Made by a program: the position numbers and the translations under genes
Assembly: GCA_014871385.1 (NCBI GenBank)
Contig: CM026421.1
Coordinates: 17,901,048 to 17,965,047, forward strand
From: Ceratodon purpureus
Taxonomy: Eukaryota > Streptophyta > Bryopsida > Pseudoditrichales > Ditrichaceae
Direction: 5' to 3'
DNA: 64,000 bases
Shown: positions 1 through 64,000 of the stretch, piece by piece
Layout of the letters: the number at the start of each line of letters is the position of its first letter
Position numbering within the stretch: position 1 is the first letter of the stretch
Notes under the pieces: generated by a model
Seen by the model: only the letters and a program-made list of their open reading frames with translations
The model's database searches: none
What the model was told of the DNA's origin: nothing

Positions 1-252
1 CCTCCTCTTTCCTTTCTCCCTTCCTCTCTTCCTTGATTCTATTTTTAATGGGCCTCCGGCTCCCTTTTAGTAAATTTTATATTTTTAATGGAATCAAGGA
101 TTCCAAATTAGACTAAGACAATCCACTTAACTATTTTTAATTAATTATATATAATTTTTTATAAAAAAAATTATTAATTTCTTTTTCATCAATAAAAAAA
201 TTATAGAGACTTTTTGCCTCCTCCAATGGGAATCCTGGTTGGAGGGACCCTC
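1..252. repeat. MITE-like repeat, copy 1 (left end cut by window)
   Basis: This stretch is a diverged direct copy of the element at 3222-3455. Shared blocks occur in the same order: a CT-rich start, 'tagtaaattttatatttttaatg', a block near 'ccaaattagac', the phrase 'tagagactttttgcctcctccaatg' and the end 'tggttggaggga'. The left terminus lies before the window, so no target duplication can be read. It has no coding potential. Confidence 0.55.
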
Positions 253-395
253 GTCATTAAGAGGAGGGCAAGGTTTATTAAAGGGGCAATATTTTTATCT
301 GCAGAAAAACCTAGTTGAAATCACATACAACCAATGAGATATATTTTAATTTTTTAATTCAAAAAAAAATAAAAATGGTTCCATATCATAAAACC

Positions 396-525
396 TTAGG
401 CCCTCTTTACACTAAAAATGAGAAGTCATGGAGAAAATCAGCAAAGGGCCATGGCTCATTCTCGAGAAGTCCAATTTTGAATTAGACGTCTTTTGGATGT
501 AGTGTAAAGTGAGAAGTGGCCTAAA
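396..525. repeat. Short TIR element (MITE), about 130 bp
   Basis: The ends are inverted and similar: TTAGGCC followed by CTCTTTACACTA on the left, and the reverse complement TTTAGGCCACTT with CTTTACACTA on the right. The interior is non-coding. I cannot define the target duplication because both flanks are A-rich. This looks like a small non-autonomous DNA transposon of unassigned superfamily. Confidence 0.45.
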
Positions 526-3211
526 AACAACGTGGTGAATTTTTTAATACATTTTTAAATATAGGATTATGAAAATTTATTAAAAAGATAAAAATGATTG
601 GCTATGAGAATTTTGGCCGATTGGCTCCCATAATTTTAGTCACGCCCACCTTTTGAGGTGAGCCTGACTAAAAATCTAGGGGTCTTAAAAAATGTGCCTT
701 TTTGCTGCCACCAAGGACAAAAGTGCAGTCCATGTCATTTTCTCCTTGTTTCGTTCCTTGGGCTGAATTTTTGGCTATAAAATGACATTTCTTGGTCCTC
801 CCAATTTCTACGCATGTCATTGACTGAAAATTCTTTTCTCGCGGCCTATCGCCTCTAGTGTCAAGGGGGCCTAATCGTAAGTAGTCTATACTATTTTTCT
901 TGAAGGAAATTCTTTTGATAGTTATTTCAAATATTTCTAGACAAAATAACTTAAAAACTTCAACAACTATCTTTAAAATAATTCGAAATAAATGTAGGCT
1001 TGGTGAAGCTAGGAGAACAATAATGTAGAAATACCATAAATGGTGAGCTCCCCAATTACCATATTGTAGATTTGTGCTTTGTGGTGGCATGCAGTACATG
1101 AAATCGCCGTCATGCACTAAAATCAATGAATATTTGTCGCAACTTGATTGGCCTAGAAATATCAATTTAAGGTGTGTAGAGTAGTCAACTCAAGGTGAGC
1201 ATGATATTGGTTTTAGAACAGTCTATGACATCATAAGGGGGTCAAACTTACTTTACACTTTGAAAAATTGTAGGAAATTATCTACTTGATAGAGAAAGAT
1301 GAAACCACTTCGACTCATCACGATTTCTTCTTCTCCATATGTGTAAAAATTCTCAAAAAAATACACCCATTTCTCATATGCAAATCTCCTTATTTTCACC
1401 GTTTATGATATTTCTACCTTCAGTGAGTTTTTTTTTCCTTTCAATAAGCAGTGTTTTAACTGGGGAAATATTGTTATACTAAAGGCAAAATAGTGGTCAA
1501 AGATACATGTTTCCATTCATATTGGTTGTTACACACAACCATGAGGAACATGCCAGTTGGGTCAAGTACGTATGCATGTGCATTAGCAAAATCCAATGGA
1601 TCTTGAATGTCTAACCTTGAACAGATCAAGACTACTTTTATTTTATTTTTCCCCTTTCTTCACAAGGAAAGAGAACCTTTACTGCAGAAAGAATGGGAAC
1701 AACACCATAGCCAAGCCAGGTAACAGACCAAGAGTTTCAAATGCAGCAGTACCGTATGTCGATAGCAGATTCGTTTACCTTTTGAACAGATATTTATTTG
1801 TTTTGGAAAAATAAGGTTCGTTTCCCAAAAATTTAATTTTTTCAAAGAAAAACCACTAGAAACATTCTTAGATGGATTCAAAATAGAAAAATATCACATA
1901 AAATAATTTCTCATATTTTCATTTTTCCATCATAAAAAATTTCAATTTTTTGTTTTCTTTTTAAGAATTATATATGAACAAACATGCTACTGACGTAATC
2001 ATGCATCATGGCAAGCTTGACGTGCAGAATGTTCACTGGTTCACTCAAAGTGCTCAAGTTCATTTGTTCCTAGTGATATATTAGAGTTATTTGTAAAGGT
2101 ATTTAATATGTGACATAGATACCGTGAGTTTTGATTGAGGATGATTTTCTTTTATTTTTCTAAATAGCTAATAGATATGGAAAAGCTTGGTGGTCTCATA
2201 ATATTTGGTGTGTAAAAGATTGGTGGTCTTCAATCCCCAAGGGACATGTTGTATTCTTAAAAATATAGTGGTAAATTATTTTTATTTCAACAGTTCTCTT
2301 ATCTTTTCTAAAAATTTAGCAATTCAAAAAGTTTAACCGTAAGATCTTAAAGACCATGGTAATGTGGTTTTGGTGCACATAATTTGAAAAATTGTAAGTT
2401 ACAAATATTTTCAAAAGTATTTTTCACCTAATGATCAAATTGTGAAGCGACCATCAAATATTTCTAATACATTTCATTCAATTTTCAAAGTGCTAAAGAA
2501 CAACACTATACAACTAATATTAGAGGCAAAATGAGCTTCCTAAGATCAAAATCTAGAAGACTATATCTTCTATATATCATACTTGGATCTTTTGAGCGAT
2601 GTATTTTGCTTATAACTCTTGTTTAGACCATTTGCAAAAAATGTAAGACCATCTCTATACGACTAATATTGAGGATGATTTGAGCTTTTAAAGATCAAAT
2701 GTTATATTTTTAGGACTTACTCAAATCTTGCTTATGATGTATGCATCTCTTGGTGTTCAACTAGGTTCATTCAATGAGTCCACAATCAAGAGCCATCTCC
2801 AAGTAGTGAATGGAATATGCACGATTGAAGTTGTTGGTTGAGAATTTAGGCATTGACAGTGATAGGGAATTCAAATGAGTTTGCTTATAAGGCCCCGTAT
2901 GTCTGTATTAAATACAGAAACTCTGCGTTTGGATGTTGATATTTGCAAATGATGGGGCCAACAGGCTGATGTTCACACAACAAATCCAACCAAATAAGTC
3001 ATGCTCTGCACTGTACGTACATCAGGTCTCCTGCATCTTTTTTGCTACGCAACAAGCTTGGGGTCCATCTTCCTTTCAAAAACCCAAAAAAAAGTCCACA
3101 TTGTCTCATTTCTACGGCAGATTTGTGGAAATTATAGCCACCAAACTCCAAAACTGTAGAATGTCCCTAAGAATATCAAGATTCCCAGACAATAAACCTC
3201 GCCCTCGTCTC
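526..3211. other. AT-rich intergenic DNA, no gene recognised
   Basis: Open frames here are short, overlap on both strands and resemble no family I know. The segment 2330-2700 holds a diverged copy of the internal 'CCGTAAGATCTTA...TGTGAGATTATAA' module found inside the TTAA-flanked elements, but no complete ends. A frame at 2933-3346 begins with a plausible ATG but has low-complexity content and runs into the MITE at 3222, so I do not call it a gene. Confidence 0.5.
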
Positions 3212-3221
3212 AATGACAAGG

Positions 3222-3455
3222 TAGGGCCTCCCCTCCTCCTCCCTCTCCCCTCTCATATTAGTTTTTATAATCCCATTTTAGTAATTTTGATATTTTTAAT
3301 GAATCCAATGATCCCAAATTTGACAATGGAGGACCCACTAAGTTAATTTTAGGTAATTTATTCAATTTTTAAAAATTTCAATTTTTTTTTTTCATCGACA
3401 AAACATTTATAGAGGGCTTTTTGCCCCCTCCAATGGATGCCCTGGTTGAGGGCCT
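3222..3455. repeat. MITE copy 2 with about 10-bp target duplication
   Basis: The element is bounded by a direct repeat AATGACAAGG at 3212-3221 and 3456-3465. Inside, the ends are weakly inverted (TAGGGCCTC on the left, AGGCCCTC as reverse complement of the right end). A 9-10-bp duplication suggests a Mutator-like MITE. It is about 234 bp and non-coding. Copy 1 lies at 1-252 in the same orientation. Confidence 0.6.
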
Positions 3456-3779
3456 AATGACAAGGACAAGGCTTATTGCCGAGGTCAAATTCAACCTCCT
3501 ACAAAAAAAAAATCATCTTTTTGTATCGAGATGAGGTCATTGTGATGTTGTTTAGATCCATGAGTACAAAAGATGTTCAACTTTGCTTAAATAAGTACCA
3601 AAAAATATCAAAATTTACGTAAACTTTAATTAACACCTAAATAAGAACTTGAAAATCCATTTATTATGAAAAGTAGTCCAACTTTACAAAAAAAAAATCA
3701 ATAGGTGTTTGTGTTTGGTGAATTGGACATCCATTTTCATGTGATCTTGTTGTTTTCATGACATTCAGAAATCACTCTT

Positions 3780-4021
3780 TTAACCCTTAAAGGACATATG
3801 CTTTCCTGATACGACACCCAAAATCTCTTTTAAACTCCATTTTAAGCACGATTCTATTTTCAATTTGCTTTTACTCTATTCTAAAAAAGTATAGATCTCT
3901 TTAAGGTGCTCGATTTGGCATTCTAAAAATCTCATTTGGTATAATGGAGTTTAAGTTATGAGCAAGATTCTCTCAAAAAAAAACCCTGCCCCTAGGGCTG
4001 GATATGACGTTTAAAGGTTAA
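3780..4021. mobile_element. TTAA-flanked MITE 'E', 242 bp
   Basis: TTAA occurs at both ends (3780-3783, 4018-4021). The TIR is about 22 bp: the left end reads TTAACCCTTAAAGGACATAT and the right end as reverse complement reads TTAACCTTTAAACGTCATAT, with 3 mismatches. Internal arms around 'aaactccattttaagc' and 'ggagtttaagttatgagc' are also roughly inverted, so the element could fold as a long hairpin. It is the shortest member of the family in the window and has no coding capacity. Confidence 0.7.
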
Positions 4022-4328
4022 ACATTTTTCATCAAAGGTATCATTATTTCTTAGAATTAATTTGTTGTGTCATGTTCAATTTAGCCATTCATGTAACTGG
4101 TTCAAGTTCAATTTCACCAACTTGTTCTACATTGCACAAAACACAATTTGTGTAATCTATTAATTTTCATTATCTTTATTACAATAGCAAAGTGTTTGAG
4201 TTGTTATAGAAAAATCAAATGTAGTTTGGAATGCATTCAAATTTCCTTTGCATAATCTATAGTTAATCAAATACATCCTTGTTTTATCAATTAATTTTGA
4301 ACATCTGCTTATTTCACATTGATTAATT

Positions 4329-5417
4329 TTAACCCTTAAAGTTTTTGGCCATAAAATCCCAAATTTTGCCTCAATTCTGCCCTGTTTAGTTCAAGGTAGA
4401 ATTATGCAAATTCGAATGTATTTTAAAGAATCTAACCGTATGATTTAGTACCTAACTTGTACATGTATGTGTACACAAAATTTTGGATTGTAACTCCTCA
4501 CCGTTTGGAAGATCATAAGGTTTGAACTTGAGAGAAAAGGTTTTTTTGGTACTGCCCGGTAGGGATAGCCACCCTTTGGAGAGTGAAACAACCAATTTTT
4601 TGAGATCGTGTGGTTGGAGGCTCTTTAGTTTTGGATTCTAAAGTGAGTTGAGAGTATGCTCAAAAAAATTGAAGACATTTCAACACACAGAAGCATTCGA
4701 AAACCACATTTCCAGTGATGGGAGTCAAATGAAATGCATATACACTGGCTCTTTTTCCACACTACAAAAGCCTAAGAGGATCATCTATTTGTGAAATCCA
4801 AACGGTGTATACATGCATTTGTATGGAAAAGAAATTGTACATGAAAAAAATCCAAAAAATAAATAAATCTAAATAGATATGAATTTTACAGCATATACTG
4901 TGGTTTAGGAGGAGAAAATGGTGAAGGAAAATGGAGGACGAAGGTGACCCAATCACTATTGATCTGTCTGAAAGTTTTTATAAAACTTGGAACTTTGAGT
5001 AAATATATCTCAAGATCCGTACGGTCAAAATTTACAAAACTTGGTATATATACTAATTGGATGGCTCTGAACAAGATCTTATGGTTGGACTTTTCAAAAT
5101 CAAGTTTAAAAAAAAATTGTGATACGATTTCAGAAAGGATCATTTGGAAGTCACTGTAGACTCCCACATATTTGGTACACCACTCCCATCGGCCACAAAC
5201 CTGCCCCAACTGCCCTGAATTGAATTTTGCTCTTTAAACACAAATTATTTTTTAACTACGGGCCCGATGAAAGTAAAATTTGGTCTTGTTAGAAAGATAT
5301 GACAATTTCCCATGCTGTGCCAAAGTTACAACCACATCCGGTAAAATTTGACTTATAGGGAGCCTGACCGGACCCTAAATCATACCAAAACTGTTGAGTT
5401 GTTGCTTTAGGGATTAA
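4329..5417. mobile_element. TTAA-flanked element 'J' (subfamily H/I/J), about 1.09 kb
   Basis: The left end is TTAACCCTTAAAGTTTTTGG and the right end is GTTGCTTTAGGGATTAA. The interior matches element I (44363-45209) in the same orientation: the block 4436-4530 ('...tagtacctaacttgtacatg...caccgtttgg...') and the block 5280-5417 ('...tggtcttgttagaaagatatga...atcataccaaaactgttgag'). It matches H (35795-36601) in reverse. Two short open frames inside (4886-5209 minus, 4944-5159 plus) are shadows of non-coding repeat sequence. Confidence 0.65.
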
Positions 5418-5936
5418 AGATAGCAATGTTCATGATACTACATAAAAAATTAAACTAATAACATCCATTCCATAAACATTTGTCTTAAAATATTTTTGAA
5501 ATTCAAATTAAATTTTAAATGTGAAAGATAGTCTAAATTTTATAGACTAAAAAGCTTCCAAAATGAACTTCATCATATCATGGTTGTTATCCAATAAAAT
5601 CTTCATAACATTTCTAAATGAAGTGAGATTTCACTACAAGGATTAGATTTGAATTTGATTTTGATCCAAGTATTCTCTTTAAAATTAAATTAAATGAATA
5701 AAAAATATTCCTTAAAGTGTCTGTTAATAAAAGTGTCAAAATAAACATTTGGTGCACTTATCGACTGGAATTTTATTTTTTTATTTTTTTATTTTTTTAA
5801 AAGTACAATGAATGGTGAAGGAGCATAATTCTCTCAAAAATTAAAATTTACAAGAATCACTTATTTTGTATTCTTAAAGATCTAGATTGAAATGGAATGT
5901 AGAAATTTCACCAATGTGGTTATCATAAATATTCTT

Positions 5937-6755
5937 GTAACCCCTAAAGGACGAAGCAACCACTTTTGGGTTGCGCAGAAAATAGAAAACCCAGTAAAAT
6001 GCACTAGAAGAGTCAGATTTGAGTGTTTCTTGTTCCTAACCTATTAAGAATCAATTTGGCAATAAGAATACGCTAAAATTTTAGTGAAAAAATGAAACCC
6101 TGATTTAGAAAAAATAAGGAACATCGGTCGGTCCTATGTTTCTGTAGTGAAGTTAGTGTTTCTAGAGAGACAATATTTCAACTGTACTTTGAGCACATGT
6201 GCACTGAAATGAAGATCTCTGCTTGTGGATTTTTTTTAGCATTGTTTTTTGGAGGAATGCTTGTATGACCACTACTTTATGGCTTCACCATTTTGGATTT
6301 ATCAAAAACCCTTTTGAATTTGCCAAAAAGTGCCATGTTGAAAAAAATTAAAATTTAGAGTGAGACTTATGCCAAACCTATTTTCTCCAAATTAGTAACT
6401 TGGTAAATCTTTAAAAAAAATGTGCATGTTCCTAACATAGTAGAGAAGAGAATCAACTTTAGTTGCCAAGTTTTTATGAATTTTTGAAGTAGCAAATTTT
6501 AGTCAACGATGGAAACTCACTGTTAGTATTTCAGAAATTCAGTAATCTTCCCAACTTCACATGTTATTATCTCTCAATCCGTTGCTTCCCCAAACCGAAA
6601 ATTTGGTATACATTTGGGTAGCCCACTACTTTCAAAGATCTTATGGCTAAATTGCTTATGGTGATTTTCAAATTTCTCTCACTTTATAAAATGCAAAAAT
6701 GGCACAATAGGTACTCAAAAACTGTGGAAATAACCCTCCGTCCTTTAGGGGTTAA
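5937..6755. mobile_element. TTAA-family element 'F', about 0.82 kb
   Basis: The left end reads GTAACCCCTAAAGGACGAAG and the right end, reverse complemented, reads TTAACCCCTAAAGGACGGAG. The TIR matches for 18 of 20 bases. The left tetranucleotide is GTAA rather than TTAA, probably a point change in the target duplication. The interior is AT-rich and non-coding. Confidence 0.65.
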
Positions 6756-7259
6756 ATTAAGAATGGATTAGCAAGTAGATTAAAATATCACAACATTTTA
6801 ATAATTACAACCATTTAAATTTGGTCTTCCCTACTCAAAGAGGTTTATACTGAGCAAGTTGTTTAACGTCATCTTCAAACAAAATGGTAAAAGAACATGT
6901 TTATGAAAAATGTACTAGAAAGCATTGGTGTATCAAAAATTCGGTTTTGAATTAATTTTTTTACGAAGTAAGCACCATCTACAATTGTACCCCAAATCTA
7001 AACTACCCCGTCTTCCCCAAATCTTCACAAAACCTTGGATTGATGTCATGTTCAACAAGATTTAACCCAAATTTTCCTTATAAGAAATTTCACACATTAC
7101 GCACATCTTCATCGCAATAGTTGAAGTCATTTCACGCATCAACAATCAGTGTTGTAAATATTATAGAAAAGGTCACAGATACATTGCCGAGAAATATTCT
7201 AGATAAAAAAAGAAAAGGTGATGAATATATTACCGAATAACAGTCTCAAGAAAAGACCG

Positions 7260-7935
7260 ACCTCATGAATCGAAATGGCGCAACAGTTGACGCGAAGTCC
7301 GCAGCGATGGCAGATATTTGTTAAATTTCCGGAAATGCATAAGATAGATAAACCTGGGGAGGGAATCTGGGGGACTGGAGAGGCGTTGGCATGTGCATGG
7401 GCATGGGTGCAGGCATGGAGGGTCGTGGGAGGGAGGGAGAGAGGGATGAGATGGGTGCAGATGAAGTGGAATCCAAGCACCCAACGTGCAACGCAGCAGT
7501 GGGGCACTGTGGGCGTCAGGAAAAGCAGGGCCCGAGTTGAACAGGTCTCTCGCTGTGTGGGAGCTCCAGACAAGCGAGGGAGGGCCCGCTGTGAATGATT
7601 ACGATGATGCAGCAAGCGAGGAGTCTAACGACCTGCCACTCGATTCGCCCTCCGTCCATGTGAGGCAGTGGGTTCCTTGGGATTCACACAACGGCAGCGG
7701 AAGCGGGGATGGGAGAGGACTCAGGAGGGGAGAGAGGAGGCGCCGCTGCCATTGAAGGTGGTTGTGGCGTGATTGGGGGCGTCGCAGCGGGACATCAGTT
7801 GCGGATTTCCTTTCCCCATGCCCCTCCGTTCCCGGCCCCACTCCTCCGTTGCCGATGTCCATGTGATTGTGAGTTTTCGGACTGGTTTCCGCCCTTGAAC
7901 GCCGGCAGTATGAATAGCAGCCCATGGCTCTAGAT
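7260..7935. other. GC-rich island, no gene recognised
   Basis: Base composition changes sharply from AT-rich flanks to G-rich plus-strand sequence, with runs such as 'gggagggagggagagaggg' and 'ggggatgggagaggactc'. Several frames stay open on both strands, as expected for GC-rich DNA, and none shows a known domain. It ends exactly where the 51-bp tandem array begins. It may be the remains of a host promoter or first exon, or of a captured fragment; I cannot tell which. Confidence 0.4.
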
Positions 7936-7949
7936 CTTCGTCTTTATTT

Positions 7950-8450
7950 ATGGTATTTTTAAGGAAGCCATAATTCAGGAGATAATGAGGGAAAAGAATT
8001 GATGGTATTTAAAAATATACCAATGCAGAAGATAATGGGGGAAAAAGAATTATGGTATTTTAAGAATATCCTAATGTAGGAGAAAATGAAGGAAAAAGAA
8101 TTGTGGTATTTTAAGAAATTTCTAATGTAGGAGATTATGAAGGAAAAAGAAACTATGGTATTTCAAAGAAAGTCATGATTTAGGAGATGATGAAGGGAAG
8201 GAATTTATGGTATTTAAAAATATACCAATGCAGAAGATAATGGGGGAAAAAGAATTATGGTATTTTAAGAATATCCTAATGTAGGAGATAATGGAGGAAA
8301 AAGAATTGTGGTATTATAAGAATTTCTAATGTAGGAGATTATGAAGGAAAAAGAAACTATGGTATTTCAAGGAAGTCATGATTTATGAGATGATGAAGGG
8401 AAGGAATTTGAGGTATTTTAAGAATGTTGTAGTGTAAGAGATAATGGAGT
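7950..8450. repeat. 51-bp tandem array with 205-bp higher-order period
   Basis: About ten units begin with (A/G)TGGTATTT at 7950, 8002, 8052, 8103, 8155, 8207, 8257, 8308, 8359 and about 8410. Typical unit content is 'atggtattttaagaatatcctaatgtaggagataatgggggaaaaagaatt' in shorter pieces. Units four apart are much more alike than neighbours: 8002 pairs with 8207, 8052 with 8257, 8103 with 8308 and 8155 with 8359, each 204-205 bp apart. A four-unit block was therefore duplicated as a whole. Confidence 0.85.
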
Positions 8451-9879
8451 AAAGATTCCAAAAGTTGATAAATGAATTGATGGCTTTTGTGATGGTTGAG
8501 TGTTAAACCGGTAGTCACCGCATTCAATGCCAAGGTTATCTTAGCGATTCTATATTTGGAGTCAAACAAACTTGACTACTTCTTTGGTTTGCTGAAAGCT
8601 CCGAGAGAGGTGGAGAGACCTCACAAGATTAGGATTTCAAATGGTGTAGAGTGTGTCCCCGCTTAATATACGCGGACTCTCGGCTTAATGGATTTAGAAA
8701 GGCTTCTTTTTGCAAATTCTTTTAAAGATTGAAGTGTAGGGAATTTAATGTTTGGTTGTCATTTTCTTAGATTTTGAATCTTGTTCATGAAAGCAGAATT
8801 TAACATTTGGAAAATGACGGTTAGGTGTAATCTTTCTCAAAAATGTTTAGATTCTTCTGTAGTATAGTAAAGAAAGAAAGAGAATGTTATATCTTTGGAG
8901 GAAATTGACATGAGTGAAGTGTTTGTTCCAAAACTAAGCTCGAGTCTATATAGTATAGCAAGCAATGAAGTTATAGATCCAAAAATTGATTATTAGAAAA
9001 TAACATTTTTTTCTTTAGTCTTATAATGTAATTGCTTTTGAAGTATTGCAGATATAAATGGAAGTTAAATGCAAAATTCCAATGATGAATTTTTATAGTA
9101 TTGTTTCTATAAATAATATGGATTATTTATGGATTTATGAAAATTCAAAGAAAGATAATAATGTTATAACCCCTAATTGACCATGACCATTTGTCACAAA
9201 AAACACTAAAAAATGTTATTTCTAAAGCAATATTAAAACTTTCTTTGCAATTCCTATTGTAGGAACTTACCTAACACTTCTAAAAGATTGGGCTTAAACA
9301 CTCCAATAAATTTGACAGCACATATTAGAAGGTTATAAAGTTTGAAGTAAAAAACATTGTTTTTTGAATCCTTTCCAAACATGATTAGTAGAATTTGGCT
9401 TCACTTTGTATCAAACTTTTGCACTACATAAATTGGAGGTTAAACAAATATGGTATAAATGATGTTATTTTATTACATACAAAATTTTAGACATATCAAA
9501 AAGATATATCATTGTGAAAAAATTGTGAAAGGGAATGACACTGAGAGTAGCTTTGCTAATTTCTGGATTATTACTAGGTGATAAAACTACAAAATGTCAT
9601 CTTTATAGCCTTTCTCCTAGGTAAATGACATAGTGGGTGTAAAAATACACAAAAGTTGCCCGACTACAAAGAAAATATGTAGAAAAAATTCTAAAAAATT
9701 TAAAGTCATATTGAGTTTTTTGTGAGATTTATAGACTAACGATCATAAGACTGATTTCAAGACGTTACCAAAAGCGTATGCAAGTGAACCAAAAACCAAT
9801 AATGAGTCTTATCAATTTCCACTGCTTTCATGTTGTTAATTTATGTTATTGCTAACTATTGGCTACTGCTAAGCCATTA
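8451..9879. other. AT-rich intergenic DNA
   Basis: No gene is recognised. A single TTAA-family end-like motif (TTATAACCCCTAATTGACC) lies at about 9165-9183 without an identifiable partner end, so it may be a truncated element. Confidence 0.4.
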
Positions 9880-10190
9880 CTTAATGGTTTATACTACTTC
9901 TTCTTATTAGTGCACCTAAACTAAGTCCTTGATCCTTCACAACATTGGTGAGTCTAAATTAAAGACCATATATATCTTATTTATAACAAATCTCAAATTA
10001 ATCATTATATATCTATGTTTAGAGTTTTAATTCTTTAGGATTTTTAAAGATGTCAATTACACACATCTATTTTTAAAAGGTGGTCTATAGTATATATTCA
10101 AAGTTGTAATAAAGGGGCTCTTAGATATATAATTGGCCCGTTAAATTTGTTAAATAACAACTTAGATTCTCACTTATTGAGGTTCATGAA
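9880..10190. repeat. Direct repeat left of the CACTA element (partner at 32860-33070)
   Basis: Blocks such as 'catatatatcttatt', 'aaatctcaaattaatca', 'taattggcccgttaaatt' recur at 32910-33060 as 'catatatatcttattc', 'aaattctcaaatcaatca' and 'taattggcctattaaatt', in the same order and orientation. Both copies lie outside the CACTA termini. This is a dispersed or duplicated host repeat that flanks the insertion. Confidence 0.55.
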
Positions 10191-10295
10191 AAGTTTATAA
10201 AGTTGTACAATGGATAAAGTTCAACTATCCAATTGTGGCAACAAAGGCAAAAATGTACAAGTGTACCAATAATTAGGACGGATTCCGATTCATTT

Positions 10296-10314
10296 CACTA
10301 GTAGGAATTCTGTC
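10296..10314 (+). repeat. CACTA left terminal inverted repeat
   Basis: The sequence is CACTAGTAGGAATTCTGTC, preceded by the TTT target duplication. It matches the right TIR in 18 of 19 positions. Confidence 0.95.
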
Positions 10315-11613
10315 CAGAGGGCTTCGAAAAAAATGACCCTGTGTCCAAATTAAGTCCTTTGTGACTCTGTTAATGACCTAGCTGCAAATGACATTAACTA
10401 GGACCGAACTCCAGTGACGTGTCTGCCTGTTGTAGTTCGAAGGGTAAAAACTGAGCCAGATACGAGTTACACAATTCCAGCGGGGTATAATTCAAGTCAC
10501 CTGAATGTACACGAGGATTAGAATGTTATAAAATCTTCTTGCTGTTGATCTGGAATTTTCAGATACCGTTTCCTCGTCATCTATGACATCTAATTACTAT
10601 TCTATGATTGTTATATAATGAACGAATGCCGGTAGAAGTCGCGGGCCCCATCGTTCGGAATAACAGGGATTAGACAGATCTTCGTAACGCACTTATTCTG
10701 GCAGGGCCAGAATTCATCACCACAAGCAAATGTGTCTTTATGAAATCTCCCACTTTTCAAGTACCTGAAAACTTTCTACAATCACCTTCGTCTGCTATTT
10801 TTCCATTCTGATTCGAAGATGTATAAACTTGCTTAAGGGGTGAATGTGGAAGTGCTATTCAGAGTAAGAGAGTATAGTCTACAAACGGTTTCCAGACATG
10901 TACAAGTCCAATTGGAAACCCCTGTTATCTTCGCATGTATACAATAACTCACTTACATAGTTACATGTGGTCTAATTAAATTAACAAACAGAATAGCGGA
11001 TTCATAGTTGTAGCATTCGATTTGAATGTAAAACAAAAAAAGAACAATAGACATTACAGTATATAACTTTTTTCATCACAATTTCTGATCAAATAAAACA
11101 ACATGATTGTACAATTCCTGAGGAGCATATCCATTAAAATAGTTGCTACTCACAGTTTTATTGAAGATCCAGGATAAAAACCAGACGCACAGTCTATTGC
11201 TCCCGGACCTGCCTTCCATTGACACAAAACAATAACTTATTTCTCTAACGAATTTCCTGGGTGGTAACAGTCTTTGCATTTCACAGCTCCCCTATCCAAA
11301 AACTCCGCGTTGACACATCAGGTATACATCACATATTCTGTGAACCTGCTACACTAAAAATCTCACAAACTCTTGAGCTTTGTTCTACTGACATGTACAC
11401 ATAGTCTGCATGGAATTATGTTGTTCGACATGGGACTCTAAGACCAAACTACCAGTTCACTCATACTAGAATGATGGAATGTTCAAGCGCAAACTAGGGT
11501 TGCTTTGCACGCACATCTCTTTAAGGGCTCATTATAAAACTGGGATCCCTCAAAACAGTTACCATGTAGCAAACTACAATTACTTCATTCTGTCATGTGA
11601 GAGGGTTGTTGTG
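10315..11613. other. CACTA left subterminal region
   Basis: This is about 1.3 kb between the TIR and the first cargo ORF. Subterminal zones of CACTA elements hold the binding sites for TnpA-type proteins. I did not identify a convincing short repeated motif by eye. Confidence 0.4.
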
Positions 11614-12093
11614 ATGGACGAGTTAGTAGAATCTGTGAGGAGGCTTACGACCGCAGAGATGAACACTCTGATCATAAGACTAGACATTCAGGTATTGAAG
11701 GCCGAGCTAAACTCAATTGACGTACCTGCACTTGGGGAGGCTTTGATAGACGCGCAGGAAGCTTATGAGAGTGAGCTCGATGTCCTTGCCAACATTCTTC
11801 AACTGTTCACCCCCGCACGTCCAAGGCGTGGACTGACCGATGTTGACAGGAGAGTTGGTAGGCATCTGAGAGATGTAATGAACACGAAGAATGCGAAGGA
11901 TGAAGCGACAAAGCGGTGGTGGCGTGGAACACGAAGATCCCAAAGTTTACAACACCAGATCAGGGTTGCGGAGGTAGAGCTCGCTGATCTTGAAGCCGTG
12001 GAACAACTCATTAGGGAGGATTGTTATGCGCCAATTATTGACTTAGCTCGTGGGTGGACAGGATGTAAGGCCGTTCGTAGGAACTCTCCATGA
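11614..12093 (+). CDS. Cargo ORF of unknown function, 159 aa
   Basis: The frame opens with ATG at 11614 (MDELVESVRRL) and ends at TGA 12093; it also stays open upstream to 11479, but the region before 11614 looks non-coding. The product is charged, largely helical in character and rich in Leu, Ala, Glu and Arg, with possible coiled-coil stretches (LADLEAVEQLIREDC near the C-terminus). There is no signal peptide, membrane segment or domain I recognise. It lies on the plus strand inside the CACTA element, just outside the captured CDPK fragment and convergent with it. It could be an element-specific accessory protein or a captured host exon. Codon use resembles real coding sequence, but expression is unproven. 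Confidence 0.5.
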   Translation: MDELVESVRRLTTAEMNTLIIRLDIQVLKAELNSIDVPALGEALIDAQEAYESELDVLANILQLFTPARPRRGLTDVDRRVGRHLRDVMNTKNAKDEATKRWWRGTRRSQSLQHQIRVAEVELADLEAVEQLIREDCYAPIIDLARGWTGCKAVRRNSP

Positions 12094-12483
12094 AATCTCC
12101 CTCTGTAACACCTTCACAACAACCATAATGTGAGAAATTTTGAGCTTACATTATACCATCTGACAAACAGTATGCAAATGTTATCAATCTGTTTTTCCAT
12201 AATGAATGTGTGAACCAAAGCTTTAATCAATCCCTATGCCCAGTTTACAAAACACTCATCTTCTTCGGTATAGTCATGTCTCTTCACTGTGAACTGTTTT
12301 GTCTTGTGCATTGTTTTCAATGGCAATCCGAACAAATACTTAATGAATCTTGTAGAAAATGTTGTTGCTATCCGATTACAATGTGCTATACACAGCCAAA
12401 AAAAAAGGAAGGATGTACTGCGGATGTCTACTGTTAAACAACATTGAGGGGGCTTTCACACATATGTCAAAGCGTGCACTCAC

Positions 12484-13300
12484 CGATTGAAGAATCTCCA
12501 CAACGCGCGACTCTTTTATTGTCCAGGGTCCATCTCTTTGGGTAGCCTGTCCAAAATTACAGCAAAAAAATCATCTATAAAGTTAAGCACGGCCCAGAAC
12601 CATAACTACGCAGACTATAGATAGTACAGATGTGAAGAATGTAATATCAACACATACATTTCAGCTCTTCAAGTGTTACGGTGCCGTTCCTGTCAATATC
12701 AATCGCATTTGAACTCATCTCGCATGTCCTCAATATCAGAGCTATAATCGAGCGTGCCCGCTAGAGCCTGCAAGAGATCAAAAGAAATGCATGATGTCAA
12801 GTACACATGGTCAAAAACATATGCATAATTGTGATCGTAAAGGAAGGTGGTAGCAGACAGTATTGATGAATACATACCCTGAGAATAACCTGCATGAAGC
12901 GGGTGTATTTCAAGTTCTCCCTCATATTGGACAATACAGAAATGTCGTACTGTATGTCCGAAACATCTCCTCCTTCTTTCGACCACGAATGAGCTAGAAA
13001 TATTAAACATAAATTTAGCTGGTAAGTCCTTCCAAAGAGTCTTGAAATACTAGGATACATGAACTTATTCCTCTTCCAGCTCGACTCTCATATTACGCTC
13101 TGACAGAAAAAAACAGAAATGGGATTAAAGGTTTCTCTACTTACAATAAGTTAGGGCGGCAGTAAGTCTGACAGCGGCATCATTCATCAGTGGTTTGTTG
13201 ACAAAATCCTTGGCACTTCGGCTGAATGTTGGCCACGGCTTCTCCCTAAAGTCTGGCTTCTTTTTTAACGCCTCGTAACCAAAAAAGATGCACGTTAGCT
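12484..13300 (-). pseudogene. Captured fragment of a group IV calcium-dependent protein kinase gene
   Basis: Four exon-like blocks on the minus strand keep plant splice sites. E1 (about 13290-13145) encodes KPDFREKPWPTFSRSAKDF, the end of the kinase domain, and ends at GTAAGT. E2 (12993-12878) encodes HSWSKEGG and DISVLSNMR, the autoinhibitory junction. E3 (12767-12658) encodes the region leading into an EF-hand loop, DIDRNGTVTLEE. E4 (12546-12484) encodes PWTIKESRVVEILQS. The order and wording match the CPK16/18/28 clade of CDPKs (HPW-REGG, DISVLNNMR, PWKLKESRVLEILQ). The catalytic part of the kinase and the later EF-hands are absent. E3 carries one extra A near 12709-12712 that throws the frame off just before the EF-hand. 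Introns are retained, so the capture was at DNA level, not by retroposition. Confidence 0.88.
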
Positions 13301-14097
13301 TCGGCATGCTTTCATAAAAACCAATAAGGTCATTCGGCTCCCTTGTAGCGAACACTATCCTCAAGCAGGAATAGGATTGCACTTGATGAACTTTCCAAGC
13401 ACTTCTAAGGACAGGACGTAGATTAACGCATATCGAATCAAAACAAAATGAAATAAATTGATAAACAGAGTATCTTACAATATTTACTGGAATCATAATA
13501 ACATTGAAACATATTTTATTTCTAACCTATCATAAAACAAACGCAATTAAGAAGTACCAAGCAGAAAAGAGAAACACCAAGCAAACTAGATTAATAGCAC
13601 ACTCAGAAAAGGGGTTTAGTGTCGACAACGTCTATAACAAACAGTTGTTTATCAATTTCTCCGCAACCAGACAGAATTTACAAAGCTTTACAAAAATGAA
13701 GTTATTCACTGACTGAATCCGGGCATAACTGCGTAGAAACAAAATTGTGGGTTGCTACGGAAATATTATAAACTTCAAATGTGTTTAAGTTCGATTAGCA
13801 GACGAACAGTGTTTATGAAAAAAACAAAATGATTACGGTCACACAAGAGAACTACGCTCTAAATACGGTCCTACAGTAATCTATCCTGGCAGCCGCGTCC
13901 TCCATGCATCTGCATCATTTGCAATATTCCTTTGTCAGGGACGTAATACACTTACACATTTTTCAAAAACCGTTATGCAAAAAAAGTATAGCATTCTCAT
14001 CACCTATGCGAATGGTCTCAGCAGCTAAGTGGTACGAGTGATAAAATTGAACAATAACAAATAGATGACCATTGAGAGGACTTGAATATGGGTACCT

Positions 14098-14649
14098 TCA
14101 CACAGTCTTCGCGCGATTTCCCGGTGTTATCCAAATGGTATCAATTCTCTCCTGACCATCTCCCGGGATCACGTCCACTGAGACCATCCATCCGCTGGTG
14201 AGTAACATGAACAAGGATACTAACTCGGAGTTCGACAGATCACCAAGTGCCGCAGTCCTCAGCCTCATGGGCAACGGTTTTGCAACACTCCACGAGTTGG
14301 AGAAAATGTTCACAACTCTGTCAAAGTCTTCAACGGGGTTACAGCCGGGCCTACGGAGCCAGTTCGTGTTACCGAAACGGGTCTTGTTGAGGGAGGACGC
14401 AGCGCGAAGAGCATTGTACTCGACGCGGCTCCGCATCGCCAGGTTCCACGCCTTCGAAAGGCACGCAAGCCGAGGAATTAGCTCCAGAAGTTCCTGCCTG
14501 TCGATGTGTAGACGATCAACGAAAGTCCAGCTCTCCGCAGGCTCACAAGCGAACTCCAGCACATGGTCTATCATGACATCCGAAACTACCATCTCGAAGC
14601 GGCCCCTCTTCAATTCAGAGAACTGCGCTATCCAACGCAAATCCGACAT
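14098..14649 (-). CDS. Cargo ORF of unknown function, 183 aa (F-box-like character, unproven)
   Basis: The ATG at 14649 (MSDLRWIAQFSEL) is preferred over the upstream in-frame ATG at 14763, because the extra residues are a low-complexity, Phe-rich stretch. The frame ends at TGA 14098. The middle (about residues 40-80) contains a Leu-rich segment ending IPRLACLSKAWNLAMRSR, which is reminiscent of the 'L-VCK-W' end of an F-box, but the match is too weak to name. There are no membrane segments. A potential donor (AAG|GTACCC) directly follows the stop codon. It lies upstream of the captured CDPK exons in the same orientation, so one chimeric transcript is possible. It is probably another captured host fragment. 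Confidence 0.5.
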   Translation of the reverse strand: MSDLRWIAQFSELKRGRFEMVVSDVMIDHVLEFACEPAESWTFVDRLHIDRQELLELIPRLACLSKAWNLAMRSRVEYNALRAASSLNKTRFGNTNWLRRPGCNPVEDFDRVVNIFSNSWSVAKPLPMRLRTAALGDLSNSELVSLFMLLTSGWMVSVDVIPGDGQERIDTIWITPGNRAKTV

Positions 14650-16349
14650 TGTGAGAGACAATGAGCCTTCGAGGTGTGCACAGAAGAAGAAAAACAGAGT
14701 GCGCAGACAGTGTTGAGGGGCTGAGAAACCAAATTGAAGGGAACGAGAATACTCAGGAAACAAAAGAGATTGATGAGCGCCTTACCTGTGGAAAATATAT
14801 ATTTCACTTGGTTTGGGGAGACGATAGCGACGGGCCTGTCAGCCGCCTCTAATCCGACAAGGAGCTCCCATAATCATGGAGTACTCTTGATGCTTCATGA
14901 GTAGATTAGACCTCCAGCCATCGAGTCTCATCACGTCACTCTCAGTTAAGGGAGGAACTGATTTGAAAGCATTCGCTGAGACAGATTATGGTCATCATGA
15001 AAGTACCAGCATGTAGGGACGGGACCCCGTATAATTATCAATGATGTCCACTGAGTTGACATCCACCCATCAGACTCAGCGCTCGGAAATCCGCTCATTT
15101 TATCATTAAATCCTAAAACCGTGGAATTTCACAACCTCTGGAATAGAACAGCTTCGAAAAATCGCTCGTGCATACTACAATAACACATATGGGGCATCGA
15201 CTAAGCACGCGAGTAACACCTGAAGGAAGAAAAACATATCATTTATTGAGAAAAAAAAAAAGTTAAAACCAGAAAAAATGTAAATAAAAGAACCCAGAAC
15301 TGGCTAAGACCAATTTCAGCCGAAGTTCTTACATTGATCAAGGTAGCCAGAACCCCATCAACGGTCGGGAAGAGATATTGTCTCACCATGTAAGGATGTG
15401 CAACTTCCTCCATCGCTCATGGTTGCTCATATCTTGTTTCTTGCAGTCCTTTACCCTGTACTATGTAGCAGAATTGTTTCCGAAGACATTTCCGGTTTTT
15501 GTGATTACCAACTTTCTTCTCTGTCTCTACAGACCACGGTCTCCAAACATCAGATAAAAACACGTATTTTATTCTTTACAAGGGCATACACGAAGACAAT
15601 AGGCGGTCACAGTGTTCACATCTCTATGGAAATTTTATGAACTGGGACAGAATGTAGTACACACTCAACGTCAATCTACTCTACTTACGAAATTCAAATG
15701 CCCACGGTAGCAAAGTAACATATACTCAGGACGCAAGGTACACAAACTGAAGTAGTCAAGACGGAAGGAAAAACTAAGTCACTCGTAAATACGTGAAGCA
15801 TTTCGTTTGAACTTTACAAAATCTGTGGAAACCATTCTGTTTATTAATTTGTTTTTTTTTTTTTACTCTATTTCTTCACGTTCAACACCTAGAGCTTCGT
15901 ACTGCTTCTGGCCGCTCCCGATTGATCCCGCCTTGTCCATATTCTCTCTGTTGCCACGGCAAAGTAAATTTGCGTACCTGACAACAATGCCCGATTTAAG
16001 CCATTGCAACAATATGTCGAGTCTTTCCAAAAAACAGACTACACTCACAGATGCATACAATTGAAAAGGCATCGGAATTGACCTCGTGACATGGCTAAGG
16101 AAAGATATGAGTACAGTCCCTAAAATCCAACAATACACTGTACTCAATCAAAGGACTGAAGGATCGGAGTTTACGAAATTGACTATTCATCAACGAGACA
16201 GGAACTTAGTATTGTACAATTGTACATCCAGTACTACAGAAATTCAAGATCATAGATGGTGAGAAACAACTTACAAAACAATCTTTACCAGCTATGCTAT
16301 ACACTACAATTTTAACGATTGGGAAGTATTGTTGCTTACCTCTACTGTT
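14650..16349. other. CACTA internal non-coding DNA
   Basis: No gene is supported. Frames at 15398-15640 and 15807-16147 are short and without recognisable content. A T-rich run lies at 15853-15865. Confidence 0.35.
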
Positions 16350-17111
16350 TTACTTTGGCTCTGCAGTGCCTTCGTATGTATGCTCCTTCTCTTTCTGCTG
16401 TTGTTTAATTCTCATTACCTCAACGAAATGATTGTGCCGAAGTTTCCAATGCTTCATCTGATCATCTTCTGATAGTTGAGAATTCAAGGCATCTACTAAT
16501 ATGCTGTTGAAGTCCTCAGATGGTCCAAACTCGTTCTCGTCCACTGCTGATTGACAAAGAAATTCCTCCCAAGTAAGCTTTAACAACTGCGTCTGTGGAT
16601 CATTGTCTACGGCTGCACAATGCTCCGTGTATCTCTTCAAAGTCTCCGAGCTCTGTTCAGATCTATCTGCAGTCCCTGAATCTCTATGTGCACACAAAGA
16701 CACACGACGTTTGGCTTGCTCCCTCATATGCTCTACATCGTCGTCTGTTACATGCTCTACCCTTGATTTCCTCTTTACGTGACTTCGGAAAGGCATGTCA
16801 AACGGTTCTCCAGACAGCGGCTGCGTCTCCATGATCTCCTCGCCATCCGATGGAAAAAATAAACCTGCAGAAAGCGAGTCTCCACATTCCTTCTCTTTCT
16901 TCTCAGATGACCTCGACAACTCCAATGTCTCTTTGCTGGTCCGTTCTTCAATTACTTCCTCTGTTTCTACTTCTTCAATCCTCTGCGATGCCTCAGAATT
17001 CCTGGGCACATATGCTTCAGAACCCACTGCACCAACATTAGCTTCCATTGTACCTCCTCTCAGGTCTAAAAACATGAAACACGTCTCCGGGAGTAGATTC
17101 CTGCTCTGCAT
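16350..17111 (-). CDS. Cargo ORF, acidic hydrophilic protein, up to 253 aa
   Basis: The frame is open from ATG 17111 to TAA 16350. A second in-frame ATG lies at about 17048 (MEANVGAVGSEAYV), after a TTTTTAG-like acceptor, and could be the true start. The protein is hydrophilic and acidic (EEVETEEVIEERTSKE, residues about 46-62), has a basic patch (HVKRKSR; REQAKRRVS) that could serve as a nuclear signal, and ends in a Gln/Lys-rich tail (RIKQQQKEKEH). There is no catalytic domain. It lies 0.9 kb beyond the 243-aa acidic gene on the same strand and downstream of the transposase. It may be an accessory protein of the element; the function is unknown. Confidence 0.5.
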   Translation of the reverse strand: MQSRNLLPETCFMFLDLRGGTMEANVGAVGSEAYVPRNSEASQRIEEVETEEVIEERTSKETLELSRSSEKKEKECGDSLSAGLFFPSDGEEIMETQPLSGEPFDMPFRSHVKRKSRVEHVTDDDVEHMREQAKRRVSLCAHRDSGTADRSEQSSETLKRYTEHCAAVDNDPQTQLLKLTWEEFLCQSAVDENEFGPSEDFNSILVDALNSQLSEDDQMKHWKLRHNHFVEVMRIKQQQKEKEHTYEGTAEPK

Positions 17112-17999
17112 TGAATACTATGAATAGCTATATATCCGAGGTTAAAAATGGATCGGAAGGTGTCTACCACTGCTATAGCTGCATGCACCAAAGGTCCCTG
17201 AAAACTCATTGACAACTTGAGATGCGCATACTGTTAGAGATAAAAAGTCACTCACAATCAGATCCACGTATGAAGTGGATAACAGGATTGGCCGATTTGT
17301 TTTCTTACAAAAGATTTTACTATCACTTTTCACACACACTTAACCACACAAACTAAACAGTAGACTGTTTAAAAGCAACATCAACAGTGTGAGTTCTACT
17401 CCGCTATGAAAGATACTTCAACGGAGCACACCTTTCCAAAGTTCTCCGGATTGTGATCATGCCAAAAAAACAGTGACTGCTGTAGCAAACTCTAACTGAG
17501 TTAGTGTTTCAGTCAGAGTACCATAACTTCCAACAGTTCCACACCAAGTCTTCTATGTCTTTGCTGAAGAAACATTCCGAAAAAAAAAAAAAAACCAAAA
17601 AAAAAAGAGAGAATTTCGAGATTAACAGTACTCAGTTCTTCGACGTCGTCATTGAAGACTGGGGTGTCTACTTCCCATTAGTATCAACCTAGAATATATG
17701 AGCAAGGTATCACTCTAACATCCAACTTCTACCATCCGATCACTGCACCCAGTAGTAAAGAACGTCGCACTGTCTTGACACGACGATGGTGTTACTATGC
17801 TTTTGATTAGAGCCGGTGCGAATAGAACCCTGCAATCAGTACAATAAGATTGTTATGTCAGATATAGTTCAATCTGAAAAAACATTTCATTGAAATGCAT
17901 ACTACACATTAGCTTTCCACGACTTTTTTTATCAAACAGTGACGAGTGTAATATGTATCAGTAACTAAACCTTTCTCCATCACTTACTTCGTCATTGAT

Positions 18000-18869
18000 T
18001 TAGTCCTTTGTTGATTTCTCCTTCCCTTTCCCCTTACGGATATTATCTTCATCCTCTTTTGTGTCAGATGATTTTTCCTTCCCTTTCCCTTTGTGGATTT
18101 TATCTTCATTGTCATCTTCGGCGTCGATGTCTTCTTCTTCTCCCTCCTCCACTTGTACGGGTGCTTCGGATATTTTCTCGGCGTACAACTGGACTCCTAC
18201 ATCAGGTGAAGGGGCTCTGGCATTTGGTTTCTTAACTCCAGGCGAAGGATTGTAAGGCATACCATCTCCACCCGCTTTCATTTCCTCGTACCCCCGTCTC
18301 AGTGGATGATAATGAAACGGACATGTACAAATGTCTGCTATCGACTTGCCCTTGTATCCTGCAATCTCTGAGTCGCCGTCAAAGCTCACGTTCAGTGCGG
18401 CACCTACATTGACTGGCTCCGTAACTTCCACTACGATACCTTGGTTCTTTCGGCCAATTGGTTGAACGGTTCTCTCGCCCTCCGCAATGATGTTTGGTGC
18501 AGGAACGACTACCACATTTTTGTTTTCCTCCTCGTTCTGAGCGTCATTCTCATCTTTTTTTCCTTCCTCGGCTATTTCTTCTGGGATATCATGCATGTTC
18601 GGGAAATGGTTTGCTGGAACCATAATCTCCTGACGGTCCACGCAGTCTGGAAGGAAAAGGATGGTATATCAGTGCCGAAGAATAATAAAGTATAACACCG
18701 CAGCAAAAGAATTAGAAATCTGACAGCACAATTTTCCAAAGCATGGGAACTGGGAGAGCATAATGCACGAACACAATTACTTACCAAGTGAACCATCGGC
18801 CCACTTCCCTGTTGATGATCCGGACTCCATTGTGCCCTTCGCTCGCTCCATGCCTCCGTCGCCGTTCAT
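18000..18869 (-). CDS. Cargo gene, two exons, 243-aa acidic protein with KGKGKEK repeats
   Basis: Exon 1 is 18869-18785 (ATG at 18869, MNGDGGMERAKG) with donor CACTTG|GTAAGT. Exon 2 is 18646-18000 after acceptor TTCCTTCCAG. The phases fit (85 nt plus 647 nt gives 244 codons including the stop). The middle has a Cys/His pair (ICTCPFHYHPL) and a Pro-rich stretch. The C-terminus is strongly acidic and then carries two tandem copies of a motif of the form DNxxKGKGKEKS-(S/T)-D/K. No known domain is seen. A charged, repeat-containing tail suggests a nuclear or nucleic-acid-binding accessory role, but that is inference. It lies in the same orientation as the transposase and 2 kb beyond it. Confidence 0.6.
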
Positions 18870-20861
18870 GATCTCTCGGCTCCCAGACTGCGGAACAGCG
18901 ACAACATAAACCATTAGAACAACCTCGGAGACTGGGGGTCCACACTGGAGATCATTCCCAAAATAACAAAACAGACAGTAGAATTCACATACAATCACAA
19001 GTTAGAGATGTTAGAAAGTAAACCTACAACGTGAAACTACGCGGTTGTGAACTTGGACATAATACACAGACTTTCAGGTCGACAATGTAAACAAACATGC
19101 ATGCGTGAGTTTTTCACAAACATCAGTTGCAGAGGCAATGACATGTGGTAATCATCTGCGTCTCTAAGGGTAAGTGTAGCCAAAACACTGGAAAAAACCT
19201 CAGTTGTACCTTTGACATAGTGCGGAAGAGCGTAAGATCGAGAAACAAGCAAGAAGAACACCGAAACAATGCGAGCACGCCGCCAGCTGCGAAGAACTAC
19301 TCTGAGAAGCTCTCCACCGAAAACAGAATCCCATTCCCGGAGAGAAGAGCTCGATGTAAAAGCTGAGCACATGTTGAGATCTACGAAAATCATAGCGACT
19401 GAGAAGATGATGGATAAAACTCGGAAATTATGTACAAATGGGTGACATCCTCATGGCGGCTTCGACTCAGGTCTACAACTGTTAAAGATCCCAGGGGAAT
19501 GTACCTAGCAATGAAGATATACAGGGGCAACCACATACAATGAGTACCACGCCTTGGAAGACAAGACAGGTTAATCAGAACCTATGCAGACGACAAGACA
19601 AGGCCACAACGTAGGCCACTGAGCATGCCCCCTCCCTTCGCTCATCTTCACTCCTGTCACATTTTAATTGATTTAGTCTGGATTATGTTTCACAGATAAG
19701 ATGAATGAAATTTCTTGAGTGTCTCATTCTCTGTTCTTCAATTATTACTCTATTTTCTTTGAGGAAGGTGACACACCGATAAATGTATATCGGACTGGTT
19801 ATGAGCAGAACTTCCATTCTCTGCATACAAGGACTTCAATTTATTTATTTTTTCAAATTTTTATTTCAATATGTTTTTAGAACATTCAGAGTCGGTACTG
19901 AGATCTGGAAGTAGGTGATAGCTTCATTTGTGAATTATCTTAAGCTGTAGTTCAAAAGAAATTGAGTTTACATTTTAAAAATTCTTCATTAAACACGCAG
20001 TGAATATTTCCCCTACGAATCCAAATCCATTTACGGTCACTACTTAGATAAAACCAATATGTGGCTGCCAACATTCTACTGAAAGCTAAGATTAAATAGT
20101 TTGTGAACCCAAATGCAAAACATACATAACTAAGTCGACTTATAACTCCATAACAGTACTAGTGTAATACCCTTTTCTGATGGTTAGGAGGACCCATACT
20201 TACATGGAGATGGTTGTAATACAAAATGAAAACTGAGTGTGGAATAAGAGAAACATACTAGCAACAGTAACTTCTACGATTATAAAGACCTCGGCTCCAA
20301 GTACTCTTCCTTTCAGGCTATACCTCTGACTTACTGTAAGCCCTGTCAATGCTATTTAATGTTTAATTTTCTGTGATTACAAATAGAACGCATTTGAAAG
20401 TTTAATCGCATCATCAATTGCTTGTCAATTTAACTTGTCCAAATTAAACAGTAGAATTGTACACAGAGGATACTTGGAATACAGAGCAATCGTTTTAATT
20501 CACAACAGTTCGTGAAAACAGAACATTTTATGTTCATAGTGTATTAATGCATTTTATTACAGATGACTGTTCCTGTCTTAGACTTCAGAGTGCAGGGACT
20601 CTATGGCAACATTTACTTCAATAATCTGAATTAGAAATACAGGAACCTCTATGTCAGCGAATACCATATATCCAAAATCACTGCGAAATACAAGAGAAGT
20701 GCATACAAACTATGACAGTTGTACTTTTCAACGATTATTGAATGTTCACATTTTCCGAAAAAAAATAAACACACCGTCGTCTATGTGAAAAAAATCAAGG
20801 TGGTCAATTCGGGTAGCGGTTATTGAGAACATACCTGTGATTCCCTGTGTCGACATGGACT
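18870..20861. other. CACTA internal DNA, no gene supported
   Basis: Short frames at 19037-19393 (minus) and 19145-19366 (plus) overlap each other and have no family resemblance. The rest has moderate AT content with many stops. Confidence 0.35.
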
Positions 20862-23800
20862 CTACGCCCTTTTTCTCTTTTTCCCCACAACTCGATTTGA
20901 TTTCTTCTCTCTTCCATTCCCGACAACTCGTCTTTGCAAACTTTGTAACGCTATCGCATTGTCTGTATCATTGAGTATGATAGCTCCGGTCAGGTCCGGC
21001 ACCACAGTTTGACATAGTGACTCATTGCTTGGTAAAACACCCCCTGCAGCACCGTCCGTGGACATAAAAAACTCGTCACCTTCTTCAACTTTACGCCTCG
21101 ATCGGGCCTCCTTCTTCAATACTACTTTCCACGTAGATCCTGGAGGACGTAGATCATCTGTAGCAAAGAAAACCTGAGTGCACTGTGATGGAAAGACGTA
21201 CGGATCAACGGATTTGGGGATGTTGTGCTTAAAATTGACAACAAGGAAACCATCGTTATCACGGACATATGTACTGTTGTTTCGATTGTCCACATGTTTT
21301 TTCCAAGTGCAAGAAAAAACAATCACTGGTGTTTTCAGTTCACCGTAGTTTGGCACCAATATGTCTTGGAGCACTCCAACATAATCTTGGCCAATCCCAC
21401 ATGATTCCTTGTTTGATTCGAAACAAGCCACACCGCTGTCGAAGTTTGGCATACACCTGGAGGTGGTATCATCCACTCTCCAATGGTTGCCGTATGCGGT
21501 CATCTTGGCATATCTTTTGCAATACAGAGACGGGGGGTTCGACAACAACAACAAGTCTGACTCATTGGGGTCATCCATGTCGAGATGCATTGCATGGATG
21601 GTCTGTTGGATCCAAACTTCCAGAGGAGTACTTGGTCCTCCCGTCTGTTCCACCTCCGATTCCCATTGACTGTACACGCTCCACCTCATACATGTCAGTA
21701 TTTTACGAGGAGAACGAGTGACATGGAGACAGAGCATTGGAGACCACAGACGGATATGGTGAAAAACAATCAGAGTATTTCGCAGCGTCTGGTGTCCACA
21801 TGGAGAGCAACGGATATCAGAATGAACTCATGCGCAGAACAATATAGCGCTGGGGAAGAGTTTATAAAGTACCTGTAAAGAGTCGCGGTCAGTGTACTAT
21901 TTCTTAAAACAAATTTGTGAAGTGCATCTCTTTCCGATCTTGAAAGGATAACGTCTACCGCGGCTCCCTCCAACACTTCGTACTCTTCGCAGTCCTCGGG
22001 ATCTTCATCCCAAATTCTTCTTCTCACCGCCTCATAGCCGTGCATATATGATGTTGCATATCCCATTGTCTCCTCAAGTGAATAGCCCTGTGCAATCGAT
22101 GCCTCGGGCCGTGCCCTATTTTTAACGTGGTTTTTTAGCATCATCATAGTTCGTTCAATTGGATACATCCAACGAACCTGGGTGGGGCCTAATATAATCA
22201 ACTCGTCAACTAAATGCAATGGTAAATGCGTCATAACATCAAAAAAGGTGATAGGAAACGTTATCTCTAGCAAGCATAACGTCACGGCAACGTCCTCCCG
22301 CAAATCATCTGCCTGTGCAGGATCCCAGACCTTGCAACATAATCTGCGAAAGATTCTACAAGCCCTCATAATGGACATTCTGGTTTTCGGTTCCATCAAG
22401 CCCCTCAACGCAAGCGGGATTAGAGTCTGGATCAAAATGTGGTAATCATGCGATTTGAGAGCACTAAACTTTTTGGAGCGAATGTAGCTGCCAATCTCCG
22501 AGCAGTAACCAGAGGGTACCTTTATATTCTCCAACCTCGTGCAGAACACGTCGAACTCCTTGGGAGTCAAAACATAGTTTGCAACCGGCTTTAGCATCCT
22601 GGCTGGATTCCTCGGGTCCCTTACCATCCACAAGTGCGGGTGAACGCCTTCCCTTTCCATGTCCCTCCTCACCTTCACGCTATCTTTTTCTTTGAAACCA
22701 GTAATAGTCTTCAACAGATTTTCGGCAAAATTTTTTTCACAATGCATTATGTCCAACGAATTCCTGATTTCCAGATGCTGCACAGAGGAGAAATAAGTGT
22801 AGTTAAAACATGAGTCCGAAGTTCAAAGGACCAAACATGTCAAGATAGTATAATACCAAAAAAATGAAAAAAGCATGTCTAATTTTTAGACGACATAACT
22901 TTTCATCGATTACTCTTTCAACGAACCCATTCCAGTACCACGCCTAATATGTACACGACAATGCATTGTTCCAGCAACCATGAGTAATGTTTTCCTAGTC
23001 CTCATGTTTCGTTTTCCACAAGTATGTATACTACACATTAGCTTTCCACGACTTTTTTTTATCTATGTCCTCTAAAAATGTGTATTACTGTGAGCGTTCT
23101 GCAAGCTATTGTCACCACTGGCTGCTTACAAAATCAGGTTTATCAGGGAGTTCATACTCTGCCTTCCACTACAGAGTACGAACACATTACGAGGTTGACA
23201 ACATCCGTGACCATATATGCCTAAGTGTACAGCAAATTACCATGTTTGAATTAATCTTAGGTTTATTATTCTTATGTTTATTCAAACAGAGACTTACATA
23301 ACATGAAGTTCAACAAACAGTCATCAGAACAAAACATGTGCTTAGAAACATCTACATGCCACAGTGAGTTGAATGTGCCATGTACCTCCCAGTACGGTAA
23401 CTCATAAAAAATACTCCATCTCTTCATTCCATAAGTCTTCGATGGATCCGCTTCTTTTTCCCGCTTTCGATTCGATGCGGCACCATGGAATTGCCTCGGC
23501 GCCCCATTATCTTCATGGTTTGATGTAGAAGCCGCACCTGATTTACTCGTAGATGCCCGACCCCCTTTGCCTCCAGGTCGCTTTCTTTTTCTAGTATGAG
23601 TGCTGTTCTCAGATTCGCCATGCATTTCGTCTGGCGCAGAGGCTCTGTCGTGTTGTGTCCCTGGTTCAGCGAACATGTGCACACACTTACATGTCTAGCC
23701 GCTACAAAGGAGCACACAAGTGCATTTACATGAAATTAGATCATATTCAGGAAGGGTAGGCTGACAATTACCTTGATTCGATAAGTAAGCTTGGTACTTC

Positions 23801-25611
23801 TGGAAAGCAGCTCTTTGATCCGCAGGTGACTTCGTAACAGGTCTACTTCTATGTTCAGAGCGTCCACCAAATAATCTATCGAACTGGTGTGACCGTAGGG
23901 TATGATGAGGAGGTAACCATCTGCGGGAGTCTCGGTAAATAATTTTGCGGCTCTCATAGGCGTACGTACCGCGGAGCTGATCTCCACAGGGAGGACAGGC
24001 AGTGTATCCCTGGTGAGCAGCGCCTGAAACAGTGCCGTATCCTGGGAAGTCGTGAGTAGTGTAAAGAATAGCTGCTCTTAAATTGCATATACGTTCACCT
24101 TCAGGCTTGCATACATCATACGCTGGTACTCCTCTCCATAGAGTCTTCATCTCCTCTATCAATGGTCTAATCCACACATCAAAGTACTGAAAAGGTACCT
24201 GCGATCTGCCAGGAATCAACAAAGCTAGAAGGGTAAAAAACTTCTTTGTAATTAGCCATGGTGGCAAATTCAGAATCGTTGCAATAACGGGCCATGCAGA
24301 CCAGCTGGACTTGTGTTGTTTAAAGGGACAAATACCATCGCACGATATTTGTAGTCTCAAGTCTGTGTCATTAGCTCCAAATCCCATAGTGTCGAACACC
24401 TCCGGGTCCAAAGTATCCAGTCTCTTCCAAGCTACTGAATCTGCAGGGTACCTTACTTTGCCATCTTTACTTTCGTTTTCCTTGTGCCAACGAAGAAGCT
24501 TAGACAGCGCTGGGATTCTGAGAAACCTCTGTAGCCTGGGTGTGACAGGGAAAAACCTCAGTACCTTCAAAGGCCGCGTTCTGTGGAACATGTCTCGATA
24601 TCTAGGTGAGTTACACACAGGACACCGGTCCAGGTTTTTCTTCGCTTCATCATCAAATAGAACGCATCCAGTTGGACATCCGTCAATGTTCCTGAAGCCC
24701 AACCCTAAACGGTTGGTGAGAGTCTTTGCCTGGTACAATGAACCCGGTAACTGGTTCTCAGAAGGGAGTAGTGTTTTAATCGTTGCAAAGATATCATCAG
24801 CTGCCTTGTTGGTAATTCCCGGATGTGTAGCCACTAAGTTAACAACCATCACTGTCGCTCCCAGTTTTGTTGTAGTGGAGCCATTGTACAGCAACCTCAT
24901 GGCATCCTCGAGTGCTCGTGCATCTTGCGCTCGCTCATTCTCAAGACGTTCATTAGTTTCACCGTTTTGACACGGCTCATCAGTGTGGGAACGATCGTCA
25001 TCATTGGTCCTATGATCTCTATTGTCACCACAGTCATCGGGTACGTTGCCCCCTTCATCTCTAACTCCTTCCTCCCCTATCACCCCTGACTCACAGCCCG
25101 CCACTCCCACTGGTGTATGACAATCCGCTGTATTGTTTCCCGGATCATCTTGGTTAATGCCTGTGATATCGTCACTTGCTTGCATAGCTGTCATCGCAAT
25201 CCGATTAATTGTTTCCTCTGTGGCCGCTGCTTCCTCCACCTGCTGATACATCTCTTGCAACATGTTTCGCATCTCCAATCCATTATCGCGTTCACGTATG
25301 ATTGTCGATGCTTGTGCAATCTTCGCAGTATAATCCTGTTCCCACTCGTCATCAGAAGAGTCCGGTTCCTGTGGCCCTCTCCAAGTTCGGCAGTCTGGAG
25401 ATCGGCCAAATCGTATCAAATGTCTTTCAACTTCTGTAATACTGATAGGGCGCCCAGTCCCTCGGTGATGCAAGCATGGGCATGGTATCCTTGGAAATCC
25501 GTATTGCAATGCCCGTTGTTTGTCTCGCAACCAGAGTTTGTTATCTCTTTCTCTGACCCTCCGGTGATCAGAAATCGGTAACTTTTCAGACATCCTGATA
25601 AGAGTGGTCAT
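20862..25611 (-). CDS. CACTA transposase, Tnp2/TnpD type (four exons, about 1275 aa)
   Basis: This is the DDE transposase that would cut at the CACTA ends. The model is exon 1 25611-23772, exon 2 23660-23386, exon 3 22777-21873 and exon 4 21669-20862. Each junction has GT/AG ends and matching phase (for example CAAG|GTAATT, CCAG|GG, GGGAG|GTACAT, GTGCAG|CAT). The total is 3828 nt with no internal stop. Exon 1 holds the Cys/His N-terminus and most of Transposase_21, including ISCDGICPF (D about 424) and THDFPGYG (D about 521). Exon 3 has LDIMHCEKN (E about 719), then the DUF4218-type region (VRWMYPIERTM). Exon 4 has the DUF4216-type block (YVGVLQDILVPNYG) and a basic tail. These acidic residues are the likely catalytic triad. 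ATG 25593 (MSEKLP) is an alternative start. The last intron (21872-21670) is the least certain. Confidence 0.9.
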
Positions 25612-27050
25612 TAAGGAATTAGTCCTTCAGGTTTTGCATGAACAAAGAAGAAGTCACTGAATAGTTTCTCCCGGTTGTGTGGAAACTATTGCAGATGTCA
25701 GCAAATCACGTTACAGAGAAACAATTGCTTTCAATGCAGCACCCAATACATCGTAATAATAGAATGAATATTACAAGAAGAGATTGTATGATTTAAGTAA
25801 GCAGACAGCCAAATGTAATATATCTTTATACGGGGGGTTCGATCATCACTTTACCTTGCAGCAGTATGGTCTTCTGGAAGTTGTATCCCCCGATGTTGAT
25901 TACATATCTCCCGAGTCGCACCTCCCTTACAGTGACACAAATTGTCGTCTTACATGTTCCTTCAGTGCCGGAACGACAAAAGTTAAAGGATGTGGAACTA
26001 AAGTGTGCAAAGAAACATACAGTGTACATGATAAACTTTCAAAATCTGATGTAAAAGCGCGATGTGACCGTGATAAGAGGAGCTGAATGGAAATTATTAG
26101 GACTGTCACAACCCAAGTGCAACTCAGACATTTGCATCGACCATAAACTGGTATAAACCCTAAGTGCACAATCGATTTATAATCAAATGGACAAAAAGGG
26201 AACGTGTATCTCTGTCGTTTAGTACAATACACTACAGCACAGGGTAGTGGATGGGCAATCAATTCAATGTTTTAAACAATAGACTGATTCTACACGATTA
26301 CAAACTGCAAGGACGTAATGCAGGAAGCAAGTGATAGCGGATACCTAAAATCTGTGGTTGATCTCCACTGCAACAACGCACTCCTTCTTGTTGACTGTAT
26401 CGCGTGTCTGCATGAATGAAACGGACAGAACTCGCATTAGTTGCAGGTGTAATGTGAACTATCAGAATACTCTATAATAGAGGATACGAAGGGACAAATT
26501 CATAGAAGGGGCATAGATCGTGAACATTTACGACCAGATTGGAGAATACAGACCACAAGTGATGTTGTCTAAGATGCCGCTATTGAGATCGAGTGAGTAT
26601 TTTTCATCGTAGATAATCATCCCATAAACATTCCCGCAAATGTTAAAATCAGAAAATGATCAGATGTATGCGAATTAAAAGGACGATCTCTTCTCTCGAA
26701 AGCAAATTCGAGATGCAAGAATGGTAGATGAAGAGATAGAACTTAAGCAGTATCGGTTTTCCTTCCTCTCAGGATAACGCAAACTCTCGGTTCTGAAAAA
26801 TGGAAAAGTTTCTAATTCCACTGTCACATAACTAACGGTTGTTCAAGAGTCTACAACGCTGAACATACCTTTGGTCGAAAAGGAAGTTGAAACGGTGAGC
26901 GACAGAGCTTGTAATCATCTCCTCCGAAACCCCTATCTGGTGCTCCGCTCAATTACGCAGATATCTTGCTACACTTCGTGAATTCTCCTTCCTGAATGAA
27001 CCCAGACGTTGTCGACTCCAGCCAAGAGAGAGGATTCTGACGCTGTAGAG
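25612..27050. promoter_or_regulatory. Divergent intergenic region between transposase and TnpA-like gene
   Basis: About 1.4 kb separates the two gene starts. It probably contains both promoters. Frames at 25784-26262 overlap on opposite strands and are not convincing genes. A short upstream ORF (ATG at 26996, 14 codons) precedes the TnpA-like start. Confidence 0.4.
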
Positions 27051-30000
27051 ATGTCACGGAAGAGAGTTATTGATGATCACGATGAAGAGGGTTTTGATGA
27101 AATCGAAACGGAGGAGAACGAGGGCATTACGAACGAGTACGAGCTTCAGCGAGCAGCGAGAGTTGCAAGCAACAATGCATACCTTCAGTCATGTCTTGCT
27201 GCTGCTGATGCATTGTAAGTGTCTTTTATACCCTAAACCCTAGAGCTCCCGTGTGTCTTACCGTCGATACGTGCCACGTGTCCATTTGAGCGGGTGAGAT
27301 TCACTGAGTGAAGGGGACATTGTCTTCTGAAGTTTGCCGGGAGATGAGAGTCATCTTTGCGAGTCTTGGCGTTCTACCGTGGAGAGGTATACCCTCATTT
27401 AATTACTACTCTTGTTTTTTTAGCAATTCTGACATAGGAGAGAAGCGACAAAAGCTTTCGAGGTGCCGGAACTCTGGTCGAGGAGGACCAGAACGCAGGA
27501 GTGAGCGTCTGGGAAAGTTAAATGTAATTGCGGAACGCAGACTTCCATATCCTTCGAATGCTGATGACAACGATGGCGAAGATGATACAAACAACCGAGG
27601 CAGCTCCGGCGACGGAGACCCATCAGGTAACATTATGGAATGTTAATGTTTGAACTCTGTGTTTACCCTCGTTTTATCTGTTCCGGTCGGACTTTCAGTG
27701 TAATTTCGCAAGGCAACGTATTTAGGTGAAATAGACCAGACTCCGATCTCCGGGAATTAATCTTTTATTCGCCGGTGTTAAATATAGGTACTGTTTTGAA
27801 CATCTATATTGTTGTCGAAGATGTTCTGACCCTATTCAATCCCGCTCTTTAGTTCCTTCAAGTTTTTGTCTTATACAATCAACGTAATTTCAATTGAGTG
27901 CCAAGCCGAGAGACATTTGTGGCAGTCATGTCCCGGTAATTTATTTGATGGGTTATGCCAAGCGGATCATTAAATTCATCTAATTTATACAGATTACAGC
28001 GAGAGAGACTTGCCATCAGACGCATCGGAGGATACGTCTCGCGAAGGTGATGAAAACAGATGCGTGAAGAAAACAGTGACGAAATCTAGGGTTTCTCAAC
28101 CCAAAAAAGTACCGGCTCGTAAGGATGTCAACGACGCGCACGAGGATCATGCATCAGGAAAGGCCTTCTTCCACCCTCCTGGAGGAGCAGGGAGTAGTAG
28201 GTTACCATCGTCATCGTCAAATCCGAACCTATGCCGACGCGCTTTGCTTGGGTACCTATTCCACAGGACCACCCGGGGGTTGAGTACTTCAACGTCACAG
28301 ATGCGGCTCCACAGGGGGGTTTCCCCGGAAATTGGCAATTTCATCCCACGTCGAATGTTCCAAGACCTGTTCAGAGTGAGACATTGTTAAGCACAGAGAA
28401 AGTACTGCTTCTTTATCAACGTCGATTAAAGAGGAGTCTTTGAAACGGAGGGAACGGAGAGCTCACAAAAGGGAAGCAGAGGAGGCAGCAAGGAGAAGAG
28501 AGAGTAATGGACTGAAACCCTTTGTAGTACAAGTCAACCATTAGGAGTTTATCGACAGCAGTTGCGATGGCCATCTCAAATGGCAGGAATACATTCGAGA
28601 TATGACTCCTCGATTCCTCGACATGAGCATTATCAGGTATGAGGAACAAAATGAACGCTCGAAAGAAAAGCTTCGTGACGATGTGCGTAATAAATTTGAG
28701 TTTGTAGGAACGAGATGACAGATGGATTCATGGACAAAATAATAAAGACGTGGCTAAGGAAGGACCGAGAACGTGCGAAGAGAATTCATGGTGGAAAAAC
28801 CGCTGCTTCCTTTGAGGTATAGCGACAAAGAGTGGGATGGATTGAATAAGCACTGGGGCCTTCCTTCTACAAAATCGCAATCAGAGAAAATGGCGGAGAA
28901 GAGACAGAAGGTTCAGCTCAACCCTAGAGATGGGGCGGCTGGGGTTATGCAGGAAAGGCAACCAAACTGGTGGGTACTTCAATTTACTTACATTCAATGG
29001 ATGTCTAGGACACAATCCATTTAGACTGTTAGGAATCTACGGTATAGAGACAGAACATTATAGTGTATTCTCAAATCACATCTAGAAAAGAGTGACTTTT
29101 TTTGGCTGCTTATGTATCACAGGAGAAAGACCAAGAACATGCTTCCGGGATGGTTGATGTTTCAGAGGAGTTTCGGAAAGGACTTGAAAATCCCAACAGC
29201 GTTGTAAGTACAGGATCCTACAATTTTATCGACACTGCCCGATATTGTCGTCTTTGTTACATGTAGTTATGGGATCCGTTACTCAGTGTTCGTCTCCATG
29301 ATGTTATATATGATTTAAGTGTGCAGAAAGAAAAGTACACGGTTGAACTGAACCTTAAACAATGTACTCATGTTCATGCAATTTATTACGTTCGTTTGAC
29401 CTTAACCAATGTAAGTTTGTAGGGACATGTCTCCTGATAAGATTATTTTAGATGCTTCAAATGTTGTTGTGAGGTACGTACTGAATGAGATGACCTGATT
29501 ATATGACAAAATGTTTACCTTGAAAAAAAACAGGCAATGGAAAAGAAGAATTCACAAAGGCTGACTGCAACGGAGAAGAGTCTTGCGGAAACAAACCGAA
29601 GGCTAGATGAAGTCCTACAGGGCAACAAGGACTTGCAGTCAATGCTACAGTCTGTACTAAGTAATTTAGTTCAATCTAATGCTGTTGAAAATGTGAGTTT
29701 GCCTCGCACAGGAAGCACTGCTGTGGAGATACATCTGGCACGGCACAGAACCAGCAAGCGTGGGCACATGGTCGATAATTCAAGGGGCCACGCCTCCAGT
29801 GAGCAATGGTGGGATGATCTGTGTGAAAACTCGGATGAGGAGCAACCAAAGAACGAGAGACGTAGGAGTACACCAAAAACATTTCTGAATGCAGATGACC
29901 AGGTTAGTGAATGTTGACCTATTATTCCCCTTATAAGTTTCATTAGCATTGTATACATCGACTGTTTTGTCTTCATTTAAAAGTTTTTGTTTCACAGAAC

Positions 30001-31811
30001 AATCAGTTACCTTCCTCTGTAACGTAAGACTAATATTCATGGATTTTTGAAAGCTGTTCTCCATGCTTGTGTAGGTCAAACGGAACTGTGTGTCCTTAAC
30101 GTCCTAATATATTATGCAGATTTTGATCAAACCATGAAAAACGTATGTGTATTGCGATTATTTTGAAGTGATCACTCACTGATTAATATTTTGGTGCTTC
30201 TTATTAATATCTCATTATTGATTGCTCTGAAGACATCCTTTAAGGTAGAAGAGTAATAAAATGTTAGACTATGTTATTTAGAGTATGACAAGTGAATTTC
30301 TAGACTACTATTTTCTTAGTATAAGAGAAACAGTCTCACATGATGCGTCAAGCCACTAACATGTGATACTCTCAGGAACGACCTGTTGTCAACCGTACTG
30401 CAATCACCCAAGAGACGGGGAAAACTACAGATGTCAAGGTAGTATTGCAACAATGTCTTGGCCCAAACATTTCTGCTCTTTTAGTCCGGTAATTCGTACT
30501 AGTCGTCTTGTGATAATCGTGATCTTTCTTTTACGAGATGAACGTTGGAAGTTATGAATGATGATCTGTTCGCCTTCTCTACATTCGATACTTAGAGTGA
30601 AAGAGATATACGGATGTTATTTGTCTCCTTTAATGTTCATCAGTAGGGACCACTCTGTACTACATGTGGCAGGATTTGGATCGCCGTTGAGGTGTTGGGT
30701 AGAAATTTGATATGGTGCAGATCTCTAATTTAGTGTAAATAGTTTATGATCTTGATTATTCACAAGGCATTAAAGTGAATACAGAGAATAATGTGGATTC
30801 TATTTCAGGTATCTAATATCTTCCATTGGGAACGCAGGGAGCTCAACATCCGGAACACAGTCCGGGAAAGAATAAAAATACCAAGGTGAGGGATCATCCA
30901 ATTTCATATGATACTATCTAGAAATTCGATTCCCTTATATTTGCCTTACGTTATAGTAGACGGATAAGGTACAAAACTTAGAAACATCTGTGTCGGATCT
31001 GATTATACTGTGTACGGTGCTGATGTTGAGTAAGAAACGTGTAATTCGAATAGTCGTTTTTAAATGAATTTGACTGTTTTTTTTCGATGTAAAAATGATT
31101 CCGTGACAAATAGTGCAAAATTACATTTAGAGCGCTATGATAGTTAGAGGATCAGTGAGCAGTATATCCTCACGAGGTCACTATAGTAAAACGTTATACA
31201 TTGTTAAACTAAATTGTAATGAATAAATGCTGACCAGGTGTTCAATGATATACTCATGAGATTCATAAGCTATACGTAATGATGCTAGCACAGTTTGAGT
31301 AAGTGTGGCCTCATTCAAGAGCGATTATAACCTCCGTGATATTTACGTTGTGTTTTATTTAAAAAACTAACTCAAATGATGACTATGTGTAGGCAGAAAA
31401 GAATGCTACATGCGAATTTGAATCTTCAACATGTCTGGAGGGAGAGGTAATCACGTATTTGAACGATCAATGCTATTCTATAGTTCAGATTAGTATTGAA
31501 ATATCAGTTCCATGAGCATTCACACATCTGTGTTATGCTGCAACTGCAGTTTCAAATTGGAGACATTGTGGCTAGCGGATACATCGAACAGGGCTTCTCG
31601 AGTGGCATCCGGAAGTGTGAATGCACTAGGAGGGACTGGGGTTTTTCATCATCGACCCATTCCACCTCAGTTTCTCCGTGTGAACTTACATTCTGTAGCT
31701 GTGAATGTTCCCCTACTTGTACCGGTGGAAGAGGCAGAGCAACAGAATCTGAATGACGCGTTGGGTTCAAGTGTTCTCTGGCCGAAGGCCTTAACGTTTC
31801 TCCAAAAATGA
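27051..31811 (+). pseudogene. TnpA-like CACTA accessory gene (Transposase_24-like), disrupted
   Basis: TnpA-type proteins bind subterminal repeats and help transposition. Good exons at the start are 27051-27214, 27424-27626 and one starting at 27993, with GT/AG sites and matching phase; they encode an acidic, Ser-rich N-terminus. Later blocks keep TnpA landmarks: SDKEWDGLNKHWGLPS and the following Lys-rich stretch (to donor at 28973), the short exon 29123-29203, a coiled-coil exon 29537-29902 (MEKKNSQRLTATEKSLAETN) and the C-terminal block ending NDALGSSVLWPKALTF (to 31811). Between them reading shifts frame near 28205-28231, 28541 and 28705, and stops interrupt conserved text (VVQVNH then stop). 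Some shifts could be unrecognised introns, but the gene looks damaged. Confidence 0.7.
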
Positions 31812-32189
31812 TGAGTTGTCGACTCATGCGTTTCAAGATGTTGTATATAAACCTACGCGGTGGCGGATGAGGAGAACTCTTAGTTGCAGGAACACGGCAG
31901 GAGAAGAGGACCTGGAGAAAGTTGGGAAGTTCATGAGGTCAGAAAAATAGATGTATGAAGCTTCAGTTTTTTTTTTTAAAGTTTTGCAATGTTGTATTAC
32001 TTATTCTCCATGCCGAGTGCATACCTCATTGTACAAAAAGCTTGCAGAAAATGCAATTGCTTCTTCATGCATAATGAAACAGTGGTATTCACTGCGTTTT
32101 GGCATTATACAAGCTTTTGCTTTAAGTTAATCACGGGATTGACACGTGGAACATATCAGCGCTCATAAATTACGAAATAAAATATGTAA

Positions 32190-32669
32190 TTGCCCGGTTG
32201 CTTATTTTCTCTGGAGGCCCATGCGTGGGCTACAAGTGTCAACTCAGGAGAGGCCATAGATAAAAACAAAACAATTTGGAACAGCGCATGTGAACGCGGA
32301 ATCATTGACACGTTGAGCTGTAGGTTCCGAATAACTCGGCATTGCAACTCAAAATCATGCTCCACGCGGACATGTATTGTCTGTGATAGTTCCCGAAGTA
32401 AACATCGCAGGAATGTTGATGTGGAGAACATTACCAGTCCGGAAGTTAATATGCGCATGAGAGAAGAAGAAACTCTGAAATGTACGAAGATAAATGTATA
32501 CGTAGTGGTCATCGATGAACATGTAGTTCCTCCGGAAAGGGCGTTTACTGAACAGGTGAATTCGGTCCTGAATGACAAAGGACGGAGAATGACCCGTCCA
32601 CGAAGACGCAGGGGCTACTGGTCATTTCTTGGCACGTCCGTCTCGAATGACTCGAACTGTGGTCACTAA
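32190..32669 (+). other. Open frame in the right subterminal region, doubtful
   Basis: A 159-codon frame without an initial ATG (it begins TTG) runs close to the right CACTA end. It is Arg/Cys-rich and matches nothing I know. Its opposite strand is also open for 140 codons. I treat it as subterminal DNA that may contain protein-binding repeats. Confidence 0.3.
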
Positions 32670-32682
32670 TTTCGTCATTTAA

Positions 32683-32701
32683 GACGGAATTCCTACTAGT
32701 G
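32683..32701 (-). repeat. CACTA right terminal inverted repeat
   Basis: Read on the minus strand it is CACTAGTAGGAATTCCGTC, one mismatch from the left TIR. The next three bases are TTT, the second copy of the target duplication. Confidence 0.95.
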
Positions 32702-32859
32702 TTTGAGCTACTTCTATGATGCCACCTATTGATTTAGGTTATTCTAAATTATATATTGCCACATGTTGATTTATAAATTTTCCACATGTTGATTTATATT
32801 ACTGACACTTGGTGATTTATGCTACTTCAACATATTGAATACTTCCATGCTACCACTTA

Positions 32860-33070
32860 TTGAGTTAACTATGCCGACTTGCTACTACTGATACTGCAAT
32901 ATCATAAGGTCATATATATCTTATTCATCACAAATTCTCAAATCAATCACTCCGTCGTTACATTTGAAATTCCAACTCTTTAAAGGAAAAATTTACATTA
33001 AGTATTAAGAGTTGTGACCAAGGGGAACTAAAATCTATAATTGGCCTATTAAATTAATCTTAGGATTCTT
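32860..33070. repeat. Direct repeat right of the CACTA element (partner at 9880-10190)
   Basis: Same-order similarity to 9880-10190, as described there. It lies about 160 bp outside the right TIR. Confidence 0.55.
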
Positions 33071-33570
33071 TGAACTTACACTCACAAAAAAAATAAGACA
33101 AGGACTATGGAGTTAAAATCCTTTAAAGGTATGCAAAGTGGCTTAGTGTATAATGTTCCATGGTCTAGGGGGCTAAAATATCTCTTTTGACACAAGATAG
33201 TGAAATAAAAAAAGGAATAATAAGGGAAAAAATATACATATATTATAATGGTATGCAATTTAATAGATAGCATAATGCATTCATTCTAAATTCAAAGTTG
33301 TTGAGATTTTTGTATCTAGAGTAATAATTTGGAAGATTAAGACCCCCAATAGTCTAAAACAACATGTTTTTATTTCTTCAATTATAATGTGTAATTAATA
33401 AAAAATAAGTCCATCATCTTTTTTATGCAAGAAGAGACCAAAAAAATTGCATTCTATAGGGCAATGTTTTATTTATTACACGCAGTTGATTTTTGAAAAT
33501 AATTATACATTTGAGTACAAAAAAATGTATTAACATGCTTTTGTTATCAAGTGCATATCCAACTTCATAA

Positions 33571-33962
33571 GGGGCAGTTTATACTATGGACCATGAAGAT
33601 TGACTAAGAGAGTTAAAATTATTTGATGGTCACATCTCTTGGTTTAGATATGTGACTATGAAAAAACAAAAATCATATTTTAAATGTCTTGTTCACTTGT
33701 CATAGTGTAAAGTGGATTTGGACCTAGATGGCTATGGGCTAAATTTCCAAAAAATCAGTAAAATAATTGAATTTTTTCCAATCACTGATTTGTTTGTTCA
33801 ATGGTCTCCTTGATTTTTGTCGAGTCGACCTTTTTGCCTCGACTCGACGGAAAACTTGTTGGACCATGGAACATTATATACTGGACAAAAAATAGCATAT
33901 TTAGGTAAACTCAAACTTTAGAAGGTTGTCGCCAATATCTGTGGTCCACAATGTAAACCGCT
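33571..33962. repeat. TIR element, GGGTTTACACTATGGACC family, copy 1
   Basis: The left end reads GGGGCAGTTTATACTATGGA and the right end, reverse complemented, reads GCAGCGGTTTACATTGTGGA. The interior includes 'tagtgtaaagtggatttggacc' and two copies of a 'gtcgag...ctcgac' motif near 33820-33850. It is related in reverse orientation to 37511-37985. It is non-coding and the target duplication is not clear. Confidence 0.55.
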
Positions 33963-34034
33963 GCTGAATGTAATCTTAATCTAAACTCCACAACTTTCAT
34001 TCACTCACAAATTTCCAATTAGTCTACAAAATAC

Positions 34035-34560
34035 TTGTGGAACAACCCTACACTTCCTAAATCCCATGGATGCACCTATTCAACATATGTCTCGAGCATA
34101 TGGAGACGTGAAAAATGTGACACTTCTGGTGCAAGCCCACATACATTCTGCGGATGTAGATCTGGTTATCGGCCAGGGGAATATATGGTGCTAAATGGGT
34201 GGAAGGAAGGAACACCAGCCTCCAGGAAAAGGTGTGCAGCAAACACAAGACCAGTAACGGGGAAAAGCTGTGCAGGCCTTCCCTTGTGATTCGTCTATTG
34301 AGTATCCAGTTTGCACTTGGAATGAGGGGGAAAGCTCTGAGAGTACTTTGGCTTACCTTTTTGACTCCAATTCTATGCTCAATGGCAGCAGATCATGGCA
34401 TGACAGGCCTCCCGTCACAGTAATGTTGAACACTAGACTATTTGCCCTGGTACAACTTTTTGCTGAGCAGACATCTTTCTATGGACACCTTTCCTTACAA
34501 GCATCCCAGAAAACTTGTAACTTTGTTTTAAGTTAGGCAACGGTTGCAAAGCTACTCTGC
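34035..34560. other. Low-copy-looking island, no gene recognised
   Basis: Base composition is more balanced than the surroundings. Three plus-strand frames of 74-88 codons overlap (34035-34289, 34199-34423, 34270-34536). None matches a known family. It could be a degraded exon or part of an old element. Confidence 0.3.
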
Positions 34561-35794
34561 CGAAGAGGCAGTTCCCATGGCCCATCACCCAATTTCACCC
34601 ATCCTTGGATATCCGGGGGTTCTTCTGATTTGTTAAAATTCTAGTGTTTAAAATATGGGTAATTTTTATTTTATTTTTTGTATGTTTGTATTTTCATGTA
34701 GTAATCCCACGTGGAAACATAAGAAGACAAGGAATTGAAGTCAAGAATTGAATTGAAGACTAAGGTAGAGGCTCATATTCCCGACTGAATTTCAGGTTTG
34801 CATACTTAGACTTGTGAAAGATTTTTTTATATATTTCTGGATGTTCCGCAAAGCTATTGCAAAGGCATCCCCCCAAAAAATTTAATTTTTGAGCATTTCT
34901 ACAATTTTCTATGAATTTTTGAGTCTGAAGGCATAGAGTGACCATTGACCATTCACTAGAGTCCTACATTCATGAGCGGTTGGATTCTGAAAATAGAACG
35001 CTTTGGCACCAATGAAAACCAATCATAAACTTTCAGTTTTACCAAGTATGGACGTAATTAGAACCCTCTTGGACACTTTCTCAATTAAGGTTGGTTGGTT
35101 CCTGACAGCCCTTCCCCAATCAGTAGCGGTCGAGATTACAACCCGCTCGGAAATACAACCCTCTACCTTAGTGTGATTTAAGATCTTATTGAAAGCAATG
35201 CTATTACATAGGGCACCAAGACCTAGATAGTGCATGCTACCTTTATTGTTCCCCTTAGGATGACATTCATTGATATGAGAATCATTTAATGGTCTAAAAA
35301 AATCAAATTTTGATGAACCATAGTTTTTTCATAATGAATAGATTGGGTGATTAGAGATAATTCCTAAAAGTCTACACTATATAAGCTCAAAAAATATTGG
35401 TGTTTTTAAAGTGCCATTGGTATAAATAAAAAAAAACATACAATCTTGTAGTGGACTTGTTGTACATGATGTAGATCACATTGGACTTGCATAATTGAAG
35501 ATTAGAGAATTATAATGTTTTTTAATCAGAAAAATAATCTGAACTTTGATTGGTGACAATTTTAAGTTGAAATACAACTTTTAAACATTTTCTAATAAAA
35601 TCAGTTCTTTAGATACATAGTTATTTAACTTCATCTCAAAAACACATAAGAGAAAAAAAATACAATAAGGTATTAATGTATCCACAAATGGCCTTAAAAT
35701 GTCAAGAAATGACCCAAATACTATAAAGCTAAAATAGTCAAGAACAATAACTCTTTACATTAAAACGCTTGTCAGATCTTTGCAACATCTTGGA

Positions 35795-36601
35795 TTAATC
35801 CTAAAGCATCAACTTAACAATAATGGTATGATTTAGGGTCCAGTTAGGTTCCCCATAAGTCATTTTTTATGAGATGAAGCTGTAATTTTGGCACAATATA
35901 GAAAATTATCATGTTTTTTAATAAGACTATTTATGCTTCAAAATTCTTCATACTTTAAGAGATATTGGCAATCAAAGTTTGAAAATTTGCCCAAAACTAT
36001 TGTACATGCTCAAAATCTACCCAAAATGAGTTAAATCACAAAAACTTCAAAAATTCACCAAAAATTGATGTTTTATTTTTTTCAAGTTTGGTTTTTTGTA
36101 CATGAAAATACAATTTGGAGGCATGATCTCACCGCTTGGATTTTCATTCTAATATTTTTCCATATGCCTTTTTTACTATCATAGACCAGTGTTTGTATTT
36201 GAATTTCAGTACACCTCCATGTGAAAAATGAAGCATTTCTTTAGGTTTTATGGGTCGTATGAGGGGAAAAGTGCATGGACATATTCCTAATCCACATAAG
36301 AAGAAGAATTTGAAGAGCTTCTCATCAAATTTACTTTTGAAATTGGTTTTTTTGGCTCACAAAACACTTGAAACCCATTTTGCAACATGGAAAGAAAACT
36401 TTTTTTCCAACTTAAAACATTATGATCTCACAAATGGTACGGATTTTGAATCTAAGATTTGAGGTACATATACATGTACAAGTAAAGCACTAGATCCTAT
36501 GGTTGCAACCCCAAAAATACATCAAAACTTAAAAACTTCCACCTTACATTGAAAATGTCTAGTTTTTAGGAGTTTTGAGGCCTTTCAACTTTAGGGGTTA
36601 A
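35795..36601. mobile_element. TTAA-flanked element 'H', about 0.81 kb
   Basis: The left end is TTAATCCTAAAGCATC and the right end is CAACTTTAGGGGTTAA, with TTAA on both sides. The interior is the reverse orientation of I and J: 'tggtatgatttagggtccag' and 'tttaataagactatttatgc' near the left, and the block 'ctcacaaatggtacggatt' near 36433. A 70-codon frame at 36250-36462 is a by-product. Confidence 0.65.
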
Positions 36602-37510
36602 GTTGATTCTATACCACATAAATTAAATTGAAATTAGAGTCTAAATTTTTTTGAAACCATAAAGAAGCACATTTCACTTTTAAAAATAAAATAAAGAAAT
36701 AAATAAAATAAAGAAATAAATAGAGAAATTTATTGTGCATGTTGTTTTAGTCCAAGGCAAGATTTCATAGGTTTTGAATGCAATTTTAATTTCAATTTTT
36801 TGACTGAAAGTATTTATTCTAGAAAGGGGAGACTTGAGGTGTTTTTGATGAAACATAATCAAAGAATTTTTAAGGATAATAGAAAGAAGTTTTTTGAAAC
36901 GATGTGTTTTTTAATGTTGGTCTATTCATTTTATACTGCATTTTAAATTACACTACTTAATTATGGCTCATAACCTTTTTATTTAAATTACACCGAAAAA
37001 GAAGAAGAAATAAAAGCAATAATAATCATCTATTTTCCAAAAAGGACTCCTCCTTATACTAGTGGACGTTCTAGAACAAAGTATGACTTGTTGTTGGATC
37101 AAATCCTAAGATTCTGGGTATTAACTGGTCCTAATTTGGTTGAAATGTACACATTGGCCAACTTTGCATTACAGTTAAAGGTTGAAAGTCCAAATAATCC
37201 AATCAGTCAAATTATAAAAACATTAGAAATTAGCTAAACGGACTTGATACTTATGAAGTAGCTACATGCCATTTTGTTTTGCCAAGCCCAAGACGTTGGT
37301 TTTGATTCTTGAGCAATAAATCATTGACTTCAAATAATCAGGTTATGGGGAAAAATTAAGATAAAAGTAAGTTTGAAAATCTACACATTCATAAGAGCCA
37401 AAATCCTTAAATTCATTAAATTGCATATAGCAAGACAAAAACTCTAAGTTATCAATGATTTGGCATCCTTTACATGCCTTGTAATACACAATTTATTAAT
37501 CTTTACACAT

Positions 37511-37985
37511 CTAGAGGCGGTTTGCACTATAGATCACAAAGATTGACCACGGCCCTCTAAAATCTATGATAGGCTAAGGAAGTCATCCTCATTTGATTTT
37601 GCTTAACACTACCTTGAAAAGATGAAATTGATCGCAAAGTTTGAGGTTACCTAAATATATTATTTTTTGTTGAGTACATAATGTTTCATGGTCCAACGGG
37701 TTTTCCGTCGAGTTAAGGCGAAGAAGTTGGCTCGATGGAAATCAAAGCAACTGCTGGGCAAATTATCAATGATTGACCAAAATTCAATTATTTTGTTGTT
37801 TTTTTAGGCCAAAGTCATCCCGGTCCAAATCCACTTTATACTTTGAAAGATGATCAAGATGTTTAAAAAATGATTTTTGATTTTTTATGGTCACGGGTAT
37901 GGTCCAAGAGCCGTGACCTTGAAATGATTTTAACCCTCTTTGAAATGATTTTAACTCTTATGGTTGGTAGTGTAAACCACCCCTA
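37511..37985. repeat. TIR element, GGGTTTACACTATGGACC family, copy 2
   Basis: The left end reads GGCGGTTTGCACTATAGA and the right end, reverse complemented, reads GGGTGGTTTACACTACCAAC. It shares its interior with 33571-33962 in reverse: 'ggtccaaatccactttatac' here corresponds to 'gtgtaaagtggatttggacc' there. Confidence 0.55.
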
Positions 37986-38627
37986 ATTAGCAGAAGAGCT
38001 TCCTTGGTCTTCAAAATTTTAATTTAGTGAATTTAGGGAAGGCTTCTAATGAATAATAATTACCAAAGGTTTATCAGCTTTGAGATAAGCATCTAAAAAA
38101 TTGTGGTAAATTTGTATTGATTTTTAGAATTTTTAGAATTTTTTTATTGTAGAAGGGTTTTTATTTTACAATCTCAGGGGTGATTTTATTAGTTACTTGT
38201 ATCAAAAAATTCAAAGGTGGTAGATGGATGTAACAAAAGTTTTGGAGTAGAAAAAAAGAATTTTGGGTACCTTACATGTATTTTCCATTGTCTTATGCAA
38301 AAAATAAATCATATTCTACTCAAATCTCTTGCAATTTCTTAGTAGTGGAAACCAGACTTCAATGATCAAAACTCATAACCAAGATTATGACCATTCTGGG
38401 CATATTATGAAAAATCTTGTCAAAATGGCTATGATAACAGTTACTTCTTATGGTCATTGTGGGCATAGTTTCCATTGGTGTCCTTTGTCTATAAAACTAT
38501 TTAAAATTGACATTGTACAAACATGCCCAAAATTTCAAAAAAAATCCATTGGGGATTGTTGTTCCTCATGGTTTGATGAGGGGTTGCTAATTGAACAAGG
38601 ATTAAGCTTTCTTAATCTCATCATATG

Positions 38628-39621
38628 TTAATCCCTAAAGGACCATTGTTCTAGAATGGGTTTTTAAAAATCTCGGGCATGTACTTGAAATCTCAATTTT
38701 AGATATTTGTTTTTGAATTTTTTGTGAATGTAGGCCATATCAAGAACTTTGAGGGAATCTATTTTTTTCAATTGGACATATATAAAAATAGTTATGGTAC
38801 CCAAAGTGGAAAAAGATGTTCTATAGGCAATTCAGGTTGCCATGCTAAATACATCAATTACCTCTAAGAATATTTCTACAACTACTTCATGATGTCATCT
38901 TTGAGGTTTCTAAAAAAATAAAAAATAATAAAATAAAATAATAAAATAATAAATTAAAAATTAAAAAATTAAAAAACGACTTTGGGCGCATAATATTCAC
39001 TCCACAAAATATCAAAGTTTTCTCACCATTTCGAGCAGTGTACTAAAAAAACTTCTTCTCTCCTTCATTAAAGTTAGAAAAAATATTATTCTAGATTTTT
39101 TCTTCCTTTCACTTAAAATATGGACATTAATCTTTATTTTGACTGTTTAGATTAAGACTTTATTAAACAATGGAATTTCTAGGAAAGAAAGAAGATTTAG
39201 TATTCTTGTGTATCTAATGTAATAAAAATATTGTTTTCAACATGCTACACTTGACTTTTGAGTGAAATTATTTTAATACAATTAGCTAACTTAGTCTTCT
39301 TTGATATGCATAAAAAACCCCAAAATCCATAATGCAAAAAAAACAAAAAAAAACAATATTAAAGTGTGTCAACCTAGTCAAAATTCTTGTCAATTTTTTT
39401 TTTTTTTTTTTTAATTTCAATTGCTATAATCTTCTAATCTCTGCGGTCAATTATATTGATTTTTTTTTTAAGTGTCTATTACAATAATCTAGTTGAAGAT
39501 CTTAGATCTTAGGGTTAGAATTAGAAAATAATGTTTTTTAGTCATTCATGCTTTTTACATTGGAAATGGCAGTTTAGGAGCATTTATTGGTGAAGCATAG
39601 TCAAGGAACTTTAGGGGTTAA
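38628..39621. mobile_element. TTAA-flanked element 'K', about 0.99 kb
   Basis: The left end is TTAATCCCTAAAGGACCATT and the right end is AACTTTAGGGGTTAA, with TTAA on both sides. The interior contains A/T homopolymers (a T run at about 39395-39411; 'aataaaataataaaat' at 38923-38945). It is non-coding. Confidence 0.55.
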
Positions 39622-41334
39622 TCCACACCAAGTAGAATAAAGACTGTATCTGCTGTTCTTTATTTTTTTCAATTTTCAAATATTCACTCCAGAAGTCTTG
39701 GGCTAATTTGGCCTTGGGGCTTTGGGGCTTCACACCATGCCTTGCAAAAAGCTCCATATTATTCATTCTGTACATATCTCCAACCCAAAACCTTGAATTC
39801 TCTCCATGAATTGGGCTAGAATTTTGACGAATGGACTATGCCAGTGTGCGGCAGCCCTGAATTCCAGAAAACAGCCTCATAAAACCCCAGGTTCATCGGC
39901 ATCAAAAAATTAAAAATTAAAATTATGCACCCAGACCAACAAGCCTACCTTATAATTGTGATGATAAACAATACCAGTTATAGCAAATGAAAGAAAAATG
40001 ACTGCTGCAGCAATACACTACCGTCACTGGCTCCGTCAGTGCTGACGAACAGCAAAAGCATCCCAAATTTCGACCTAATCATTTGTGGGAGTGCCCCAAA
40101 CTTTACATGCACTTCACCTATATTTATGCCCCCCCAAAGTTTATTTCTGCCATTCCAAAGGTTTATTTCTGCACTTCCATTATTGCTTAATCCAATGGCA
40201 ATTCATTCGTGCGTTGTTAAAAAAGAGTAACCAAAAAGAAGCATCTCGTTGAAGTTCAACTCCAATTTTCATTTCTTAAATTCATCCCTTTTTGGAAACC
40301 TGGAGAAGCTTTTTCAACAGAACATAAAACAGAGTTCTTACTTTTCAATGTTGTAGACATAAACTAGTGAGTCACAACAAGAGTGTTAATTAAGACAATC
40401 CATACACCTCTTGCCCATGTTAAATAATACATCGAATGCTTTTTTTCCAGCTTCCAAAACACTCTACCATCCCAATAAAATATACACACTAATGACTCAT
40501 GAGGAAGTCACACAAAATATCAGCAAAGTTGAATCCGTTAATTAATCTCCATTGGAACAAACTTCTTGTTGTACTATTCAAATAAAACAGAATAAAACAT
40601 CATTTTTCATTATTCTAAGAATTGGTAATTGTTTTTTTAACTCAATAACAAAGTTTAAACATTACACGTTCCTTATGAATGGATTATGGATTCAATGTTA
40701 TCAACTTCGTGATAATAATACTATTTAAGGGGACAAGACGAATGTACCGGAATCTAACCATTCTGATTGGAAGAGGAAGGTCAGGTTCACAGGACAGATT
40801 CCAAATGGAATAGTTCCTTACAGGAAAACAACAAAACACAGTTGGCTTGGGTGTAAATTTGCTTTGACTTAAAGTGGGTACTTAAATTGGAGGCATTTAC
40901 AGCTAAACTTGAGTGTGGCTCGGTTTCCCAAGTCCCCTCTTCATGGTGCCAAGCACATGAATCATACAGTATTTGGCACCATATTGGTAGGAGTGTTAAT
41001 ACAGCATACTGTTTTTTCCATGAAAAGCCTGGGATTGAATAAATGTTTCTTTTAAAATAGCTTGTGTGATGCACGGAATATTGTCCCAAAATGGGTTCCG
41101 CCACTTGTGATCTCACAAAGCAGTTTAGGGCAGGTTTACACCAAAAAACTTGGGGTGCAAACTATAGTTACTAGTGGTATCATGTTCTTGGATGAGAGCG
41201 TTGGAAATAAGGTACCTATCATAAAAACAAGAGAGTAATAAGTGAGTTGTGGTTCAAAGTCTTCGTGTGAACCAAAAGAATGGCTAGTGGCATGTAGGGA
41301 GCAATCAAAATAGTGAGATGAATTAAATAAAAAA
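39622..41334. other. Intergenic DNA, no gene recognised
   Basis: Less AT-rich than the neighbouring elements and apparently single copy within the window. A minus-strand frame at 41116-40787 (109 codons) shows no family signature. Confidence 0.35.
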
Positions 41335-41753
41335 TTAACCCCTCAAGGGCCTCGGTGTTTTTGGAGCCAAACCAGCCAAAAATAAACCCATACTATTAAA
41401 AACATTTTTTATTAAAAATTATACATATTGAATATTGTTCACCTATTTTGAAGAAAATTCACCATACAAATTGCGAGATAATAATGTCTGAAGTCACTGT
41501 AAAAGTTTTTTTGACACTGCCCCGAGAGTATACCTAAGTTTTGATGCCCAAAAACTATACTTTGCAAAACACATTTGAGTCATAGAGGATAGAGGATCAT
41601 CAATGTCTTAAGGTATGGAAATTAGGTATTAGCTCACAAATTTTGAGCCTCATACCGGCTTACTAAGTGGGAAAAAATCCTTGATTTTGTGAAAAGGGGT
41701 GTGCTGAAATTGCCTCACATTCTCCCAAATTAAAACTACTTAAAAGGTAATCT

Positions 41754-42558
41754 TAACCCCTAAACAACCATAGTGCTAAAGGCGGCGTTTTTGGAATTTG
41801 GGCAAGTTCCTAAAAATTCAAATTTACTTGAAATTTTTTGAATTTTTTCGTGGAAAAAGGTTTTTTTAAGAGGTTTATGGGGATATTTTTAATTTTTTTT
41901 AAAAAATTAAGCGAGGAAAAGTTATGGGATTTTAACAATTTCAGTCAATCTTTGGGCAGGCTCTCAGCCACTGTGAATGCAACAATTTCTGCCCAAAACT
42001 GCCAAATCTGCCTAATGCCGAAACTTTGAAATTCCACCAAATATCGAGATTTTAGTGTTTTTCAAAAAGAAAAAAAAAAAAAAAAAATCTATATGTAAAA
42101 GAGGCACTAGAGCATGTTTCCACTATTTGGATTTTCAATTCAAGAATGTTTCATATGTTTGTGAATTTCAGCATACCGCCTTGTGGAAATTGATGATTTT
42201 CTCAAAGTTCCACACCTTGCACGGGCATGAGATTTTGTGGACATGTACCTAACTCACCTAGAAACAAGAATCTAAAGAGGCTCATTCTAAATATACTCAA
42301 AAAATGGTTTTTTGGACCCCAAAAGTCTATTGTCCCCCTTTCGCAGGGTAAAAAAAACTTTTTCTTCAACTTTGAATGTTATAATCTCTAAAATGGTAAG
42401 GAATGAGAGTGTGAGATTTGGTAGGCATATAGACATAGAAGATCTTATGGTTGGAAAAACACAAAATTGGTTCCAATTCTGCACTATCCGGCTTGCTTCA
42501 AAAGGGACTATTTGGAGGCAGTTTTGAGCGAAAACATCCTTGGCCATTTAGGGGTTAA
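41754..42558. mobile_element. TTAA-flanked element 'D', nested in B, 805 bp
   Basis: The left end is TTAACCCCTAAACAACCATA and the right end, reverse complemented, is TTAACCCCTAAATGGCCAAG. TTAA is present on both sides. The unfilled relative A reads through the site (reverse complement 'gtagtcagaaaatgttcaattgg' against 'ggtaatc-TTAA-[D]-TTAA-aatgtccaattgg'). The interior carries the shared GATCTTATGGTTGG module at about 42440. Confidence 0.8.
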
Positions 42559-43154
42559 AATGTCCAATTGGAAATCCAAACGGCTAATATGTTGAAGTCA
42601 ATGAGGGAAAAACCACAAATTTTTTTAACGCAATTGGAGTAGATCTCAAATTTCTAGAATTTTTTTAACTGTAAATTGTAAATTTTCCTTTTATTTCAAA
42701 AGGCAGCTTTAGTAAAAAGGAGGTCGTGTGGATGGACCCCTACCACGTCGTAGACATGGGATGAAATTTATTAATTTTAAATGAAAAATGAAGATTAGAT
42801 GACATATGTTTTGTGGATGAAAAAAATGATTTTGGATGAAAATTAAGCTCTAGGCGTCAATTGGATGAAAAAATCAACAACTTCTTTAGATGGAAATGAT
42901 TAGTTACATGATAAATTTCTATTGGATGAAAATTGTCATGAATCTATATGGAAGAAAAAATATTGGGCCCATCATTTTGCAAGTGCGTACCCTTGGAGAT
43001 TTTGTCTTGTCACTTTCTGCCCTTGTGATTGAAGGGCAACTTGGGCAAAAAATGAGAGATTTTGATAGGTTATTGGTTGCCCACAATTAGAGCAGATTGT
43101 TTTAAAATCGATAACTTTTGTATCATAACTCCAAATGCTTTGAAATTTGGGCCA

Positions 43155-44088
43155 TTAACCCCTAAAGGTTCAAGCCGTTTTTGGACCTCCAAAACCAAAA
43201 ACTGTGATTTTTGACGACCTTGTAGAAGTAGAAGTATGATACTTAATTTTTTAATTTTTTGATACATCCAACCGTAAGATCTTAAACCTAACTACCTGCA
43301 CTAATACCATGTAAAATTTCAACGGTTGGATCTTTACCATTTGTGAGATTATAACGTTCAAAGTTTACTGTTTTTTTTTTTTGGCTTTGCGGGAAAGGCA
43401 TACTCTAAATGGTGCCAAGGGAGACTTTATTATTGTTACCTCAAACATTTTGCTCATATTTTTTTCCATGTAGGTAACTAAGTTGAGCACCTCCATGCAA
43501 AATTTTAGAGTCTCATTACAGTTTTTTGGCCTTCATGCAAATTAATTTCCACAAGAAGGTGCAAAAACCACAATATGGTAAAACCTAAATGACGTGAAAT
43601 GCTTTTGGTTTTTTAAAAAAGTGAACGGTTAAAAGTTATGTCCATGATTTTTTGAATTATTGGAAAAAACAAATTTGAAAATTTCCTAAATCTCAAATTT
43701 TGACAAATTTTGAAAGAAAAAATTGTAAAATTACCAAAAACTGAGAAGGTTGTTTCTGTGATTTTTGGAGGCTGCCCTTCTAAATTTGGTAAGCTTTTTG
43801 ACACAGGCCACTTTGGATTTTGAGTAGTGAATTGGTTATGAACACATTTCCAAAAAAAAATTCTAAAAAAACCTAATTTTAAACTGCCCGTTTTGGACTT
43901 GAAACCTAAAATTCCTAGATGAAGGTTCTAAAAGTGAAATTTGGCATCAAAATTTTTACCACATACAGTTTGCTGTATAAGAGCATCCAGTAAAATTCTT
44001 AGGCAAAAATATTACTTTTAACCCCTTCATGTAGGCTGCCCGAAACAGCCGAGAGCCATTTTGGATTTCCAGAACCTTTAGGGGTTAA
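43155..44088. mobile_element. TTAA-flanked element 'C', nested in B, 934 bp
   Basis: The left end is TTAACCCCTAAAGGTTCAAG and the right end, reverse complemented, is TTAACCCCTAAAGGTTCTGG, a TIR of about 17 perfect bases. A related copy without the insertion exists in A ('ggcccattggaaagctattg' as reverse complement, against 'gggccat-TTAA-[C]-TTAA-aaagctattg'). Another TTAACCCC occurs inside at 44028 and may mark a small secondary insertion or a rearranged end. Confidence 0.8.
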
Positions 44089-44362
44089 AAAGCTATTGTT
44101 GAAGTTACATGGAGAAAAAATTCAAGGAAATTTTTAAATTTTGAAACCTTTGAATAAGCTGCCTAGAAGTGCTACAACCATAATATGTTCCCAAGGGCCT
44201 TTAGGATTAAATTCATAGAGTTTATTTGCCATATTCATTTCTTCACTTATATACTTAAAATCAAATATAGCTTATTACATATATCTGAAATATTTTTAGA
44301 GCTTATGACGTCGAAGGAAAAGATGGTGGACTAAAATTTGATGGCAAAGCTTGGTAGAATTA

Positions 44363-45209
44363 CTAACCACTAAAGTTGAAAGGCCTCAAAATTGCCAAAT
44401 ATCCTGAAAACTAGACTCTTTCAATACAAGGTGTAAGTTTTTAAGTTTTGATGTATTTTGAGGGTAATAACCGTAGGATCTAGTACCTTATTTGTAAATG
44501 TATATGTATCATAAATCTTAGATTCAAACTCCTTACCGTTTGTGAGATCGTAATGTTTTAAGTAAGAAAAAAGTTTTTTTTTCTTGTTGCAAAATGGGTC
44601 TCAAGTGTTTCATGAGCCAAAAAACCAATTTCAAAAAAAAAATTGATGTGAAGCTCTCCAAACTCTTGTTCCCAACCAGTTAGGAATGTATCCATGCACT
44701 TTTTTCTCTCAAATGGCCTATAAAACCTAAAGAAATGCTTGATTTTTCACATAGAGTTATGCTGAAATTCGAATACAAAGGTCGGTCTATGTCAATAGTA
44801 AAAAAAGCATAAGGAGAAATATTGGATTGATAATCCGAGGGGTGAGATCATGCCTTCAAATTGTATTTACATGTACAAAAAATAAAACTTGAAAAAAGTA
44901 AAATCTCAATTTATAGTGAATATTTAAAGTTTGTTTGATCTAATTAATTTTGGGTAGATTTGGAACGCAGTTTTGGGCAAATTTCAGCATGCCCTAATAA
45001 TGTTTTCAAACTTTGGCTGCAAATATCTCCTAAAGTATGAAGAATTTTGAAGCATGAATGGTCTTGTTAGAAATATATGATGATTGTCTTCATTGTGTCA
45101 AAATTGAAGCACCAAAATTGCAGCTTCATCATGTAAAAATTGACTCAAGGGGAACCTGACCAAGCCCTAAAATCATACCATTTTTGTTGAGTTGATGTTT
45201 AGGGGCTAA
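44363..45209. mobile_element. TTAA-family element 'I' flanked by CTAA, about 0.85 kb
   Basis: The left end is CTAACCACTAAAGTTGAAAG and the right end is GTTGATGTTTAGGGGCTAA. Both flanking tetranucleotides are CTAA. The body matches J in direct and H in reverse orientation. It lies between B and A. Confidence 0.65.
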
Positions 45210-45322
45210 GCATGTTATCCTACTTACAATTCCAATTAGAATCTTCTAGTTATTTCTATCATACACTACTACTTGTAAATAGTGTATTGACCATAATTCT
45301 TTGGTGACAAGAACTTTGCCAC

Positions 45323-46382
45323 TTAACCCCAAAAGGCTCTTGAGACCCGATTTGGGTCGCAGTACTTTTGGGTAGGCTAGTCTAATGATTCAGAATTTTA
45401 TTATTTTCTGAAATTTTTACACCATGTAGCTCTCAACAATAGCTTTCCAATGGGCCAGAGACGCAAATTTCAAAGCATTTGGAGTCACGATGCAAAAGTT
45501 ATGAATTTTAGAAGAATCTACTCTAAATTTGGGCAGCCAATAACCAATGGAAATCTCCCATTCTCTGCCCAAGTTGCCCGTCATTGAATGGGGCAGAAAA
45601 CGACAAAGACAAATTTTCAAAAGATAGGCACTTGCAAAATAATGGGCCCAATATTTTTTCATCCACACACATTTATGACGGTTTTCATCATAACTTAATA
45701 AATTTCATCCATTATCTACGACGTGGTAGGGGGTCCATCCAGAGGACCCCCTTTTACCAAAACTGCCCTTTGAAATAATAGGGAAATATACAATTTACAC
45801 TGTGAAAAATTCTAGAAATTTGAGATCTATTCCAAATGCATTGAAATTTTTTGTGGTTCTTTTCCTCATTGACTTCAACATATATATTGTCTGGATTTCC
45901 AATTGAACATTTTCTGACTACCCTAAACATAACCTGTACATAAGTAGTTTTAATTTTGGAGAATGCAAGGCAATTTCAATACACCCCGTTTCACAAAATC
46001 AAGGATTTTTTTGCCTTTCAAAGCTCCTATGAGGCTCAAACTTTGTGAGGTTATACCTAATATCTACACCTAAATGAATTGATGATCCTCCATATATCAA
46101 ATGTGTTTGCAAAGTATAGTGTTGGGCATCAAAACTTTGGTATACTCACGGGGCAATATCAAAAAACACTTTTGCAGTGACTTCAAATGTTATAATCTCG
46201 CAATATGTATAGTAGATTGTCCTCAAAATAAGTATATAGCTTTTTTGAATTAGTGAAGTACATGATCCTACGGTTTTATATTCAATTTTATGTTTAAATT
46301 TAGAAATGAGTAGATTTTTATTAGTAAGGGTATGTTTCTAGCAGTTTTGGCTCCAAAAATACCAAGGGCCTTTAGGGGTTAA
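45323..46382. mobile_element. TTAA-flanked element 'A', 1060 bp, unfilled relative of B
   Basis: The left end is TTAACCCCAAAAGGCTCTTG and the right end, reverse complemented, is TTAACCCCTAAAGGCCCTTG, with TTAA at 45323-45326 and 46379-46382. It is the inverted counterpart of B and lacks both nested insertions, so it records the empty sites. Minus-strand frame 45668-45417 is not a gene. Confidence 0.85.
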
Positions 46383-46603
46383 TTGTTGATTTGAAACTAC
46401 AAGACAATGTATTGATATAAAGATGAGTTTTGGTGAAGAAGATGATAAAATTTCTTTTGGCACATCCATATTTAGGGGTATGGATTTTTTTTTTAAAAAA
46501 CATTTAATAACTTAATTCAATATTTTTTTTCCCTTTGACAAATTGGTTTTTCATTTGGAGAAAAAAAAAAACAAAAAAAAGATGTTGGTCCATGCTTCTA
46601 ATA

Positions 46604-46604
<1 letters not shown>

Positions 46605-46667
<63 letters not shown>
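46605..46667. repeat. (TA)n microsatellite, 63 bp
   Basis: Uninterrupted TA dinucleotides, directly followed by a TTAA-family right end (CCTTTAAGGGTTAA, 46668-46681). Confidence 0.97.
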
Positions 46668-46669
<2 letters not shown>

Positions 46670-46772
46670 TTTAAGGGTTAATGTCTTTCATGGATGAAAA
46701 AATATTTTGGATGCAAAGTAAGTTATGGATGATGACTTTCATTTGGATGAAAAAAATTCAGAACTGAAAACA

Positions 46773-46776
<4 letters not shown>

Positions 46777-46847
<71 letters not shown>
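46777..46847. repeat. (TA)n microsatellite, 71 bp
   Basis: Uninterrupted TA dinucleotides, 109 bp after the first tract. The open frame that reads Ile-Tyr repeats here is an artefact of this tract. Confidence 0.97.
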
Positions 46848-46850
<3 letters not shown>

Positions 46851-46929
46851 TCAAAGACATCACTTCATGTGTTTTGAATTGATTTTCCATGATTTCTTTG
46901 CCAGCTGGGAGGACTTCCAACCGCGCTGG

Positions 46930-47100
46930 CACATTGTCTGTCCGAATCTTAGATCCATTAGTGAGGAGTAGGCTTGTTACTTAGTTTCTGGTTCTCCCGC
47001 CCTTGCCGGACATGGTGGGGGTGGCTTGTATTTGTACTTTTTTCTCTCCTTTGCAGTAAAGGGCCCCCCTTTATTTGTGTCAAAAAAAAAAATAAAAAAA
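46930..47100 (+). mobile_element. 5'-truncated LINE 3' end
   Basis: The sequence ends '...ctctcctttgcagtaaaggg...ctttatttgtgtc' plus a poly(A)-rich tail. This matches the style of the full-length LINE's 3' end ('ctctcttttctgcaatgaa...ctttcatttgtgcc' plus poly(A)) at 54229-54286. A G-rich stretch with 'ttgccggacatggtgggggtgg' also resembles that 3' UTR. The left border is uncertain. Confidence 0.6.
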
Positions 47101-47199
47101 ATTGATTTTTAAAAGAGAACATTTAAAATTGAAGAAAACATAAAAATTCAGTAATCAACCCTGCAATCAATCTGGTTCATTTGTGAAGAAGACTAACCC

Positions 47200-47215
47200 A
47201 AAATTAATTAATTTT
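47200..47215. repeat. LINE target-site duplication, left copy
   Basis: AAAATTAATTAATTTT, identical to 54287-54302. Confidence 0.9.
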
Positions 47216-47482
47216 GGTAGAACTTGGGAGGAGGGCGCAATGAAGCCTCGGAGGCGCTGGTGCTTAGCACGAGCGATCGGTGCGGACAGTTAGGTCCATT
47301 CGCTCTCTTGATTTTATGGACTCAATTGTTCTGCGGTTGTCAAGATTAGTTGACATCTGACCTGGGGCTTTTGTTCAAGCTCCGGATCCCGTAGAATAGT
47401 GGAGCAGTATCCTTTTTAGGGTTAGGGTTTATTGGGGTTTTAGCTCGACAGAGGTGGAAGGGTAGTGCATCGGTGAGGTGCA

Positions 47483-49762
47483 ATGGCAGACCGCCTGTCG
47501 TATGCGGAAGCTCTGAAGGAGAAGATGGAACACGCACCGGTGGCGGCTAAAACCTCCACGGCGGAGTTAGATCGTGATGCGGCACAGCAAGGCGAAGCGA
47601 TTGAACCTGAGTTCGTGGCAGCAGTTACGAACATGGGAAAATATGCTGAGATCCACCCCACGGTAGCGGCACCAGGCGAACGACTTCCGGAAGGATATTC
47701 TCGCAGTTGTGCGGGGTTCCTACTGTGCAACACTGTTGTCGAAATTAAGGTTGACCAAGACATTGTCAGGAAGGAGACTGAGCGCCTGCAGAAGCTTGCC
47801 ATCGTGGCTTATTTCGTGGGTGGACGACAGACTAATGCAATGCTTACCCAATGGGTAGCGGCGCTCCAGACTCAAGTTGGGGATTGGGTTGGATTAGGTC
47901 GAGATTTGGGCAAGGGGTTTTTCCAAATTCTCACGAGGCAAGCTGCAACCACATAGAAGGTACTTATGCACACCCCGCACAGGTCGAAATGGGGCACTTG
48001 TATTCTACAGACGTGGTCCCCTGGGTTTGACTCCAACAAACCCTCCAGACTGAAAGTGCCTACGTGGGTGACACTCCGAGGGCTTCCGGGAGAGTTCCTT
48101 GGTGTAGCAAAAGACATCGCAGCAGGTTTGGGTGAACTGCTGGGGAGTGACAAGCGTAATGCCGTGACAGCCGATCAACGGTTCTGTGTAGCTTTACAAT
48201 CGGGCCAGGGGTGGAAGACGCAACTGGCGGTTCAGAATGACATCACGGGGGAGAAGGTGGTAATACTGGTAGACTACTGTAACCTTCCGATCAGGTGCCG
48301 GTGCTGCCATTCAACGGATCACCTTATCAAAGACTGCCCAAGCATCAAGGGGCCGACACCAACAGGCGAATCATCCGACGGAACACCAGTAGAGGACAGG
48401 AGCTCTGCAGCAGTAAGTGGGCAATCACCTGAAGGAGGCACGGGTGAACCAGCAGGCCAGCAGTTACAGCAACCATCGAGACCAGATCCACCACCTCCTT
48501 CGGCTCCTGCGGCTCCGGATATTGCAGTTGACAGTCTCATGGGAGTCAATTCCGAACCGTCGACAGACACTTCAGGTAACCACTATTCTAACGGCGATCC
48601 TCGAGTGACCCCAGAATGGGAATGGAACGGATGGGAAAAAGTCCCCAGGCGTAAGCATCCGGTGAGAGGCCCTGCCACTGGTGGATTGCAGCCCCGCAAT
48701 AGGAACCAGCACTATGAACACTCAGCTAGAGTGCCAGAAGACAGACGCCAAACATCAGGCCCGTCCAGAGGTTCTGAGAGACGCTCAAGCTCGGACAACC
48801 ACTCAAGCCAAGGAGGGCAGCGTGCCGGGATGAGGAGTGATAGAGGACGGCAGAACCGGCACACCGTACCCGCTGAGGTGGAATGGGAGAGAGGCGCTCC
48901 GAGCAACACCAACCAAGCATCTGGTAGCAGGCAGAGAGGGGAAGGCGCCACTACCAGCAGTGACAAGAGTCAAGCTGCCAGACACAGTGACAGTAGGATC
49001 CAAGAAGGGGAGGCCGCACAACATGAGCCAGCACTTCCCGAAGGTCCAAATGGAAACCCAGCTGCAGATCAGATGATGATAGATGAGGCTGATGCCCTGA
49101 TACTGGCGGCTGTGGTGGAGGCCGAAATCCAGCGGGGGCAGGCTCAGCTCAATCTAATTAGCCAAAGAGAAGTCGAGCCCATGGCCCTTGGAAGCCAAAT
49201 TGTCGAGAGAGGAGAAGGGAGCCTCAATGCTCAGGGAGGAGATGAAGTTCTTATGCCACCGCCCGGGCAGAGAAGAGAAGGAAGGAATGGCGGGGGAGCA
49301 ATGGTCTTTACGGCAGTGGGACGCCCGGTCCCTGACCTTAACAACTTAGCAGCAATCTCGGGCTCGGTCGTAGCAGCCGACGGCAGCGTCGGGGAGGATT
49401 CGCTCGCCTTCCCCCCGCTCAGAAGAGGACACAGCGAGTGGCAGGATGGCGAAAGATCAGGGGCTTCGACTCCCCATACACCCCGGTCCATGCCGGAAGG
49501 ATTGGCAATTGAGCTACAAGCAGAATTTTTTGCATGGATGCAGCAAAGAGCAGGACGAACACCGGCAAGCTCAGGGAGCAGAAGGGTTTCCCTTACTCCA
49601 CAGCAGCAAGCTTCGAGAAGACAAGAGGCGTCCCAATCAGGGCGGAGGCAGCGTGCGTCTATCCTTACTCAGCGACGCGTTCCTCATCGTGATGATAATC
49701 CGACCAATGAATCGTGCAACGCACAGCTGTTCCCAGACCTCCCCCCCCAACCCCCCGTATGA
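47483..49762 (+). pseudogene. LINE ORF1 (gag-like, DUF4283-like plus CCHC zinc knuckle) with internal stop
   Basis: ORF1 proteins bind the LINE RNA and form the ribonucleoprotein. The frame starts at ATG 47483 (MADRLSYAEALKEKM) and runs to TGA 49762 in one frame, 760 codons including the stop, but TAG at 47954-47956 interrupts it after residue 157. The DUF4283-like fold spans the stop: residues before it (RSCAGFLLCNT) and after it (WVTLRGLPGEF) belong to one domain. A CCHC knuckle (CRCCHSTDHLIKDC) lies at 48296-48337. The rest is a long hydrophilic, Gly/Arg/Gln-rich tail. The TAG fits a CAG to TAG transition. The stop overlaps the ORF2 start as ATGA. Confidence 0.9.
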
Positions 49763-52700
49763 AGGTCACAACAGTATTCCAGAACGTACAGGGAATTAAC
49801 GACTCCCTAAAGGTGGATATTGTGAGACAATACTACCGTGGCTTTTTTTCTCAAATTGAAATTCTCTGTTTTCAGGAACACCATTTGCGCGGGGACCGGC
49901 TTAAAGCCCTGCAAACTTCTTTCTGGCCGCAAGCACAGTTCTACGGGGTAGAAGCAGGTCTGGGCTTCGGACATAGTCAAGGGGACGTAGGGGCGGGTAT
50001 CGGAGGGGTCTGCATGTGGGTGGCACCGAAGGTGGCCCACCTGGTCACGGCTTCTGGTGAGTCACAGGATGGTAGAGCCCAGTGGATCAGAATGAGCGGA
50101 GTCACAGGTGGTGACCTGGCGATTTTAAATGTGTATGCAGCCACCAACTCAGTCGAGCGATGCGCTCTCTGGGAGGAACTTCGGGATCTCCTTCCAAAAG
50201 ACTGCAGATGGATCATCTGCGGTGATTGGAATTTTGTAGAGCACAGGAGGGATAAGTCTAACATAGAGGGGCGATTGGTTTCAGCGGGAGAAAGCAGAGT
50301 CTTTTCCCTCCTTAAGGATGCGTTGAATGTCCGGGAGCATTTCAGGGTGGTCAACGGAGTACGCTACTCCTGGGATAACAAGAGGTTTGGCTCCACCCGT
50401 TCCCTGGCAAGGCTTGACAGGTGCTATACCTTCGCTCAAGCAGGGGCCGGACTAGAGCCGGTAACGGATTACCACATCAGGGGCGACTGCTATCACTCAG
50501 ATCACCTCCCAGTGCTCTGTGCCGTCCAGTTGCAACCGGTCCCGAAACGCAAGTCAACCTACAAGATGAGTAGCCTTCACTTAAAAGACCCGGTGGTGGC
50601 GGAGCAAGTTAAAAGAATCTGGTTGCAACATAATAACCTCGGATTCACCGGAAAATTGCGGAGGGTAGTCAAGTTCTACAAAACGTTTTGCGTGAATAAA
50701 GCTGGAGCCTTTAGGGCTGAAGAGGCCGGGCTGAGGAAACAGGTGGAGGAGGCCACAACCGGCCTACACGACCAGCCAGATAGCGAACCCCTTCAGCAGC
50801 AGCTCCAGGAGGCCGGAGAAAATTTTAAAAAAGTGGAGCAGCGTCAAGCTGAGGGCCAGCGAATTCGCAGCAGAGTTAAGTGGAAGAGAGTAGGTGACGC
50901 ATGCACGCCAGAATTCTTTCGTGCATCCAAGGCACATTCAGGTGCCTCCAATATTACCTCGCTGGAAGATGAAGATGGGGTGCTGCATGCTGATCAGCAA
51001 GGGCTAGAGGGCGTTTGCACGAGTTTTTATTCTAAACTCTATACGGCCTCACCACCCTCGCAGGAGCAGGCTGCAGCTGCAGAGCAGGGCTTAGGCACCA
51101 TTTCGGATCGACTCTCGGCCGAGATGAAACGGGCCCTGAAGGCGCCTGTGACCATGCCGGAGTTAACCAGAGCCCTGGCAGCTATGGCCAAAGGAAAGGC
51201 CCCTGGGCCGGACGGGGTACTCACCGAGTTCTACAAAGAGTTTTGGGATGTCATCAAGGATGATTATCTGGCAATGGTTAACCTGGCGGTGATCAATCGG
51301 CAATTCCCGGCAGGCATCACCAAGGGGCTAATCTCGTTGCTACACAAAGGAGACAGCCGGATCCTCCTCACGAACTGGAGGCCAATCACGTTGCTCAATG
51401 TGAGTTACAAGCTGTTCGCCAAAGCGCTGCAGATGAGAGTCCAACCGGTCCTGATGGAGGTGATCAGTGCGGATCAGTCGGCGTTTCTCCCTCTACGGTT
51501 CATTTTAGACAACATTCTTCTGACACATGAGACTATGGAATGGGCCAGGTATTCGAAACAGCCCCTAATCTTTCTAAAGCTTGACTTTTCTAAAGCTTAT
51601 GATATGGTGGAATGGCCTTTCCTATTCAGTGCTATGCAGAAGTTAGGATTCCCAGAAGAGTTCGTAGCCATGACACAACTCCTGTTCCACGGAGCCACGG
51701 CCAATTGCAAAGTGAACGGATCACAATCGCCGGAGTTCCGAATCCAACGAGGCGTGCGTCAAGGGTGTCCGCTTGCGCCATACCTTTTCCTAATAGTGGC
51801 GGAGGTACTTAATGCGATGGTGAAGCAAGGAGTTAGCCTAGGGGCGATCAAGGGCATCATGCTACCTGGGGGATGCAAGCAACAAGTTATTGCGCAGTTC
51901 GCCGATAATACGTCTTTCACAGTTAAAGGAGAAGAGGCCCCGGTCAAGGAGCTCAGTCGTGTGTTGGACCTCTTCTGCCTGGCCTCAGGGCTGCGCCTCA
52001 ACTGGGTTAAGTCGTGTGGGTACTGGAAGGGCGGTACAGGGGAAGGGCGCCCCCCCCTGGACGAACGACCTCAATATCACGTGGATTGATGATACGAGCG
52101 TTAGCAAGCTCTTAGGTACGCCCTTTGGGCTCTCTTTAGTAGCCAAAGATGTGGATTCCTTCTTGGCAGCCCGCATTACCAAAAAACTCCAATACTGGTG
52201 CACAGCGAAAATCAACTCGACCGGGAGGGTTGTGATAGTCAATAGTGTTCTGCTGTCCTCGGTAATGTTCTTTGCCTCAATCTGGGAAGGGACAGAGCAA
52301 GGAGTTAAGAAAGTGACGACTGCCATTCAAAATTTCCTTTGGTCTGGAAAGATGCATCGGGCCAGAACCAAAGTGGCATGGGCTCAATGTTGCTTGCGCA
52401 AGGAGGAGGGAGGGATTAATGTTATTAATCCTAAGGATGCCCTTGCTTCTCTTATGGTTAAATGGGTGCTTAAGGCCTGTGAGCCGGGAGAATCAAATCT
52501 GCATCTGCTCCTACGCTACAGGCTGAGTGCCTTTCAACCATATCAAGGGGGAAAATGGAGCCCAAGTCTCGAGTACTTCACACTCGCACACATGCAGGCG
52601 AGAAAAGGCTCGGCTGCTTGGACGCGAGCGGAGAAGTCATGGAGGCGACTGCGACCGAGTGTCCACACAGTTCCCCCAGAGACAAAGGAGGAAGTTTTAA

Positions 52701-54070
52701 GCGAGTCATTCTGGTGGTCCACCCAAGTACCTCTCATCGGTGCTGGATTCTCGAACCGGCGGGCCTCGCAGCTGCACAAGCTAGGCCTGAGGAGGATACG
52801 GGATGCTTATGAGAATGGGCAGTTTCTGCGACCTGAGGTGGCACAAGTGCGATTTAAACTGCTGGGTACGGAGTTTGGTGCATGGGCTGCAGCGGGCCGA
52901 GCAATCGATCAGGAATGGGGACAGATGCTGTCACGACCACGAGGCGTGGCCAGAGAAGGTGAATGGATCGGGTGGTTTGAGGACGAGACCTCGGCCACCC
53001 CTTTGGTTGTCATTCAAGCACCAGCCTCCCCGTTTATGCGCCTTGGAGGACCAGCGAGGGGCAGGACCCTACCAGAGCTCATGCACACGTTTGCGGTGCT
53101 CCCAGTATCCAAATGCTTGCGGCCCACCGAGTGGCCCCCCACGGTGCAAGGGAGGGGTAATGTTGGTACTACAGGGATTGCTTTCAGGGTGCGGGTGGTT
53201 ACGGTAGAACGGGGCCCTCGTAAGGCTAAGGTGCAGCTGTTTTACGGGAGAACTGACTCCCTGAACTGGGACCCGGGCCGATTCATTTGGAATGCAGAGG
53301 GACAGCCAGTGCCGCTCATGGAGTATACCGCAAAAATTGGTAGAGAAATACTGAGAAGCAGAATTGTCGTCAACAACCCTGTTACGAGGAAGTTGCAAGG
53401 AGTGTTACCCAATGACTTCCGCCTGAAGTGGAAAACGGTTTGGACTAAGGAACGAACCAGTAAGGAGGCAGGCCTCCTCTGGCTCGTGTGGCACCGTGCT
53501 ATTGCCGTTAATCACTGGAGAGGAAGGTATGATGCGACGATCGACGTTAGCTGCCCCGTTTGTCCTGGGCACTCTGATGAGACGGTCCTACATCGTTTCT
53601 GGGAATGTGTGTCCGCTCAAAGGGCGTGGCAATGGGGTGTGCACATTATGAACACGCTGATCAGTGGCCGGAATGCGAGGGGCCCTTGGCGATTGATCAC
53701 CTGGAAACATGGGATTTTTTCGGATGGCATCCCCCGGAAATTCAACCCCGTGAAGAGGATTTGGATGGAACTTAGGACAGTGATCCTGTGGGCCTTATGG
53801 ATTGAGCGCAACGACAAGGTGTTCAACAATGTCTTGTGGACCCCGGAGAAGATGCTGCAGGTGGTCTGGCTTGGCATTACGGATTATGGCAGGATGGAAT
53901 GGAGCTCGGTGAAGCTGAAGGCGAAGACGAACCCGGATGACACCGAAAAGAACTTCGCCGTTTTCAAAGAGAGGAGGGGTAGAGAAGAGGTGTTTGCTGT
54001 GTTTATTGATGACAAGCCGAGATGGCAGCCCAAAGGTCCGGCAGCGGGCTTTGTTTTTGAACCTCACTAA
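49759..54070 (+). pseudogene. LINE ORF2: APE endonuclease, reverse transcriptase, zf-RVT; frameshifted
   Basis: ORF2 nicks the target and primes reverse transcription. ATG 49759 overlaps the ORF1 stop. Endonuclease (about residues 1-260): FQNVQG, CFQEHH, GDWNFVE and YHSDHLPVL. Reverse transcriptase (about 500-740): GKAPGPDG, NWRPITLLN, FLKLDFSKAYD, RGVRQGCPLAPYLF, then QFADNTSF where FADD is normal. The second catalytic Asp is therefore Asn (codon AAT at 51907-51909). At the C8 run 52050-52057 the reading frame shifts by one base; the upstream frame ends at TGA 52087-52089 and the downstream frame continues to TAA 54070. The C-terminus has a zf-RVT-like Cys/His motif (CPVC, then HRFWEC) at about 53550-53610. 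No RNase H domain is seen. Confidence 0.93.
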
Positions 54071-54302
54071 TTGTTTTGTGTGGTGGCTTCTGGTGGGGGG
54101 TGGGTGGTTGGGGGGGTCTGGTGCGGTCTGTGCTGGCGAGGGGCCTGTCCCTCTGCTGGCCGGCCTGCCGGGCCGGGGTGGTAGTGTCTAGGCGCCCAGG
54201 CCACTTGTGGCTGGGCGCGTCATTGTGTTACTCTCTTTTCTGCAATGAAATTGACTTTCATTTGTGCCAAAAAAAATTTTAAAAAAAAAATTAATTAATT
54301 TT
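54071..54302 (+). repeat. LINE 3' UTR, A-rich tail and right target duplication
   Basis: The G/T-rich 3' UTR ends in 'gcaatgaaattgactttcat', a small hairpin, followed by an A-rich tail. The target duplication is 54287-54302. Confidence 0.85.
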
Positions 54303-54769
54303 AGAAAAAAAATCCCCACAATCTTGCGAAGATATCATTCCGTTTTGTAACCTTGCTCATTGCAGTATGATTCATTTGTTTTCTCTATTCTTGCATGTTC
54401 ATGGTGCTGTAGCTTACATTCTGCGAAGTGCTCTACAGTCTCCCATTCCTTGGATAGATTTGTTTGCCATCTCGAAAAGAGGATTCATTTGCAAGCAAAC
54501 TAGAGCTCCTTGATTTGCATACCATAATAAGATGGGAAATACTGTACCATTCAAACAAATGAAAAAAAAAAACAAACTAAATACACCCACCCTGCAATGG
54601 AAGCTGACTTTCTTCAACAATTGTACAGGAGTCAATTTGTCACTTTACCACAATACAACATTATGGAAATCATAAGAATTCTTCTGTCCTGTTTTCCTGT
54701 GCACATACGTTTGACATGTATGCTAAACAATCTCTCCATTCCATGTGCCAATTTCAACAAAGAAACTAA

Positions 54770-55091
54770 GGGCCGGTTCAGCCTATGCCCAAGTAGAGAG
54801 GATGACAGTCATTTCTATGTAAAGAGGTCGATCCCAATTAAAAAAATTTGGCCTCTCAATGGAAGTTTGGGTCCAACATTTTGTTAAACCCAAACTATTA
54901 TTCGAGAGGTCGTTGTTTTGGCGCCATAACTTCCTAAAAGTGCTGCCACTTAGGCTTTTTTGTTGAAGGCAATATTCATTGGACTTCAGTTCTTAGTGTG
55001 AAAGGCCGAGAGGTCAGACTTTGGACATTATAGCATTTTCATTGATCCAAACCCATGGCCTCTCAAAGTTTGAGCATAGGTGAACCAATCC
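54770..55091. mobile_element. Tourist-like (PIF/Harbinger) MITE, 322 bp
   Basis: The left TIR GGGCCGGTTCAGCCTATGCC and the reverse complement of the right end, GGATTGGTTCACCTATGCTC, are clear imperfect repeats. TAA flanks both sides (54767-54769, 55092-55094), the target typical of PIF/Harbinger. Inner arms 'gagaggatgacag' and 'cgagaggt' and 'ggcctctcaa' add further symmetry. It is non-coding. Confidence 0.7.
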
Positions 55092-55633
55092 TAAGTTGGT
55101 GTTTATCTCTCTAAATCACAAAAAACACCATTTGTCAATAACGTAGCTTGGGTCTCTCCCTTGAAAAACAATAGTAGGACATAAACAAATGGGCATAGTT
55201 ATAAGCATTTATGAGATATGGTGGAATTATTTGCAAAGGTTGAGGGTTGCCTATAAGAACTCGAAATTTTACTATGAATTGCAATTACAGCTTGAGTTTC
55301 AATATTCTTTTACGATGAAAACTAATTGTAAATATATAGTGCATCAAATGTTGTATAGATAATCATTTTGGAGCCATCAACTCAACTAATGCTAAATAAT
55401 ATTTCAAGCTAAACCCAATGTTACTCTCTTGTAACTTTATGAGTTATAAGTAATCCCATCCAAAATGTCATTTATGACCTCACTTTCTTCTTTATCCCAC
55501 TATGTCTATGTCCCCAAAATTGCCAACCACTCGGATTAATTAATTAAGTAGTTGTGTGCAGAGGTCGAGCTTTGCACAGGGGTCAAGCTGTGCAGAGGGA
55601 ATTGTTTCATACTGTTTGAAGATGCAAAGGAGG

Positions 55634-55686
55634 TCTGGAATAGTACTGGGATGGGTGACCTCCTGGGAAGTTCCGGTGCTACATCC
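55634..55686 (+). repeat. 5S rRNA 3'-end-like fragment
   Basis: The sequence contains TAGTACTGGGATGGGTGACC followed by TCCTGGGAAGTTCCGGTGCT and 'acatcc', close to the last ~50 nt of plant 5S rRNA (AGTACTAGGATGGGTGACCTCC...). The first 65 or so nucleotides of 5S are missing. A T run follows. It is a fragment, not a functional gene. Confidence 0.8.
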
Positions 55687-55695
55687 ATTTTAAAA

Positions 55696-55995
55696 GGCAC
55701 CGCGGCCGTGGTGTAGTAGTTCGAGTCATGGCACGCCGGTGAGTTGGTTGTGAGTTCGAATCCCAATGCCAATGTGGTGCCTACTACCATAGTCCATCCA
55801 ACTATGGTAGGTGGGATACATGTCGGTTATTCTCAAGGCACTTAGTGTCGAAAAGTGTTTACCTTCGAAAAGAGGGAGTAGCTGCAGATTCATTATCCCT
55901 TTTCCAGTGGCCATCGCATTAGTGAATATAATGAACAAACACCATATTCACGTCGGCCCCTTGGGGGCCGAAGTTCTTCAGTGGAGGAGGTAAGA
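55696..55995 (+). mobile_element. tRNA-derived SINE-like element
   Basis: It begins with a tRNA-like head: the ends GGCACC (55696-55701) and GGTGCC (55776-55781) can pair as an acceptor stem, an A-box-like TGGTGTAGTAGTT lies at about 55709, and a B box GAGTTCGAATCCC lies at about 55752. The D and T arms are too degenerate for a functional tRNA. A non-tRNA body follows, with a hairpin ('ctaccatagt...actatggtag') and 'ggccccttgggggcc'. The head is directly behind the 5S fragment. Confidence 0.55.
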
Positions 55996-57208
55996 AAGTA
56001 TACACAGAGGAATTGTCCTATATTGTTTGAGGATGCAGAGGAGGTGAGAAAATATATACAGTGGAAGTTGTGGGCTAGGAAATGTAAAAGGGTGCCTTAA
56101 TTTATAAACGCCACATGGCACCTCCTCAAGGGGGTCCACGTGGCACCCCTCAGGGCCCCATCAATTAATTAATACAAAAACAACACCTATGACACTATAG
56201 ACTATAGAGCATATACCCCGCTTATGTTTTTTGTTAGATCACACACTTCAATACAAAAAACTTTTATATTTTTAATTGAAGCATATTCTTTAATGCAAGA
56301 GCCTCCAATCAGTTACCCACTTTTTTGAAATACCCAAGACAAGTTTACAAATTACTTTAGAGTATGAAAACTATTACTATGTTTTGAAGATTTAAATGTT
56401 TACCTATATTGTGATTTTATCCTGGGAAGTGACGGTATTACATAGAAAACATAATTGCCAAATTTTGATTATTTCTTGATATTAAAACACAATATCATTA
56501 TCACTTATTTATAAAAAATAAAATAAAATTACCAAGCTATGTATGTTCTCATATGAAATTCTAGAAGTTTGAAGGCAATTTTGAGAAGAGAGGCAGTGAA
56601 CTCATGATCCTATCCAAATTATCCAATGTACTGAATCAGGGTTCTATCATGAGCATCTAATACTAAAATTTACAATGGACTCACATTTCATACAATCTGA
56701 GAAGACCTGCAATGTTTTTCCACAAAAAAACAAACTAATCATGTTCCTAGCCAGGGTTCTCTCAATCATTGGTAAAAGGTGTCCATATTCTGCATCAATT
56801 TTGAATTTCATAAACTTGTGGTATGTAAAATTCCATTGTTTCAAACTGATTATCACTGTTAAGTCTGTTAACACTTCCATTCTATTCCAGGTCACTTGAG
56901 TTGTGATTAAACTCAAAGGCTTGGATGTGTTCATTGTAATGTATGATGTGTTTGTATGGGTTATATGAATGTTGATTCCATGAATTGTATCGAAGTATTT
57001 TGAAGTTTAATTCCGATAAGTGGTAAATATTATTATTTGACTTTTGGAGGCTAAAATAGTAAAGAATTCAAGTCTAGTTATTCCGATAAAAATCTCACAT
57101 CAATATAAGGTAAAATGGATGTAGTTTTCAAACAAAGACTTTTGAATTTTAGGCACCTCAAGCTTTTATTTTTATTTTAAAATTCAAAGGTATATAGCAA
57201 AATGAATC
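55996..57208. other. Intergenic DNA with a short imperfect tandem repeat
   Basis: Around 55984-56065 a unit of about 55 bp ('gaggaggtaagaaagtatacacagaggaattgt...' in part) repeats imperfectly, and a third copy of its 'gaattgt...tgtttga(a/g)gatgca(a/g)aggaggt' part lies at 55598-55634, before the 5S fragment. The remainder shows no gene. Confidence 0.4.
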
Positions 57209-58832
57209 TTAATCCTTAAAATGACAGGCTGCGTTTTGGAAAATATAGTAGCAAATTTTTGTCATTTCAACAATTTTTTTAGCTTTTACAAAAATTTAAC
57301 CATACAATCTTAAAGACTATGTCTATGTGGTCTTCAGCAAACAACTTAGAATTTGAATAGAGGTGATTTGTAAGATCATAATTTACCAAAAAAATTGAAA
57401 ATCAATTTTCATCCAATGAGCAGATAGTGAATCCAACGTCAAATGTTTAAGTACTTTTATGCATTTAAAATTTTGGACTTCACCAATTTCATGTACTTGT
57501 TTGTGTCATAAACAACCTAAAAACACCACATATATTTTTTGGAAATAATGAAAAAATAATTTAGAATAAGTGGGGGGTTTGCTTTACATACTATTCCAAG
57601 TATAATTTTTTAAGGCCAATATAAAATAGAATAAAATCCATCTGGAAAAAGTGAATGGTCAAATTTTGATAATGGTATATAATTTGAAATTTTGAAGAAA
57701 GAAAAAATTATAAACATGATTTGACGCAAAAGTTATGGTTTAAGATCAAAACCTGAATTCTTATATAGATTTATAGGGGCAATTAAAAAATAGAAGGATC
57801 TTCCATCCTCAAACCTTGGATCTAAAAATTCAAATGTCTTACCTATCCATCATTGGCTCTGAGTTGCCCAATGTAGTAGTAGAGTCTATTTTGTGGTCTT
57901 AACTTTTGCATACTAAACCATAGAAAAAGTTTTAAAATGTGCAAGTTTTTTGACTTAAAATATTTAATAATAATAATAATAATAATTTTTAATTTGCCAA
58001 ATTTTGGACAATTTTTGGGGTATTTTCATCTTCATAGAGTTGTAACTTTTGCATAAAGTGTCCGATTTTAATGAAATTGTGGGAAAATACCCTTCACAAT
58101 GTCTGCTTTATGTGGTAAATGTTTAAAATCAAACCAAAATGTACTGAATTTTTGGGAACCATTTGAAAACGCTGGTCTTAATTCTGGACAGTTTTTGTGG
58201 CTGCGATTTTTAGGGCTTGTTTTTCCTTCATCCAATGTCAATTTTCAATAAAAATTGTTGAGATAGATTCCACTTGAAGTCTAGTTACTATGGTAGTATT
58301 TTCATTTCAATCCAAGTCGTAATGAATGTTTAGGAGTCATCTCACTGCATGAGTCTCATTTGGACATTTTTTGCTTTTTAGATCAAATGTGTGACTTTTG
58401 AGCTACGTTTTGACAAAGTAAGGTCATTTTAGAGCACATCAAATTTCATCAAGAGTTTTTTTGGATACCTATGTGTTTACATTATGATTTCAAATAACTT
58501 CATATTATATATTTTTTATTTTTTTCATTTGAATGGTTTTGAAAACAAATTTCACCTCCGTTGTGTTGATAGGAAAATTTCAGCATCATTTTTCAATAAT
58601 AAAACATTACGATCTTGCAAAATATGTGGCCAAATGAATCCAAATTTGATCCAAGTCATCTACAACATGTATACTACAAGATTGTATAGTTGAAGTTTTG
58701 ATATATGGCTTCAATTTATACCTATGGCGCATCAAAGGCAATGATGTTTTTTCTCTAAAAAATGTCATGGAAATTTTAGGAGTTAAAAATGGCCACAACC
58801 GCCTTTGGGCTCCACGGACTTTTAGAGGTCAA
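57209..58832. mobile_element. Probable old TTAA-family element 'M'
   Basis: The left end TTAATCCTTAAAATGACAGG and the right end GGACTTTTAGAGGTCAA resemble the family ends but are diverged. The internal module (about 57299-57390 and 58607-58695) is the one shared by C, D, H, I and J. The right border could instead be the TTAA at 58783. Confidence 0.4.
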
Positions 58833-61620
58833 TTTGTTCCACACCATCTACAAAATGTTATCGCAACATCATACAATCGAAAATCTATGTGTCACTCCTA
58901 CATTACCCCAAAGAATATAACGCATTATCCAACAATAGCAATTGATTCTTTTGGGAAGAAGATTCCAATGAGTGTTTTAGCATAGAAGAGCACTTTTGAA
59001 GGAAAGGTGGCACAACCTCTAAGTTTGGAAGTGTGGAAGGAGCAGAAATGTGGAGTGTGATCTTGGAAGGGATTTGGGGTGTGGAGAGCAGAAAGGTGGA
59101 GAGGAATTGCTGCTGAAAAGTGGAGCTAAATCTTGTAAGGTTCCGTGGTGCACCATTGTCTCTCATGCCATGATCTGCTTGCTTAAATCGGCACAGTTTC
59201 ACAGTCAACAGAAGGCGCAATTCCCTCTCCCCCTCTTTTCCTGCCCTCTTTTCCCCGGAGGGCGTTTCTTAACCGTCAATCAATAATACTAACCATCTTT
59301 CAAAACAAATATTAAAAAAAAAAACAAAAAAAACAAAACAAAAGTACTAACTTCATTCTCTCTCCTTTCCTCCCAAGAGATAGTGTATTACAAGTCTATC
59401 AATTCAGTGAGCCATGCAAACCATTCTAAGTAGAAAAAAATCTATGAAAATAAGATTTGAAAGATGTATCTATATAGTGTGGTGAGCAGAGATGGATAAG
59501 TAGCTGAAATAATTCCAAAAATTCAAGTAATGTTATCAAAAAGAATTTGCTAACAGTGAAATTTGCGCCCAATATCGTGGTCCAAAAACACAAAATAAAA
59601 AACATGCTTCTACAACCATATATCAGTAACACTGACTTCCTCTACAATCCTTTCATCAAATTATATCTCACCCACAACAGAGAATAACCTGACATTGAAT
59701 AAGTGCACATAGAGCCACACAACGATTTTGGAATCAATAACGACTGATTTTATCATCTGTGCATGTGGCCCTTGTTTTAAAATAAAACAGGGTGTAGGAG
59801 GGGGAACAGAGTATATCCAGTTTCAATGATACAATTTTGGTGTTTCTGCTTTGGTAAATTAATTTTTTCAAAAAACCACATTAAAACAAAAGAAAACCTC
59901 ATAAAGAATACTCTTAAATTCCAGAGCAATTCGGTACTCTCTCCTGGCAGACAAGCCCACAAACATCCGTTGGAGTTTTTCATCTGTTGTACATGTGAAC
60001 ATTACTCCCCTCCATTGGCATAACTGACCTCCTAAACAACCTGCACTTGTTTCTCATCATGTCTTGCCCAACTGGTTCAAATACAGTAAACTTTAGCTTA
60101 AATTTCTTGTGCTTGGAACTTGGGCCTTTGCTCTTGTCCTGTCTGACAAGAAAGCGCCTGCAGTGCAGACACAATGATCCACAATCGTACCCTTCTCCCA
60201 CCCTCCACTGGCAAGTTAGTTGTTGCCAACTGGTCATGTGTCATTTAGTTTTAGCTTGCACACTTCCCATTTACTCTGCCCAACAAGGGTCATGACCCAT
60301 TTACGTTTTTCAACTTTTATATATGCTGAGTGTAACAAGTTTTTATTCATGTGCATTTGTGTTGAGAGTCGACCACTTCTCAACTAACAGAGTCGACGAT
60401 CTGTGAACTAAAATAAGATTAAAAAAGACGTGGACGAGAGAGAGAATATGCCTTGCTTGACACAAGGAGATTCAAGTAGAAGAAGATGTGAGGCTCATCA
60501 TTTCAAATTTATTAAAATACTCAAGCACAGGCTAAACTAGGATGGACAGCAGAGGCATCGATCTCACAGTAACCGTGACGGCTCCTTGGTTATTTATGAC
60601 CAGTATTCCATCCTGCTTTTTATGGGATATTTTGTCCACGAAAACGCTGCAGCATGTGAGCACGGAATGAAATATAGTTTTCAAATAAAAATTCCCATGT
60701 TGCTTTGAGTGATATAACCGTAATCACTCTTCTGTAGAGAATGGAATAATTTACAAGGGCCGGTGATGACAGACAGAAAAATAATGATTTAGTATTCCAA
60801 AGCAGGTTAGCGTTCGTAAATATAGCGCTGCTGCAGTTCTCCCAAATCTCTCCCAGACTCCCCCTCTTTCCTTCAATCAAGCAACCAGTGCAGTGCACAG
60901 TAACTTAATATTGTTGTTTGCATCTGGACAAACAACATGGCGCCCCCTCATTCCGAAAAATACATGAGAGAAATACACAAGAAAAAGAAATATACTGTAC
61001 TGCCACTGCCCATACCATCTACAGGAAAAAGCACTCCAAGTTGACGAGACTCGAGGAAGAGAGAGAGAGAAGAGATCATAGATGGCGATGAATTCCATTG
61101 ATAAAATCTATGATAAAAATCCTGCCCAATCCCCAAACACAACCAGCAGCAGCTCCCCATCGCCCCAGCAAACGCATGGAGTAGCCTAATAAAGGCAGGC
61201 GCGGTTACAACTGACAAGACAGGCTAATAAAATCAAGCGCTCATTAGTAACATACCCGCAATAGCCCACGGAGAGTCCCCGTTCACTCTCCTGCATTGTA
61301 GTGTCTGTCTGTCGGATCGCGGCCAACTCTCGCCCTGGTCGACCCTGCCTACACGGTTGCCTGCCTGCCCGCCTTGCCTGCCTTGGCTTGGCTTGGCTTT
61401 GCCCGGGATAATAAGAGCCTGGGTCTCCTCACTTGTAGACTCCAGTTGCAAGCAATCACGCGCTTGTCGAGTGGTTCTTTCCACTTCCATCCCTCCCTCA
61501 TCATCACCACCATCGTCGTCATCATCATCATCGCCGCACAGATGAGGGAGCATTGAGCACCTCATTTGACTTGCAAGCATATCTACTTACTGGTCAACTC
61601 TTGCCCAAGTTATATCACGG
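58833..61620. other. Intergenic DNA upstream of the MYB gene
   Basis: No gene is recognised. Features seen are A-rich runs (59311-59341), a GA-repeat at about 61057-61073 and a CAT/CGT trinucleotide-like tract at about 61500-61536 that creates a false poly-Asp frame on the minus strand. Repeated 'cttggcttgg' and 'gcctgcctgcc' motifs occur near 61345-61400. Confidence 0.4.
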
Positions 61621-61789
61621 TGGTGATGAAAGTTGGGCACATCAACATCCCCACTTGCCACTGAGGGTTCTATCTTTGTGCGTTCGTGAGCTTAGCTGAT
61701 TCAGCTCATGGGGGGGTCATCATAACGGTGGCGTCTTAGTGAAGGTTGAAGCGTGAGTTTGGAGGGTTCGTGAGTTTGGGAGTGGGGAG

Positions 61790-61796
61790 TATATAG
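61790..61796 (+). promoter_or_regulatory. Candidate TATA box of the MYB gene
   Basis: TATATAG lies 177 bp before the chosen start codon. A transcription start about 30 bp downstream would give a 5' leader of about 145 nt. Confidence 0.45.
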
Positions 61797-61823
61797 TGGG
61801 GGATTGTTTTGTGAAGGTTTACA

Positions 61824-61929
61824 ATGCAGTCAGGTAGGGATGAGCTTTGAAGAGTTGGATTTGAAGAGTTGGATGTTGGAATTGGAGTTTGGGAATTGGA
61901 GTATCAGAAGGTTGGTGTTCCTTGTTTAG
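61824..61929 (+). promoter_or_regulatory. Two overlapping upstream ORFs in the MYB leader
   Basis: uORF1 is ATG 61824 to TGA 61850 (8 codons, MQSGRDEL). uORF2 is ATG 61840 to TAG 61929 (29 codons, starting MSFEELDLKSW), in a different frame and overlapping uORF1. Both end before the main ATG at 61967. If transcription starts near 61820 they would lower or tune translation of the MYB protein; uORF1 lies at the very 5' edge and may be skipped. Confidence 0.45.
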
Positions 61930-61966
61930 CGGAGTTGGTGAGCAACTGCAGTGGAGTGAGAACACG

Positions 61967-63588
61967 ATGTGCTTGCATTTTGCGGAGGAAACGAAGAGAA
62001 TGCGCGTGTTGTATGATTTGCAGGCTGGTTTAGGATCACCGCAGAGTGGTGGTGCGTCTAGTGCTCATCTGATGGGGGCTTTGTACGGGTCGACCATGAG
62101 CGTCGATGTTGCGAACCGGGAGGTGACGACGTCGTCGGCGTCGTTGGACACAGGTTACACGGACGGCGAAGGGACTTCGAATTCTGGCTCGGATACTACT
62201 CCGAAGAGTATGAGTACAATTCCGTTCCAGGCGCTGGGCAGCAGCATGGCGCGGGAGGAAGGGTCTCACGCGTGGTGGATGAGGCGGTCGGTGGAGAGCT
62301 TCGGCGATGAGGAGATGGAGCCAGGGATGAGCGGGGATGAGATGAAGGAGTCGACGAGTGAGGAGATGGATCATCCTGGGTCGGTGCAATCGAAGTTGTG
62401 TCCGCGGGGGCATTGGCGCCCCGCGGAGGACGAGAAGCTGCGGGAGCTAGTGTCCCAGTACGGGCCCCAGAACTGGAACCTGATAGCGGAGAAGCTGCTT
62501 GGGCGATCGGGGAAGAGCTGCAGGCTGCGGTGGTTTAATCAGCTGGACCCGCGCATCAACCGGCGCCCGTTTAGTGAGGACGAAGAGGAGCGTCTGCTAG
62601 CTGCTCATCGCTTCCACGGCAACAAATGGGCCATGATTGCGCGCCTCTTTCCGGGCCGGACCGACAACGCTGTGAAGAACCACTGGCATGTCGTCATGGC
62701 TCGCAAGTTCCGCGAGCGGTCGCGAAACTCTGGTCGGCGCAAGGTGCAAGCGCCGCGCCGCGGCAGGAGACCGAGTGCGTCGTCGTTGGTGCTCCCTGGC
62801 CACCACGCGAGCTCGCTCCAGGCGTGGATCGAGAAGCACGCTCTCCCAAACCCCGACATCTCCGACCACTTGCACAGCCGCGGCGTTTCCAATTCCGACA
62901 TGTCCGCTTTTCCACCCAACTTCACATTGCCCAACGCTTCCGAAACGGCCCGCACCACAGAGCCCACGTTGTCGCCTCCGGCTGCGAGATGGCTCTCACA
63001 GTCTGCTGCTCTTGGTCTTCGAGGTATTTCCCATTATTTGCGCTGTCAAGAAATTTTCATTGCTTCTGTTTTCTAGAATGGTATCCTCACCGAGCTAGCA
63101 ATTGCTTGACGCGGGTGTTAACCATAAAAACTGTTGGTACACGTGCAGATTCATCAAGACCTGAGTTCGGCTCCCACATTGACACCATATCAGTACCGAG
63201 TGCACCACCAACTGTGGATTCGGCGTTTGTTGGCTTCAAGATGGGACCTGGAGCTGGGCTGTGCACAGGACGACCAGGTGCAGCGCAATGGGTCCCGTCC
63301 CTGGTGCATCCGTTTGCTAGTATTCACCACAACCAAAGAGACGACTCGAGGAGCTTCCTTGCGTCTAGCTGCCGGGCGGAGCTGCAGCGCCAGTTCGACG
63401 GCAACCATGGGTATGGCGACCAGAGGTCACAACAATGCCTGCCGCAGGTGGAAAGAGCGTTTCTGATCCGGCCGCCTTCCGCTGCAGAGCAGACGGACCT
63501 TGCCTCGGATCAGGGTCCAGATACCTCTCACGCCGACGCTGCGCCCGCGGCGCCCTTCATTGATTTCCTGGGAGTTGGGGTGGTTTAA
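61967..63588 (+). CDS. R2R3-MYB transcription factor, MYB52/54/56/69/117 group (two exons, 498 aa)
   Basis: This DNA-binding regulator belongs to the plant MYB52/54/56/69/105/110/117 group, whose members act in development and cell-wall control. Exon 1 is 61967-63023, the intron 63024-63148 (GT at 63024, CACGTGCAG acceptor), exon 2 63149-63588. The phases match and give 498 aa. ATG 61967 (MCLHFAEE) is the first in-frame ATG; the frame is open upstream but has no other ATG. R2 is about residues 147-195 (RGHWRPAEDEKL; Trp150, 170, 189) and R3 about 196-246 (Phe202, Trp221, Trp240; FPGRTDNAVKNHWHVVMAR). Exon 2 ends with PFIDFLGVG (488-496), the group's C-terminal motif, which confirms the splice. 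Both MYB repeats lie in one exon. The N-terminal 145 residues are Ser/Thr/Glu-rich with no domain. Confidence 0.95.
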
Positions 63589-64000
63589 GAGCAACAATCT
63601 CTAGCTCAATGATCCCTGGCAATGAGCTTTTTACATGTACAGGAGTTGACACACCGTTGCAGGGATCATGACACCCTAAATTTTCTGCTCCTTCATTCAA
63701 ATTTAGACTGAGTTACGATGACTTCATTTCGGGAATTCAATCATCATAGCAGCAGATGCTATTCGAGATTTTCACGCAACAGGAGAGGACGGCTTAGAAA
63801 TCTTGGAAAGTGCAGCGCTGCATGAGCAGCTCAACTCTAGCAAGGCTTCAGATTCCACACGGCTCACAACATTTTCGATCATCGCAGTTTTGGCTTTTCT
63901 TTTTTCTTTTTTCTGTTTTTCTTCCATCGGCACCATTCCGACTTCTTACGGTTCATCTCTCATCACCCTCCAGTTTTGATCGTGGAGGATTTTACATAGA
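63589..64000 (+). other. MYB 3' UTR and downstream DNA
   Basis: No second gene is seen. There is no clear AATAAA signal by eye. A pyrimidine-rich tract lies at about 63895-63927. Confidence 0.4.

Follow-up and report, generated by a model that had tools for sequence, protein, structure and literature searches.

The stretch of DNA analyzed here, which we call the window, is 64 kb of chromosome 1 of the fire moss Ceratodon purpureus, a land plant (C1:17901048-17965047). Frames of a CACTA element (tnp2), a LINE, and a MYB protein are present in it; the MYB frame (61865-63073) is 100% identical to Ceratodon KC19_1G227300, with 87% of the query covered. The sequence TTAA followed by CCCCTAAAGG, with up to 2 mismatches allowed, occurs 15 times in the 64 kb, against 0 to 1 times per simulation in ten Markov-1 simulations, and the elements that we delimited are listed in Table 1. 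The ends of element B are CCCCTCAAGG and TCCTAAAGG. Its inserts C and D have TTAA on either side and ends of the form CCCCTAAA, each opening with TTAACCCC and closing with GGGGTTAA. An earlier note on this DNA had placed A, B, C, and D and their ends correctly, but had described the arrangement as doubly nested; D and C lie side by side in B, which makes one level of nesting, found twice. A second occurrence of TTAACCCC at 44018, within C, was considered as the start of a further nested copy and rejected, because aligned copies show that it belongs to the C family.

Table 1. Elements of the window and their subterminal motif pairs (positions in the window; distances between motifs are from M1 to M2)
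Feature	Position	Strand	Description
Element B	41335..44210	+	Member of the A/B family that hosts C and D; ~1.14 kb when both inserts are subtracted; flanked by TTAA
Element D	41753..42558	+	806 bp including both TTAA copies; insert in B
Element C	43155..44088	+	934 bp including both TTAA copies; insert in B
Element A	45323..46382	-	Sibling of B in inverted orientation; neither D nor C present
Element Y	44363..45209	+	847 bp; CTAA on both sides (four-base direct repeat); 80% identity to E4
Element E4	35795..36601	-	807 bp; Y family; TTAA on both sides
Element E5	38628..39621	+	994 bp; both ends match transposase-bearing T1061; internal motifs weak
Element E2	4329..5417	+	1089 bp; related to Y and E4
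Element E3	5937..6755	+	819 bp; GTAA on the left, TTAA on the right
E1	3780..4021	+	242 bp; possible small relative (doubtful); similar ends, internal motifs absent
C M1+M2	43270..43364	+	75 bp apart; 115 bp from the TTAA end
Y M1+M2	44469..44563	+	75 bp apart
A M1+M2	46180..46275	-	76 bp apart; 107 bp from the TTAA end
D M1+M2	42369..42452	-	64 bp apart
E2 M1+M2	4434..4528	+	75 bp apart
E4 M1+M2	36410..36504	-	75 bp apart
E3 M1+M2	6554..6648	-	75 bp apart

The genome that we searched comprises 362,488,568 bases in 151 contigs, and it encodes many copies of the piggyBac DDE domain PF13843 (DDE_Tnp_1_7). From 998 first-look candidates, 116 places were scored, all 116 of which lay above the cut-off (best E, 5.3e-84); they are distributed over contigs C1 to C13 and C53, and the domain was found in none of 14 control genomes. 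By hand count, no stop was listed inside the domain at 93 of the 116 places and stops were listed at the other 23; the domain was present in all six frames scanned. Two moss frames matched the moth piggyBac transposase (PDB 6x67) with E values of 5.8e-28 and 1.2e-28 and the piggyBat structure (9c0f) with E values of 2.9e-26 and 7e-26, and, by hand count on the printed alignments, D268, D346, and D447 of 6x67 face an aspartate in both frames. These three residues form the active site of the moth enzyme (PMC7351741). An alignment of five sequences from different lineages has D187, D270, and D381 invariant, together with six C-terminal cysteines and one histidine following the DDE domain; these cysteines and the histidine point to a predicted cysteine-rich C-terminal domain. 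The three catalytic aspartates are thus carried by related elements of the genome; the window elements carry no transposase, and a tblastn search of the window with 20 moss frames (E 1e-3) found no transposase remains in them.

Twenty of the 116 transposase loci were read (L058-L077), and a further set was read with wider flanks: seven of those 20 (L078, L079, L080 with L035, L081 with L085, L082, L083, and L084), the place of L065 again (L089), and five other places (L086, L087, L088, L120, and L121). Of 11 extended regions, 8 have the transposase between two ends resembling TTAACCCCT, namely T1061, L078, L079, L081, L082, L083, L084, and L087; a single end was within reach in L086 and L088, and none was clear in L089. 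The same 11 regions were searched for inverted end pairs, TTAA not being required. In L079, L082, and L084, the top-ranked pair was the one that starts at TTAA or one base further out; in T1061, L083, and L087 this pair ranked within the first four, and in L078, L081, L086, L088, and L089 it was not recovered. Two copies, one on C5 and one on C6, are 99.18% identical over 3164 bp and contain frames of 923 and 952 codons. Their homology begins exactly at TTAACCCC, outside of which the bases differ, and their other ends lie beyond the stretch read.

Two of the window elements share terminal sequence with these transposase-bearing elements. E5 resembles T1061 at one end over 159 bp (74%) and at the other over 30 bp (93%). 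The first 147-175 bp of D are 75-77% identical to terminal sequence of L082, L079, and L081, with 76% identity to L082 over the first 174 bp, and 68% identical to that of T1061. C, A, B, Y, E2, E3, and E4 match none of the transposase-bearing elements read over a long terminal stretch; these seven are tied to them by a common subterminal block, as in the 122 bp at 69% that C shares with L083. Two motifs, M1 (AACCGTAGGATCTT) and M2 (GAGATTATAACGTTTAAAGT), lie near one end, with M1 97-116 bp in. At the match thresholds applied, the pair is found in 7 of the 10 window elements (A, C, D, Y, E2, E3, and E4); B has M2 only, E5 has weak matches to the motifs, and E1 has neither. The motifs were written from the window elements, so the transposase-bearing elements serve as an independent test, and the pair is present in T1061, L079, L081, L082, and L083, always 3' of the transposase domain. 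In 288,417 bases of loci, mostly selected for their ends, there are 40 distinct pairs, 36 of them at exactly 75 bp; an end like TTAACCCCTAAA lies upstream of 37 of the 40 (the exceptions are L070, L074, and L087), and a complement control on the same bases gave no pairs. An unselected, genome-wide count of the pair with a gap of 55-70 bases gave 1777 occurrences, against 1 for the reversed pattern, and among the 100 of these listed, all on C1, the step is exactly 75 bp in 91 (hand count). Moth piggyBac likewise has an asymmetric end organization, with an internal repeat that is bound by the cysteine-rich domain (PMC7351741). The 75-bp motif pair in the moss is a putative transposase binding site.

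We conclude that A, B, C, D, Y, E2, E3, E4, and E5 are, very probably, non-autonomous piggyBac transposons. Their mobilization would most likely be in trans, by piggyBac transposases whose genes lie at other places in the genome within larger elements with CCCC...GGGG ends. Every piggyBac character that could be checked was found, and the affinity to piggyBac proposed from the window alone is borne out by the presence of PF13843 in the same genome, within TTAA-CCC-ended elements whose ends are homologous to D and E5. A variant of this conclusion is that the elements are of piggyBac type but are mobilized by a lineage other than the motif-sharing L061/L083 group. At least five divergent transposase lineages coexist in the genome (34-48% identity), and the ends of L087 (CCCCTCAAGGCCCACG) resemble the left end of B. 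Set against this, M1-M2 occurs in the five elements of the L061/L083 group that were read, as it does in most of the window elements, and is absent at the ends of L078, L084, and L087, and we therefore consider mobilization by another lineage rather unlikely.

Among 16 copies of C (the one in the window and those at 15 other places, the closest copy elsewhere that was seen being L052, at 97.9% identity), identity halts sharply at TTAA at either end. On the left, each of the first 14 bases is the same in 16/16; on the right, 13 of 14 positions are the same in 16/16 and the remaining one in 15/16. Outside TTAA the bases are mixed, and any two flanks are at most 48% alike (ungapped). These copies were chosen by exact ends, except for the right end of L056, so that TTAA itself was selected and the halt of identity was not. 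Short terminal inverted repeats starting with CCC are the rule for piggyBac (PMC10813416), and C and its copies carry CCCCTAAAGG at each end. The halt of identity shows that the C family has true ends and not internal parts of a longer repeat, a possibility that the earlier note had raised.

Stowaway/Tc1-mariner MITEs duplicate TA and leave the outer bases free, and PIF/Harbinger MITEs duplicate three bases, TTA or TAA. The arrangement TTAA...TTAA alone is ambiguous between duplication of TTAA and duplication of TA by an element with ends ACCCC...GGGGT. It would formally fit Stowaway/mariner-like elements (TA), or PIF/Harbinger-like elements (three bases), that prefer TTAA and whose true ends lie one base further out, and the GTAA/TTAA of E3 also speaks for such a reading, fitting a four-base duplication less well. 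Genome-wide, TTAACCCCTAAAGG occurs 2843 times and VTAACCCCTAAAGG, its counterpart with another first base (VTAA), 99 times, which puts T outermost in 2843 of 2942 ends (96.6%); the reversed control patterns for TTAACCCCTAAAGG and VTAACCCCTAAAGG occur 2 and 5 times, respectively. The outer base is therefore not free, as it would be in Stowaway/Tc1-mariner elements. Nor does a three-base duplication match the fixed outer T or the CTAA on both sides of Y, with E3 as the exception. Both GTAA and CTAA are among the rare target variants of animal piggyBac (PMC10813416). When viral contigs were scanned for the end pattern, there were 29 matches, which from their number we judged to be chance.

Second ends that had not been selected for TTAA give a similar picture. 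From the places of the TTAACCCCTAAAGG list we took 20 anchors with one exact end and no exact second end nearby and searched within 1.4 kb for a second end with at most 1 mismatch in CCCCTAAAG, TTAA not being required. A second end was found for 15 of the 20 and was absent within 1.4 kb for the other 5; of the 15, 13 have TTAA, one has GTAA (L107), and one has AGTC (L100, a doubtful case that is 321 bp off). In an earlier set of 8 anchors, representing 7 elements, four second ends have TTAA and one has ACCG (L034), that of L030 was not found within reach, and L035 proved to be an end of the long T1061 element. The fixed outer T, the CTAA on both sides of Y, and these unselected second ends together favor a four-base duplication. 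In addition, the transposase-bearing elements with these ends are piggyBac, and a TA or three-base duplication is very unlikely. The TTAA target duplication that the earlier note had claimed thus holds on the evidence of the genome-wide end counts, the second ends, and the siblings without inserts described below, and copies across the genome carry TTAA on both sides.

Kolobok-type elements have the same target and the same length of duplication (PMC9587614), a likeness that extends to T2-type MITEs. The termini reported for Kolobok are 5'-RR...YY-3' (PMC9587614), and T2-type ends begin AGGRR (PMC6004289); both start with purines, whereas the moss elements have CCCC...GGGG. Moreover, the transposases found between such ends in the moss are PF13843 piggyBac proteins, and we regard a Kolobok origin as exceedingly improbable.

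How C and D came to lie in B can be read from copies of the same family that have neither. Aligned by blastn, A and B share four collinear blocks that are 74-84% identical. D and C account for the two longest parts of B without a match in A; a third such part, ~140 bp long, is an ordinary difference. A had been put forward as direct evidence of TTAA target duplication at empty sites. In part it is such evidence, since it has one tetranucleotide per site, base for base, and no insert; the tetranucleotides are AGAA at the D site and TTGG at the C site, however, and not TTAA. A third sibling, L041, is also without D and has a deletion around the C site. When the flanks of D in B were joined and run against the genome, 40 matches were scored of 644 candidates, and all 40 span the junction. 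In the ten of these siblings that were read, the D site is a single tetranucleotide in 10/10 (TAAA in 6 and AAAA, TTCA, ATAA, and TTAA in 1 each, the last in L114). The C site is a single tetranucleotide in 9/10 (TTGG in 7, TTGA in 1, and TTAG in 1); none of these nine aligned siblings has TTAA there, and L110 does not align at the C site. TTAA is present at 12 of the 17 ends listed for the ten siblings. The absence of the inserts from A and the siblings at both sites shows that the inserts are real and that each added an element plus four bases. That A instead lost both segments by deletion, or that B is misassembled, has a negligible probability: nothing was found in favor, D is absent from 10/10 siblings and C from 9/10 at the same places, and C also occurs elsewhere as an independent element with unrelated flanks. 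Two interrupted copies of C (L050 and L054) were rejected as further empty-site evidence, the ends of their inserts not being TTAA-CCC, and so was an insert in L081, which sits where no sibling sequence could be aligned.

The two sites in B would have turned into TTAA by point change before insertion, and C and D would then each have inserted into a B copy whose sites had become TTAA. If the moss enzymes act like the moth enzyme, they would excise an element at its ends with an overhang of TTAA and then join this overhang to a target TTAA, so that the insert comes to lie between two TTAA copies. The transposases described above would have moved these copies by such cut-and-join chemistry, with excision that would be seamless.

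The moss elements share the TTAA target and its duplication and the CCC ends with Trichoplusia ni (T. ni) piggyBac (6x67/6x68) and piggyBat (9c0f), and the moss frames share PF13843, the three aligned catalytic aspartates, and the cysteine-rich C terminus. They differ from the piggyBac type element in their host, a moss; in their frames, since many of the transposase places contain open frames of 900-1050 codons between stops, against the 594-residue moth chain; in the size of the both-ended elements (4.6-6.8 kb); in the one-sided motif pair 75 bp apart; and in a large gene-less retinue. For the quick tree, which was midpoint rooted, 94 rows of 95 were used; L062, with a domain of <250 residues, was omitted, and 19 of 20 moss frames were entered. 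All 19 moss domains and 14 unnamed database proteins, interleaved with each other, form one group (SH-aLRT 99) that is separate from the fish, nematode, moth, and oomycete rows. Five lineages can be told apart among the moss domains. Branches are long, and placements within the tree are unsure. Of the 75 protein matches of one frame, the 22 with organism names are from animals and Phytophthora, and the organism names seen among the 120 matches listed of 283 for a five-sequence profile are those of animals. No Ceratodon-named protein is among the 75 matches or the 120 listed of 283, although the database includes Ceratodon proteins; repeat masking before gene prediction likely explains why Ceratodon piggyBac proteins are missing.

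The earlier note had regarded piggyBac as unexpected in land plants and had suggested an undescribed plant lineage. The first view is too strong, because a 2015 survey tables piggyBac among the superfamilies of all groups surveyed, land plants included (PMC4438587), and 1230 PiggyBac copies are tabulated for the fern Ceratopteris (PMC6890710). The superfamily is therefore recorded by name in land plants, but these repeat tables, in the parts available to us, list entries without the ends, duplications, empty sites, and transposases described here. The second view survives in a narrower form. A literature search for plant or moss piggyBac and for TTAA MITEs, which did not cover the Ceratodon genome paper, found no description of a moss piggyBac lineage, and the word piggyBac is absent from the main text of a paper on Physcomitrium transposable elements (PMC7466625). 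The moss elements are thus an addition to a known superfamily and likely represent an undescribed moss lineage.

The vector in standard use where no footprint is wanted is piggyBac, which is of moth origin. Plants could gain such a system of their own from the native moss relatives, which are diverse and apparently young, and the moss lineage allows seamless excision to be tested in a land plant. If excision proved seamless, these elements would be an endogenous plant transposon without a footprint, in contrast to the published statement that a footprint is left by every DNA transposon yet found in plants (PMC10905368). Beyond this, we suggest tentatively, and with somewhat less than even confidence, that the moss elements form a bryophyte-specific, recently active piggyBac clade with a large gene-less retinue and a one-sided bipartite end signal, consisting of two related inverted motifs at a fixed distance of 75 bp, located ~106 bp in from the terminus that lies 3' of the transposase gene. 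The fixed motif pair makes a sharp prediction about end recognition. In this context, M1 reversed resembles the first part of M2 at 9 of 14 positions by hand count, a resemblance that might weakly hint at two related protein sites.

Some of the extended moss regions around piggyBac transposase domains (PF13843) differ in their ends, these being CCCCAAAGTG at L084, CCCCCAAATG at L086, CCCCCAACCG at L088 and CCCCCTAACG at L078, and multiple end codes therefore seem to coexist in the moss alongside multiple enzyme lineages. Two genomic copies of the non-autonomous element C are split by other small elements, whose ends are unlike the TTAA-CCC type.

Element B carries repeated TGGATGAAAA units at window positions 42781-42960, a stretch absent from both its inverted sibling A and the A-family copy L041. 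L041 and a second copy of equal length, L042, lie about 37 kb apart on chromosome 1 in opposite orientation with mirrored flanking bases, and the pair is probably a local inverted duplication.

Among the other features of the window, the coding domains of a LINE are spread across overlapping frames. The first of two long (TA)n runs terminates in CCTTTAAGGGTTAA, an end of the TTAA-CCC type with no visible partner.

Coordinates of features in the window and at genomic loci (C1, chromosome 1)
Feature	Location	Strand	Content
CACTA-type element	window 20865-25626	-	frames with Transposase_21 (tnp2), DUF4218, DUF4216
Long (TA)n run	window 46605-46681		
Long (TA)n run	window 46777-46847		
LINE	window 47957-54067	+	endonuclease, reverse transcriptase, zf-RVT domains
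Split C copy	L050 1-1821		
Split C copy	L054 1-1964		
A-family copy L041	C1:3770867-3772391		
A-family copy L042	C1:3807784-3809308
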